Positions 1 through 42,685 of a DNA stretch of 42,685 nucleotides are shown here, piece by piece (the stretch's first letter is position 1; the number at the start of each line of letters is the position of its first letter). Source of the DNA: a virus. The stretch is taken from the IMG/VR virus record IMGVR_UViG_3300033153_001947, positions 1 through 42,685 of that record. One strand, written 5' to 3'. A model generated the notes under the pieces. That model was not told the DNA's origin, made no database searches, and worked only from the letters and a program-made list of their open reading frames with translations. Made by a program: the position numbers and the translations under genes.

Positions 1-114
1 CATAGCTGTACTAATGTTGGTAGATTGTTTTTTAATAGTCCTAACTCAGAGTACATATACAACCAAGGTGCTACGTTTAAGGCTCATTTATTCCTAGAGG
101 ATAGCAAAACAGAG
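1..114. repeat. Terminal direct repeat, left copy
   Basis: Bases 1-114 are identical to bases 42572-42685. The repeat lies wholly inside the primase gene and the reading frame is continuous across it. It is therefore best read as the overlap left when a circular or circularly permuted genome is linearised by an assembler. A true short terminal repeat is the less likely alternative, because it would split a coding gene. Confidence 0.95.
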
Positions 115-390
115 AAGGTGTATACAAACAGAGCGAAGCTAGATGGCTCTGGACTAAAAGAATGGTTCATGAGCGAGATTGACATTGTAAACAATAGCAG
201 AACGGGAGGGATTAATCTTCTGGTTAAAGCTTCTTTCGCAACTAGAGATGCTATGGGAATGGGTACTAAAGCAGAGGCAGAGTCATGGATAAGAGAATTA
301 TCAAAAATGATATTTGATGAATATTGGCAAAAACACAACCTTGAGACAGAGGTTATGCCAGTGTTAAATAAACTATATGAAGGAGAATAA
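1..390 (+). CDS. PrimPol-type primase/helicase-like protein, C-terminal part (continues from 40661-42685)
   Basis: This frame is open from base 1 and is the direct continuation of the gene that starts at 40661 and runs off the right end. Joined across the 114-base overlap, the full protein is about 766 residues. This part begins with the Asp-His-Ser region of the third primase motif (HSCTNVGRLFF) and ends in a charged helical tail that finishes KLYEGE. No separate start codon is needed; a TTG at 25 is only an internal leucine. The gene ends two bases before the ERF gene, so the two are probably co-transcribed. Confidence 0.9.
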   Translation, partial: HSCTNVGRLFFNSPNSEYIYNQGATFKAHLFLEDSKTEKVYTNRAKLDGSGLKEWFMSEIDIVNNSRTGGINLLVKASFATRDAMGMGTKAEAESWIRELSKMIFDEYWQKHNLETEVMPVLNKLYEGE

Positions 391-391
391 G

Positions 392-805
392 ATGAGTATA
401 GAAAAGAAATTATTACAGTTTCAATCAGAGGTAGATGCAGTTAAGAAGGATGCTAAGAATCCATTTTTTAAATCAAACTATGTAGATATAAATAGTGTGT
501 TAAAAGCAATACAACCAAACCTTACTAGTTGTGGTATTAGTTATACACAATGTCCAGACATATTAGAAGATGGTACTGATGTCATTAGAACAGTGCTCTT
601 TGATGCCGAGAAGCCTGATAGTTGTTTAAGAGCAACTACTAAGTTAATCTTAACAAAACAAGACATGCAGCAGTATGGAGGTGCAGTGACTTATGCTCGA
701 AGAATAACTCTAATCAGTATGCTTGGATTAGAAGCAGAAGATGATGATGGAAACTCTGTATCTGGAAAAACTGCTGGGAAACCTAAAGAAAACTCTGGTT
801 GGTAG
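392..805 (+). CDS. erf: ERF-family single-strand annealing recombinase
   Basis: ERF proteins bind single-stranded DNA and anneal complementary strands during phage recombination and genome circularisation. The 137-residue protein has the typical ERF core: NPFFKSNYVDINSVL near residues 23-37, then QQYGGAVTYARR near 93-104 and LGLEAEDDDGN near 111-121, which closes the domain. The tail after it is short and polar. The start at 392 is preceded by AGGAG at 381-385 with a 6-base spacer; the upstream ATG at 377 would lie before this site. The neighbours are the primase, SSB and RusA genes, which together make a recombination/replication cassette. Confidence 0.88.
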   Translation: MSIEKKLLQFQSEVDAVKKDAKNPFFKSNYVDINSVLKAIQPNLTSCGISYTQCPDILEDGTDVIRTVLFDAEKPDSCLRATTKLILTKQDMQQYGGAVTYARRITLISMLGLEAEDDDGNSVSGKTAGKPKENSGW

Positions 806-811
806 AAAGTG

Positions 812-830
812 AAGTGTTGGCTCAACACTT
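812..830 (+). other. Perfect 8-bp stem-loop between erf and ssb
   Basis: AAGTGTTG (812-819) pairs with CAACACTT (823-830) around a 3-base loop. It sits in the 67-base gap between the recombinase stop and the SSB start. No T-run follows, so it is not a classic intrinsic terminator. An RNA-processing or stabilising hairpin is a reasonable guess. Confidence 0.55.
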
Positions 831-872
831 GAGATTACAAGAAGTCACTTGCGAGAAAACAAAGGAATTAAA

Positions 873-1277
873 ATGGTAAAAGTTAAATCGAATCAATGTG
901 CGTTAAGTGGATATGTTGGAGGAATCTGGGATAAAGCTAGCAGTAGTTTTCAAGTTAAAAGAGGAGCTACTAAGAATGGCAAGAAGTATCAAATCTTTGA
1001 GATTAAAGTTTCTAGTAAAGATAAAGAAACTGGTAGTTACACAAATGGTAAAGGTATTAAAGTAATGCTATGGGGAGAAGTTCCTATTGAGGCTGGTCAA
1101 GAGATTGGTATTGTAGGTAAGTTCCAACCAGATAACTGGACTCCAAAAGATAGCGAGAAAGAAGTAAGAGGAAATATGTTTAATGCATTTGCTGATGATA
1201 TATTCACTCCTGATAGTTGGGATAGTAGCAACTCAGAACCCAAAGAGGAAGTTGCAGAAGATGAAATTCCTTGGTAG
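873..1277 (+). CDS. ssb: Single-stranded DNA-binding protein
   Basis: The protein is 134 residues. Its N-terminal 110 residues look like an OB-fold: alternating beta stretches, a basic strand near FQVKRGATKNGKKYQIFEIKV and a WGEVPIEAGQEIGIVGKF segment. It ends in an acidic tail closing DEIPW, which resembles the DDDIPF tail that bacterial SSB uses to recruit repair and replication partners. It would coat single-stranded DNA for the ERF annealase and the primase. The start at 873 was chosen because AAAGGA at 861-866 is correctly spaced; the ATG-less extension to 849 has no such site. Direct family membership is by eye only. Confidence 0.75.
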   Translation: MVKVKSNQCALSGYVGGIWDKASSSFQVKRGATKNGKKYQIFEIKVSSKDKETGSYTNGKGIKVMLWGEVPIEAGQEIGIVGKFQPDNWTPKDSEKEVRGNMFNAFADDIFTPDSWDSSNSEPKEEVAEDEIPW

Positions 1278-1560
1278 TCATTGCGATATAAAGTTAAAGC
1301 CTCCAAGAATAGCAAAGAAGTCTAAAAAGATATACAGAGACATCTTTGTTAGGAAGCTTAAGCACTTTAGCCATCTATATCAATTAGATGGTTTATATAT
1401 AGTATCTGTCCACCATACAAGAGATGTGTATGATTGGATAGATAGAAACATAGAAGATATACTTACAAGGAAATGGTTGGATGAAGATACAGTACCTAGA
1501 AACACCTCTTTATTTGAAGCGTGGCAAAAAGAAAGTCAAGAACTATTGGTTGAATCTTAA
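1261..1560 (+). CDS. Hypothetical protein, 99 aa
   Basis: The frame starts at the ATG at 1261, which overlaps the last 17 bases of ssb; GAGGAAG lies about 10 bases upstream. The product is basic in its first third (lysine- and arginine-rich, residues 14-35) and then contains a hydrophobic Tyr-Leu-Asp-Gly-Leu-Tyr segment and several tryptophans. I do not recognise a family. It also overlaps the RusA gene by 80 bases in another frame, which is long for this genome, so the true C-terminus or the RusA start may be shorter than given. Confidence 0.6.
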   Translation: MKFLGSHCDIKLKPPRIAKKSKKIYRDIFVRKLKHFSHLYQLDGLYIVSVHHTRDVYDWIDRNIEDILTRKWLDEDTVPRNTSLFEAWQKESQELLVES

Positions 1561-1876
1561 TAACTATCGTAACTGGAAGTTTCATCTAAGCAACTCTTTG
1601 AAGGTGCAGTTTAAAGATGAGTTGATTATTGACCATCTAAAGCCCTTTATAGGCAAAGTTAGAGTTACCTATACATTCTATTACCCAGACAACAGATTAA
1701 GAGATATAGACAACTCTCTGGCTGTTATAAGTAAGTTCACTTTAGATACATTAGTGGAAGCTAATATATTAGAAGATGATAACTACGAATATGTAGTAGA
1801 AGTACGAGGTAAACTAGGTGGAGTGGATAAAGATAGTCCAAGATGCGAAGTAGAGATAAAGGAAATAGATGAGTAA
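1481..1876 (+). CDS. rusA: RusA-like Holliday junction resolvase
   Basis: RusA enzymes cut four-way junctions symmetrically and resolve recombination or replication intermediates. The 131-residue protein shows the family layout. There is a short beta segment with LNNYRNW near 26-32, a strand VRVTYTFYYPD at 60-70, then RDIDN at 74-78 containing two acidic metal-binding residues (D75, D77). A helix through K85 follows, and an acidic pair D99-D100 sits in ILEDDNYEY. Length matches the family (about 120-140 residues). The start at 1481 is preceded by AAGGA with about 8-9 bases spacing. It belongs with ERF and SSB. Confidence 0.85.
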   Translation: MKIQYLETPLYLKRGKKKVKNYWLNLNNYRNWKFHLSNSLKVQFKDELIIDHLKPFIGKVRVTYTFYYPDNRLRDIDNSLAVISKFTLDTLVEANILEDDNYEYVVEVRGKLGGVDKDSPRCEVEIKEIDE

Positions 1877-2039
1877 TCAAAAAGTAGTAGAAGAGTTATA
1901 TTTAGATAATTGTAGTCCATATCAAATATCAATAAGTACAGATATTGGTATCAAGGAAGTTTATCATTATGTAAAACTTAGTGTTGAAGCTAAGAACAGA
2001 CATAAAGAAGCACTAAAGAGAGAGAAGGAACTAGTATGA
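1869..2039 (+). CDS. Small putative helix-turn-helix protein, 56 aa
   Basis: The ATG at 1869 lies inside the end of rusA and is preceded by AAAGGA at the right distance. The stop overlaps the next start (ATGA at 2036-2039). The 56 residues contain a segment VVEELYLDNCSPYQIS followed by IGIKEVYHYVK, which reads like a minimal helix-turn-helix with the turn near Cys-Ser-Pro. The C-terminal third is charged and helical. It may bind DNA together with the next small protein, but the function is unknown. Confidence 0.65.
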   Translation: MSNQKVVEELYLDNCSPYQISISTDIGIKEVYHYVKLSVEAKNRHKEALKREKELV

Positions 2040-2266
2040 TGCATTGGTTATATAATTTATTTAGTCCTGAAGAACAACCATCAATAGTTGTACCATATAA
2101 GGTAGAGATTAAGAAGCCTAGAGTTACACCAGATGTTAAGAATAAGATAGTTGTAGATAGAAACATTAATGGTTTAACTTATAAGCAATTAGCTAATAAG
2201 TATAACATTGCTGAATCTACTGCTTGGAGAATAGTTAAAGACTCCAAGATGAGAACGGGGAGATAA
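2036..2266 (+). CDS. Small helix-turn-helix DNA-binding protein, 76 aa
   Basis: Residues 35-70 form a clear resolvase/sigma-region-4-like helix-turn-helix: VVDRNINGLTYKQLANKY leads into NIAESTAWRIVKDSK. The first 30 residues are a proline-containing arm with no recognisable fold. Translation is coupled to the upstream gene through an ATGA overlap. A regulator or terminase-like DNA-binding accessory is possible. It lies in the early strand, far from the large terminase, so a small-terminase role is less likely. Confidence 0.7.
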   Translation: MMHWLYNLFSPEEQPSIVVPYKVEIKKPRVTPDVKNKIVVDRNINGLTYKQLANKYNIAESTAWRIVKDSKMRTGR

Positions 2267-2267
2267 A

Positions 2268-2630
2268 ATGATAGACAGAAGCAAAGCAATAGCTTTAGTA
2301 AACAAGATATTTGATGAGCTAGAAGACCCAGAGTTTAAAGTAGGTGATTGGGTAACCTATAAATTTCCATATGATGAAGACATTATAGTAGAGTACGAAG
2401 GAACAGAAAGTATAACATATTATGAGCCTGATGGCGGTAGAGCAGAAGCGAAACCAGTTTTATGGAACCCACAAAGAAATGAATGGTGTGTGTTTTGGGA
2501 TAAAGAACCTGATGTTTATATGATAGCAAAATATGCAACAACAGATGGTACGGGAATAATGTTTATACGTGAGAATTATGACTATGTAGCACCATTAGAA
2601 TTCTGCAATGACATTAAAGGATTAGTATGA
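2268..2630 (+). CDS. Hypothetical protein, 120 aa
   Basis: The start follows a GGGGAG ribosome site directly after the previous stop. The acidic protein begins with a short helix and then has beta-rich segments with many aromatics (FKVGDWVTYKFPYDEDIIV and a later PVLWNPQRNEWCVFW). The GDWVTYK pattern looks like a small SH3-like or KOW-like barrel that is common in uncharacterised phage proteins. No function is assigned. Its end overlaps the next gene by 4 bases (ATGA). Confidence 0.75.
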   Translation: MIDRSKAIALVNKIFDELEDPEFKVGDWVTYKFPYDEDIIVEYEGTESITYYEPDGGRAEAKPVLWNPQRNEWCVFWDKEPDVYMIAKYATTDGTGIMFIRENYDYVAPLEFCNDIKGLV

Positions 2631-2860
2631 CTAAGAAAGCTATGGTATCTGAACAAGCTATAAAGAAAGCTAAAATAGCTAACCTGAAGCATAGGAGAGT
2701 ACAGAAGGTCGAGAAGACTGTACCTGAACAAAAGCTAAGTAATGATGAGATGAAGGCTCTATGGCTACGAGAGAACAGTATAACAACGTGTAAGTCATCT
2801 AATGATTATGTATATCATAAGATTAAAGGACTAGGCAGTAGTGAAGGAGCTTTATTGTGA
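2627..2860 (+). CDS. Hypothetical basic protein, 77 aa
   Basis: The gene is coupled on both sides by ATGA overlaps. The first 40 residues are strongly basic and helical (AIKKAKIANLKHRRVQKVEK). The middle has KLSNDEMKALWLRENSI, which hints at a short helix-turn-helix-like pair, but not convincingly. No family is recognised. Confidence 0.7.
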   Translation: MTKKAMVSEQAIKKAKIANLKHRRVQKVEKTVPEQKLSNDEMKALWLRENSITTCKSSNDYVYHKIKGLGSSEGALL

Positions 2861-3492
2861 AGAAGAAAGGCTTATGGATGACTACTCCATGTTCATTAGA
2901 AGGATGCAACGAAGAGAGATGTATAGAAGTACCTAGATACAAAGAGAAGAACACTTACTATTGTAGTGCTGAACATTACTTTGAAGCTAGAAGAAAGAGT
3001 AGTAAGAACCAAGTTACTTATACTTGCTCCTTGCCTAGCTGCAATAAAGAAAAGACTGTATATACCAGTGAGTATATCAACAGAACTAAACATTACTGTA
3101 GTGCTGAATGTTCTTATAAAGGTAGAGGAAAGGTTATAACATTTATCTGTATGGACAAGGATTGTAGCAAGACTAAGACTTTATCTACTTATGCTTTTAA
3201 TAAGAAGAAGATACATTACTGTTCACATGAATGCTATAGCAAGAATAGAGTTCCTAGTAGGATACCAAATCCAGACAATAAGGTTACTTATGTTTGTGAT
3301 GATAAACATTGTGATAAGACTAAGACTGTTTATAAATCTGTGTATAGAAACAAGAGTAAGAGATATTGTAGTAAAGAATGTAGAGATAAGAATTTAAGTA
3401 AGTTGGTTACTGATTATCATGCTAAGAGAATAGCTACAAAGATGAGTAAGAAAGAAATTTTTAAAGCTAAGTGGAAGGATATAAAGTGGTAG
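2857..3492 (+). CDS. Tandem four-fold Cys-finger protein, 211 aa
   Basis: The protein is almost entirely four copies of one motif: C-x4-C-x18-C-x3-[H/C]. The ligand sets are C12/C17/C36/H40, C57/C62/C81/C85, C98/C103/C122/C126 and C147/C152/C171/C175. The spacing inside each copy is identical, and the last two ligands are always in a YCSxE[HC] context. This resembles MYM/treble-clef-type zinc-binding units seen in some phage DNA-binding proteins. Copies start every 41-49 residues and are separated by short basic linkers, and a basic helical tail follows (residues 176-211). A role in binding nucleic acid or a host protein is inferred, not shown. It is coupled to its neighbours by a 4-base and a 7-base overlap. 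Confidence 0.85.
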   Translation: MKKKGLWMTTPCSLEGCNEERCIEVPRYKEKNTYYCSAEHYFEARRKSSKNQVTYTCSLPSCNKEKTVYTSEYINRTKHYCSAECSYKGRGKVITFICMDKDCSKTKTLSTYAFNKKKIHYCSHECYSKNRVPSRIPNPDNKVTYVCDDKHCDKTKTVYKSVYRNKSKRYCSKECRDKNLSKLVTDYHAKRIATKMSKKEIFKAKWKDIKW

Positions 3493-3719
3493 CAAGAGCA
3501 AAGAGATTAGATAATGGTAAAGTTGTAAAAGGGTATTATGTTCCTTGTTGGCAAGAAAATGAAGATAAGACTTACAACCAAGAAGTTATTTATATTGATG
3601 GATTTAATATTCCAGAAATAGACCCAAAGACCTTGGAGTATTCCCTTGACGGAGAAAGCTTTTACAGTGAAGAGTATATACAGAACTGTATTGATTTTAG
3701 TATAGGAGATATGGGATGA
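3486..3719 (+). CDS. Short YopX-like protein, 77 aa (GTG start)
   Basis: The sequence begins MVARAKRLDNGKVVKGYYV and later has PEIDPKTLEYSLDGE. This is the pattern of the N-terminal half of phage YopX proteins (a rewritten ARGKRKDNGEWVEGYYV segment and an EIDPETL strand). The usual YTGLKD...YEGD second half is missing, so it is a short version. The GTG at 3486 was chosen because AAGGA at 3475-3479 is 6 bases upstream; the GTG at 3471 has no such site. YopX function is unknown. Confidence 0.6.
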   Translation: MVARAKRLDNGKVVKGYYVPCWQENEDKTYNQEVIYIDGFNIPEIDPKTLEYSLDGESFYSEEYIQNCIDFSIGDMG

Positions 3720-3814
3720 GCTATGTAGAAATAGCAGTAACAATAACAGCAATAGCTAGTGTAGGTAACTTTCTGCTTCAGCGTAGATGGTATCATGAAA
3801 CAAAGGGTAAGTAA
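3716..3814 (+). CDS. Tiny single-pass membrane protein, 32 aa
   Basis: The ATG overlaps the previous stop (ATGA). The peptide has one hydrophobic stretch (residues 5-21, IAVTITAIASVGNFLL) followed by a basic tail with two arginines, consistent with a membrane insertion with the tail inside. The stop overlaps the next ATG. Function unknown. It is supported by tight coupling rather than by homology. Confidence 0.55.
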   Translation: MSYVEIAVTITAIASVGNFLLQRRWYHETKGK

Positions 3815-4080
3815 TGATTACAGATAATATTCTCATGGGAAAACCTAGACGTGAAATTATGTATCAACAGATAGATATGCATTACAGACCTTACTTAGCT
3901 TACAAGTTAGAGTGTATGCAAGATGCTTACAGAGCTTATGTAGATAAGAACTGGACTGATAGATATGATTTAGAAGGCTATGACAAGATGGTTAAAGCAT
4001 GGGTTGTAGCTATATCATTAATAGAGAAACAGATAGCTAGTAATAAAGCTATGGATAAACGAGGAGAAGAAAATGAGTAA
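3814..4080 (+). CDS. Hypothetical protein, 88 aa
   Basis: The predicted helical protein is rich in Tyr, Met and charged residues, with a core YRPYLAYKLECMQDAYRAYVDK followed by a second helix around AWVVAISLIEKQI. The start at 3814 overlaps the previous stop (TAATG). A later ATG at 3859 is possible. No family recognised. It ends in the ribosome site and start of the DUF3310 gene. Confidence 0.65.
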   Translation: MITDNILMGKPRREIMYQQIDMHYRPYLAYKLECMQDAYRAYVDKNWTDRYDLEGYDKMVKAWVVAISLIEKQIASNKAMDKRGEENE

Positions 4081-4399
4081 TATATATAGTGTAACAGATG
4101 TAGAAGCAGACTTGTATTATAAAGCTACTGGGTATCATGGTTCAGATGAAGATATAGTTAAGTGGTTACAAGAAGCACAACCAGTAAATCATATAACACC
4201 TAGCCACTATACAGACATGAAGATTAGTCCACTAGAATATATAGAAGCTAATCCACATCTAACTTGGAGCTTAGCCAATGCTATTAAGTACATAAGTAGA
4301 GCTGGTAACAAAGAAGGTAACCCTATTTTACAAGAATTAAATAAAGCTGCTTGGTATCTACAACATGAGATAGATAGGTTAAGTAATGACAATGTCTGA
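4073..4399 (+). CDS. DUF3310 family protein
   Basis: The C-terminal 70 residues match the DUF3310 pattern: VNHITPSHYTDMKISPLEYI (38-57), LANAIKYISRAGNKEG (67-82) and LQELNKAAWYLQHEI (86-100). These proteins are common in early regions of phages and are sometimes annotated as nucleotide-metabolism or SaV-like proteins, with no established activity. The N-terminal 35 residues are a variable acidic extension. A good GAGGAGAAGAAA ribosome site precedes the ATG. Confidence 0.85.
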   Translation: MSNIYSVTDVEADLYYKATGYHGSDEDIVKWLQEAQPVNHITPSHYTDMKISPLEYIEANPHLTWSLANAIKYISRAGNKEGNPILQELNKAAWYLQHEIDRLSNDNV

Positions 4400-4529
4400 A
4401 GCCAAGAAGTTGTTTAGAGCGTATATGGTACCAACAGAAAACGGTGTATTGGTTATTGATAGACATGATTTTAACCATATAATTGACATGGTATATAGAG
4501 ATTTCTACAAGGAGAAACAAGATGGATGA
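4386..4529 (+). CDS. Hypothetical protein, 47 aa
   Basis: This small frame begins inside the end of the DUF3310 gene and overlaps the next start at 4522. It has an Asp-Arg-His-Asp-containing centre and an amphipathic C-terminal helix. The ribosome site is weak, so it may rely on translational coupling. An ATG at 4392 is an alternative start. No family recognised. Confidence 0.5.
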   Translation: MTMSEAKKLFRAYMVPTENGVLVIDRHDFNHIIDMVYRDFYKEKQDG

Positions 4530-4761
4530 GTTAAGCAAAGAAGAATGGCAAGAAGAGATGGCTATGGATGCGTATTCTGAACGTGCTTCTGAAGTGGAAG
4601 AAGCAAAGAAAGAGTATATGATGACTTCTGATATGGATTACTGCTTGAGTGAGCTAGATGACGAGGTAATGGACGTAGAGAGTGCTATACAACTATTGTT
4701 AGCTAAACTTAACTCATATGGCTATGAAGTTGATAGAAAAGAATTAATGGAGATGATTTAA
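4522..4761 (+). CDS. Hypothetical acidic protein, 79 aa
   Basis: The start follows AAGGAG at 4508-4513. The product is strongly acidic and predicted to be helical throughout (LSKEEWQEEMAMDAY, then SELDDEVMDVESAIQLL). Small acidic early proteins of phages often act as inhibitors or DNA mimics, but nothing here identifies a target. The stop overlaps the next start by one base. Confidence 0.7.
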   Translation: MDELSKEEWQEEMAMDAYSERASEVEEAKKEYMMTSDMDYCLSELDDEVMDVESAIQLLLAKLNSYGYEVDRKELMEMI

Positions 4762-4898
4762 TGTTTAAATTAGTACAGTCAGATAACGGTCATCTATTTT
4801 ATGGAGTAGACAAAGACGGATTTATATGTAGAGTTTCTTTATACAAGTTTAATATACAGTCATGGATACTAGCTAAAGCAGAAATGGAGAAGAAGTAA
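4761..4898 (+). CDS. Hypothetical protein, 45 aa
   Basis: The frame links by one-base overlaps to the genes on both sides (TAATG at each end). The N-terminal half is beta-like (LVQSDNGHLFYGVDKDGFI) and the C-terminal half helical. No recognised family. Coupling and the unbroken tiling of the operon are the main support. Confidence 0.55.
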   Translation: MFKLVQSDNGHLFYGVDKDGFICRVSLYKFNIQSWILAKAEMEKK

Positions 4899-5149
4899 TG
4901 ACTAGAGAAGACTACAAAGAAATTGTATGGAGTCAATCAGGATTAACATCTTTAGTTCAAGAAGTTAATGGTATAACTGATGCAGTCTGGATTAGCAGAG
5001 TTAGTGTATTGCAGTTAGTAGACATAATACACAATGATATAGAACAGTCAAATTGTAGTGGTTGTATACATAAACCAATAGAAGGTGAAACCTATCCTAT
5101 GGAGTGCGGAACTTGTAGTAGGTTTTATAATGATAAGAAGGAGAAGTGA
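4898..5149 (+). CDS. Small Cys-rich putative zinc-ribbon protein, 83 aa
   Basis: The C-terminal third holds a CSGC pair and an ECGTCSRFY pair about 13 residues apart, followed by a lysine-rich end, which is a plausible four-cysteine zinc ribbon. The N-terminal 50 residues look helical. Its stop overlaps the start of another Cys-rich gene. Function unknown. Confidence 0.65.
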   Translation: MTREDYKEIVWSQSGLTSLVQEVNGITDAVWISRVSVLQLVDIIHNDIEQSNCSGCIHKPIEGETYPMECGTCSRFYNDKKEK

Positions 5150-5361
5150 TGGAGATAGGTCCAGATGGATTAACCATAGCTTATATGAGTGGTGTAGAGG
5201 ATATGAAGAAAGAGTACAAAAGTAGAAAATGTAAGTCATGTAAATGGTATAAAGAAGAATACAATGAACACGGATGGGAAGAACATAATGTATTCGTATG
5301 CAATCTATATGATATAGCACATGGGAAAGACTTTGGATGTAATAAATGGGAGAAGAAGTAA
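5149..5361 (+). CDS. Small Cys-rich putative zinc-ribbon protein, 70 aa
   Basis: CKSCKWYK in the middle and a later VCNLYD plus FGCNKWEKK give a four-cysteine pattern that is widespread in small phage proteins of unknown function. The ATG at 5149 follows AAGGAG by 5 bases, and the GTG at 5146 is too close to it. It forms a pair with the preceding Cys-rich gene. Confidence 0.7.
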   Translation: MEIGPDGLTIAYMSGVEDMKKEYKSRKCKSCKWYKEEYNEHGWEEHNVFVCNLYDIAHGKDFGCNKWEKK

Positions 5362-5501
5362 TGAAGTATGATGTAGTCAATTTCAAAGAATGGATTAGAG
5401 ATATAAAGTTTAAAGCTAAAGCATATAACTATGATGCTTACTTTCTTATAATAGCTATGTATGGAGTAGCTGCTTATGTATCTATATGGATGTTGAAATG
5501 A
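5361..5501 (+). CDS. Small membrane protein, 46 aa
   Basis: The N-terminal 24 residues are charged, and residues 26-45 form one hydrophobic span (AYFLIIAMYGVAAYVSIWML). It is coupled to neighbours by one-base and four-base overlaps. It could be an inner-membrane effector expressed early. No family recognised. Confidence 0.6.
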   Translation: MKYDVVNFKEWIRDIKFKAKAYNYDAYFLIIAMYGVAAYVSIWMLK

Positions 5502-5917
5502 GAGAGATTAAATTTCGCTGTTGGGATGGAGTACAGATTAGACATCATCAAGACATTAAAATAGATAAATTTGGGTGGTGGCATAAAGTTGATAAAAATA
5601 ATTATCATTTAAGAGGAGACTCAGAAGGACTTATGCAATACACTGGCTTAAAAGATAAAACAGGAAGAGACATTTATGAGGGGGACTTAGTTAGAGTTGA
5701 CGACAGCATTCTTGAGATTAAATGGGAGTCTAAACAAGTTGGTATAAACGGTTGGGAATACGGGAGTGGATACACTGGTTTTGTTGCTAGAGAGACTAAT
5801 AGCACAGATGATGAGATAGCTGGAATAGCTCAAACTGGAGGTACTTCTAACTGTGGAGATACTTGTTTGTATGCAGATGACTTTGAAGTAATAGGAAATA
5901 TATATGAGTGTCGGTAA
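5498..5917 (+). CDS. YopX family protein
   Basis: The start MREIKFRCWDG and the internal QYTGLKDKTGRDIYEGDLVR are diagnostic of YopX. The C-terminal DFEVIGNIYE also fits the family ending. The ATG at 5498 was chosen over 5486 because YopX proteins start exactly at M-R-E-I-K-F-R, and it gives the ATGA coupling seen throughout this operon. The family is frequent in phages and has no proven role. A shorter relative lies at 3486-3719. Confidence 0.85.
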   Translation: MREIKFRCWDGVQIRHHQDIKIDKFGWWHKVDKNNYHLRGDSEGLMQYTGLKDKTGRDIYEGDLVRVDDSILEIKWESKQVGINGWEYGSGYTGFVARETNSTDDEIAGIAQTGGTSNCGDTCLYADDFEVIGNIYECR

Positions 5918-6386
5918 AGCTAAAGAGATGTTAGTAGCTATGTTTGCTAACTCTCTGATAACCATATCAACTGAACCTAAAGTACAAGATGACCCAGAGG
6001 TATTAGCTAGAGATAGTAATAAAGACTATCACCTTAACAAACGAGTGGATAGAAGGCTTCAAAAGCTCAAAGAGGATATAAGAGTCACAGTACATGATTG
6101 CGTGTCTCCTAGTGAGGCTAGATGGCTTAAAACCAACAACTCTAAACGTACTGGTAAAGCACTAATGGCTATCAATGAAGATGTAGCTAGTTTAGAACTA
6201 TTAGCTGTATGGATTATGTATAACAACTTCTCTGAGATGAATAGTAAAATATCTAAAGACTTTCAATTGTTTATGGATTATGATTACTTGGAGATAGCAG
6301 AGATGTTGGGTAAGACAGATGCAGAGAGTGTTGAAGCATCTATGTTTAATGTTTCAACAGAAATAATAGATATATTAAAAGGATAA
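5904..6386 (+). CDS. Hypothetical helical protein, 160 aa
   Basis: The predicted protein is mostly alpha-helical. It has a basic central segment (DYHLNKRVDRRLQKLKEDIR) and two hydrophobic helices near LELLAVWIMYNNF and the C-terminus. It overlaps the YopX end by 14 bases. It is one of the longest unassigned early proteins. No family recognised. Confidence 0.7.
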   Translation: MSVGKAKEMLVAMFANSLITISTEPKVQDDPEVLARDSNKDYHLNKRVDRRLQKLKEDIRVTVHDCVSPSEARWLKTNNSKRTGKALMAINEDVASLELLAVWIMYNNFSEMNSKISKDFQLFMDYDYLEIAEMLGKTDAESVEASMFNVSTEIIDILKG

Positions 6387-6388
6387 GA

Positions 6389-6541
6389 ATGGTAGTTAAG
6401 TTAAAAGAATGCATAGTTAGAGAGAGTCCAGATGGTAAGTGGAACGTATGGATAGATGGAGAGTTAATGGCTACTGAGTATAAGAAAGCTTCTTCTGCAC
6501 ACAAAGCTATGGCTAAGTATTATTCTGGTCAAGGGCTTTAG
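6389..6541 (+). CDS. Hypothetical protein, 50 aa
   Basis: This is the last early gene. AAAAGGATAAGA precedes the ATG. The beta-beta-helix order (KWNVWIDGELM, then KASSAHKAMAKYY) vaguely recalls DUF2188-like or AP2-like small domains, but the match is too short to trust. Its stop overlaps the convergent terminase stop by four bases. Confidence 0.6.
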   Translation: MVVKLKECIVRESPDGKWNVWIDGELMATEYKKASSAHKAMAKYYSGQGL

Positions 6542-8277
6542 TAGTTGACAGTGTAGTCATTATTGTAACTGTAGTCATCAAACTCAGAGAAGAGTCTAGC
6601 ATTTACTTCTGCTATCTTCTCTAGTTCCTCTTCTTCCCAACGGTCAACACCAAACTCTTCGTTGTCACTCATTGATTCTAGTAGATATATAACACCATTG
6701 GCTAATGCATCCAATCTATCATCATGCTGTAGACAATCACGTTCTTTAGTTAAGTGAGACATCTGATATGTAAAGGAGTTTTTAGTAAGAGATTGTTTAT
6801 CTTTTTCTAAAGTATCCTTGTCTATTACTAACCTATGTTGGTTCAGTAATGGTTCTAGTGTCTCAGCTATTCTTATTTCTTTTTGTCCAGTAACTCTTAT
6901 CTCATCTATACCAGTACTAGGACTTATTCTTTTTAAGTGAGGTTCTAACATCTTAGTGAACATACCTCCACCCCAGTTCTCTTCTATTACAGCAGTAGTT
7001 ATACCATGCAATGCACATAGACTAGAGATATTCTCCATAACATCATCATCATAACCACCCTGTAGTCCAGTTATCTTCTTGACAAATAGTCTAGTGTTAA
7101 GAGAATAGATTATAGCTATCCCTAGTTCATCTTTACCCTTACCACTAGGGTCAATACTCATTATCTTTGTTTCGTACTCTGAGCGTTCATCTGAGCTATA
7201 TAAAGGGCTATATAATCTATCTGCTTTAAATCCATTATGCTTTATACTGTATAGCATATTGTCTGGCATTGATGAGTATCCAATCTTTAGTGGAGCATCT
7301 TCGTCTGATACATCAGTTACTATAAAGTCACTTAGTTTCAATGGATGACGAAGTTGGTCTGACTCAGAAACATCAAGTTGATATTGTAGTTTAAAATTTG
7401 ATTTACCAATCTTGATTTCTTTTGTTTTTAGAAAGCCTAAATCCAGTCTTTCGTCTACAGCACTTCCAATGAGGTTGTCATTTTTTGCTATCCTATCTGT
7501 AATAAAAGGAGCTAAAAATCCACTATACACACTCTCGTCAGATGGATATATTGAGGGAACTATGAATCCTTGAGTTCCTTTATCCAGTAGGTCTATATAT
7601 ATAGAGTTTATCGAGTGTGGAGTCGACAAGAATATAGCATGGTCATGACCAGACATTAGTAAGTTAAATGCTTCATTCATAGAGTGAACAACTCTTTCTG
7701 TCAAACTTAAACTCTGAACAGTCAAATGGCTCTCAATGTCATCAAAGATTATTTTAGTTGCTCTCATACCAGTAATCTGACCACCAACACCAGTGGCATA
7801 AACACTAGGGCTGTCAGAGGCAGTTGCTCCAGCTACATCAAATGCTTGTGTTGATGTACGTTCTCTATTGTTTCTCGGGGTCATAGGTCTTGTTACTGGC
7901 AATAGTCCTATAAGCTTTTTAACAAAAGTAGTGTAGTTAGAGGCTCTTTGTGAACCAGCAGATACTATAAGGATATGTTCGTCTGGATTGTTAAGCAAGT
8001 ACCAAACAACCAAGCATTGGGATAAAATCGATTTACCCTGACCGCGTCCAGCTTGTATTAGCTTATGTGGATGCTCCATCTCCTTATCTTCCATGAATCC
8101 AACAATCTCAAGTTGGACAGTTGACAAGGCTGGTAGACCTAAGAAAGCAAAAGTGTAGTGAGCAAAACAAGGAAAGCTATCCATCAACTCTTCGTCTGGA
8201 AAATACTTGTCATCCTCTACTACTCTTCCCCATCCATTAGAGGTTAGCCTATCTCTAAAATAATCTAAATCGTACAT
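6538..8277 (-). CDS. terL: Terminase large subunit
   Basis: TerL packages phage DNA: an ATPase motor drives DNA into the procapsid and a nuclease cuts it. The 579-residue protein has Walker A AGRGQGKS (about 76-83), Walker B IIFDD (about 176-180) and a coupling motif LSTPHS. The C-terminal RNase H-like nuclease shows MSIDPSGKGKDELG, VIEENWGGG and HDDRLDALANGV, each carrying an expected acidic residue. Length and motifs resemble T7 gp19-type terminases. The ATG at 8277 was chosen over the TTG at 8283 because AAAGG lies 6 bases before it. It is the last gene of the late block. Confidence 0.95.
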   Translation of the reverse strand: MYDLDYFRDRLTSNGWGRVVEDDKYFPDEELMDSFPCFAHYTFAFLGLPALSTVQLEIVGFMEDKEMEHPHKLIQAGRGQGKSILSQCLVVWYLLNNPDEHILIVSAGSQRASNYTTFVKKLIGLLPVTRPMTPRNNRERTSTQAFDVAGATASDSPSVYATGVGGQITGMRATKIIFDDIESHLTVQSLSLTERVVHSMNEAFNLLMSGHDHAIFLSTPHSINSIYIDLLDKGTQGFIVPSIYPSDESVYSGFLAPFITDRIAKNDNLIGSAVDERLDLGFLKTKEIKIGKSNFKLQYQLDVSESDQLRHPLKLSDFIVTDVSDEDAPLKIGYSSMPDNMLYSIKHNGFKADRLYSPLYSSDERSEYETKIMSIDPSGKGKDELGIAIIYSLNTRLFVKKITGLQGGYDDDVMENISSLCALHGITTAVIEENWGGGMFTKMLEPHLKRISPSTGIDEIRVTGQKEIRIAETLEPLLNQHRLVIDKDTLEKDKQSLTKNSFTYQMSHLTKERDCLQHDDRLDALANGVIYLLESMSDNEEFGVDRWEEEELEKIAEVNARLFSEFDDYSYNNDYTVNY

Positions 8278-8301
8278 GCACAACCTTTCAAATCATGGTC
8301 G

Positions 8302-8532
8302 CTAGGTATTTCTCCTAGCCTCTGCTTCTTTTACTTTAGTTTTTATCTCATCCTCTAGTGAAGACTTCTCTTTCTCTTGAACCTTATTATTCTTAGCAAG
8401 GTAATTACTTACAGAGGCTAAGTCTGATAGTAATTCATAGTTTTTGTTTTCCATTATGTCTAGCATAGCATCTATCAACTTAGTGTCTAATATTTCTAGC
8501 TTCTGTGTTTTATTCAAAAAGACTGTCTCCAT
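8302..8532 (-). CDS. Putative small terminase subunit (DNA maturase A-like)
   Basis: The protein is 76 residues and fully helical: an initial helix (QKLEILDTKLIDAMLDIM), an ELLSDLASVSNYLAKNN segment and a charged C-terminal helix. The position directly before terL and the small size match T7 gp18-type maturase A, whose similar segment reads as a helix followed by a Leu-Asn-Lys-Leu turn. The assignment rests on synteny and general likeness, with no diagnostic motif. Its start overlaps the end of the internal virion gene by 23 bases and lacks a clear ribosome site. Confidence 0.6.
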   Translation of the reverse strand: METVFLNKTQKLEILDTKLIDAMLDIMENKNYELLSDLASVSNYLAKNNKVQEKEKSSLEDEIKTKVKEAEARRNT

Positions 8533-11500
8533 ATTTTACTGGGTCTATTAAGTTGGTAGCTAGCTCTGCTACTTGTAGAGCAGCTGGGTCACTCATTGAC
8601 AAGATTGAACTAAGCCCAACAAAAGGTAATGTGTTCATCATAGCATACATTGCTATCTGTTCGTCTGATACATCCTTATTTAGTAATCCATATTTTAGTT
8701 GCATACCCATGTATGCTCCTCCAAATGCAAACAGATTATCAAATAAAGCAGTCCTATCTAGTTGTCTCATGCCATTCTGGAAGTGAACATTATGCATCAT
8801 CATTGGATACCCAATCAATGTGTTCAGTAGCTTACCAACACTGGTGGTCATTCCCCATAAGGGATTTGAACCAATCGTATGCTCTAGTACTTGCTCTTGA
8901 CCCATTCTTTTTAATATCAATGCGTAATCATCTTTTTTGGTTATGCTCCACTTACTTACATCCACCTTCTGTAATATACCATCTTTAAATATAAAGTCAT
9001 TCTTAAACATCTCCATACTTTTTTTTGTGATATTGTATATCTCTGCTCTTCCTTCAGAGATTCCTTTTCCAGTAGATATAAACTCTGCTAGTCGCTCTTC
9101 GTTTCTAAGTAGATTTGCAGACTGCATCCAATCTGTGAACTTAGTTAAACCATTACCTATCATTGATACAGCAGCTAGCGTATGTGTTGCTTGTCTAATC
9201 TTATGTCCACTCTCGTCTACTCCAGCTATATCGTCTGTAGTTTTACCCATGAAGTCAGTTAAGTCAACTCTATCGTAGGATGTAGCACTACCAGTCATAT
9301 CTATTAGTTGAGCCAATCTATCTGTATCAATGTCACCTCTCATAGATGTTGTTCTTATGAAGTTCTTAATAGATTTAGTGAATCCACCATTGGTTATTGT
9401 TTTTAGTATCTCATATGGTACAGAGAACATAACTAGTGGTAGCTTCTCAGATATAGTAAGGTCTTTTAAAGCACTTATTATTTCATCAACACTAGAGTCT
9501 GAAGTTCTTGGTTTTCTACCTAGTATTAAGTCTACCATATTTCCAGCTCTATCTTGTAATTCACTAGGCAATGTTGAAATCATTCTCTCGATAGAAGCAA
9601 CAGTCTTGTAGTCAGCCTTAGCTAAAACAGATAGCCCATTCACTTCTGATGCTACACTGTCTAGTAGCTTTTTAGAGTTATTCTCAAATAGCATAGATTT
9701 CGTAATCGTTACTTTCTTGCCATTTATCACCATCTCAAAGTCTGGTATAGCATCTACATTAATTGGCACTCTCTTCTTAGCCCTACCACTAGAATCCTTA
9801 GCTGTCTCCATTGCCTTATGGAAATCACCTACATCAACATCATCTTTTAATAAGTCCTCTACTAGCTCAAAGATGTTTCCTTGTTCTTTTTGTCCAACTG
9901 GATGTTTTATTTTCCATCCTTTAACCAAAGACTCTGCAATTTGCTGTGCCTTTGTAATGTCTCCATCAAGAGAATCAGCTATGCCTTTTGTTAGAGCATC
10001 AACAAAGTTCTTCTCTCCAGACTTAGTTGTTTGAGTAAGCAAGTCATGTATCGCACTTCCATTCCATAGTCTAGGAGTCTTGCCCGGTTCATACTCTATT
10101 TTGTCAAACCCGTATACTCCATACTCTTTCGCTCTAGCATACATCTCTTTGTATATACCATCTTGTACTTCTGTCATCTTAGATATTGCTTCTGAGCTTG
10201 TGTTTCTTTGTCTCATATTGTCAGATAGCAGTTGTCTAAATCGCTCTATGTTTAACTGTTCTCTTTCAATACTGTTCCCTATGTTCGCTTGACTTTCTTC
10301 ACTTAGCCATTTTTGATACCAGACCTTCTCTCCAACTGAATAGTCTTTCATAGCTTTATTATTCCAAGATTGTCTCAGCAATTCAAGACCTTCTCCACCA
10401 CCATGTGAAAAGAACAGCTGTCTAGCAAATTTTTCTATCTTGCCTCCAACTAAAAATGGAGCCATAGCAGAAGTCAGTCTTGTATCTGCTAAGTTTGCTA
10501 TCCATGATGATGTCTGTCTTATAATTGAAGCTTCTTTAGAAGTCTGAACATTAGCTTTATTAAAACTATTCTTCATACCCTCTTGTATTCTTGACATAGA
10601 GTTTTTAATCCCAAGATTCTTGATGTCATCAAACATCCCTCCTCTGTTTAGCAGTATGATAGTTGCTATAGCAAACCCAGCAATCATAAGTTCAGCTAGT
10701 GGGTTCTCTTCGTCACCACCTGATGCTGAAGCAGTTATTGTGCCTAGTGCTATCCCAGAAATCATAACCTTCTGAGCGAATGATAGGCTCTTACCTTTCT
10801 TGCTTTTCTTTATGTCTGCTTCTGTTAATTTCTTTCCAGTGTATACTTTGTTACCAAGTTTAGCACCAAGTAAATCATGTACCTCTTTGGCTAATTCAGG
10901 TTCTCTTCTGTACAGTTCATCTATAACTGCCTTCATCCCATCACTTGCCTCTAGTTCTTCTTTCGCTGTATTCTTTATTACTGTTCTCAACTCATCAATC
11001 TCAGTCACAACATCTTCCATCATCTCATCAACAAGTCTTATGATTTTAGATTGTTCTGGAGTAGGTTCCTCTGGCTTAGCACTTGGAGATTCAATATCCT
11101 TAGCCTTCTTATTAAGCTCTTTGATTTCTTTATTAAGCTCTTTAATCTTGTTTTGTCTAAACTTAACTTTCCTAGCAGATGGAGTAGCTTCTTTTATTAG
11201 CTTATCTAGCTCTTTAGTGTATCTCTTTAGCTTTTGTATTGCTGTATCTTTTAAAGCCTTTGTACGCTCTAATAGAGTGGTTGTATGAGCTTTGGATATC
11301 TCGTCTTGTTTCTTGAAGAACTCTCTTCTGTTAATGTTATATGGTTCATACTTTTTATCTTTAAACTTCTCAGCTAATTCTTTGTTCCTAGCATGTATGT
11401 CTTTTGCTATTGTCTCTTCTCTTATTCTCTGTTGCTCTAATTCTTCAAACTTCTGTTGCTCAACAGCTCTACGTTCACCATCTAACTCAAATAACTTTTG

Positions 11501-12826
11501 TCTTGCTTGTGCAGCTCTTGTTCTCAAGTCTTGCAGTCTATCTGCTTCAGCCTTTGCTCTTCCTACATCTAGTGGAAAGTCTCTCTCTAATTTTGCTATC
11601 TTAGCTTCTATCTCTGCTTCCTTCTTTGACAACTCAGTAGCTTCTCTTTGCTTCTTTTTAAACTCAGCATTAAACTCAGATGGCTTATCAATTCTGTATC
11701 CAGCTTCTTCTGCATCTTTGATAGCAAGTTCTTTTATTCGCTCTTCACTAAGTCCCATATCTCTTCTGATTCTCTCAGCTATCTTAGATACTCTTTCAAA
11801 CTCAGCATTAAACTCTGGTGTTCCTTTTGTTGCTTTAGCTTCTTCTATTCTAGCAAACTCAACACTCACTTCATTTTCTTTTCGTCTACGTTTACCTTCT
11901 TCTATCTGAAACATAATTCGCTCTTGTGGAGTCATTGGAACTTCAGTTATATCAACCTTTATAGCATCGTCATCAGGAACAAATCCTCTTTCTTCAACAC
12001 TCTTGCTAAACACCTTTGTCACTCCCACACCAACAGTTGTTCCAAGCATAATATCAAAAACCATATCTGCATTAGAGTAGTTGTCTTGAAGATTTGCTCT
12101 AGCCACAGCAAGACCAGCTTCAGCTGCTCCTTCACCAGCAACAAGAGACATTACCTTTTGAGACTTAACAAACTTACCAACCAAGTAACCAGCTGGTACA
12201 TCTAAGTCACCAACCATTCCAGTAACACTAGCAAATATCTTGTTTTTTGTTCCAAGAGTATTAGCTATAGTCTCATTTTCTTTCTTTACATTCTTCAACT
12301 TGGTCAGTATCCAGTTGAACTCCTCTTTACTCTTTGCTTTCCTAAGCTCAGGATAATCACTCATTGGTAGTTCTTCGTTCATTATTGTATTTGTAGTATA
12401 TCCATCTGTAAGTTTGTACGACTTATCTTCTTTGAAATCAGTATAATATTTAGTTGCTGCCCATGTAGTTATATCTGCACCTAAGTGGTCTTTACCAGCT
12501 TGTGCCCAGAATGAATCCCATTGCTGAGAAAAGGTAGCATTTTCTATAGACCTTTCTTGCTCTTCTCTTTTCTTAGTAAGTGCTTCTGGAGATATTATTT
12601 GCTGTGTTGGAGCAAGACCTTTTGTGCTTGGCTGTGCTAAGAACTCATTTGAATAATCACCTAGAAATATTTCTTCATCTTTACGTTCACCAACAACACC
12701 CATATCTATACCGAATGATGATGTTTCCATATCTGGTATTGATGGTCTGTCAAAGCTAAAATCAGCTGGTAAACTATCAGACAAGTCTACGCTTGGTATG
12801 GTTGGTCTTTTAATAATATCTGCCAT
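8510..12826 (-). CDS. Large internal virion protein (T7 gp16-like position)
   Basis: At 1438 residues this is the largest gene. In T7-like phages the largest internal core protein is ejected into the cell and helps DNA cross the envelope. Residues about 330-640 are highly charged and form long coiled coils (EAEIEAKIAKLERDF and similar). Hydrophobic segments near 675-720 (VMISGIALGTITASASG, LAELMIAGFAIATIILL) could cross a membrane. The C-terminal half is mixed helical. I do not see an obvious transglycosylase motif at the N-terminus, unlike T7 gp16. A strong AAAGGAACATT ribosome site precedes the ATG. The order after gp14-like and gp15-like genes supports the call. Confidence 0.8.
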   Translation of the reverse strand: MADIIKRPTIPSVDLSDSLPADFSFDRPSIPDMETSSFGIDMGVVGERKDEEIFLGDYSNEFLAQPSTKGLAPTQQIISPEALTKKREEQERSIENATFSQQWDSFWAQAGKDHLGADITTWAATKYYTDFKEDKSYKLTDGYTTNTIMNEELPMSDYPELRKAKSKEEFNWILTKLKNVKKENETIANTLGTKNKIFASVTGMVGDLDVPAGYLVGKFVKSQKVMSLVAGEGAAEAGLAVARANLQDNYSNADMVFDIMLGTTVGVGVTKVFSKSVEERGFVPDDDAIKVDITEVPMTPQERIMFQIEEGKRRRKENEVSVEFARIEEAKATKGTPEFNAEFERVSKIAERIRRDMGLSEERIKELAIKDAEEAGYRIDKPSEFNAEFKKKQREATELSKKEAEIEAKIAKLERDFPLDVGRAKAEADRLQDLRTRAAQARQKLFELDGERRAVEQQKFEELEQQRIREETIAKDIHARNKELAEKFKDKKYEPYNINRREFFKKQDEISKAHTTTLLERTKALKDTAIQKLKRYTKELDKLIKEATPSARKVKFRQNKIKELNKEIKELNKKAKDIESPSAKPEEPTPEQSKIIRLVDEMMEDVVTEIDELRTVIKNTAKEELEASDGMKAVIDELYRREPELAKEVHDLLGAKLGNKVYTGKKLTEADIKKSKKGKSLSFAQKVMISGIALGTITASASGGDEENPLAELMIAGFAIATIILLNRGGMFDDIKNLGIKNSMSRIQEGMKNSFNKANVQTSKEASIIRQTSSWIANLADTRLTSAMAPFLVGGKIEKFARQLFFSHGGGEGLELLRQSWNNKAMKDYSVGEKVWYQKWLSEESQANIGNSIEREQLNIERFRQLLSDNMRQRNTSSEAISKMTEVQDGIYKEMYARAKEYGVYGFDKIEYEPGKTPRLWNGSAIHDLLTQTTKSGEKNFVDALTKGIADSLDGDITKAQQIAESLVKGWKIKHPVGQKEQGNIFELVEDLLKDDVDVGDFHKAMETAKDSSGRAKKRVPINVDAIPDFEMVINGKKVTITKSMLFENNSKKLLDSVASEVNGLSVLAKADYKTVASIERMISTLPSELQDRAGNMVDLILGRKPRTSDSSVDEIISALKDLTISEKLPLVMFSVPYEILKTITNGGFTKSIKNFIRTTSMRGDIDTDRLAQLIDMTGSATSYDRVDLTDFMGKTTDDIAGVDESGHKIRQATHTLAAVSMIGNGLTKFTDWMQSANLLRNEERLAEFISTGKGISEGRAEIYNITKKSMEMFKNDFIFKDGILQKVDVSKWSITKKDDYALILKRMGQEQVLEHTIGSNPLWGMTTSVGKLLNTLIGYPMMMHNVHFQNGMRQLDRTALFDNLFAFGGAYMGMQLKYGLLNKDVSDEQIAMYAMMNTLPFVGLSSILSMSDPAALQVAELATNLIDPVKYGDSLFE

Positions 12827-12835
12827 AATGTTCCT

Positions 12836-15211
12836 TTAATCTCCTAAGAATAATCCACTCTTCTTCATTTCCAAAGCTGGGTTCTTGTATTTGCCTCTAG
12901 TTACATCTACGCCTTTGTTTAATACGCTTACAGTACTTGGATATAACACTGACATCTCAGCACCTTCTTTAGTTCTTATTATTGAAACATAATCATTAAT
13001 AGGAACTCCAGTAATAGGGTCTACTTCTTTTGAATAGTATGATTTTACATCTATGCTTCCAGAATCATAAGTTGTAGTGTGCAACTCATTGTAGTTGCTT
13101 ACAGCCTTTGCTATTGCTCTATCATAAGCAGTTACATCAATGTTGTCTGGAACTAATACTACTATATCTTTCCTTGAAGTCAATGCTGGATAATATTGAC
13201 CAACATGTATAGTTTGCTGGTCTTTCGTAAACTCCAGTAAAGCAGACTTCCCTTTAATAGTAACACCAGCATCAGTAGCTTTTTGATGCATAGAGTTACC
13301 CATGTTTGTAGCTGCATCAGTATCAAGTATAGTTAGCCATGCATCTGCTCCACTTGTCTTTAAGTCAATGCCCTCAGATATTACTCCAACTGATTGTCTA
13401 TGCATTGCTGGAGAATAGATGTCATTTCGTATCTTGTTAATTCTAGCATTAAATGAATTTAAAATAGCTTCTTCCTTCTCTTTCCCCTCTTTCTTAGCAC
13501 CACCTTCTATTACTGGTTCTGAGTTTAAGATATCTATTAACTCACCTTCAAATGATGTAACCCATCCTAGCTTCTTGTCTCCATTTTCTCTTCTTATCTT
13601 ATTGTAGTATAAGGCTCTTTTAGCTTCTGAGACACTTCCATACTCCATACTAGTAGAGTTGTATAGCTTATCCCATTGCTTGAACACATCAGGCTTGTCT
13701 ATAAGTATTGTCTGAAGTTTCGTTAGTTGCTTTATGCCAGACTCAAGTTTTGCTATTCCTACATTTGAACCATTTGCCTCTTCGTCTATATTGATATTAC
13801 CTACCTCAACATCAATCTTATCTGAGTATGTCTTTACAATCTGAGTCATCACTTTTGTTTCAAGTACAGTGCTTCCTTCTTTGGTTGGGACAACACTTGC
13901 TGTTTGAGTAGCAGACTTAATCGCCTTCATTGACCCAGATATCATAGAATCTGCTAATAGCTTAGTACCACTTCTTAGTGCTACTGTTTTATTGTTTACT
14001 TCTTTAAGCTTCTTTAGTATAGTATCTTTGTTTGTATCAGCAACATTTGGGTGTTCTGAGAATACGATACCCATTGCCTGTAATCCCTTTAGTTCTGTAT
14101 CACCAACAGCTATACCATTATTTAACTTCTTTACAATATCATCATATTTGTCATTGAACCTATAAATAGACTGAGCTACTGACTTTTTAGAGTTAGCAGA
14201 AAAGAACATATCCATAAGCTTTTGTCTTTGCTGTGCACCTACATCTGGATACTTTGAGTCTATCTCGTTCTCATATTTAGTTGGGTCTACCATATGTGTA
14301 TATAGGTTTCCTTCTCTATCTATGTACTCGTCATTAGTTATTAGTTTTGTAGACATATATTGAGTTGATTCAGTGTTATATAAAGACTCTGATGTCTTCA
14401 TTCTCTCATTGACTTTTGATACAACAGCATTGAAAGCAGCATCACTCATATCTTCACTGCCTTTTGAGAATTCTCCATCCTTGTATACAACATGACCGTT
14501 AGTGAAGAAATCAACTGTTTGTTCCTTGTCTGTGAAATCCCAACTCTCAACCTCATGCTCATTCATGTCTGTTATAATACTACTAGCTAGTGCAGCATAT
14601 ACGTTTTCATTTGCATTAGCAACTTTAAGATTTTCCCAATCTGAGATTATCTCATCAATTCTACCTTGCAACATGTATGAACCATTGGCTTTTATCTCTT
14701 TAGTATTATCCAATACCTTTTCTTCTTTAAATGCAGTCCAATACTTACTTCTAGTAGCCTTGTTTTGAGTCTGCATATTTTCTGTAGCTGGTCTAAGAAA
14801 CTTCTCTTTATACATAATGTTAGTTTTATCATTTGGGTCTATATTAGTAGCAACCAAATCAGTTAGGTATTGTCTCTTCCATTCTATGGTGTCATCTAGT
14901 TGTGATGATGTTAATGGATGACCCTGTTTCAACTCTACTTCACTCATAGTTTTATCTATGTTTTTAGCTCCTTGAACACTCAATGCATACAAATCATTGC
15001 TTCTAATGTTATCGGCAGCCTGAGAGCCTTGTAGCATAGCTGTAGCTATTTGTTTAGCACCAGTATCTAATCCCTTTAATGCTTGTAAGTCAGAACTGAA
15101 TTGTTTAGTCTCAGAAACCATAGCTGGAGTAGTAGCTAACCCACTAGCACCAACAGAAGCTTGAGCTGAAGTAGTCCTCTTTGCTTGACTTAACGTATCT
15201 AATGTAGCCAT
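12836..15211 (-). CDS. Internal virion protein (T7 gp15-like)
   Basis: The 791-residue helical protein lies between the gp14-like and gp16-like genes, and its length is close to T7 gp15 (about 750). The N-terminus is Ala/Ser/Thr-rich, followed by long helices (LKGLDTGAKQIATAMLQG, then ELKQGHPLTSSQLDD) and a mixed C-terminal region. No enzymatic motif is seen. It probably forms part of the ejected core/tunnel. AAAGGATAAACAT precedes the ATG, and the stop is 9 bases before the next start. Confidence 0.8.
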   Translation of the reverse strand: MATLDTLSQAKRTTSAQASVGASGLATTPAMVSETKQFSSDLQALKGLDTGAKQIATAMLQGSQAADNIRSNDLYALSVQGAKNIDKTMSEVELKQGHPLTSSQLDDTIEWKRQYLTDLVATNIDPNDKTNIMYKEKFLRPATENMQTQNKATRSKYWTAFKEEKVLDNTKEIKANGSYMLQGRIDEIISDWENLKVANANENVYAALASSIITDMNEHEVESWDFTDKEQTVDFFTNGHVVYKDGEFSKGSEDMSDAAFNAVVSKVNERMKTSESLYNTESTQYMSTKLITNDEYIDREGNLYTHMVDPTKYENEIDSKYPDVGAQQRQKLMDMFFSANSKKSVAQSIYRFNDKYDDIVKKLNNGIAVGDTELKGLQAMGIVFSEHPNVADTNKDTILKKLKEVNNKTVALRSGTKLLADSMISGSMKAIKSATQTASVVPTKEGSTVLETKVMTQIVKTYSDKIDVEVGNINIDEEANGSNVGIAKLESGIKQLTKLQTILIDKPDVFKQWDKLYNSTSMEYGSVSEAKRALYYNKIRRENGDKKLGWVTSFEGELIDILNSEPVIEGGAKKEGKEKEEAILNSFNARINKIRNDIYSPAMHRQSVGVISEGIDLKTSGADAWLTILDTDAATNMGNSMHQKATDAGVTIKGKSALLEFTKDQQTIHVGQYYPALTSRKDIVVLVPDNIDVTAYDRAIAKAVSNYNELHTTTYDSGSIDVKSYYSKEVDPITGVPINDYVSIIRTKEGAEMSVLYPSTVSVLNKGVDVTRGKYKNPALEMKKSGLFLGD

Positions 15212-15222
15212 ATGTTTATCCT

Positions 15223-15888
15223 TTATAAATCTCTATAACTTGGTTCAAAGCCATACGGTGCTTCAAAGTCTTGGTCAACATCCTCAACAGAAGTATCAAA
15301 TATACTAGCCTTAACACTATTTGGCATTGTAGCAAGTAATCCACCTAGTGCACTTGTAGCACCAGATAATCCAGACATCAATGCATTAGCTTGTACATTT
15401 GTACCACCACTAGCTAATGACTCAAACTGACTTACTGCATTAGCCTTAGCTGCTTCAGATTTTCTGCTTATACCAATTAACGCAACATTACGTTCTTTGT
15501 TAATTACAGCAACATCTAATATCTGTGTCATAAAAGCTTCATTAACAGCTTGGTCAGTAGTACCACCATATGTTCCAGTCTCAGCAGCAGCGGCTCTCAT
15601 TCTAGCATGGTCTTTCATGCCTTGTATAGACCTCTCACTAATCTTGTCAGCAAACATACTATCAAGTAGTTTGTAGTCTTCAGCAAGCTTAGAAGCATTA
15701 ACTTCATAAGAAGTAAGAACATTGCCCATACTAGCTATCTTAGAAGCTGTTTGAGCCTCTAATTGAGCTTCATATGCAGAACTAGTCATTAGTGCACCAG
15801 CTATAGAGCTTATAGCCGATATGCCAGCAGTAGCAATAGCATAATTCTTCTCTGCCTCAGTTGCTTTAGTTGGTTGTTCAGTAGCCAT
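15223..15888 (-). CDS. Internal virion protein (T7 gp14-like)
   Basis: The 221-residue protein begins with an Ala/Gly/Ser-rich hydrophobic segment (YAIATAGISAISSIAGALM) and continues with long amphipathic helices and a polar tail. Both features are typical of gp14-type core proteins, which insert in the outer membrane during ejection. Size (T7 gp14 is 196 residues) and order agree. The second ATG (15888) was chosen because it keeps the 6-base spacer from AAAGGA that neighbouring late genes use. Confidence 0.8.
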   Translation of the reverse strand: MATEQPTKATEAEKNYAIATAGISAISSIAGALMTSSAYEAQLEAQTASKIASMGNVLTSYEVNASKLAEDYKLLDSMFADKISERSIQGMKDHARMRAAAAETGTYGGTTDQAVNEAFMTQILDVAVINKERNVALIGISRKSEAAKANAVSQFESLASGGTNVQANALMSGLSGATSALGGLLATMPNSVKASIFDTSVEDVDQDFEAPYGFEPSYRDL

Positions 15889-15902
15889 CATTTATCCTTT
15901 AT

Positions 15903-17300
15903 CTATACTATGTTAATAGATTGAATGTCAAATACTATAGATTCAAATGTTACATCCATATCTGGAACAGAACGTATTCTCATTTTATGTTGATTGCCAG
16001 CATTTTCATTTATTGGAAAAGTAAAATTGAATGAGTCAGCAGTTGCATCTCTTGGTACATTCTTATCACATGTATAATGAACGGCTAATGTAGTTGCATC
16101 ATACAATTCTATAGACACTGTTCTAGTACTTGAACTTGATGTAAAAGAAATGTTAGATGTAAAGTTCACTCTATAGTGACCATCATTAGGTAATGTTATT
16201 ACACCAGTTGCTTTATCTGTAGCTACAACAACTTCAGTTGACAGTTCAAAATCATCTATGTCTATAGCAGATGAAGTTAGTGCATATGTATCATTTCCAG
16301 AAGTTTGTCCTTGTAGCCCACCATAGATTGTAGGAACATTCTTATTGTTTGTTATTAGTACATTCAGTATACCATCTATTGCATCTGCAACTATTACACC
16401 ACCAACGACTGTTCTAATTGCTGGAGGAACATCAGTCAATGTACCAGCTACAGTATCACTAAGATACATTGGAGTTCCAGTAGCCAATCCATTAGTATTT
16501 AAACCAGTTAGTATACCACCAGTAGCCACAGCACTTTCCTCTCCATCTGGTATATCTATGATTGCCACACCAATAATTCTAGCATTATCAAATGATGTTG
16601 CTATAGCTTTGGTTACTTGAAGAACTCCGCCAGCTATACCTGCTGGTCTTACGACCATACCAGCTTCAATAGTTGAACCAGTATTGTTTATTATATGTAT
16701 GTGGCTACCATGACCGGGACTTACTTCTATTCCAGCATATGGACCTTGCAGATTGAATGTGTCAGTTACATTATTATAATAGAACCTTCCCTCGTTGTGT
16801 GTTGGAGAAGTTTCAAGAAGATTCATATCAATGTAGTCTGGTGCTTGCAATGCTGCTATATCAGTTTCGTTTACATCAACCCTAGCTGTAATTGCATCCT
16901 TAACCCATGTAGTCCAATCACTACCATCACCCAATGCACTAGTACGATAGTACACAGAACCATCAGCATTATTTGATAGTCTTTGCTTAACACTATCTAC
17001 ACCATTGTATCCAATAACTTCTAAGTCACTCAGAACTAGAGAGTCAGGAAGATTAGTGTCAACATAATATAAACCACTTATTACAATATCATCTACGTCT
17101 GTTGTTGTTGCATCAGTAAACTGTCTATTTGTATTAAGTGTAGCTATATCTGTTTCGTTATCTTCACTTCTAGTAGTTGTAAATCCAAGCTCAGTAGCAT
17201 TAGCATCTACAGCACTAAATGCAGTATCTAAATAAGCTTCTACTTCATCTCCAGTATCAGAGTTTGTAATTATTCCAGTCCATCCAGATTGTGTTGCCAT
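15903..17300 (-). CDS. Tail fibre/receptor-binding protein with C-terminal beta-sandwich
   Basis: The 465-residue protein has a short N-terminal coil (DVNETDIAAL repeated as EDNETDIATL). It then has a segment around SVYYRTSALGDGSDWTTW that resembles the Trp-containing pyocin-knob repeat of fibres, and a central beta region rich in Gly and Val. The last ~130 residues are a C1q/TNF-like jelly-roll pattern (TGVITLPNDGHYRVNF ... TVSIELYDA). It is expected on the outside of the virion for host recognition. It sits between the endolysin and internal core genes, away from the other fibre, so the virion may carry two adsorption proteins. Confidence 0.75.
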   Translation of the reverse strand: MATQSGWTGIITNSDTGDEVEAYLDTAFSAVDANATELGFTTTRSEDNETDIATLNTNRQFTDATTTDVDDIVISGLYYVDTNLPDSLVLSDLEVIGYNGVDSVKQRLSNNADGSVYYRTSALGDGSDWTTWVKDAITARVDVNETDIAALQAPDYIDMNLLETSPTHNEGRFYYNNVTDTFNLQGPYAGIEVSPGHGSHIHIINNTGSTIEAGMVVRPAGIAGGVLQVTKAIATSFDNARIIGVAIIDIPDGEESAVATGGILTGLNTNGLATGTPMYLSDTVAGTLTDVPPAIRTVVGGVIVADAIDGILNVLITNNKNVPTIYGGLQGQTSGNDTYALTSSAIDIDDFELSTEVVVATDKATGVITLPNDGHYRVNFTSNISFTSSSSTRTVSIELYDATTLAVHYTCDKNVPRDATADSFNFTFPINENAGNQHKMRIRSVPDMDVTFESIVFDIQSINIV

Positions 17301-17303
17301 TAT

Positions 17304-17711
17304 TTATCCTTTAAATGTATATAGTCTATTTGTATTTCTAACATCTATATGTAACCAAGCTACATCTTCTTCAATACCCCTTATCTCAGGGAACTGTTCT
17401 GGATTAGCTACAATGTAATCTCTTACATCATCTACACTATATTGGTTAAACTTACAGTCTACTGCTCCACCTAGTGAATGCATTGATGTCTCACTGTAGT
17501 GTGGACTATCTGGTGTTCTAAGACCACTCCAGTTGTAGTTACCGCCCCAGAAGTAATTGTTAACCGTCATTGTACCTTCAGGGAACTTCTCTTTAACTAA
17601 ATCCAATGAACGAATTAACTCTGGTCTAATAAATCTCCAAGCACTAATGTTATACTTCTCAAAGATATGCTTAGGTACTAGCTCATGAATCTCAAAATAA
17701 TTACTTCTCAT
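17304..17711 (-). CDS. Endolysin, M15-family peptidase-like
   Basis: Peptidase M15/VanY-like endolysins cut the peptide part of peptidoglycan at the end of infection. The 135-residue protein carries the zinc-site signature: H78 and D85 in SMHSLGGAVDCKF and H121 in AWLHIDVR. The central YFWGGNYNWSGLRTPDSPHY region forms the substrate cleft in related proteins. There is no signal peptide, so it needs the holin for access. It lies next to the membrane lysis genes, and its ATG overlaps the preceding stop by one base. Confidence 0.85.
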   Translation of the reverse strand: MRSNYFEIHELVPKHIFEKYNISAWRFIRPELIRSLDLVKEKFPEGTMTVNNYFWGGNYNWSGLRTPDSPHYSETSMHSLGGAVDCKFNQYSVDDVRDYIVANPEQFPEIRGIEEDVAWLHIDVRNTNRLYTFKG

Positions 17712-18238
17712 TATTTATGTCCTATCTTGTGTTCTTTGAAGTCATCCATTAAGTGTGTTATATTAGCTTGATTGATTGTTACTGCTGTGAGTATCTTATC
17801 CATCTTATCTCTGTTATCATTATCGTCTAATACCAAGTATCCAAAAGCAAATGTTAATATCGCTAGTACAAAGATAACCTTACTGTTTGACTTAGACTCC
17901 ATATCTTTTAACTCATCATCTATTCTACCATGTAGTTCACTCTTGTCAGTAGCCATCTCTTTAGTCTTAACAGCACATTGACCATACATATTATCTTTCA
18001 ACTCTTTAATGTCACCTTCATTGTTAGATATACGCTTGTTAGCTACTGCTATCTGCTCTGAGTGTTGCTCTATCTTTAGCTGACTTCTAGCCAACACTTC
18101 CATTGAGTCACCTAATGATTGTAGTATATACTCCATCTTAGACATACTAGCAACTTGTACAGCAGTTTCTTTAACTAAGCTCTCTACTGCTAGTTCAAGC
18201 CTATTGACCTTCTCGTTATGCTCACAAGCTTCAACCAT
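17711..18238 (-). CDS. Coiled-coil membrane protein of the lysis cassette (XhlA-like)
   Basis: The 175-residue protein has an N-terminal 115-residue coiled coil (LELAVESLVKETAVQ to KELKDNMYG). One transmembrane span near residues 120-138 (VIFVLAILTFAFGYLVL) follows, and then a charged tail. This layout recalls XhlA-type haemolysin/lysis enhancers, but it could also be a spanin-like or superinfection protein. The ATG at 18238 has AGGA 6 bases upstream; the GTG at 18241 is too close. A TGGTATAAT promoter-like site lies just before the gene. Confidence 0.65.
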   Translation of the reverse strand: MVEACEHNEKVNRLELAVESLVKETAVQVASMSKMEYILQSLGDSMEVLARSQLKIEQHSEQIAVANKRISNNEGDIKELKDNMYGQCAVKTKEMATDKSELHGRIDDELKDMESKSNSKVIFVLAILTFAFGYLVLDDNDNRDKMDKILTAVTINQANITHLMDDFKEHKIGHK

Positions 18239-18264
18239 CACTTTTCCTTATTTGTTTATTTAAA

Positions 18265-18275
18265 ATTATACCACA
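18265..18275 (-). promoter_or_regulatory. Candidate extended -10 promoter for the endolysin genes
   Basis: On the minus strand these bases read TGTGGTATAAT, which contains a perfect extended -10 element (TGn followed by TATAAT). Transcription would start about 20 bases before the coiled-coil lysis gene. There is no good -35 box. It may add late transcripts over the lysis genes within the larger operon. Confidence 0.5.
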
Positions 18276-18277
18276 AG

Positions 18278-18664
18278 TTATTTCTTACGATTAAAACTCT
18301 CTACGAAACCACCGCTGAAATAAAACCCTATTATAGCTATAACTATTTCTCCTAGCCACATCTCATTAGCGAAGTCCCTAGCATTATTTACATTCTCTAA
18401 CAAGATAAATCCATACAATGAACCAAGTACTCCATTAATCATTATGAATAAGAAGATACCACTAAAAGCAAAGGCAAGGTATCTCTGAGTCAATTTGAAG
18501 GGTGCATAAGCCTTTAATAGTTCTATCTTAGCATTTGTCTTCAATGTAGCTTCTTTACGCTTATCCTCAGCCTCTTCACTGTCAGAATAGTGTATGTCAT
18601 CAATTAGTTTTAGCCCAGTTTCAATAACTTTACTTGAACCAAATATAGTGCTAAATATTCCCAT
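18278..18664 (-). CDS. Putative holin (3TM holin-like)
   Basis: Holins form membrane holes that time lysis. The 128-residue protein starts with a short amphipathic segment (GIFSTIFGSSKVIETGLKLID) and then a charged linker. It has at least two strong membrane spans (about 63-90 with GIFLFIMINGVLGSLYG, and 104-120 with EIVIAIIGFYFSGG), and it ends with a basic tail. This order matches the Holin_3TM family. It lies directly before the coiled-coil membrane protein and endolysin. AAAAGGAGACAAG precedes the ATG. Confidence 0.75.
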   Translation of the reverse strand: MGIFSTIFGSSKVIETGLKLIDDIHYSDSEEAEDKRKEATLKTNAKIELLKAYAPFKLTQRYLAFAFSGIFLFIMINGVLGSLYGFILLENVNNARDFANEMWLGEIVIAIIGFYFSGGFVESFNRKK

Positions 18665-18751
18665 CTTGTCTCCTTTTATATCTATACTTCATTATCTTAA
18701 CTCTAAGCCTACTTCTAATTGATAGAAGCAGAATACAGCTAAGAAGATTAT

Positions 18752-19006
18752 CTACTCGCCTATGCTTCTCAGACAATGTTTCGATTGTATTCTCTTTAGC
18801 ATCCAGCATACACTGTTGTCAAACCAATTAGCTTTACCACTGGCTTGTCTAGTATGTATATGTGAACTTATAGTTTGGTCTTGTGAACCATTCCAAAGTA
18901 GTACATTAAAGAACTGGTCTATAGAGAGAAGCAGTCTTAGAAACCTACCTCTCTTCTCTACGTCTCTTACAAACTTTAATTCAAGTGTTATTTGCTCTTG
19001 AGTCAT
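18752..19006 (-). CDS. Conserved-type hypothetical protein in the lysis region, 84 aa
   Basis: The sequence contains LRLLLSIDQFFNVLLWNG followed by DQTISSHIHTR and a C-terminal VCWMLKRIQSKHCLRS. I recall this layout in small proteins next to phage lysis genes, but I cannot give it a function. There is no membrane span or signal. A weak AAAGG site lies 9 bases before the ATG. An 87-base gap separates it from the holin. Confidence 0.65.
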   Translation of the reverse strand: MTQEQITLELKFVRDVEKRGRFLRLLLSIDQFFNVLLWNGSQDQTISSHIHTRQASGKANWFDNSVCWMLKRIQSKHCLRSIGE

Positions 19007-19010
19007 TGTC

Positions 19011-19424
19011 TTATACCTTTATTACATCAGCAGCTAATGATGTCATTGCCATCTCTATAGCCTCAGCAATAGACTCTATCTGTACTGTATGAGGTAAGTT
19101 ATCAGAACCTTTCCAATCAATAGTGCTTTTATACACTGCATCATATATAGGCTGTAAGCTTACATCACTATCTACTAGTGCTTGAATAAACTTGAAGTTA
19201 GCTAGGTTTGTAACTGCGTTCATGTAAACCAAAGAAGTAGTATCTGTATCGTATGAGACTAGATTATGTTCAGTCTTCATATCTTTTTTAGCTTGTTCTT
19301 TTATGGCTGGTTTGCCAACTAGCTTATCCTCTTCATATACTTCAATGTCAGTATGAGTAACCATACCATTAGGCTTACCATCAGCATCTAAATGCTGAGT
19401 TACTTTATCTTTAGTAGTTATCAT
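19011..19424 (-). CDS. Hypothetical protein downstream of the lectin-like tail gene, 137 aa
   Basis: The acidic/basic mixed protein has an N-terminal beta part (HLDADGKPNGMVTHTDIEVY) and a helical C-terminal half (IESIAEAIEMAMTSLAAD). Its position one base after the tail gene suggests a tail-fibre accessory or chaperone, but this is inference. AGGA is close to the ATG (4-5 bases). No family recognised. Confidence 0.65.
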   Translation of the reverse strand: MITTKDKVTQHLDADGKPNGMVTHTDIEVYEEDKLVGKPAIKEQAKKDMKTEHNLVSYDTDTTSLVYMNAVTNLANFKFIQALVDSDVSLQPIYDAVYKSTIDWKGSDNLPHTVQIESIAEAIEMAMTSLAADVIKV

Positions 19425-19425
19425 A

Positions 19426-21912
19426 TTATCCTGCCTTATTCTGGTTTATTAGTAGAGGTGCTACTACAGTTGTGCCACTAGCACTTGACTCTAACTTACT
19501 TGCTATATGTCTACCACTTCTAGTATATGAACTGTATGTATAATCAAAGTTAGTACCATCAAATAGTTTACTTGTTACAGATAGTTTCTTAGCTCTATCT
19601 TGTATCTCACAAGTTGTAGCTGGTGTACCTATGTCTGTGTGTGTTATCGTATATTTAGGTATGATTACTGTACCATCTTGAGTAAACAATATGTTTGCTT
19701 CTGCATCACTGACACTCTTGAAAGCAAGTTCAAGTTGGTCTAAAACACTATTATCCTGAGTTGTAGATGGTGAGTCCAAACCAGCAATAACTTCCACTGT
19801 AAAAGGAGTAGTGTTTACATTACCACAATTAGCTAGTGCATTTATACTCTCACTAGCTATTGGCGTTATAGCGAACTGAGGCTGTCCACTACTAATAGAA
19901 GAATCCCACCTTACTAATAAATGATAAACTGTATCTCTATCTATTGTTATTGTATTAGTCCATAATTGAGCATTACCAGCCATTCTTACATCTATCTTAT
20001 TGGCACTTTGGTCTATTGCTATTTTTAAGTTAGCATCATTAGCTATCTGAGCAATCGACCCAGTACCGTTAGTTCCAGTAATATTAAACACCATTGATAA
20101 AGTAAACGCAGAAACATTAGTAACCGCAGGGTTTAATTTAATAGTGCTACCTAATGCATAGTTATCAATAACAGCACCATTCCCATAGTGTGCAGTAGTG
20201 TAAGTTATGTTTGTTCCAGTTACAGCACTGTTGCCAGTTAATTCAGTAAGGTTATCATTTAGTTGAAGCTTTGTAAAAATACTATCATCACCAAGTGGGT
20301 TCGTTGAATCAACTATACTTCCACCAGTCTCATGTGTTCCCTCAACAATAGTAGTACCTACAACTTCATCACCATCTAACACAACTATATCACCATCTTT
20401 AAGTAAACCACTTACAGCATTAGTTCCTACAAACTCAGTAGTAGTAGAAGATACTTTAGTTAAACTCTCTGTACCTTTCTCATAAGCTTCATCAGCTACT
20501 TCACCACCACCTAATCCATGAGCAGTAATATCAATTACATAAGGTGCAGTTCCAGTTACAGTTCCACATATCTCATCATAAACTGTACCATTATCACTAA
20601 TAACAACTAGTCTAGTATCTGATGTAACTGCTTCTGTTGTGCTTACTGATGTTTGAGAACCAGCTTCAACTGTCTTGTGGCTATTAACTAGATTAACTAT
20701 TCTCTCTGCTGTATCTTCAAGACAAATACTTATATCTGTTTTATCATACTTGAAAGCTGATGTAGGAGCTACTGTTAATTCAAAATCTTCTGAACCGTTT
20801 GTACCATCTATTGAAGTTTGGTATGTACTGGCTGTCTGTGTGAATAGTGCATCAACATCAGATTGCGTTAAACCTCTATCATAAAACTCTGCTTGGTCTA
20901 TCATACCATCAAACTGACCACTAGCATAATATCCTATTGCTGGACTTGCTACACCATCAAGTATTGTATCTCCAGTATTAGAAAAAGATGTGTCTATCTT
21001 ATCTACATAGATTTTATACACGCTAGATATTCTAGTAACAACAATATGATATTCTGTCGATATTGACAATTGAGTTGTTGTTCCTATTGAACTTACAGAA
21101 TTACTTGCGTCAGCTTTACAAGTGAAGATTTTAATTTCTCCAGTAGCTTGTACTCTTACTAGAATTTGACCAAGCAATTGAGAAGTAGTTATATTGCTAA
21201 ATAATGGAGGCTTACTAGCCATGTCATCCATATTTATAAACATTGAGATTGAGAAATCACCTACTGCTGGAACAACAGAAGTCGATATATCAATACGACT
21301 TGTTGTGCCATTAAATATAGCACCTTGGCTAAATTTTCCAGTGTTATAAGTTATATCTGTTGCTGTACCATTGTAAGTTTCAGTAGTATCGGTTACATCA
21401 TTTTCCATCTCATATTTAGCGATAAGGGAGCCATCTTCAAAAGGGTCTGCACTAGATACAATGCCACTTTCACCTTCTGTAACAGTACCAATCTTCTTCT
21501 CAACCAATCCATCAGTAGCATTGTGTAATGATAACTTATCTCCAGTAGCTACACTATCAGTTAAAGTTATTGATGTAGCACTAGCTGTATCTATTGTATA
21601 CTCAGTAGGAATTGTGCTTAATGTAGTAGAAGTTACTTCTACCCACTCGTACTCACTAGAAGCCTCTGTAGCTGCACTAGCTAATGGAGTAGTATATGTA
21701 AACACTTGAGTTCCAACACTACCACTAACTGTACCAGCTTGTGCTGTCATAGAAGTAATCTCTGTATTGATTACAAACATTTCTGTCAATCCAGTAATAT
21801 CAGTAGAAGTAGTAATACCATCTACATCAGCACTTGATATAACTACATGACCTTGTTTTACACTCTCACTTGTTCTTGTCGCTCTTGCTTTACTTGATAA
21901 TCTATCGCCCAT
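19426..21912 (-). CDS. Tail protein with two LamG/concanavalin-like lectin domains
   Basis: The 828-residue protein carries two similar beta-sandwich regions. Domain 1 is about 160-365 (SLIAKYEMENDVTD, FSQGAIFNGTTSRIDIS, FSISMFINM, then GMIDQAEFYDRGLT). Domain 2 is about 530-735 (IFTKLQLNDNLTE, YGNGAVIDNY, FTLSMVFNI, then SVLDQLELAFKSVS). This is the Laminin_G_3 pattern and suggests binding of sugars on the cell surface. The N-terminal 150 residues and the C-terminal 100 are beta-rich linkers, probably for attachment. It follows the T7-fibre-like gene. AGGAGATATT precedes the ATG. Confidence 0.75.
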   Translation of the reverse strand: MGDRLSSKARATRTSESVKQGHVVISSADVDGITTSTDITGLTEMFVINTEITSMTAQAGTVSGSVGTQVFTYTTPLASAATEASSEYEWVEVTSTTLSTIPTEYTIDTASATSITLTDSVATGDKLSLHNATDGLVEKKIGTVTEGESGIVSSADPFEDGSLIAKYEMENDVTDTTETYNGTATDITYNTGKFSQGAIFNGTTSRIDISTSVVPAVGDFSISMFINMDDMASKPPLFSNITTSQLLGQILVRVQATGEIKIFTCKADASNSVSSIGTTTQLSISTEYHIVVTRISSVYKIYVDKIDTSFSNTGDTILDGVASPAIGYYASGQFDGMIDQAEFYDRGLTQSDVDALFTQTASTYQTSIDGTNGSEDFELTVAPTSAFKYDKTDISICLEDTAERIVNLVNSHKTVEAGSQTSVSTTEAVTSDTRLVVISDNGTVYDEICGTVTGTAPYVIDITAHGLGGGEVADEAYEKGTESLTKVSSTTTEFVGTNAVSGLLKDGDIVVLDGDEVVGTTIVEGTHETGGSIVDSTNPLGDDSIFTKLQLNDNLTELTGNSAVTGTNITYTTAHYGNGAVIDNYALGSTIKLNPAVTNVSAFTLSMVFNITGTNGTGSIAQIANDANLKIAIDQSANKIDVRMAGNAQLWTNTITIDRDTVYHLLVRWDSSISSGQPQFAITPIASESINALANCGNVNTTPFTVEVIAGLDSPSTTQDNSVLDQLELAFKSVSDAEANILFTQDGTVIIPKYTITHTDIGTPATTCEIQDRAKKLSVTSKLFDGTNFDYTYSSYTRSGRHIASKLESSASGTTVVAPLLINQNKAG

Positions 21913-21920
21913 AATATCTC

Positions 21921-23126
21921 CTAGTATCCATCATTTATTACATCTGACGATAAATCGTCTGATATTGCATCATCAGCAGTAGATGCTATGTATGTTATTG
22001 TTATATCTTCACTAGCTGTAACTGACTTTAACTCACCAGCTTTAGTAGCATAACAAGTTATAGTTCCATCATGGTCTAAATCATCAGTTATATCTACCGC
22101 ATCAATAGTAGCTGTATCGCCACTTGTATAATCTATTGTACCAACATCACCAGTAGTACCAAATGTATAAGCTGCATCTGCATCATGGTTTGTAATAGTA
22201 ATCACATTACCAGTTGTATTCTCATCTATTGGTGAACTGAATGATATAGTTGGTGCAGTTGTCTTTGTTCCAACTTCATCTCTACTTAATGGAACCCAAT
22301 TAGAACCATCCCAAGTCAATAAGTCTTCATCTACTTTTCCAGTAGTATCAACATCAGTCAATGAGTCTATTGAACCACCAGTTATCTCCTCTGCCTTAGC
22401 AGCCCAATGTAATGCTGAGTATTCAGTAGTAGGTGTAGATGTATATGTACCATCACCATCAGAAGTCCATATATTAACAAACACATCTTCAGCTTCAGCA
22501 GCATAGCTATTAGAAGTCAATCTACTTGCTTCAGCTTCCCAAGCTTTCTCATCAGCTTCAAGTATCTCAGTTAGATTAGCATATATAGCATCAAGTTGAG
22601 CCTTGTCAGCATACAATGAATCTAATGTAGTCTTATCTGCATACAAACTGTCAAGAGTAACCTTGTCAGCAAACAGACCATCTAATGTAGTCTTATCAGC
22701 ATATATACTATCTAATGTAGCCTTATCAGCATAGATAGATTGTAGTCCAACTCTATCTGCATATATTGATTGTATCTCAACAGTTAGTCCAGCTACAGTA
22801 ACAACTTCATCAACTATACCAGCTACAGTAACTATCTCATCAGCTATTGCAGAAACGATAGCAGTATCAGTTGGATTATCTCCTAGTTCATCTTGTGTAT
22901 CAGCTACAACAATATTAATCTGCTTGTATGTAACTCCAGAGATTGCTTCTTTTAAAACTACACTATTGCCTATCAAGTCATAATCAGCAACGTCAAGAGT
23001 TGTGTATGAGTCATCAGATGTTAACTGAAGAAAAACTTTACAGTGTTGCTTTGATGCTATGTACTTAGACTGAGGATACGTTAATGTTGTACCATCTATA
23101 CCATATGGTGCTGTTTGTGTTGCCAT
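21921..23126 (-). CDS. Tail fibre with T7-like N-terminal domain and decapeptide repeats
   Basis: The 401-residue protein has an N-terminal region (about 1-100) with the pattern of the T7 gp17 tail-attachment domain: PYGIDGTTLTYPQSKYI and TLDVADYDLIGNSVVLKEAI. Residues 118-187 are seven ten-residue repeats of the type LDSIYADKTT. A short helix with EAEASRLTSNSYAAEAE and the common fibre motif TEYSALHWAAKAEE follow, then Ig-like beta repeats to the end. It is probably the shaft and base of the adsorption apparatus. The position right after tail tube B agrees. Confidence 0.8.
   Translation of the reverse strand: MATQTAPYGIDGTTLTYPQSKYIASKQHCKVFLQLTSDDSYTTLDVADYDLIGNSVVLKEAISGVTYKQINIVVADTQDELGDNPTDTAIVSAIADEIVTVAGIVDEVVTVAGLTVEIQSIYADRVGLQSIYADKATLDSIYADKTTLDGLFADKVTLDSLYADKTTLDSLYADKAQLDAIYANLTEILEADEKAWEAEASRLTSNSYAAEAEDVFVNIWTSDGDGTYTSTPTTEYSALHWAAKAEEITGGSIDSLTDVDTTGKVDEDLLTWDGSNWVPLSRDEVGTKTTAPTISFSSPIDENTTGNVITITNHDADAAYTFGTTGDVGTIDYTSGDTATIDAVDITDDLDHDGTITCYATKAGELKSVTASEDITITYIASTADDAISDDLSSDVINDGY
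22566..22775 (-). repeat. Seven decapeptide (30-bp) tandem repeats in the tail fibre
   Basis: Seven consecutive units of ten codons encode [I/L]-[D/Q]-[S/G/A]-[I/L]-[Y/F]-A-[D/N]-x-x-x. The unit is almost unchanged in the four central copies, and the DNA copies are correspondingly similar. Such units are prone to gain or loss by recombination and would set shaft length. Confidence 0.9.
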
Positions 23127-23137
23127 ATCTAATTCCT

Positions 23138-26100
23138 TTAAATGTTTTTATTTCTAGCATTATAGTTACCCTCAAGAGCAACTGAGTTTATTCTATATCC
23201 AAGAGTATCACTATTAGTAATGTTAATTCTAATATTTCTACTATCACCATACACCATTGGTTTTCTAGCTACTGTAAACTTCTTTTTAATCCTTCTAATA
23301 GTATCTCTGCTTACGTCATGTATTAATAAGTCAAATGAACTTCCTTCTTCAGACTCTACCTGAACAGTCTTCATCTTGATGTTGCCATTAGTTAATGCTT
23401 TATCACCTGACTTAGCTACCCATTCTCCTATGTTTACATTACTAGGTATCAATGAACCTATATCTTTAGTTGGATGTAGTTCATCCCAATTAGTATATGT
23501 CCAGTTAATAGTACCATTTCTAAAGTCACCATTATATAACAGTTCACTATATACACCAGTATATGAAGCTCCTATGCTAGTTAATACACTTCCTTCTGTT
23601 GGAGTGTCGAAGTCTATTGATATTCCAGTTATAGTCTCCAGTGTGTTCCTAGCTACTGTTATACTGCTATTTGTTGTTGAGTATACATCTAAGTTCGTAG
23701 TAACAGACAAAGTGTATCCAGTTGCATCTGTATCTATCATGACAACTACATCTGCTATAAGTAATGTGCTTAACTCATACTCTACTATACTTGCACTTGC
23801 TAAAGAAGATAATCCAATTATAGTATCTTCATCTTCAACTATCTCACTTGCATCTATGAACTCACCCAAGTAGGATTGAGGATGTATTGGTTGTGTCTCA
23901 AAGTTCTGGCTAGTAGTTAATGCACTAGGACTACCATACCATATACCATCTCCAGTCCATAGTTTACTACCAATCCAAGTACCACTTCCTAATACCCAGT
24001 CAGTCACTGCACTAGCTTGATTTCTACTAATCAATACATTTAAGTTCTTTCCTAAACTAAATGCTCCAAAGATAGAACCATTGTATGTCCACTTAAACCA
24101 AGCAGACTGAACTCTACTGTCACCATTGTCATAGTACTTATATACAAAGATAGTATTGTTCTCATTGTTATCAGCATCAGGAGTAGACTGTGATACAAAC
24201 AACATATTGTTAATAGCACTACCACTAAGCTTAGTGATTGTAGCTGGTATATACGATTGAACATGAGATGAGATGTCTATAGCTTCAGATGTTATGTTTC
24301 CATTCTTAATCTGGTACTGCATGATAGCAGAGTAGTCACCTCTAACAGAAGCAAAGAATATCTTATCATTCATATACACTGGTCTAATAGACTTGTTTAT
24401 CTCATAAGCAGATGTCTGTGTTATCTGAATACTCTTAGGACTCAGTACAGCTCCACCAGACAACTTAAATTGTGCTTTGTCTGAGAACAACATAACACTA
24501 TCCTCTATATATGTAGCATACTCCAATTGTATAGCTTTAGTAGTATCTGCAACGGTATCTATTGGGTCACTATCCAGAACTGTTACAGCAGTAGTTCTCC
24601 AGAAGTTACCATATTTACCTACTTCACTCATCACTACAGTTCTCTCAGTTATAAATCCAAGTCTGTTCTTAAAGAAGAATATATCCTTAATCTTAGGAGC
24701 ACCATTATCATCAGAAGCAACAAATGTAGGGAATGGATTAGTATCATCATCCCCAACTAGTCTATCACTCCACTTACCATAAGAACCAAGAGTGAAGGTA
24801 TCATTAGCATTCCTAGTTAATACATGAGGCATATAATCATCAACTATGATTGGACTACTATATGGGTCTAATGTTTCTTTCCAAACACCTTCTATAAACT
24901 CTAACCAATAAGATACAAACTTATTATCTATATCTCCAACAACCTTTACAGTAGCATCAAATCCTAAATCATTTGGTAATTCATTAGCATTAGCTACTTC
25001 GTTAGACCAAGAAAATGAAGCTTGATTACCGTAACTATCATAAGATGTAACTGACTTCATATCAGCATTCAACGCTGTTATTCTTACTACTGAACCATTA
25101 GCTACAGCAGAGAAGTTAGCATTAGCATTGATAGCAATAGCAATAGAAGATGCAGCAGCATTAGAAGTTGTATCAGTTGATGTACTAGCAACAACAGTAT
25201 TGTTTAGCTCATCTACAGCACTTACAGAGTATGTATATGCAGTAGAAGGATTAGCACTACTTATCCAATAGAAGCCATCCTTCCTATAGTCAAGAGGAGT
25301 TACCGTGTATTCAACACTAGATGTAGTTGATGTTATACCAGTATAGTAATCTCCCTCTACAGAATCAAGTACTGGATATGTATCAGCATATGGATTGCCA
25401 GCATCATCTATTAATGGTAAGAATGATATAGAGAATCCAACAGCAATAGCAGTTCCATCTAATCTCTGTATTGAAATACTATCAGTAGCAGCAGTTACAA
25501 CATACAAGTTAGAAGGTAGTGCTTCTGCTATCTTTGAATACAAGTTAGCCTTATACTCTAGCCAAGTATCAATAACATTACCATATGCAATGGCAGTATC
25601 TCTTGGTATAGTGTAACTGATTATAACTCCATCAACTGATACACTTGTTGTTGACCCCATAGAAGAACCTTGCCAAGCAGCAGATACTTTAGTTGGAGCA
25701 AATACTTTCTGTGCCCAGTTTGGATATGCATCATACAAGTAATCCCATAGCCTACTAGGTGTCTTAAATCCAATAGTTGACTTATATGCAGTTACAGTGG
25801 ATGTACTTCCACCAGTTGTATTGTTTATCATATTGTCTATCTGAGGTACAATATTCTTGTTTAGTATAAAGGTATTATCTTTAATAGTAACACCAGCAAA
25901 TCCATTGTTAGCAACAAATGGTGACAAGTAAGACTTAGCATTACCAGAGTATGTTAATCCAGAACCTTCTTTATAAACCTTACCAGTAATAACATTTATA
26001 ATCTCCATACCAGAGGCAAGTATATTTACAGCATACTTCTCTTCACTGATACCAGACAGTCCTCTATCATACTCGTATGTCCACATCTCTTCTGAATATG

Positions 26101-26272
26101 TAATTGAGTTAGATAGGTCTAGTTTTGATGTTGGGTTTCTTTTTAGTAAACCACTATCCAATGTTGGGTAAGCATTAATAGATTCCTCTACCTGAACACT
26201 AAGTCTATGGTCAGCTGATTGTTGGTTCACACCTCCGTAAAGTGATTCTTTTGATTCTACAATAAGAGCCAT
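23138..26272 (-). CDS. Tail tubular protein B (T7 gp12-like)
   Basis: gp12-type proteins form the nozzle of the short tail. The N-terminus ESLYGGVNQQSADHRLSVQVEE has the family signature: a Gly-Gly-Val-x-Gln-Gln motif followed by a conserved NAYPTLDSGLLKRNPT segment. Later GAPKIKDIFFFKNRLGFI and MSEVGKYGNFW are also typical (the gp12 FFYQNRLGFL... SxxGDYFNF pattern). At 1044 residues it is longer than T7 gp12 (about 790). The extra length is in beta-rich regions near 330-430 and 750-900. The gene follows tail tube A with a 2-base gap. Confidence 0.9.
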   Translation of the reverse strand: MALIVESKESLYGGVNQQSADHRLSVQVEESINAYPTLDSGLLKRNPTSKLDLSNSITYSEEMWTYEYDRGLSGISEEKYAVNILASGMEIINVITGKVYKEGSGLTYSGNAKSYLSPFVANNGFAGVTIKDNTFILNKNIVPQIDNMINNTTGGSTSTVTAYKSTIGFKTPSRLWDYLYDAYPNWAQKVFAPTKVSAAWQGSSMGSTTSVSVDGVIISYTIPRDTAIAYGNVIDTWLEYKANLYSKIAEALPSNLYVVTAATDSISIQRLDGTAIAVGFSISFLPLIDDAGNPYADTYPVLDSVEGDYYTGITSTTSSVEYTVTPLDYRKDGFYWISSANPSTAYTYSVSAVDELNNTVVASTSTDTTSNAAASSIAIAINANANFSAVANGSVVRITALNADMKSVTSYDSYGNQASFSWSNEVANANELPNDLGFDATVKVVGDIDNKFVSYWLEFIEGVWKETLDPYSSPIIVDDYMPHVLTRNANDTFTLGSYGKWSDRLVGDDDTNPFPTFVASDDNGAPKIKDIFFFKNRLGFITERTVVMSEVGKYGNFWRTTAVTVLDSDPIDTVADTTKAIQLEYATYIEDSVMLFSDKAQFKLSGGAVLSPKSIQITQTSAYEINKSIRPVYMNDKIFFASVRGDYSAIMQYQIKNGNITSEAIDISSHVQSYIPATITKLSGSAINNMLFVSQSTPDADNNENNTIFVYKYYDNGDSRVQSAWFKWTYNGSIFGAFSLGKNLNVLISRNQASAVTDWVLGSGTWIGSKLWTGDGIWYGSPSALTTSQNFETQPIHPQSYLGEFIDASEIVEDEDTIIGLSSLASASIVEYELSTLLIADVVVMIDTDATGYTLSVTTNLDVYSTTNSSITVARNTLETITGISIDFDTPTEGSVLTSIGASYTGVYSELLYNGDFRNGTINWTYTNWDELHPTKDIGSLIPSNVNIGEWVAKSGDKALTNGNIKMKTVQVESEEGSSFDLLIHDVSRDTIRRIKKKFTVARKPMVYGDSRNIRINITNSDTLGYRINSVALEGNYNARNKNI

Positions 26273-26274
26273 AA

Positions 26275-26856
26275 TTAACCTCTATTAATATCGTAAGTTG
26301 GTGATAACATAGAAGCATTAGTTGATGTTGCTTCAGACCTTCTAGCTTCCATATATGCATCTCTCTCATCTTCTTGAGTGAATCCATGTTGAGTTGCATC
26401 TGCACCTATATCTGCATCTCTAAATCTCTTAGTAGCCTTGAATGTAATGTAGTTTCTTAATGCTTGTGGTATATCATTAAATGCTAAATCCCACAATACT
26501 ATTACTGTTTGAGCTTCCTCGAATATAGTTGATTGACCAGACTTAGAATACAGCATATGACCTTTCTCTATTAAGTCTCCAGTAATATCAGTAACTTGAA
26601 GAACATTAGCTGGTATAGGTATATAACCATTTAAGTCTATTGGAAGTACATAGTTATCGTCAGTATTAACATCCCATCCACCAGAAAGAACTTCTCTCTT
26701 AGTTTCCATAAGTTTCTTTCTAGCTTTAGTTGCTTCCAATACATCATCTATATCTTCTTCACTATCTATATCTTCTTCACCGATAGCATTCAGCATAGTG
26801 TTAATAGCACCAAGTGTATGCTTAGTTGGGTCATAGTCAAATTCATTGTAAGCCAT
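26275..26856 (-). CDS. Tail tubular protein A (T7 gp11-like)
   Basis: This is the adaptor between portal and nozzle. The 193-residue protein has the gp11 pattern: LGAINTMLNAIGEEDIDS near the N-terminus, a helix with ARKKLMETKREVLSGGWDVN, PIDLNGYIPIPANVLQV, and PQALRNYITFKATKRFRD near the C-terminus. Length agrees with T7 gp11 (196). The ribosome site AAGGAACATT is the same as that of the large internal protein gene. Confidence 0.9.
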   Translation of the reverse strand: MAYNEFDYDPTKHTLGAINTMLNAIGEEDIDSEEDIDDVLEATKARKKLMETKREVLSGGWDVNTDDNYVLPIDLNGYIPIPANVLQVTDITGDLIEKGHMLYSKSGQSTIFEEAQTVIVLWDLAFNDIPQALRNYITFKATKRFRDADIGADATQHGFTQEDERDAYMEARRSEATSTNASMLSPTYDINRG

Positions 26857-26883
26857 AATGTTCCTTTTTTAAATTTGATAATA

Positions 26884-26908
26884 CTTACAGCAAATCTATA
26901 ACTGTAAG
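26884..26908 (-). terminator. Possible weak terminator or processing hairpin
   Basis: CTTACAG (26884-26890) and CTGTAAG (26902-26908) form a 7-bp stem with an 11-base loop in the 69-base gap between the repeat protein and tail tube A. The downstream minus strand is AT-rich but has no clean U-run. It may only reduce read-through from the capsid transcript into the tail genes. Confidence 0.35.
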
Positions 26909-26925
26909 CACTAAAAACTTAAATA

Positions 26926-27864
26926 CTACGAGAGTATCACGTTCTTTGTAGCAGTAGATGTAACACTGTCACAATCACCACCAATTTTGAAAGCTTCACC
27001 AGCTAACATTGAAACAACTTTTGTAACATCATCAGCACTGATATAATCAGCAGTAACAGCTAAAGTATCAGCTATTGGTTCTAAACTAATATAATCAGCA
27101 GTTACGTCTAATGTATCAGCAACAGCAACATCACTACTAGTATAAGTAGCAGTAACATCCAATGTATCAAGTGGAGCAGTATCAAAAGTAATTACACCAG
27201 TTGCTAATACAACAGTATAATCTTCTGAAGATACTTTAACACCATCAACAAAAACAGTTAAGCCAGAGTCACCAGCTGGATAAACAGTTTGACTAGCTCC
27301 ACTTAATAGTGGTACATTATTACATGTAAAGTCAACTTCTATTCCATCACCAGTACCAATAGCATCATCTGTGTGAGTGGTTTCAACTGGGTCGAAAGTT
27401 ACTACACCAGTAGCTAGTACAACAGAATAGCCAGTCTTAGGATATTCTACAGCATCAACATAAACTGTTAAATCTTCATCACTAAGTAATGGAGTATTAG
27501 GACAAGTAAAGTCAACCTCAGTACCATCACCAGTACCTAACGCATCACCAGTATTAACAGTTGGTATTGGGTCAAATGTAACAACACCAGTAGCCAATAC
27601 TACACTGTAATATTCTGGGTCAATTTCTGTACCATCAACATAGGCAATTAAATCGTCATCAATTAGCGGAGTATTGTTACAAGTGAAATCTGTTTCTGCA
27701 CCATCACCAGTACCTATGGCATCAGCCACATGCCTAGTTGGTGTAGCTGTATAATTAAAAGTGACAGCGTTCGCATCAATAGCTCTAATCTGCTTTTTAA
27801 TTCCAAGTGGAGTAGCATCTGCTACCCCTATGAAACTTCCAGCATGTATTTCAAATAGTTCCAT
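26926..27864 (-). CDS. Capsid-adjacent protein with three tandem beta-type repeats
   Basis: The 312-residue protein lies directly behind the major capsid gene. Three repeats of about 60 residues (about 48-106, 107-166 and 167-236) share the order DAIGTGDG, DFTCNNTPL, a YVDG strand, and SVVLATGVVTFDP. Three short DTLDVTADYIS-type units follow. The repeat resembles beta-rich units found in phage decoration and fibre proteins. It may be a head fibre or decoration protein. No T7 counterpart is known to me at this position. The ATG at 27864 was chosen because AAGGA is 7 bases before it. Confidence 0.7.
   Translation of the reverse strand: MELFEIHAGSFIGVADATPLGIKKQIRAIDANAVTFNYTATPTRHVADAIGTGDGAETDFTCNNTPLIDDDLIAYVDGTEIDPEYYSVVLATGVVTFDPIPTVNTGDALGTGDGTEVDFTCPNTPLLSDEDLTVYVDAVEYPKTGYSVVLATGVVTFDPVETTHTDDAIGTGDGIEVDFTCNNVPLLSGASQTVYPAGDSGLTVFVDGVKVSSEDYTVVLATGVITFDTAPLDTLDVTATYTSSDVAVADTLDVTADYISLEPIADTLAVTADYISADDVTKVVSMLAGEAFKIGGDCDSVTSTATKNVILS
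27157..27723 (-). repeat. Three tandem ~60-residue coding repeats
   Basis: The three copies keep GTGDGxExDFTC, a PL turn, a YVD strand and VVLATGV[V/I]TFD at the same relative positions. The third copy is expanded by an insert of about ten residues before its VFVDG strand. The copies are also clearly similar as DNA, indicating recent duplication. Confidence 0.85.
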
Positions 27865-27874
27865 CACTTAGTCC

Positions 27875-28801
27875 TTATACGTTTTTAAGTGCAGCAGCAG
27901 ATTGACAACGTAATGGAGCCATACCGTTTGAGAAGTAAGACTGAATACGTTTAGCATCTAAGAAGTCTGGGTCATCAACGATACGAGTTTTTAAATCCCA
28001 TAAGATTGAAGCTCCAGCAGCTTCCATACCATAAACAAGACCAATAAGACCAGCAGTAGCTGGCATGTTGTTAGTTTGGATAATCATTACCCCACCAATC
28101 TCATACACAGAACCTACATCAAATCCACCATTACCATTAGTAAAGTCTTTGTTGTTTGCTCTATCAGATTGAACTACATAAGAATAGTTAGTTGGGTTAA
28201 GAGCAATATAAAGCTCACCAAAATCATCATTACCACGAATAGCAGCAGCAGCAGCATAAATAGACTCTGCAATAGCATTACCATGAGCAGCAGCAGTTGT
28301 ACCAGCAGCAGCTCCACCCGGAAGTGCAGTGTTAACAACAACAGTACCATCACCATTACCAACTAAACCAGTAGCAGTAGTAGCAGCTTCAATAGCAGCA
28401 ACAGCTTTACGGTCAATAGCATTAAGTAATTTAGACTCGATTTGTCTACCTTGCATACTCATTACATCCCAGTTAGTAACCGCTTCATCCCAACCATCTA
28501 CACGTCTTGCAGTATATTGTGGTCTGTCAAAGTTAATTACAATCTCATCTTGTGTACCATTAGATACATTAATTTGAGTACCAGAAGTAGCATATGATGT
28601 TACATCAGTATTATCAGTGTCTTCTTTACCTTCAATTACATAACGAAGTCCAGTACCACCAGTACCAGTTTGTTTGTAGATTGTGTTAAAGATTACAGTA
28701 GGTCTTTGTAAGTGTTCAAGTACACCAGCATGGATGTCTCTTGTAAGTGTGTCAGTTGAATCAGAACCCACTAATGGATTCGTAGCTCCAGTATAAGCCA
28801 T
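27875..28801 (-). CDS. Major capsid protein
   Basis: The 308-residue protein follows the scaffold gene as in T7-like phages. It begins with a loose N-arm. An E-loop-like region (TVIFNTIYKQTGTGGTGLRYVIEG) and a helical spine (MQGRQIESKLLNAIDRKAVAAIE) follow, then a Gly/Ala-rich centre and a C-terminal beta part with GGVMIIQTNNMP and the DDPDFLDAKRIQSYFSNGMAPLR ending. This order is that of HK97-fold T7-type capsids. No cleavage site is evident. AAGGAG stands 6 bases before the ATG, and the leader carries its own promoter-like site and RNA structure. Confidence 0.88.
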   Translation of the reverse strand: MAYTGATNPLVGSDSTDTLTRDIHAGVLEHLQRPTVIFNTIYKQTGTGGTGLRYVIEGKEDTDNTDVTSYATSGTQINVSNGTQDEIVINFDRPQYTARRVDGWDEAVTNWDVMSMQGRQIESKLLNAIDRKAVAAIEAATTATGLVGNGDGTVVVNTALPGGAAAGTTAAAHGNAIAESIYAAAAAIRGNDDFGELYIALNPTNYSYVVQSDRANNKDFTNGNGGFDVGSVYEIGGVMIIQTNNMPATAGLIGLVYGMEAAGASILWDLKTRIVDDPDFLDAKRIQSYFSNGMAPLRCQSAAALKNV

Positions 28802-28837
28802 AATAAACTCCTTAAAGTTTTGAAATTAGATTTACCT

Positions 28838-28854
28838 AACTAACCTAGTTAGTT
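28838..28854 (-). other. Stem-loop in the capsid gene leader
   Basis: AACTAAC and GTTAGTT form a perfect 7-bp stem with a 3-base loop, about 37 bases before the major capsid start. It is too far from the ribosome site to block it and probably acts on mRNA stability or processing. Confidence 0.5.
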
Positions 28855-28890
28855 GAAACAAAAATCATTCAAATCTTTAGGAATCAATAG

Positions 28891-28950
28891 CTTTCGATAA
28901 GGATTCTCTTTTCGAGATGTACTAGCTTTGTTAGCTAGACTTACCGAAAG
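28891..28950 (-). other. Branched inverted-repeat structure upstream of the capsid gene
   Basis: An outer stem pairs 28891-28901 with 28940-28950 (10 of 11 positions). Inside are two hairpins: TCTC/GAGA (28905-28908 with 28914-28917) and CTAGCT/AGCTAG (28922-28927 with 28933-28938). Together they make a three-way junction of 60 bases. In this AT-rich genome the long stem is striking. Transcripts from upstream would carry the whole structure. The promoter-like site at 28949-28959 overlaps its edge. Confidence 0.6.
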
Positions 28951-28959
28951 TATATCATA
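28949..28959 (-). promoter_or_regulatory. Candidate extended -10 promoter for the major capsid gene
   Basis: The minus strand reads TATGATATACT, one of four copies of the motif TATGMTATACT. It is an extended -10 element (TGA before TATACT). A start would fall near 28942, about 140 bases before the capsid ATG. Confidence 0.5.
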
Positions 28960-28983
28960 AAAATAAATGCAATAGCAAATCCT

Positions 28984-29778
28984 CTAATGTAGAGTAAGAA
29001 TCCTATTGTCTGTAATAGCTAGTTTAGCTAAGTACTTAGCCTTCATAGCTGGACTGTTTTGACTAGCTCTTCTGTCAGCAAATAACTCTTGTTGACTGCC
29101 ATATCCCTTAACTCCAGACTCGTTAGCTGACTTACCAACAATTCTTTCTGTAGTAGCATTAACCTCTTGAGTAACACCACCTTGCTTAGCTTTTAAACCA
29201 AGTATGGCTAGTTCTCTAAACTCTTTAGACACTTGATTGTCTTTGATGTTTCTAAGGATACTATCTTGTTGAGTCTCATCATAGATAGTAGTTGCATACT
29301 CCATGAGTCCATCATAGGCTTCTTTTCCACCAGCAGTAGCATAGTTAACTTCAATAGCTTCTTTTGCTTTGTATGCAGTAGACTCTATCTCAAACTTGTT
29401 AAGACCTTGTTCCTCTAGCTGACTAATCATCTCATCACTAAAGCTCATACCATTGTCAATAAGCTTGTTTGTCATATCAGATAAGTTGGACACTCTAGTT
29501 TGTTCTGTTTCTAAATCTGCCTGAACAGACTGAACTTCATTTGTCTTTGCCTTTTGCTCATCTTTAAGTTCCCTCATATTATTTGTATGTGTAACTTCTT
29601 GCTTCTTGTAAAACTCTAGTGCTTCTTCTGTTGATTCAAATCTACCAAACAACTTACCATTATCATGAGTGTTTGTTTTAAGATAATCATCTGTTGTTGG
29701 TACTTCAGCTTCCTCACTAGGAAGAACAGCATCCTCTACTGGTGGGTTTAAATCCCCACTTAATATCTCATCAGCCAT
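28984..29778 (-). CDS. Capsid scaffolding protein (T7 gp9-like)
   Basis: The 264-residue acidic protein has a disordered acidic N-terminus. An LFGRFESTEEALEFYKKQE helix and a long coiled coil (MRELKDEQKAKTNEVQ to NLSDMTNKLID) follow. The conserved scaffold segment is AGGKEAYDGLMEYA, and a basic helical C-terminus contacts the capsid. Order portal-scaffold-capsid is as in T7. The ribosome site is weak, so translation may be coupled to the preceding gene. Confidence 0.88.
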   Translation of the reverse strand: MADEILSGDLNPPVEDAVLPSEEAEVPTTDDYLKTNTHDNGKLFGRFESTEEALEFYKKQEVTHTNNMRELKDEQKAKTNEVQSVQADLETEQTRVSNLSDMTNKLIDNGMSFSDEMISQLEEQGLNKFEIESTAYKAKEAIEVNYATAGGKEAYDGLMEYATTIYDETQQDSILRNIKDNQVSKEFRELAILGLKAKQGGVTQEVNATTERIVGKSANESGVKGYGSQQELFADRRASQNSPAMKAKYLAKLAITDNRILTLH

Positions 29779-29784
29779 AACTTA

Positions 29785-30267
29785 CTACTTCATCCCAAGA
29801 GGTTTTAATACAGTCTTATAATCAACTTCCTCTTCCATTGTAAGCTTCTTAGCAGCAGTACGAATATCATCTTCAGTAATACCATGTTTTTGTAGTAAAT
29901 GATTCTTTACATCAATACCACTTCTATCACCACGACCAATAGTAGAGATAGCTACTCTAAGCTCCATTGGGTCTAGTTTACCCTTCTTGCCATCTTTACG
30001 ACCTTGATATCTACCATTAGCCTCACTGTACTCATGATACTCTCTAGCTGTCATAATTATACATCCACCCATAGTATCGTCTTTAACTACATTGGATTCC
30101 TTAGCATACATACTAGCTGGAAACTCATCTTCAGTTACTTTATTGTCTTCTTCAAACTCAGCTTTCTTTACTAGAGCAGATACTTTCTGTCTAGTGATAC
30201 CCAACTCTTTACCAATCTCTGTGTCTGACTTACCAGACTCTCTCAACTTCAATATATCTTTTACCAC
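29785..30267 (-). CDS. Helix-turn-helix protein between portal and scaffold, 160 aa (GTG start)
   Basis: Residues 1-40 are a good resolvase-type helix-turn-helix (ILKLRESGKSDTEIGKELG, then ITRQKVSALVKKA). The middle has AREYHEYSEANGRYQGRKDGKKG, and the C-terminal part is helical (VKNHLLQKHGITEDDIRTAA). The GTG at 30267 is used because AGGA is 6 bases upstream and no ATG is available. A DNA-binding protein inside the head-assembly operon could be a late regulator or a packaging accessory. No family recognised for the C-terminal part. Confidence 0.75.
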   Translation of the reverse strand: MVKDILKLRESGKSDTEIGKELGITRQKVSALVKKAEFEEDNKVTEDEFPASMYAKESNVVKDDTMGGCIIMTAREYHEYSEANGRYQGRKDGKKGKLDPMELRVAISTIGRGDRSGIDVKNHLLQKHGITEDDIRTAAKKLTMEEEVDYKTVLKPLGMK

Positions 30268-30371
30268 TACTTATCCTTCTTTGGTTGTTTCTTCTTTGTT
30301 TGTTTAGGCTGTTTAGCCAACTCAGATGCCTTATGAACTGTGATTGTCTCACTGTACTTTCTGTCTTTCAT
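30267..30371 (-). CDS. Small very basic protein, 34 aa
   Basis: The ATG at 30371 has an excellent GAGGAGG site. The C-terminal half is a run of Lys, Gln and Pro (KQPKQTKKKQPKKDK). Its stop overlaps the next GTG by one base. It may be a small DNA-condensing or capsid-interior peptide. No family recognised. Confidence 0.55.
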   Translation of the reverse strand: MKDRKYSETITVHKASELAKQPKQTKKKQPKKDK

Positions 30372-30416
30372 GTCTATATCCTCCTCTCTAAAGATGTACC
30401 AAAATTTAAACAATAA

Positions 30417-31901
30417 TTATCCTTGAGTAGGTATTGCAGCATCAGCCATGTTCTGACCAGCTTTAGCCATACCAGACTCATTCATTTGTTGTTGAGCTAA
30501 TGCTTCTTGGTTCTGCTTCTGTAGCTTAGCATACTCTTCGTCACTCATAAGAATATCATCAGTAGGTACATTATAGAATCCAGCATACTTAATAGCTAGT
30601 GAACCTTTCTTAAACCTATCAGCAAATCCTAACTGTCCAGCTCTAGTCATTAGTTCATCTAACTTCTGTGCTTCTACTGCTCTACCTAGTGCATCTAGTC
30701 CAGTCACTATATCAACTTGGATAGTCTTTAGCTTAAGCCCTAAGTCTTGCATAGCCCACTTAACCATACGCTTAATAAGCCTATTTGATACTACACTATA
30801 CATACTAGCTAAGGCATTCTCTAACTCAGCAGTATCACCTTTAATCTCTTCTTGTGTAACTCTCTCAGCTTGTCTTCTGGTAACCAATAAGAAAGCATCA
30901 GATAAGTCACGTTTAACTTCTTCCTTCTCAGCTTGTGCTACTTGATAGTCATATGCTTTACCATGTTGATAACTAGTAACATCATCACCTCTACCTTGTA
31001 TGATAGCACCATTGTCAGCCTTACGAACATCTCTAAGTCTAGTCCTACCAGTTCTCTCATCTACAAAAGTAATATTCTTAGAACTAACTAATCCACCTTT
31101 AGTAAGTATCTTACTCCAAGTCTCATACTCTTCAAATCCACCTTTATAGCTAGAAGCATATGGTCTATGGTATTCATCACCTTGAGTCCATAACCAACCT
31201 TGATAAGCAAATGGTCTATTCTCGTCAGTAAACGTTCTCTCATCACTAACATACTCACCATCTATCTCTTGCTTTAATACCCACTTACCTTCTTCTACTT
31301 CCTCTAACTGAGTATATAATTCATACTCTTCTTTCTCATCAGCTACAGTAATACCTTCAGGTAACTTAGTAAGCTTCTCTTTAACACAGAGCTTATACTC
31401 TTCACCCTTATCATCAAGACTGACAACAAAGTTTCTAAGCGTATGAACCTTATACCCTTTCTTTGGTATCTTCTCCAACACAACAGAACTGACAACAATC
31501 AGATGTTCTAGCACAGTAAAGATAGTGTTCCTTGTATTAGCAGCTTCTAGTCTATCATTAATCTTGTTTTGACCATTGGTTATATCCTTCTGTATCTCAG
31601 ATGTAGCATCTCCACTACCACCAGTTACATTGCCCATAAGGTCAGCATTAGGAGTTAATCTAAAGGCACTAGCATTAGGTGGAAACAAAGTCATACCTAT
31701 CTTAGACGATAAATTATTAACACATCTAGCACCAAAGGCTTGACCATAACTATCAGGTTGAGTTGAACTACCAGTCCATGACTCATCTCTCATCAATGCT
31801 GGTATAGTCATCTTAGCTAATGCTTCAGCTTCATCTTCATAAGGCTTTCTATCCTTAGCAGCTTTACTATAATACTCACTTGGTAATAATTCTTCATCCA
31901 T
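30417..31901 (-). CDS. Portal (head-tail connector) protein, T7 gp8-like
   Basis: The dodecameric portal is the DNA gate. The 494-residue protein has ALMRDESWTGSSTQPDSYGQ, VNNLSSKIGMTLFPPNASAFRL (the conserved podovirus portal segment), and an IKGDTAELENALASMYSVVS helix leading to the stem, and it ends with a Gln-rich tail. Length is close to T7 gp8 (536). The ATG at 31901 was chosen over 31922 because MDEELLPSEYY begins the family-like sequence and AGGA lies 8 bases upstream. Confidence 0.92.
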   Translation of the reverse strand: MDEELLPSEYYSKAAKDRKPYEDEAEALAKMTIPALMRDESWTGSSTQPDSYGQAFGARCVNNLSSKIGMTLFPPNASAFRLTPNADLMGNVTGGSGDATSEIQKDITNGQNKINDRLEAANTRNTIFTVLEHLIVVSSVVLEKIPKKGYKVHTLRNFVVSLDDKGEEYKLCVKEKLTKLPEGITVADEKEEYELYTQLEEVEEGKWVLKQEIDGEYVSDERTFTDENRPFAYQGWLWTQGDEYHRPYASSYKGGFEEYETWSKILTKGGLVSSKNITFVDERTGRTRLRDVRKADNGAIIQGRGDDVTSYQHGKAYDYQVAQAEKEEVKRDLSDAFLLVTRRQAERVTQEEIKGDTAELENALASMYSVVSNRLIKRMVKWAMQDLGLKLKTIQVDIVTGLDALGRAVEAQKLDELMTRAGQLGFADRFKKGSLAIKYAGFYNVPTDDILMSDEEYAKLQKQNQEALAQQQMNESGMAKAGQNMADAAIPTQG

Positions 31902-32097
31902 CTTCTTGTTCCTCATCATCATCTTCAGTATCAGTTAAATACATAACCATAGCATCTATCAACTCTACTTTACCAGCTATCTTACCTCTGAGGAAAGCAT
32001 CACCATCTTCAAGCAACATCTTATCTGGGTTATTATCTTTACACCAATCTATAAGCTCTTCAATGCTTATATTGATATACATTGGATGGTCTCTCAT
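31894..32097 (-). CDS. Hypothetical acidic protein before the portal, 67 aa
   Basis: The N-terminal part has IEELIDWCKDNNPDKMLLEDGD and a helical KVELIDAMVMYL. The C-terminal 15 residues are almost all Asp/Glu. ATGA coupling joins it to the preceding gene, and its stop overlaps the portal start. Function unknown. Confidence 0.7.
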   Translation of the reverse strand: MRDHPMYINISIEELIDWCKDNNPDKMLLEDGDAFLRGKIAGKVELIDAMVMYLTDTEDDDEEQEDG

Positions 32098-32405
32098 ATC
32101 TTAAATCCTAATGAACTACCGCTACCAGTTGTACCCAATGCAGATGTCTTAGGAACCAAGAAGTCAGATACATTACCTAACTCATCACCTTCTGTGTCTG
32201 CTCCATACTGTATACCAGTAAAGGTCTCTTGGTCTGGTGCTGTCTCTTTGGCTATTCTGTCAGCTTCTTTCTTCTTGGCTTCTTCTGCTGCTTTGAGTTC
32301 AGCTTGTTGTTCGTCTGCTGCTTTCTCTTGTTCCTTAGCTGTATAAATACTAGTTCCAGCACCTATTGCTGCTGCTGCGATTACCGCTGCTGTTACTGCT
32401 GCCAT
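32094..32405 (-). CDS. Small virion-type protein with N-terminal membrane segment, 103 aa (T7 gp7.3/6.7-like position)
   Basis: Residues 2-18 are a hydrophobic Ala/Ile/Gly-rich helix (AAVTAAVIAAAAIGAG). A charged coiled coil (KEQEKAADEQQAELKAAEEAKK) and a polar Gly/Ser tail ending SSLGFKI follow. T7 gp7.3 and gp6.7, small virion proteins encoded before the portal, also end in a Gly-Ser-rich segment closing in GINI-like residues. The analogy rests on position and tail only. AAAGGATTAAGC precedes the ATG. Confidence 0.55.
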   Translation of the reverse strand: MAAVTAAVIAAAAIGAGTSIYTAKEQEKAADEQQAELKAAEEAKKKEADRIAKETAPDQETFTGIQYGADTEGDELGNVSDFLVPKTSALGTTGSGSSLGFKI

Positions 32406-32407
32406 GC

Positions 32408-32767
32408 TTAATCCTTTATGTTAAATGAAATAAATGAAGTATCTCCATCTCTCTTTATAATATTCATATTGTACCTTGACAACCTATCCAATAGGTAATC
32501 AGAGTTACCGTTAAGCATAGAGTATATTGGTACTCCAGACTTAATCAACTTTATAATCTTCTTCATAACCCACATATCAGCTTTGTTTTTAGTTCCAGCC
32601 AATAATATCCATCCATTTATATCTTTGTTCCAGATAGGACAATAGAAGCTGTCACCTTTAATCTCAACATTATTAGCCAATAACTCTTCAAGCATATCAT
32701 CCATACTACTAGTAACCACATATGTATCTCCATAGTAGTCTAGTATCTCTTTAAGCTTATTTATCAT
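32408..32767 (-). CDS. First late gene, hypothetical protein, 119 aa
   Basis: The mixed alpha/beta protein has LLANNVEIKGDSFYCPIW, NGWILLAGTKNK and a helical KKIIKLIKSGVPIYSML. A GNAT-like or phage-specific fold cannot be decided by eye. The ATG at 32767 lies 7 bases after a TATACT element with no ribosome site, so the mRNA may be leaderless. It is the promoter-proximal gene of the whole late block. Confidence 0.7.
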   Translation of the reverse strand: MINKLKEILDYYGDTYVVTSSMDDMLEELLANNVEIKGDSFYCPIWNKDINGWILLAGTKNKADMWVMKKIIKLIKSGVPIYSMLNGNSDYLLDRLSRYNMNIIKRDGDTSFISFNIKD

Positions 32768-32773
32768 GGTAAA

Positions 32774-32784
32774 AGTATAGCATA
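32774..32784 (-). promoter_or_regulatory. Late-block promoter, extended -10
   Basis: The minus strand reads TATGCTATACT, identical to the site at 33741-33751. A start site about 7 bases downstream of the hexamer coincides with the ATG at 32767. No convincing -35 is present. Confidence 0.6.
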
Positions 32785-32790
32785 ACTAAA

Positions 32791-32801
32791 TATGATACAA
32801 T
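32791..32801 (+). promoter_or_regulatory. Early-block promoter, extended -10
   Basis: TATGATACAAT has TG, one base, then TACAAT. It is almost the same as the site at 34702-34712. A start near 32808 would leave a leader of about 20 bases with AAGGG before the ATG at 32829. It stands back-to-back with the late promoter, 7 bases apart. Confidence 0.5.
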
Positions 32802-32828
32802 TATGCTTACACTATATAAGGGTTTAAT

Positions 32829-33386
32829 ATGGAAAGCTATAAAGATTATGGACATTTTGATTATCCAACTCCATTTAATAAAGAACTAGTAGAATTAGGA
32901 CTTGTACCATACAGAACTAACTCACCACTAAAGCGTAAAATAGACTATATCTTCAGACATATTCACAATCCACACAGACAAGACTTCATAGACATCTCTA
33001 CATCAGGTGATAGAAAGTTAGTAGAAGATATGGCAACTAGAGCAGTAGCATTAGTAAGACACTTCCTACTATACCCTCAACAATATGGACATAAACTAGA
33101 GAATATACACCTACAAATAATAGTTCGTATGTGGAGACAGATGTTCAGACAAAGAGTTATGCAGAATAAACCAACAGATATATATTATCCAGCAAGAATG
33201 AAGTTAGTATCAATAGAGAATGGTTTACTAGAAGAACTCATAAGGACAGTAGAGAGTAAAGACTATATACAACATAACGATGATATGGTTAAGAAGAGAT
33301 ATGACAAAGATGGTAAGCAAGTACCACTTAGAGGAAGAGTTGGATACAGTGAGAAGAACTTAGACTATTACGATAGCTTAGTGTAA
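32829..33386 (+). CDS. First early gene, hypothetical protein, 185 aa
   Basis: The basic protein is rich in His, Arg and Tyr. It has a helical core (RKLVEDMATRAVALVRHFLLYPQQYG, written in parts here) and IVRMWRQMFRQRVMQNK. It is the first plus-strand gene after the divergent promoters, a place where T7-like phages encode host-takeover proteins. No family recognised. Its last 19 bases overlap a small convergent gene. Confidence 0.75.
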   Translation: MESYKDYGHFDYPTPFNKELVELGLVPYRTNSPLKRKIDYIFRHIHNPHRQDFIDISTSGDRKLVEDMATRAVALVRHFLLYPQQYGHKLENIHLQIIVRMWRQMFRQRVMQNKPTDIYYPARMKLVSIENGLLEELIRTVESKDYIQHNDDMVKKRYDKDGKQVPLRGRVGYSEKNLDYYDSLV

Positions 33387-33520
33387 CCAGTGTTATTACT
33401 AGGGTTTCTTCTCTGAGAGTACTTAGTATAATCAGCTTGTGTATACCCTTCTATAATCTCAAACTCCATCTTACGAACATTAACCTTGTACATCATTGTA
33501 CCTGATACTAACCACATCAT
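33368..33520 (-). CDS. Small hypothetical protein, 50 aa
   Basis: The frame starts at overlapping ATGs (33520, 33517) just at the stop of the preceding minus gene (ATGATG over TGA). AAGGA precedes. The peptide has MWLVSGTMMYKVNVRKMEFEI and a polar C-terminus with several Asn and Tyr. No family recognised. Coupling is the main support. Confidence 0.5.
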   Translation of the reverse strand: MMWLVSGTMMYKVNVRKMEFEIIEGYTQADYTKYSQRRNPSNNTGYTKLS

Positions 33521-33723
33521 ACATCCTTTATCAACACAATCTTATTAATAGGTTCTATGATACCACTTAACTTCAACATAACATCTTCATTCAGCAACAC
33601 TATAGTATTACCTTCATTCTCTTGTACATCTACAACACTATACATAGTACAATCATCCAATAAGTATATTCTATCTAATGGTTCTATTGCTTTAGCTGGG
33701 AAGGTAGTTAGTTTTAACATCAT
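33517..33723 (-). CDS. Hypothetical protein, 68 aa
   Basis: The beta-rich protein (LTTFPAKAIEPLDRIYLLDD, VVDVQENEGNTIVLLNED, then GIIEPINKIVLI) looks like a small barrel with an internal repeat of I-E-P-[L/I]-[D/N]-[R/K]-I. The ATG at 33723 has AGGA 6 bases upstream. It is one of two minus genes inside the plus block and has its own promoter 18 bases upstream. Confidence 0.65.
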   Translation of the reverse strand: MMLKLTTFPAKAIEPLDRIYLLDDCTMYSVVDVQENEGNTIVLLNEDVMLKLSGIIEPINKIVLIKDV

Positions 33724-33740
33724 AGTAGTTCCTTTAGTAG

Positions 33741-33751
33741 AGTATAGCATA
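33741..33751 (-). promoter_or_regulatory. Extended -10 promoter for the two small minus genes
   Basis: The minus strand reads TATGCTATACT, identical in all 11 bases to the late-block promoter. Transcription would begin near 33734, 11 bases before the ATG at 33723. Confidence 0.6.
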
Positions 33752-33798
33752 GGAATCTTATAACCTATACTATATCGAGAAGGAGTCGTAGGAGGTAG

Positions 33799-33816
33799 TT
33801 GTTCTTAATTGAACAA
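33799..33816. other. Inverted repeat overlapping a predicted start site
   Basis: TTGTTC and GAACAA are perfect 6-bp arms separated by TTAATT. The expected start site of the promoter at 33821-33831 falls inside it, so it may be an operator. Confidence 0.45.
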
Positions 33817-33820
33817 TAGT

Positions 33821-33831
33821 AGTATATCATA
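33821..33831 (-). promoter_or_regulatory. Extended -10 promoter-like site, minus strand
   Basis: The minus strand reads TATGATATACT, identical to the site before the major capsid gene. The nearest downstream gene is at 33723, beyond a second promoter, so this may be an alternative start or an origin-linked transcript. Confidence 0.45.
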
Positions 33832-33976
33832 ATTATGACCACTTGTCATTGGGGTTGTGGAATAGGTTGGTGTAAGGTTTGGTTAAGGTTTCTTGTTTTC
33901 AATCAAAGTATTTAGAGATGGGTATCTACCCTCATAGACAATTCATTTTACCCCATAGCCTCCTATAAAACAAGAG

Positions 33977-33985
33977 TTATTCACA
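33977..33985 (+). other. DnaA box 1 (TTATTCACA)
   Basis: A perfect match to the bacterial consensus TTATnCACA. It is the first of four boxes in the same orientation. Confidence 0.7.
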
Positions 33986-33998
33986 TCAATATACCTAC

Positions 33999-34007
33999 TT
34001 ATTCACA
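33999..34007 (+). other. DnaA box 2 (TTATTCACA)
   Basis: Identical to box 1 and 22 bases downstream of it, i.e. two helical turns on the same DNA face. Confidence 0.7.
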
Positions 34008-34088
34008 TTATTACTGGTACACTTTGGGCTTGAATGAAGGGCTTGGAAGTACTTAGTTGTAGTGGTTTGAAAGGATTGAGGTTAAAAG

Positions 34089-34097
34089 TTATTCACA
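34089..34097 (+). other. DnaA box 3 (TTATTCACA)
   Basis: Identical to boxes 1 and 2, and starts the second pair. Confidence 0.7.
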
Positions 34098-34099
34098 TG

Positions 34100-34108
34100 T
34101 TATTCACA
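34100..34108 (+). other. DnaA box 4 (TTATTCACA)
   Basis: Begins 11 bases after box 3, one helical turn. The AT-rich tract begins about 30 bases downstream. Confidence 0.7.
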
Positions 34109-34431
34109 TAGTAGTTTAGTAAATGTGAACATCCTCTACTAAACCTCACACAATAATACCCCAAAAACCTAAAACTAAACTGTATAATAATTAATCACTC
34201 AATAGCCTATATATTATACACTACTAAATTCTTACTATTTACTACTACTTTATCACTCAATATCATACCAACTAAAAAGAATTATAACATTCGCTACAGC
34301 CTCGTAACTATGGTATCTGTAGAGCATTTATACTACTACATTTCAATCTTATTGCTTGCTTGTTTACTTGTTTCAACTATAGTTTTTGTATCGGTTCATT
34401 ACGAACTAGATTCAACTTAAGAGGTAACAAG

Positions 34432-34632
34432 ATGAAATCAATTACTAAAATAGAAATCACTGAACAAATGTTCAAAGCAGTAGTTACACTACATACTGAA
34501 TGTTATACAGTAGATGAAAAAGAACTATACAATGAGTATTACTACTATGTTAATTATATGAGAGTATCAAAGAGAGATAATCACTTACTAGGTGGTGTAG
34601 CTACTTACTATATGCAAGACATGAACGCATAA
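34432..34632 (+). CDS. Hypothetical protein, 66 aa
   Basis: The ATG at 34432 follows AGAGG with 7 bases; upstream in-frame sequence is in the non-coding region and not used. The product is Tyr-rich in its centre (ELYNEYYYYVNYM) and otherwise mixed. No family recognised. A TTCG-loop hairpin follows the stop. Confidence 0.65.
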   Translation: MKSITKIEITEQMFKAVVTLHTECYTVDEKELYNEYYYYVNYMRVSKRDNHLLGGVATYYMQDMNA

Positions 34633-34641
34633 CATTTATAG

Positions 34642-34659
34642 GGTGATATTCGTATCATC
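34642..34659 (+). terminator. Possible terminator hairpin
   Basis: GGTGATA pairs with TATCATC (one G-T pair) around a TTCG tetraloop, a very stable loop type. It lies 10 bases after a stop and before the next promoter. The following TTATTA is only a weak U-tract. Confidence 0.45.
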
Positions 34660-34701
34660 TTATTAAGTGTTGTTACCATTCATTAGGTAGCACTACTTTT
34701 T

Positions 34702-34712
34702 TATGGTACAAT
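34702..34712 (+). promoter_or_regulatory. Extended -10 promoter for the HNH gene
   Basis: TATGGTACAAT differs from the first early promoter by one base. A start near 34719 gives a short leader with AAAGG before the ATG at 34740. A separate promoter suits a mobile endonuclease gene. Confidence 0.5.
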
Positions 34713-34739
34713 TGTATTACTAAAATCAAAAGGAAAACA

Positions 34740-35483
34740 ATGATAACACAAGCAGAGCTTAAAACCATAGTAAGCTATGATAGCAGCACAGGAATATTTA
34801 CAAAGCTAAAGACAAACAAAACAATGGGAACAAAACAGAGTAATGGAAGATACTCCTGTATGATAAATGGAGTTAGGTATCCCATGGCTAGACTAGCTTA
34901 TATATACATGTTAGATATAGCACCAAATAACATTAAGTTACTGGATGGGACTTTCTCTAATATGGCATGGTCAAATCTAACCATAGAAAAGTTTATTAAG
35001 GATGCTATATCTCAGTCTATACTAAAAAGAATATATCTATATGATGTTGAAAGTGGACATTTTACAAAAAGAACTACGGGGAAGATAGCAGGAACAACCA
35101 TTCAGAGAGGTTATGTTCATATAGGGGTAGCAGGGAAAAAGTATTTAGCTCATAGGCTAGTGTTCTTGTATATGACAGGTGAATTTCCAAGTAGTGACAT
35201 AGACCACATAAACCATATAACCTCTGATAATAGATGGAGCAATTTAAGGGAAGTTACTAAGTCTGACAATAGCAGAAATGCTAGTCTTAGCAAAAACAAC
35301 AACTCAGGAACAACGGGAGTTATTTGGCAGAAAGACAGAAGCAAGTGGACAGCCAACATAAGAGTACATGGGAAAAGAATTCATCTAGGTTGTTTCCTTG
35401 ATATTAATGATGCTGTCAAAGCTAGAAAAGAAGCAGAGGTTAAATATAACTTCCATAAAAATCACGGATTAAGCAAAGATTAA
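34740..35483 (+). CDS. HNH endonuclease with AP2 DNA-binding domain
   Basis: Free-standing HNH-AP2 proteins are homing endonucleases that cut related genomes and spread by repair. The 247-residue protein has, in its centre, the HNH core: AHRLVFLYMTGEFPSSDIDHIN (written with its key His and Asp residues), then DNRWSNLREVT. The AP2 part near 185-240 reads GTTGVIWQKDRSKWTANIRV, HLGCFLDINDAVKARKEAE. Residues 6-81 look like a degenerate copy of 95-178 that keeps AxGTxxxxGY..., RLAYIYM and WSNL but has lost the DHIN motif. It has its own promoter and lies between hairpins, as expected for a mobile gene. Confidence 0.88.
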   Translation: MITQAELKTIVSYDSSTGIFTKLKTNKTMGTKQSNGRYSCMINGVRYPMARLAYIYMLDIAPNNIKLLDGTFSNMAWSNLTIEKFIKDAISQSILKRIYLYDVESGHFTKRTTGKIAGTTIQRGYVHIGVAGKKYLAHRLVFLYMTGEFPSSDIDHINHITSDNRWSNLREVTKSDNSRNASLSKNNNSGTTGVIWQKDRSKWTANIRVHGKRIHLGCFLDINDAVKARKEAEVKYNFHKNHGLSKD

Positions 35484-35501
35484 TATTCCATTAGGAATTC
35501 G

Positions 35502-35538
35502 TTGTCTTTCTTATCTTATACTACGGACAAGAAGACAA
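35502..35538 (+). terminator. Imperfect hairpin after the HNH gene
   Basis: TTGTCTT (35502-35508) pairs with AAGACAA (35532-35538), and after one bulged T, CTT pairs with AAG. It follows the HNH stop by about 20 bases and may end or trim that transcript. Confidence 0.4.
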
Positions 35539-35586
35539 ACTATTAAGTATTAACATATACTTTACAAACCAACTAAGGAAAACAAG

Positions 35587-35862
35587 ATGAAAGACTTATA
35601 TACAACAGTAAGCGAAGAAGGTTACGAGGATACAACAGTAGGTGAAGATATTATAGAAACTTTTTATAATGGTAACTTTACAGACGGAATAAAGCAACTG
35701 ATAAAGATTAATGTTACACCTAGAGAATTTGGAGATTATATAAACCAACTAAGTGAAGACTTAGGCTATGAGAACTCTTTAGAATTTGCTAGTGGTCACT
35801 TTGATTATGATTTTTGGATAAGTATAGGTCAAGAATATTATACTATAGCAAGGAGCTTATAA
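35587..35862 (+). CDS. Hypothetical acidic protein, 91 aa
   Basis: AAGGAAAACAAG precedes the ATG. The acidic protein contains VTPREFGDYINQLSEDLGYE and a C-terminal aromatic-rich YDFWISIGQEYYTIA. The overall look recalls small phage anti-restriction (ArdA-like) acidic proteins in charge only; no motif supports this. A weak TATACT element lies at 35556-35561. Confidence 0.65.
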   Translation: MKDLYTTVSEEGYEDTTVGEDIIETFYNGNFTDGIKQLIKINVTPREFGDYINQLSEDLGYENSLEFASGHFDYDFWISIGQEYYTIARSL

Positions 35863-35863
35863 A

Positions 35864-35986
35864 ATGATAAAACTAATAATATTAACAAGTGCAATAGTTA
35901 TATGTATAGCTATTATAGCTATTATAGTTGTCAGTATATGGCGTGAAGTTGATGTATTTGCTAACCTAGCAGATTCGGTGTTTTAA
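35864..35986 (+). CDS. Small membrane protein, 40 aa
   Basis: One uninterrupted hydrophobic span (residues 4-25, LIILTSAIVICIAIIAIIVV) is followed by a short charged tail. AAGGAGCTTATAAA precedes the ATG. It could be an early membrane effector such as a superinfection-exclusion peptide, but no evidence identifies one. Confidence 0.6.
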   Translation: MIKLIILTSAIVICIAIIAIIVVSIWREVDVFANLADSVF

Positions 35987-35996
35987 GGGGTATAAG

Positions 35997-36179
35997 ATGG
36001 AAGAAATGACAAGCTATGATGTAGCATATTTACAGTTTAAAGAAGAAACAAGTGGTGCAACCAAAGAGAAGTTTGATAAGTTAATAGACGAGCATGGTTG
36101 GGATTATGTAGTTTTTTATGAGAATAGATATCACGAAACAATGGCAGGAGATGATTGTTATGACCCAGAATGTTACTGA
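35997..36179 (+). CDS. Hypothetical acidic protein, 60 aa
   Basis: AAGGGGTATAAG precedes the ATG. The acidic peptide has a helical first half (YDVAYLQFKEETSGATKEKF) and ends with an unusual Cys/Asp/Tyr cluster (DDCYDPECY). The 3' end overlaps the next gene by 20 bases. Confidence 0.6.
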   Translation: MEEMTSYDVAYLQFKEETSGATKEKFDKLIDEHGWDYVVFYENRYHETMAGDDCYDPECY

Positions 36180-36396
36180 ATATAGTCCTGACGTGCAAAC
36201 CCTACTAGACAAAATAGGACACTTTTCAAAGGTAGAAGGTTATTATCCTTCTTATGTAATATGTGACATAGATACAAGATATGAACTGTTAAAATCTGAA
36301 TTATTTGAGGTTTTAGACAGTGGAGCTTATTCTATTTTTAGATTAAAGATATGCGTAATTGATGGTTTAACAAAGCATGAGCTAGAAGTCAAATAA
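36160..36396 (+). CDS. Hypothetical protein, 78 aa
   Basis: The ATG at 36160 was chosen because GGAG at 36146-36149 suits it better than the earlier in-frame ATGs. The product has VQTLLDKIGHFSKVEGYYPSY and a C-terminal beta part (IFRLKICVIDGLT). No family recognised. Confidence 0.6.
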   Translation: MTQNVTEYSPDVQTLLDKIGHFSKVEGYYPSYVICDIDTRYELLKSELFEVLDSGAYSIFRLKICVIDGLTKHELEVK

Positions 36397-36688
36397 CAAT
36401 ATGCATCATAAGAATCAATTCTATAGGGCTATAAGCCCTCAATAATGTTTATCTATGGATTAGTATACCTAGTCTATATATAAGCCTTAAACAGCTTGAG
36501 TTCATTATATATAGATATACATACAATATGTTTATATAGTATTATTATTGTTAAAAAGTCTTATATAGATTACAGGGTTATATATAAGCACAACAATACC
36601 ACTAAGTAACCAAGTAATACTTATGTATTAACTTTTATTAAGCACTCAGCTAACAAGCAAAATCATAGTGTTTATAAAGGGTAATAAA
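36397..36688. other. Non-coding AT-rich region with a hairpin and an 11-base repeat
   Basis: About 290 bases with no gene. A GC-rich hairpin AGGGCT/AGCCCT with a 3-base loop (36425-36439) may be a terminator. TATATATAAGC occurs twice (36475-36485 and 36579-36589). The rest is alternating A/T that may include a promoter for the next genes, but I cannot pick one with confidence. Confidence 0.5.
36425..36439 (+). terminator. Candidate terminator hairpin
   Basis: AGGGCT pairs perfectly with AGCCCT around ATA. This GC-rich stem stands out in an AT-rich gap 28 bases after a stop codon. The U-tract is poor. Confidence 0.45.
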
Positions 36689-37087
36689 ATGAATATAGAT
36701 GAACTAACATTAGGGCAAATCAAAGAGATAAGATGCTTATTAGGAGCTAATAACAATGATGCAGTAGTGAGTAATAACAACTCATTAAACAATGATATTA
36801 TAGGTCGTAAATGTATTATCAGAACATATAGTGCTGGAGTATGGTTCGGAACTGTATTAGAAAAGACTAAAAACGAGTGTGTTATAGGTGATGCTAGAAG
36901 AATGTATAAATGGGTAACAACTGATAAAGGTATCACTTTAAGTGAGGTTTCTTTAACTGGGGTTACAAATGAAAGTAAGATTCAAGCACCAGTTAGTAAG
37001 GTTTGGTTACAACAAATAGAACTTATACCGTGTACTGATATAGCTATTAAATCACTAGAAAGCAAAGCTAATTATGTCTATTCTTAA
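36689..37087 (+). CDS. DUF6948-like protein
   Basis: The 132-residue protein shows RKCIIRTYSAGVWFGTVLEK, ARRMYKWVTTDKGITLSEV, and a C-terminal WLQQIELIPCTDIAIKS. These segments are characteristic of a widespread phage family of unknown function that I know as DUF6948. The first 45 residues hold a variable Asn-rich linker. AAGGG stands 7 bases before the ATG at 36689. It overlaps the next, low-complexity gene by 14 bases. Confidence 0.8.
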   Translation: MNIDELTLGQIKEIRCLLGANNNDAVVSNNNSLNNDIIGRKCIIRTYSAGVWFGTVLEKTKNECVIGDARRMYKWVTTDKGITLSEVSLTGVTNESKIQAPVSKVWLQQIELIPCTDIAIKSLESKANYVYS

Positions 37088-37310
37088 TCCTTCAGAAGAA
37101 GATAGACCCTCTTCGTCGGGTAATGGTAATGGTAATGGTAATGGTAATGGTAATGGTGATGGTGATGGTTATGGTAATGGTAATGGTAATGGTGATGGTT
37201 ATGGTAATGGTGATGATTATGGTAATGGTGATGGTGATGGTTATGGTAATGGTAATGGTGATGGTTATGGTAATGGTGATGGTGATGGTGATGATTATGG
37301 TAATGGTTGA
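37074..37310 (+). CDS. Gly-Asn/Gly-Asp/Gly-Tyr low-complexity protein, 78 aa
   Basis: After 15 ordinary residues (SILNPSEEDRPSSS) the protein is a run of Gly-Asn, Gly-Asp and Gly-Tyr dipeptides to the stop. The gene is coupled to the DUF6948 gene. I recall similar Gly-rich low-complexity proteins next to this family in other phages. Such sequences are disordered and can promote phase separation or hydration shells; no function is known here. Confidence 0.65.
   Translation: MSILNPSEEDRPSSSGNGNGNGNGNGNGDGDGYGNGNGNGDGYGNGDDYGNGDGDGYGNGNGDGYGNGDGDGDDYGNG
37119..37307 (+). repeat. Hexanucleotide microsatellite (GGTAAT/GGTGAT/GGTTAT)
   Basis: About 31 tandem 6-base units, almost all starting GGT or GAT and ending AT. 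Because the unit is a multiple of three, gain or loss keeps the frame. The tract is a likely length-variable site. Confidence 0.95.
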
Positions 37311-37378
37311 GAGCTTAAGTGCTCTAGCCTTAACTTCTATTTATGTAGCTGATAGGCTATATATAGGAGGTTATAAAA

Positions 37379-37525
37379 TTGAATATTAAAGATAGGATAG
37401 ACAACCATAACAAGTTGGTTACTGATGTAGCTAGGTTAGATGTAGAATTACATAAAAAGATGATGGTAGATAACCAGAAGATAAGAGATAGAGAGTTAAT
37501 TAAATATAAGATGAAAGGTAAATAA
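37379..37525 (+). CDS. Small hypothetical protein, 48 aa (TTG start)
   Basis: A perfect AGGAGG (37365-37370) stands 8 bases before a TTG that opens this frame; there is no ATG nearby. The highly charged, helical peptide contains DRIDNHNKLVTDVARLD and ends in lysines. It ends in TAATG overlapping the next gene. Confidence 0.6.
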   Translation: MNIKDRIDNHNKLVTDVARLDVELHKKMMVDNQKIRDRELIKYKMKGK

Positions 37526-37671
37526 TGAGTAGTACATATAATAGAGTATTTAACTTTAACTCTAAAGAACCTAAAGGACATTGTGAAGCAGTAAGACAAA
37601 GAAGTATTAAAGCTTTACAGATAGCAAATATAGAAATACAAAGAGGATTGAAAGGATTAAATAATGTTTGA
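37525..37671 (+). CDS. Small hypothetical basic protein, 48 aa
   Basis: The ATG overlaps the previous stop. The C-terminal half is a basic amphipathic helix (AVRQRSIKALQIANIEIQR). No family recognised. Confidence 0.6.
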   Translation: MSSTYNRVFNFNSKEPKGHCEAVRQRSIKALQIANIEIQRGLKGLNNV

Positions 37672-37738
37672 ACCATACGAAGACACTATGTCAGATGATA
37701 AGAGTATATACAAGAAATTGTATGAGATGAGTCGATAA
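37664..37738 (+). CDS. Tiny hypothetical peptide, 24 aa
   Basis: AAAGGATTAAATA provides a good ribosome site for the ATG at 37664, inside the end of the previous gene. The acidic peptide starts MFEPYEDTMSDD. It may be a real microprotein or a chance frame. Confidence 0.4.
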   Translation: MFEPYEDTMSDDKSIYKKLYEMSR

Positions 37739-37775
37739 ACCAACAGCTAGAACTATTGGAATATCTAAGAATTTG

Positions 37776-37807
37776 TAATATAACAAATACTAAATCAAGT
37801 TATATTA
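37776..37807. other. Perfect 9-bp inverted repeat
   Basis: TAATATAAC (37776-37784) and GTTATATTA (37799-37807) flank 14 bases. It lies in a 98-base gap before a small leader frame and an HTH-like gene, so it is a candidate operator. Confidence 0.5.
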
Positions 37808-37836
37808 TATCTGAACCAACATAAGGGAATGATAAA

Positions 37837-37881
37837 ATGAGTATAGAGATGACAAGAAAGGTAATAGCATATGAAAGATAA
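37837..37881 (+). CDS. 14-codon leader frame before the HTH-like gene
   Basis: The short frame MSIEMTRKVIAYER has an AAGGG upstream and ends 10 bases inside the next gene. Its first four codons encode the same MSIE as the start of the ERF gene. It may couple translation to the gene at 37871; alternatively it is a decayed remnant. Confidence 0.35.
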   Translation: MSIEMTRKVIAYER

Positions 37882-38119
37882 AGATATATACAGTTCTAGC
37901 AGTCTAATACACTACTTAAGAGTAAAGCATAACTTAGACATAGTAACACTATCTAGCATACTTAACGAGCCAATAACAGCTATATACAAGATAAGAGATG
38001 GTTCAAGAGTTTTAGGTCGAGATAACTACGAAGAGTTATTGCTACTGTATCCAGAGTTACCACTATGTGATTTTGAAGGTACATATATAAACCCAAATTG
38101 GAAAGAAGGAATAAAATGA
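37871..38119 (+). CDS. Putative XRE-like helix-turn-helix protein, 82 aa
   Basis: Residues 9-55 read as helices: SSLIHYLRVKHNLDIV, TLSSILNEPITAIYKIRDG and a following YEELLLLYPEL. This is the order of a small Cro/XRE-like domain, though no perfect signature is seen. AAAGG precedes the ATG. A 9-bp inverted repeat lies upstream. It might regulate the surrounding early genes. Confidence 0.55.
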   Translation: MKDKDIYSSSSLIHYLRVKHNLDIVTLSSILNEPITAIYKIRDGSRVLGRDNYEELLLLYPELPLCDFEGTYINPNWKEGIK

Positions 38120-38421
38120 TAAAGATAGGTAAATACACGATAAGAGTTGTTGACGAGTTACAGTTTGGTTTATATGAAACCAAGAAGAAAGGGATATTCA
38201 AAGGAGTTCAAGCAGAAGGAACTAAAGAACACCTAATCGGATACTATAGTTACTTAGATACTGCTATGAGTAAAATCCTTAATTTAAAAGCTTTAGACAG
38301 CTTAGAGGATACAATGTTAGTGGAAGACATATTAAACGGTTTTAAGACAGTGAAAACACAGCTAGATGACGCTTATCATCATAGGAGTAAAGACTATAAA
38401 TATATAGGAGAAGAAATATGA
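38116..38421 (+). CDS. Hypothetical protein, 101 aa (DUF5405-like look)
   Basis: The order of a beta segment (IGKYTIRVVDELQFGLYE), a KEHLIGYYSYLDTAMSKIL segment and a C-terminal helix resembles a family of small phage proteins similar to DUF5405, in which a Gly-Tyr-Tyr/Phe motif is followed by a helix. The match is by eye. AAGGAATAAA precedes the ATG at 38116, and the upstream TTG at 38098 is not used. Confidence 0.6.
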   Translation: MIKIGKYTIRVVDELQFGLYETKKKGIFKGVQAEGTKEHLIGYYSYLDTAMSKILNLKALDSLEDTMLVEDILNGFKTVKTQLDDAYHHRSKDYKYIGEEI

Positions 38422-38573
38422 CTAAATTAGAAGTAGCAGAGAGAGATTTAACTAGAATTAGAGAAACGCTAGAACATATAGCAAGTGAAGAAGTATTGAA
38501 CCTTATAGACTTACTAGAACTTAGAATAGAAGAAATAAGATTATTAGAGGAGTTGAATTATGGAGATAGGTAA
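38418..38573 (+). CDS. Small hypothetical coiled-coil protein, 51 aa
   Basis: ATGA overlap joins it to the previous gene. The peptide is a leucine- and glutamate-rich helix (LIDLLELRIEEIRLLEEL). Its end overlaps the nuclease start by 14 bases, and its last codons contain that gene's ribosome site. Confidence 0.6.
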   Translation: MTKLEVAERDLTRIRETLEHIASEEVLNLIDLLELRIEEIRLLEELNYGDR

Positions 38574-39336
38574 TTATGTACCAGTGGGCAAGGATAATTG
38601 TTTTAATGTGAGTCCATCAAGTTTACATAGTTGGTTTGAGAATAAAGCTAAATGGGGAAAAGACTATATAAAGAAAGAAGGTTCTTTTGATGGTAATACA
38701 AACACTGTATTTGGTAGTATCTGTCATGGTATATTTGAAGCATATTCAACCAACCAGTTAGTGAGTGAAGCTGATGTAATGCAATATCTAGCTAAATACG
38801 AAACCAATAGTAATGTAGATGCTTGGTTTATCCAAGATAACTGGAGTGATGCTCAAAGAGAGATTGTTAAGTTCATGGGAACTAGACCTCAAGTGGATAA
38901 GATTGAGAGCCAAGTAGTGTATGAGGTCGAAAAGGGTTACACTATTGGAGGTACTTATGATGCTCTTACTGGTAAGACGCTAACAGATTATAAGACTTGT
39001 AGTGCTAAACCAAGTAAGATTAAGAAGGAGCATGTGATACAGTTAGCTACTTATGCAATAGCCTTAGAGCTGAACGGTCAACCAATAGATACACTTGAAA
39101 TAGTATATATAGTTAAGCCAAATATCAAAGGAAAGATAAGCGAGAAGAGTGGGAAGGTTATAGGCATCAAGCAGACAGTCATACAGAGCCTACAAGAGCC
39201 GTTCACTGATGAGTTAAGGCAAATGGTCAAAGGAGAGTTAAAACACCTCATAGAAACCGTCAAGTTATACGAGGAAAATGAAGATTTATATCCATATCTG
39301 TTTCCAAGCAACATTCTCAGCTTCATGCATGAGTAA
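38560..39336 (+). CDS. PD-(D/E)XK nuclease of the RecB/Cas4-like type
   Basis: RecB-family exonuclease domains process DNA ends. The 258-residue protein has the family motifs: G52-S-I-C-H56 in VFGSICHGIFEAY, D134 in IGGTYDALTG, D143-Y-K145 in LTDYKT, and Q161-L-x-x-Y165 in QLATYAIAL. There are no Cas4-type iron-sulphur cysteines. As a stand-alone phage enzyme it may supply single strands for the ERF annealase. AGGAG lies 7 bases before the ATG. Confidence 0.85.
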   Translation: MEIGNYVPVGKDNCFNVSPSSLHSWFENKAKWGKDYIKKEGSFDGNTNTVFGSICHGIFEAYSTNQLVSEADVMQYLAKYETNSNVDAWFIQDNWSDAQREIVKFMGTRPQVDKIESQVVYEVEKGYTIGGTYDALTGKTLTDYKTCSAKPSKIKKEHVIQLATYAIALELNGQPIDTLEIVYIVKPNIKGKISEKSGKVIGIKQTVIQSLQEPFTDELRQMVKGELKHLIETVKLYEENEDLYPYLFPSNILSFMHE

Positions 39337-39339
39337 CCA

Positions 39340-39537
39340 ATGTATATATTTAAACCACTAGACAACCAAGATGCTAGAAGGTGGATGGAAGATTATTTAG
39401 GAGATAGCCTAATCAAGACTATAAGCAGAACTAAGTTTACAGCCAAGGTTTTAGTGAGGAGTGAAGGTGGAGTAGAGAAGGAAGTAATCATCTCACTCCC
39501 AGCCACCGATATAACAATTGGTTCAAAGCTTTCTTGA
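39340..39537 (+). CDS. Hypothetical protein, 65 aa
   Basis: The small protein has QDARRWMEDYLGDSLIKTI and a beta-rich C-terminal half (KVLVRSEGGVEKEVIISLP). It follows the nuclease by 3 bases. No family recognised. Confidence 0.6.
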   Translation: MYIFKPLDNQDARRWMEDYLGDSLIKTISRTKFTAKVLVRSEGGVEKEVIISLPATDITIGSKLS

Positions 39538-39611
39538 AAATGAAAATGAAAAAAAAATATATAGTATAGCTATATAGTATTATTACTAAAGTAATAAGCT
39601 CTATAGTTAGT

Positions 39612-39701
39612 GATTACTTTTGGTAATCTGATTTACGACATATGGGATTACCTTTGGTCATCTGATTTTGCAAAATGGGATTACCTTTGGTCATCTGATT
39701 T
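39612..39701. repeat. Three palindromic direct repeats (operator array)
   Basis: Three 23-base copies start at 39612, 39646 and 39679. Copy 1 contains GATTAC-5-GTAATC, a perfect palindrome. Copies 2 and 3 contain GATTAC-5-GTCATC. All end CTGATTT. The spacings are 34 and 33 bases. They lie just before a TATAAT-type promoter and a ribbon-helix-helix gene, so they are probable operators for that protein; iterons for replication are the alternative. Confidence 0.8.
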
Positions 39702-39735
39702 ATACGCATATCATAAGCACTAATTAAGTATAAAG

Positions 39736-39745
39736 TATGTATAAT
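39736..39745 (+). promoter_or_regulatory. TATAAT promoter of the regulator gene
   Basis: TATGTATAAT contains a consensus -10 hexamer about 25 bases before the ATG at 39770. The operator array ends 35 bases upstream, so bound repressor could block RNA polymerase. Confidence 0.5.
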
Positions 39746-39769
39746 TATAAATCTTATAAAGGAGAGACT

Positions 39770-39934
39770 ATGGCAAAAGATAGAGTCAAAATGACTTTGC
39801 TTCTTGATAGCGATACAATTGATACACTTAAAAAATATGCATTGGAAAAAACCAATACAGAGAATGTAAGTAATGCGGTTCGTATGATAGCAAAAGAATA
39901 TGAATCAGCATCAGGAAAAAATACTAAGGCTTAA
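39770..39934 (+). CDS. Ribbon-helix-helix (Arc/CopG-like) regulator, 54 aa
   Basis: The order beta strand (VKMTLLLDSD), helix (TIDTLKKYALEKT), turn and helix (NVSNAVRMIAKEYESA) is that of small ribbon-helix-helix DNA-binding dimers. Length is typical of CopG/Arc proteins. The ATG at 39770 is used because AAAGGAGAGACT precedes it; the frame before it covers the promoter. Three palindromic repeats upstream are the likely targets, so it is probably autoregulated. Confidence 0.8.
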   Translation: MAKDRVKMTLLLDSDTIDTLKKYALEKTNTENVSNAVRMIAKEYESASGKNTKA

Positions 39935-40397
39935 TCGGTGGGATACTCATACTGATAGCAAGTGGAATCTTATTGGAAAAGCAGGAACAACATTCGGATT
40001 TAAATTTCTTGATATATACAGCAAGAACGATATAAAGAATTTTATTTTACTGTTAATTACAACGCTAGATGATAAAATGACAGTAGTTCCAGTTGGCGGA
40101 AAGATATTATTTAAAACCACCCTGAGACAGTATTCAGAAATATTCGGATACAAGAAGCTCTCATCTGCGATAGTGAGAATGGACGAATTAACAAAGTCTG
40201 GTTTAGTATCAGTGAAAAAACTATCCGATACAAAAGGTGTTCCAAGTGAATATTATCTGCATTGTCCAGCGACAGTAGCGATAACGAAACTGGGATTAAG
40301 TAAGACAAAATATAAATCCACGAATGACAGTGGTAACAATGGAGAGAATAAAAATGAGAAACAAGATGAACCTAGTAAGCATCCTTTCGACTTCTAA
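39900..40397 (+). CDS. Winged-helix-like protein, possible replication/regulatory factor, 165 aa
   Basis: The middle contains TLRQYSEIFGYKKLSSAIVRM followed by DELTKSGLVSVKKLSDTKG and SEYYLH. This is the helix-turn-helix plus wing pattern of winged-helix proteins. The N-terminal 40 residues are basic and aromatic, and the C-terminal tail is Asn/Lys/Glu-rich ending HPFDF. It overlaps the regulator gene by 35 bases without a clear ribosome site. The start is therefore uncertain. Its place between an operator array and the primase gene suggests a plasmid-like Rep or a partner in initiation, but no Rep family is recognised. Confidence 0.6.
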   Translation: MNQHQEKILRLNRWDTHTDSKWNLIGKAGTTFGFKFLDIYSKNDIKNFILLLITTLDDKMTVVPVGGKILFKTTLRQYSEIFGYKKLSSAIVRMDELTKSGLVSVKKLSDTKGVPSEYYLHCPATVAITKLGLSKTKYKSTNDSGNNGENKNEKQDEPSKHPFDF

Positions 40398-40668
40398 GCA
40401 AGTTGTAATATTGGAGGATAGTGGAATAATCAAAGTAGCAGATGTAATTAGAATACTAAGAGCATCAATAATGATAGATCCATGTTCGATAGTGGGAGTA
40501 GGTAACCATGAGGGTATGTTGACAGTTGTGTTTGGGGATGAAGCCCATATAAGAACTTATGGTAAGCAAATAGCAAGACTGTGGTCAGCTCTTGATAACG
40601 ATTTTATAGTTCCAGCATATACAGATAAATATGGGAATATAATCGAGAAGGAATGGATTTATGCCTAA
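40354..40668 (+). CDS. Hypothetical protein, 104 aa
   Basis: GGAGAG precedes the ATG at 40354. The protein has a beta strand (KQVVILEDSGIIKV), a helix (ADVIRILRASIMI) and a hydrophobic centre (IVGVGNHEGMLTVVFGDEA). No family recognised. Its last 8 bases overlap the start of the primase gene, so the two are translationally coupled. Confidence 0.6.
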   Translation: MRNKMNLVSILSTSKQVVILEDSGIIKVADVIRILRASIMIDPCSIVGVGNHEGMLTVVFGDEAHIRTYGKQIARLWSALDNDFIVPAYTDKYGNIIEKEWIYA

Positions 40669-42685
40669 GCATTACTTCAAACTCAATGACAAGCAGATAG
40701 ACCTGAAGAAAGTTAATCCATTGGTTCTTGAGATACTAAATAAAGTAGTGATACCAAGAAGCAGAAACTCTTACAGCGTAGACTTCGCCATACAAGCAAT
40801 TCATACATCATTGGCTCACTTTGCAACAACAGCAAGACTTAAATATATACCATCTGGTGGAAACAAAAAATCAACTAAGATGACAACATACTTTGCTATG
40901 AGTTTCTTGTCTAGTGGTAAAGGTAAAGACTTTATAACAGACTTGATTGAGGAGGAGTTATTTGAGGTATTGACTAATGGCTTCGACAAAGTTGTAGCCA
41001 CAAAAGCAATTAACTACAATAGGAGAACCAAGGGTATGATTGAGGATTGGTTGCTTAATGGTGAGACTAACGAGGGAATACCATATGGTAGACCAGAGTA
41101 TAATATGGATATTAAAAATAAGTTTATGCCCTCTAAAATAGAAGACATTGGGCTTAGATTTGGACAAGCTACTCCAGAGGGCTTAGCTTATGCTAGAAAC
41201 AGAATTAAGATGATTGACATGGGCAGTCCGGCTCTGAAGATACCAGAGTTTTCAAGTGCCTTATCTAGTCCAGATATAAAAGGATTGTTCACCAGTCTTA
41301 TAGAGCTTTGGGAGAACGGCAACGTAAGTGCTAAGACAACAAAGGATAAGCTGCTTCCTAACTGTAAGAATGTTCCTATATTGTTTTATGCTTATACAGA
41401 CCCAAATAAGATATTGAACGATGTTAAGAAACAGAAGAGTTTAGTTGATGAGTTTAGTAGTGGTATGGGTAGAAGAACTTTTGTTGTATATCCTGAAGAG
41501 GAAGACTTTGTTAAGAAAACTGGGAAAGCTATATCTGAGATACCAGAAGAAGACATAGAAGAAATAACTCATCCGGTAATGAAAAATATAGCTAAGTTTT
41601 TTAACTTTAAAAGAGTTAGTGGTATGGCTACAGAAGATGATAAGTGGGAGCAACCTATTCAGTATTTTTCTATGTATGCCCAAGACTACATGGAAGAGAT
41701 TAATAAAATGTGTTCAGACGAAGAGGAGCGACTTAGAGGTGAGCTTACAGATGGCGAGCTAGCTAACATTGTATCTCTTGGAGCTAAGATTGAGAAACTA
41801 GCTAGTCTATATGCTTTTATAGATGGTAGAGAAGAGATAGATATAGAGGATTGTAGATACGCTACATATTGGTCTACATACACATCTAAGTATCTAGGAA
41901 AGATTAGTAGGATATTAACAGCACCAGAAAGGCTATTTAATATGATGGCTAGAAAGAAATCTTGGGTCAGTGGATTTGAAATTGAACAAGCTGGGATATT
42001 TCCTAACTCATTTGATTTCAATAAATCACTAGATAATACATTGCAAAATCTGAGCCAGTTTTGCTCTATGCAGAATTATGACCTTATAGTCAGTCAGAAA
42101 AATGGAGGTTCTGTAATAAAAGTAAGACAGATACCATTGGTAGACCCAGACAAACTGGTTACATCAAGCATGGTTGGGAATCACGATATCATAAAGAAAG
42201 CAAAAATCGGATGGAAGAAGTCTACTTTTAAATTTTCCAATCTGCATAAATTCATTTGTAATGAGAAGCAATCTGCAATTTCTGCTTGTGAGTTCAAAGG
42301 AGGAAGGAGATTAGACAATCAGACTACTGGGAAGATACAATTTATTGCTCTGGACTTTGATGATGGTATTACTTGGGAAGATGGATTGGCTAGATTTAGT
42401 GGATATACATTCTTTGCCTACCAAACCAGAAATCACCAAAAAGAAAAGAATGAAAAAACTTGTGATAGGTTCAGGGTAATATTGCTGCTAGAGAGAGAGT
42501 TGGTTGTAGATGAAGTCAAATATAGTCGTATGTATAAAAAAATACTATCTGTAATAGCTCCTGAAGCTGACCATAGCTGTACTAATGTTGGTAGATTGTT
42601 TTTTAATAGTCCTAACTCAGAGTACATATACAACCAAGGTGCTACGTTTAAGGCTCATTTATTCCTAGAGGATAGCAAAACAGAG
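40661..42685 (+). CDS. DUF3987-like plus archaeo-eukaryotic primase fusion (N-terminal 675 residues; continues at 1-390)
   Basis: The first ~430 residues have a DUF3987-like layout, an ATPase/helicase-like phage and plasmid domain. They carry a relaxed P-loop SSGKGKD at 84-90 and VPILFYAYTDPNKILND leading to DEFSSGMGRRTFVVYPEE at 238-280. The last part (about 515-680) is a primase of the AEP/PrimPol type: D565 and D567 in FIALDFDDG, H592 in YQTRNH, a basic DRFRVILL strand, and D637 in PEADHSC. AEP enzymes make primers and sometimes extend them. This is the only replicative enzyme seen in the genome. The gene is cut by the window end and is whole in the circle. Confidence 0.82.
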   Translation, partial: MPKHYFKLNDKQIDLKKVNPLVLEILNKVVIPRSRNSYSVDFAIQAIHTSLAHFATTARLKYIPSGGNKKSTKMTTYFAMSFLSSGKGKDFITDLIEEELFEVLTNGFDKVVATKAINYNRRTKGMIEDWLLNGETNEGIPYGRPEYNMDIKNKFMPSKIEDIGLRFGQATPEGLAYARNRIKMIDMGSPALKIPEFSSALSSPDIKGLFTSLIELWENGNVSAKTTKDKLLPNCKNVPILFYAYTDPNKILNDVKKQKSLVDEFSSGMGRRTFVVYPEEEDFVKKTGKAISEIPEEDIEEITHPVMKNIAKFFNFKRVSGMATEDDKWEQPIQYFSMYAQDYMEEINKMCSDEEERLRGELTDGELANIVSLGAKIEKLASLYAFIDGREEIDIEDCRYATYWSTYTSKYLGKISRILTAPERLFNMMARKKSWVSGFEIEQAGIFPNSFDFNKSLDNTLQNLSQFCSMQNYDLIVSQKNGGSVIKVRQIPLVDPDKLVTSSMVGNHDIIKKAKIGWKKSTFKFSNLHKFICNEKQSAISACEFKGGRRLDNQTTGKIQFIALDFDDGITWEDGLARFSGYTFFAYQTRNHQKEKNEKTCDRFRVILLLERELVVDEVKYSRMYKKILSVIAPEADHSCTNVGRLFFNSPNSEYIYNQGATFKAHLFLEDSKTE
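42572..42685. repeat. Terminal direct repeat, right copy
   Basis: Identical to bases 1-114. The two copies define the circle junction. Confidence 0.95.

Follow-up and report, generated by a model that had tools for sequence, protein, structure and literature searches.

We found that the gap between the divergent late and early gene blocks of a T7-like phage genome harbors four perfect copies of TTATTCACA, which are in all likelihood DnaA boxes, and that these copies are identical to boxes at the replication origins of Campylobacterota. They occupy a single intergenic site and recur in some relatives of the phage. The architecture of the cluster, its single location, the divergent gap, the AT-rich tract and the identity with host origin boxes favor the reading that 33.95-34.30 kb serves as a platform to which the DnaA of a Campylobacterota host binds, and is most likely the phage replication origin; judged from the sequence, we hold this reading with moderate confidence.

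The window (the whole stretch of DNA analyzed, 42,685 nucleotides) contained exactly four TTATTCACA words, all on the + strand, at 33977, 33999, 34089 and 34100, just as the original prediction had stated; the rest of the 42.6-kb genome has no further copy. The relaxed word TTATNCACA added one isolated site in the whole window, at 541. Box 1 (33977..33985, AG-TTATTCACA-TCA) shows an extended match with host boxes, and box 2 (33999..34007, AC-TTATTCACA-TTA) follows 22 bp past it. Box 3 (34089..34097, AG-TTATTCACA-TG) opens a head-to-tail pair that box 4 (34100..34108, TG-TTATTCACA-TAG) closes at 11 bp, so that both claimed spacings were confirmed. Including one neighboring base at each end, all four conform to (G/C)TTATTCACAT. 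Four copies were reached by 3 of 100 shuffles; the raw count alone is thus weak evidence. In contrast, a second-order Markov model predicts 0.57 boxes genome-wide and puts the probability of four boxes on one strand within 132 bp at approximately 4e-11. The other 9-mers with four non-overlapping copies per 150 bp were the overlapping TATTCACAT and, apart from it, only words from a coding low-complexity repeat at ~37.1-37.3 kb. Bacterial genomes matched this Gly/Asn/Asp-rich repeat (window 37123-37310) most strongly at the DNA level, but these matches are meaningless.

The gap itself contains no credible gene, in line with the original prediction: the - strand ORF ends at 33750, and the + strand ORF is listed from 34360, yet its first ATG lies only at 34432. 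The AT content reaches 71-76% in 100-bp windows at 34101-34300, as compared to 65% for the genome. Thus, the AT-rich tract said to follow the boxes is real, but calling it "very AT-rich" was an overstatement. The part at 34151..34300 (74-76% AT) is a candidate unwinding element. Within it lie a degenerate box-like word, TTATACACT (34214..34222, + strand), which is a weak candidate for a low-affinity site, and a DnaA-trio-like run, TTACTACTACTT (34239..34250, + strand), analogous to CTACTACTACTAC of host oriC2. On the + strand of the genome, TACTACTAC occurs only at 34240 and 34331. The trio-like run is located ~130 bp from box 4, while in host oriC2 loci CTACTACTACTAC is close to the end box; in the window, the last canonical box has no clear DnaA-trio immediately after it, and the run was not seen in the box-bearing relatives. 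Three further + strand elements are conserved among relatives: block A, GGGTATCTACCC...TTTTACCCCATAGCC (33910..33962), common to relatives with and without boxes; block B, CTCACACAATAATA (34145..34158; CTCACACATGATAATA in relatives); and block C, TTCGCTACAGC (34285..34300).

The cumulative GC-skew minimum lies at ~34 kb, and a skew switch at this place had been put forward as possible support for an origin. However, early and late genes hardly differ in sense-strand skew (0.235 and 0.183, respectively; 0.181 and 0.210 at third positions). The switch is therefore fully explained by divergent transcription, and the minimum is lost as evidence; the comparison of sense-strand skew between early and late genes revealed no replication-linked switch independent of gene direction.

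The link to Campylobacterota emerged from a scan of prokaryote genomes with TTATTCACATNTTATTCACAT, which returned 24 loci. Ten of them contained the 22-mer of the phage pair, GTTATTCACATGTTATTCACAT, without mismatch, and all 10 belonged to Campylobacterota (Sulfurovum, Campylobacteraceae, Nitratiruptor, Helicobacter salomonis, and unclassified Epsilonproteobacteria). Most of the GTTATTCACATGTTATTCACAT loci have additional boxes flanking a dnaA Walker-A motif on one side or on both, and a bipartite box arrangement around dnaA is known for this class (PMC5043019). In one Sulfurovum genome, 10 of 14 copies of AGTTATTCACAT were on the dnaA contig at oriC; some box copies in host genomes lie away from oriC. 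In a less biased comparison, positions 20001-40000 of the window were aligned by BLAST with 397 Campylobacterota genomes; the box pair supplied several of the best matches, the Gly/Asn repeat aside (28/28 bp in G401, 26/26 in G007, and 26/26 in G004). Two arrays stood out among the loci collected. A Campylobacteraceae metagenome-assembled genome has 14 TTATTCACA boxes in exact 21-bp steps adjoining its oriC (L021:1612-1893), and a Helicobacter salomonis contig has four boxes in 11-bp steps, with no dnaA motif in the fetched 8 kb (L016:709-750).

The agreement extends beyond the 9-mer. Position -1 is G or C in 33/33 phage-family and 94/100 host boxes, and position +9 is T in 32/33 and 96/100, respectively, with the reservation that some loci were picked by a pattern fixing part of these bases, which does not apply to the window, L047 and L141. 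The commonest same-strand spacing is 11 bp in phage-family and host boxes alike. Published Epsilonproteobacterial boxes have a TTCAC core with an invariant T at the fifth base (PMC5043019), and the phage cluster has both features. The resemblance to Campylobacterota-type boxes, proposed from the fifth base, is thereby strengthened, as the core, the flanking bases and the 11-bp pairing all agree with Campylobacterota oriC. Most simply, phage and host boxes would be bound by one and the same protein, the DnaA of Campylobacterota, and the sequence support for binding of host DnaA to this stretch is strong.

It is the boxes that point to a campylobacterotan host. The comparison of positions 20001-40000 with the 397 Campylobacterota genomes gave 16 short matches, none of them beside CRISPR-like repeats. 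No close prophage link was found: the connector profile matched 2 of the 397 genomes, at the wide connector-family level only.

The ends of the record, 1-114 and 42572-42685, are identical (a 114-bp direct overlap), which fits a circular map of 42,571 bp. A gene for a 766-aa primase-helicase-like protein (phrog_2135, E 1.5e-35; 40661..42571 and on to ~390 on the circular map, + strand) is split by the record ends; because it crosses the join, the record is circular or permuted. The protein had no significant match among solved structures. Late genes run leftwards at 6.5-32.8 kb and encode T7-like structural proteins, including the connector (phrog_449), capsid (phrog_267), terminase (phrog_38), and internal virion protein (phrog_342). 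Early genes run rightwards from 34.4 kb over the record ends to 6.4 kb. Besides the primase-helicase-like protein, they encode on the + strand an Erf-type annealing protein (377..805), a weak SSB-like protein (849..1277; E 0.01, under the curated cut-off), a RusA-like resolvase (1481..1876), and a PD-(D/E)XK exonuclease (38560..39336). A small conserved + strand gene at 32829..33386, nicknamed TerS-like for convenience, forms the left border of the region and served as a synteny anchor. An HNH endonuclease gene (window 34740-35483) lies beside the gap, and its homologue is located elsewhere in the relative G405.

Profiles of three window proteins recovered ~19 other lineages of the phage family; single-protein scans of viral contigs gave no usable relatives, while alignments succeeded. 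Six lineages including the window (the others being L006, L007/L048, L009/L062, L047, and L141) have a cluster of 4-8 boxes at the corresponding position, next to the homologue of 32829-33386. L006, L007 and L009 were first met via the box pattern and then recovered by protein search alone. Conservation of the cluster, which the original prediction had suggested looking for, is therefore genuine but patchy: about 14 of 20 lineages have no boxes at the site, among them the closest relative by connector, L059 (73%), which indicates that the family does not need them. In the near-identical L057 and L058, the same site, ~0.57-0.70 kb past the TerS-like gene, is occupied by about eleven head-to-tail 9-bp copies around CAAATGTTC. 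Blocks A, B and C flank the variable part. Because many members share them, with and without boxes, they suggest that different repeat elements were inserted into a shared control region.

The boxes had also been rationalized by the lack of a phage DNA polymerase, which would make recruitment of host DnaA sensible. Family-A DNA polymerase (PF00476) was indeed absent from the window and from 11 related records, several of which are fragments, and the polymerase of relatives (phrog_1252) has no homologue in the window genome. However, this argument failed among the relatives. G001, a full record with boxes, encodes its own DNA polymerase, D5-like primase, helicase, and Gp2.5-like SSB; G406, without boxes, lacks all four and has the primase type of the window. 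Since G001 has both boxes and polymerase and G406 has neither, boxes do not track with polymerase absence. G405, G407 and G408 have the polymerase and no boxes. By eye, two ORFs at G406:38043-40747 resemble both ribonucleotide reductase subunits.

Viral contigs that do not belong to the phage family also contain similar pairs; several have four to eight boxes, and the fetched stretches of these unrelated contigs contained no dnaA motif. In one 24.8-kb viral record with a terminase-like gene (G003; L005/L011), the same box cluster appears twice, 14,738 bp apart, which makes it probable that the record wraps around a circular element more than once. A search of 50,697 named phages yielded just 17 records with weak, partial matches to the box pair (61% of the query), most of them Gordonia or Staphylococcus phages. 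The best plasmid match was a 395-kb Sulfurovum mangrovi replicon (92% over 25 bp), with no annotated replication gene nearby.

From these features we infer DnaA binding, unwinding, origin activity and the host. The two head-to-tail pairs would be the loading sites of host DnaA, which would oligomerize rightwards from the boxes, melt the AT-rich tract at 34.15-34.30 kb and recruit the host helicase. Synthesis would then be continued by host Pol III together with the primase-helicase, SSB-like, Erf, exonuclease, and RusA proteins of the phage. Most of the probability that the origin reading leaves is shared by transcription control, titration, and accessory use with an unseen initiator.

The first of these, which we regard as unlikely yet deserving of weight, is that the boxes bind host DnaA as a switch between the divergent early and late promoters, or couple phage expression to host DnaA-ATP, with replication starting elsewhere or by recombination. 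The site is a divergent region upstream of both gene blocks, DnaA is known to act as a transcription factor (PMC8203912), the boxes are dispensable in relatives, and the Erf, RusA and exonuclease proteins would permit recombination-dependent replication. However, two box pairs, phased at 11 and 22 bp and adjoining an AT-rich tract, look more like an origin than a single operator, and the density of promoter-like matches is not clearly above that of shuffles (11 versus 7.6, sd 2.6).

It is distinctly improbable that a phage-encoded initiator starts replication at the gap, through blocks A-C, with the DnaA boxes as accessories in the manner of P1 or RK2. That blocks A-C are common to members with and without boxes, and that L057/L058 carry their 9-bp CAAATGTTC-type array at the same site, would fit such a scheme. 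Against it, no Rep match was found among the phage proteins searched and no recognizable initiator gene adjoins the gap, nor was a second iteron-like repeat family found in the gap of the window. A 165-aa protein (39900-40397), considered as a possible initiator, has no family match and an uninformative structure model (pLDDT 36.7).

We give little credence to titration, in which the boxes of many phage copies would soak up DnaA in a datA-like manner and halt host initiation. High-affinity clusters on a multicopy genome would act in this way, plasmid-borne boxes titrate DnaA in E. coli (PMC5835720), and clusters are present in unrelated viral contigs; however, four boxes per genome are a modest number, and a decoy could sit anywhere, whereas these occupy a fixed position in an inter-module gap by AT-rich DNA. 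Last, the notion that the boxes are functionless chance words in AT-rich DNA is hardly credible, as the shuffles that reach the raw count are outweighed by the tight clustering, the boxes at the same site in relatives, and the flanking bases agreeing with host boxes, which together contradict it.

Returning to the origin reading, we tentatively extend it to the family: T7-like Campylobacterota phages may swap the origin recognition part as a cassette at one fixed site (DnaA boxes, 9-bp iterons, or neither), independently of having their own polymerase, and in box-bearing members host DnaA alone might start the replication of a probably lytic phage. If so, the region would be a compact viral counterpart to the unusual oriC of Campylobacterota that could aid the study of DnaA loading off the chromosome, and T7-like phages would be able to trade a self-contained start mechanism for that of the host. 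The 22-bp box pair may also help to assign hosts to Campylobacterota viruses, few of which are cultured.

Compared with known systems, the phage shares connector, capsid, tail, terminase, and internal virion proteins with T7-like podoviruses (T7, Pelagibacter phage HTVC019P, and podophage Lau218), but it has neither a T7-type family-A DNA polymerase (PF00476) nor the polymerases seen in its relatives. T7 replication starts at the phage's own RNA-polymerase promoter, not at DnaA boxes. Phage P1 oriR and RK2 are plasmid-type origins with DnaA boxes and iterons; like them, the phage is an extrachromosomal replicon with host DnaA boxes adjoining AT-rich DNA, but it has no iteron array in the gap and, by protein family searches, no recognized Rep gene beside the boxes. 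The bipartite oriC of Campylobacterota, as described for Helicobacter pylori, Sulfurimonas denitrificans, Arcobacter butzleri, and Wolinella succinogenes (PMC5043019, PMC8235120), differs in adjoining dnaA and dnaN (ruvC-dnaA-dnaN), with two clusters around dnaA and a CTA-repeat trio straight after a box, of which the phage region has no clear counterpart at that place. The phage region is carried by a virus, has one cluster in a gap between phage gene blocks with no dnaA or dnaN beside it, and no DnaA match was found among the searched phage proteins. It nevertheless shares the TTCAC-core boxes with T at the fifth base and, with the Campylobacterota loci compared here, the flanking G...T, the 11-bp head-to-tail pairs, and an AT-rich tract on one side. 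Phage origins predicted in the style of Ori-Finder, for example that of Pseudomonas phage PseuGes_254 (PMC11512268), likewise combine AT-rich DNA with matches to the DnaA box; in the present phage, the boxes are perfect, host-specific up to their flanks, and compared across relatives.
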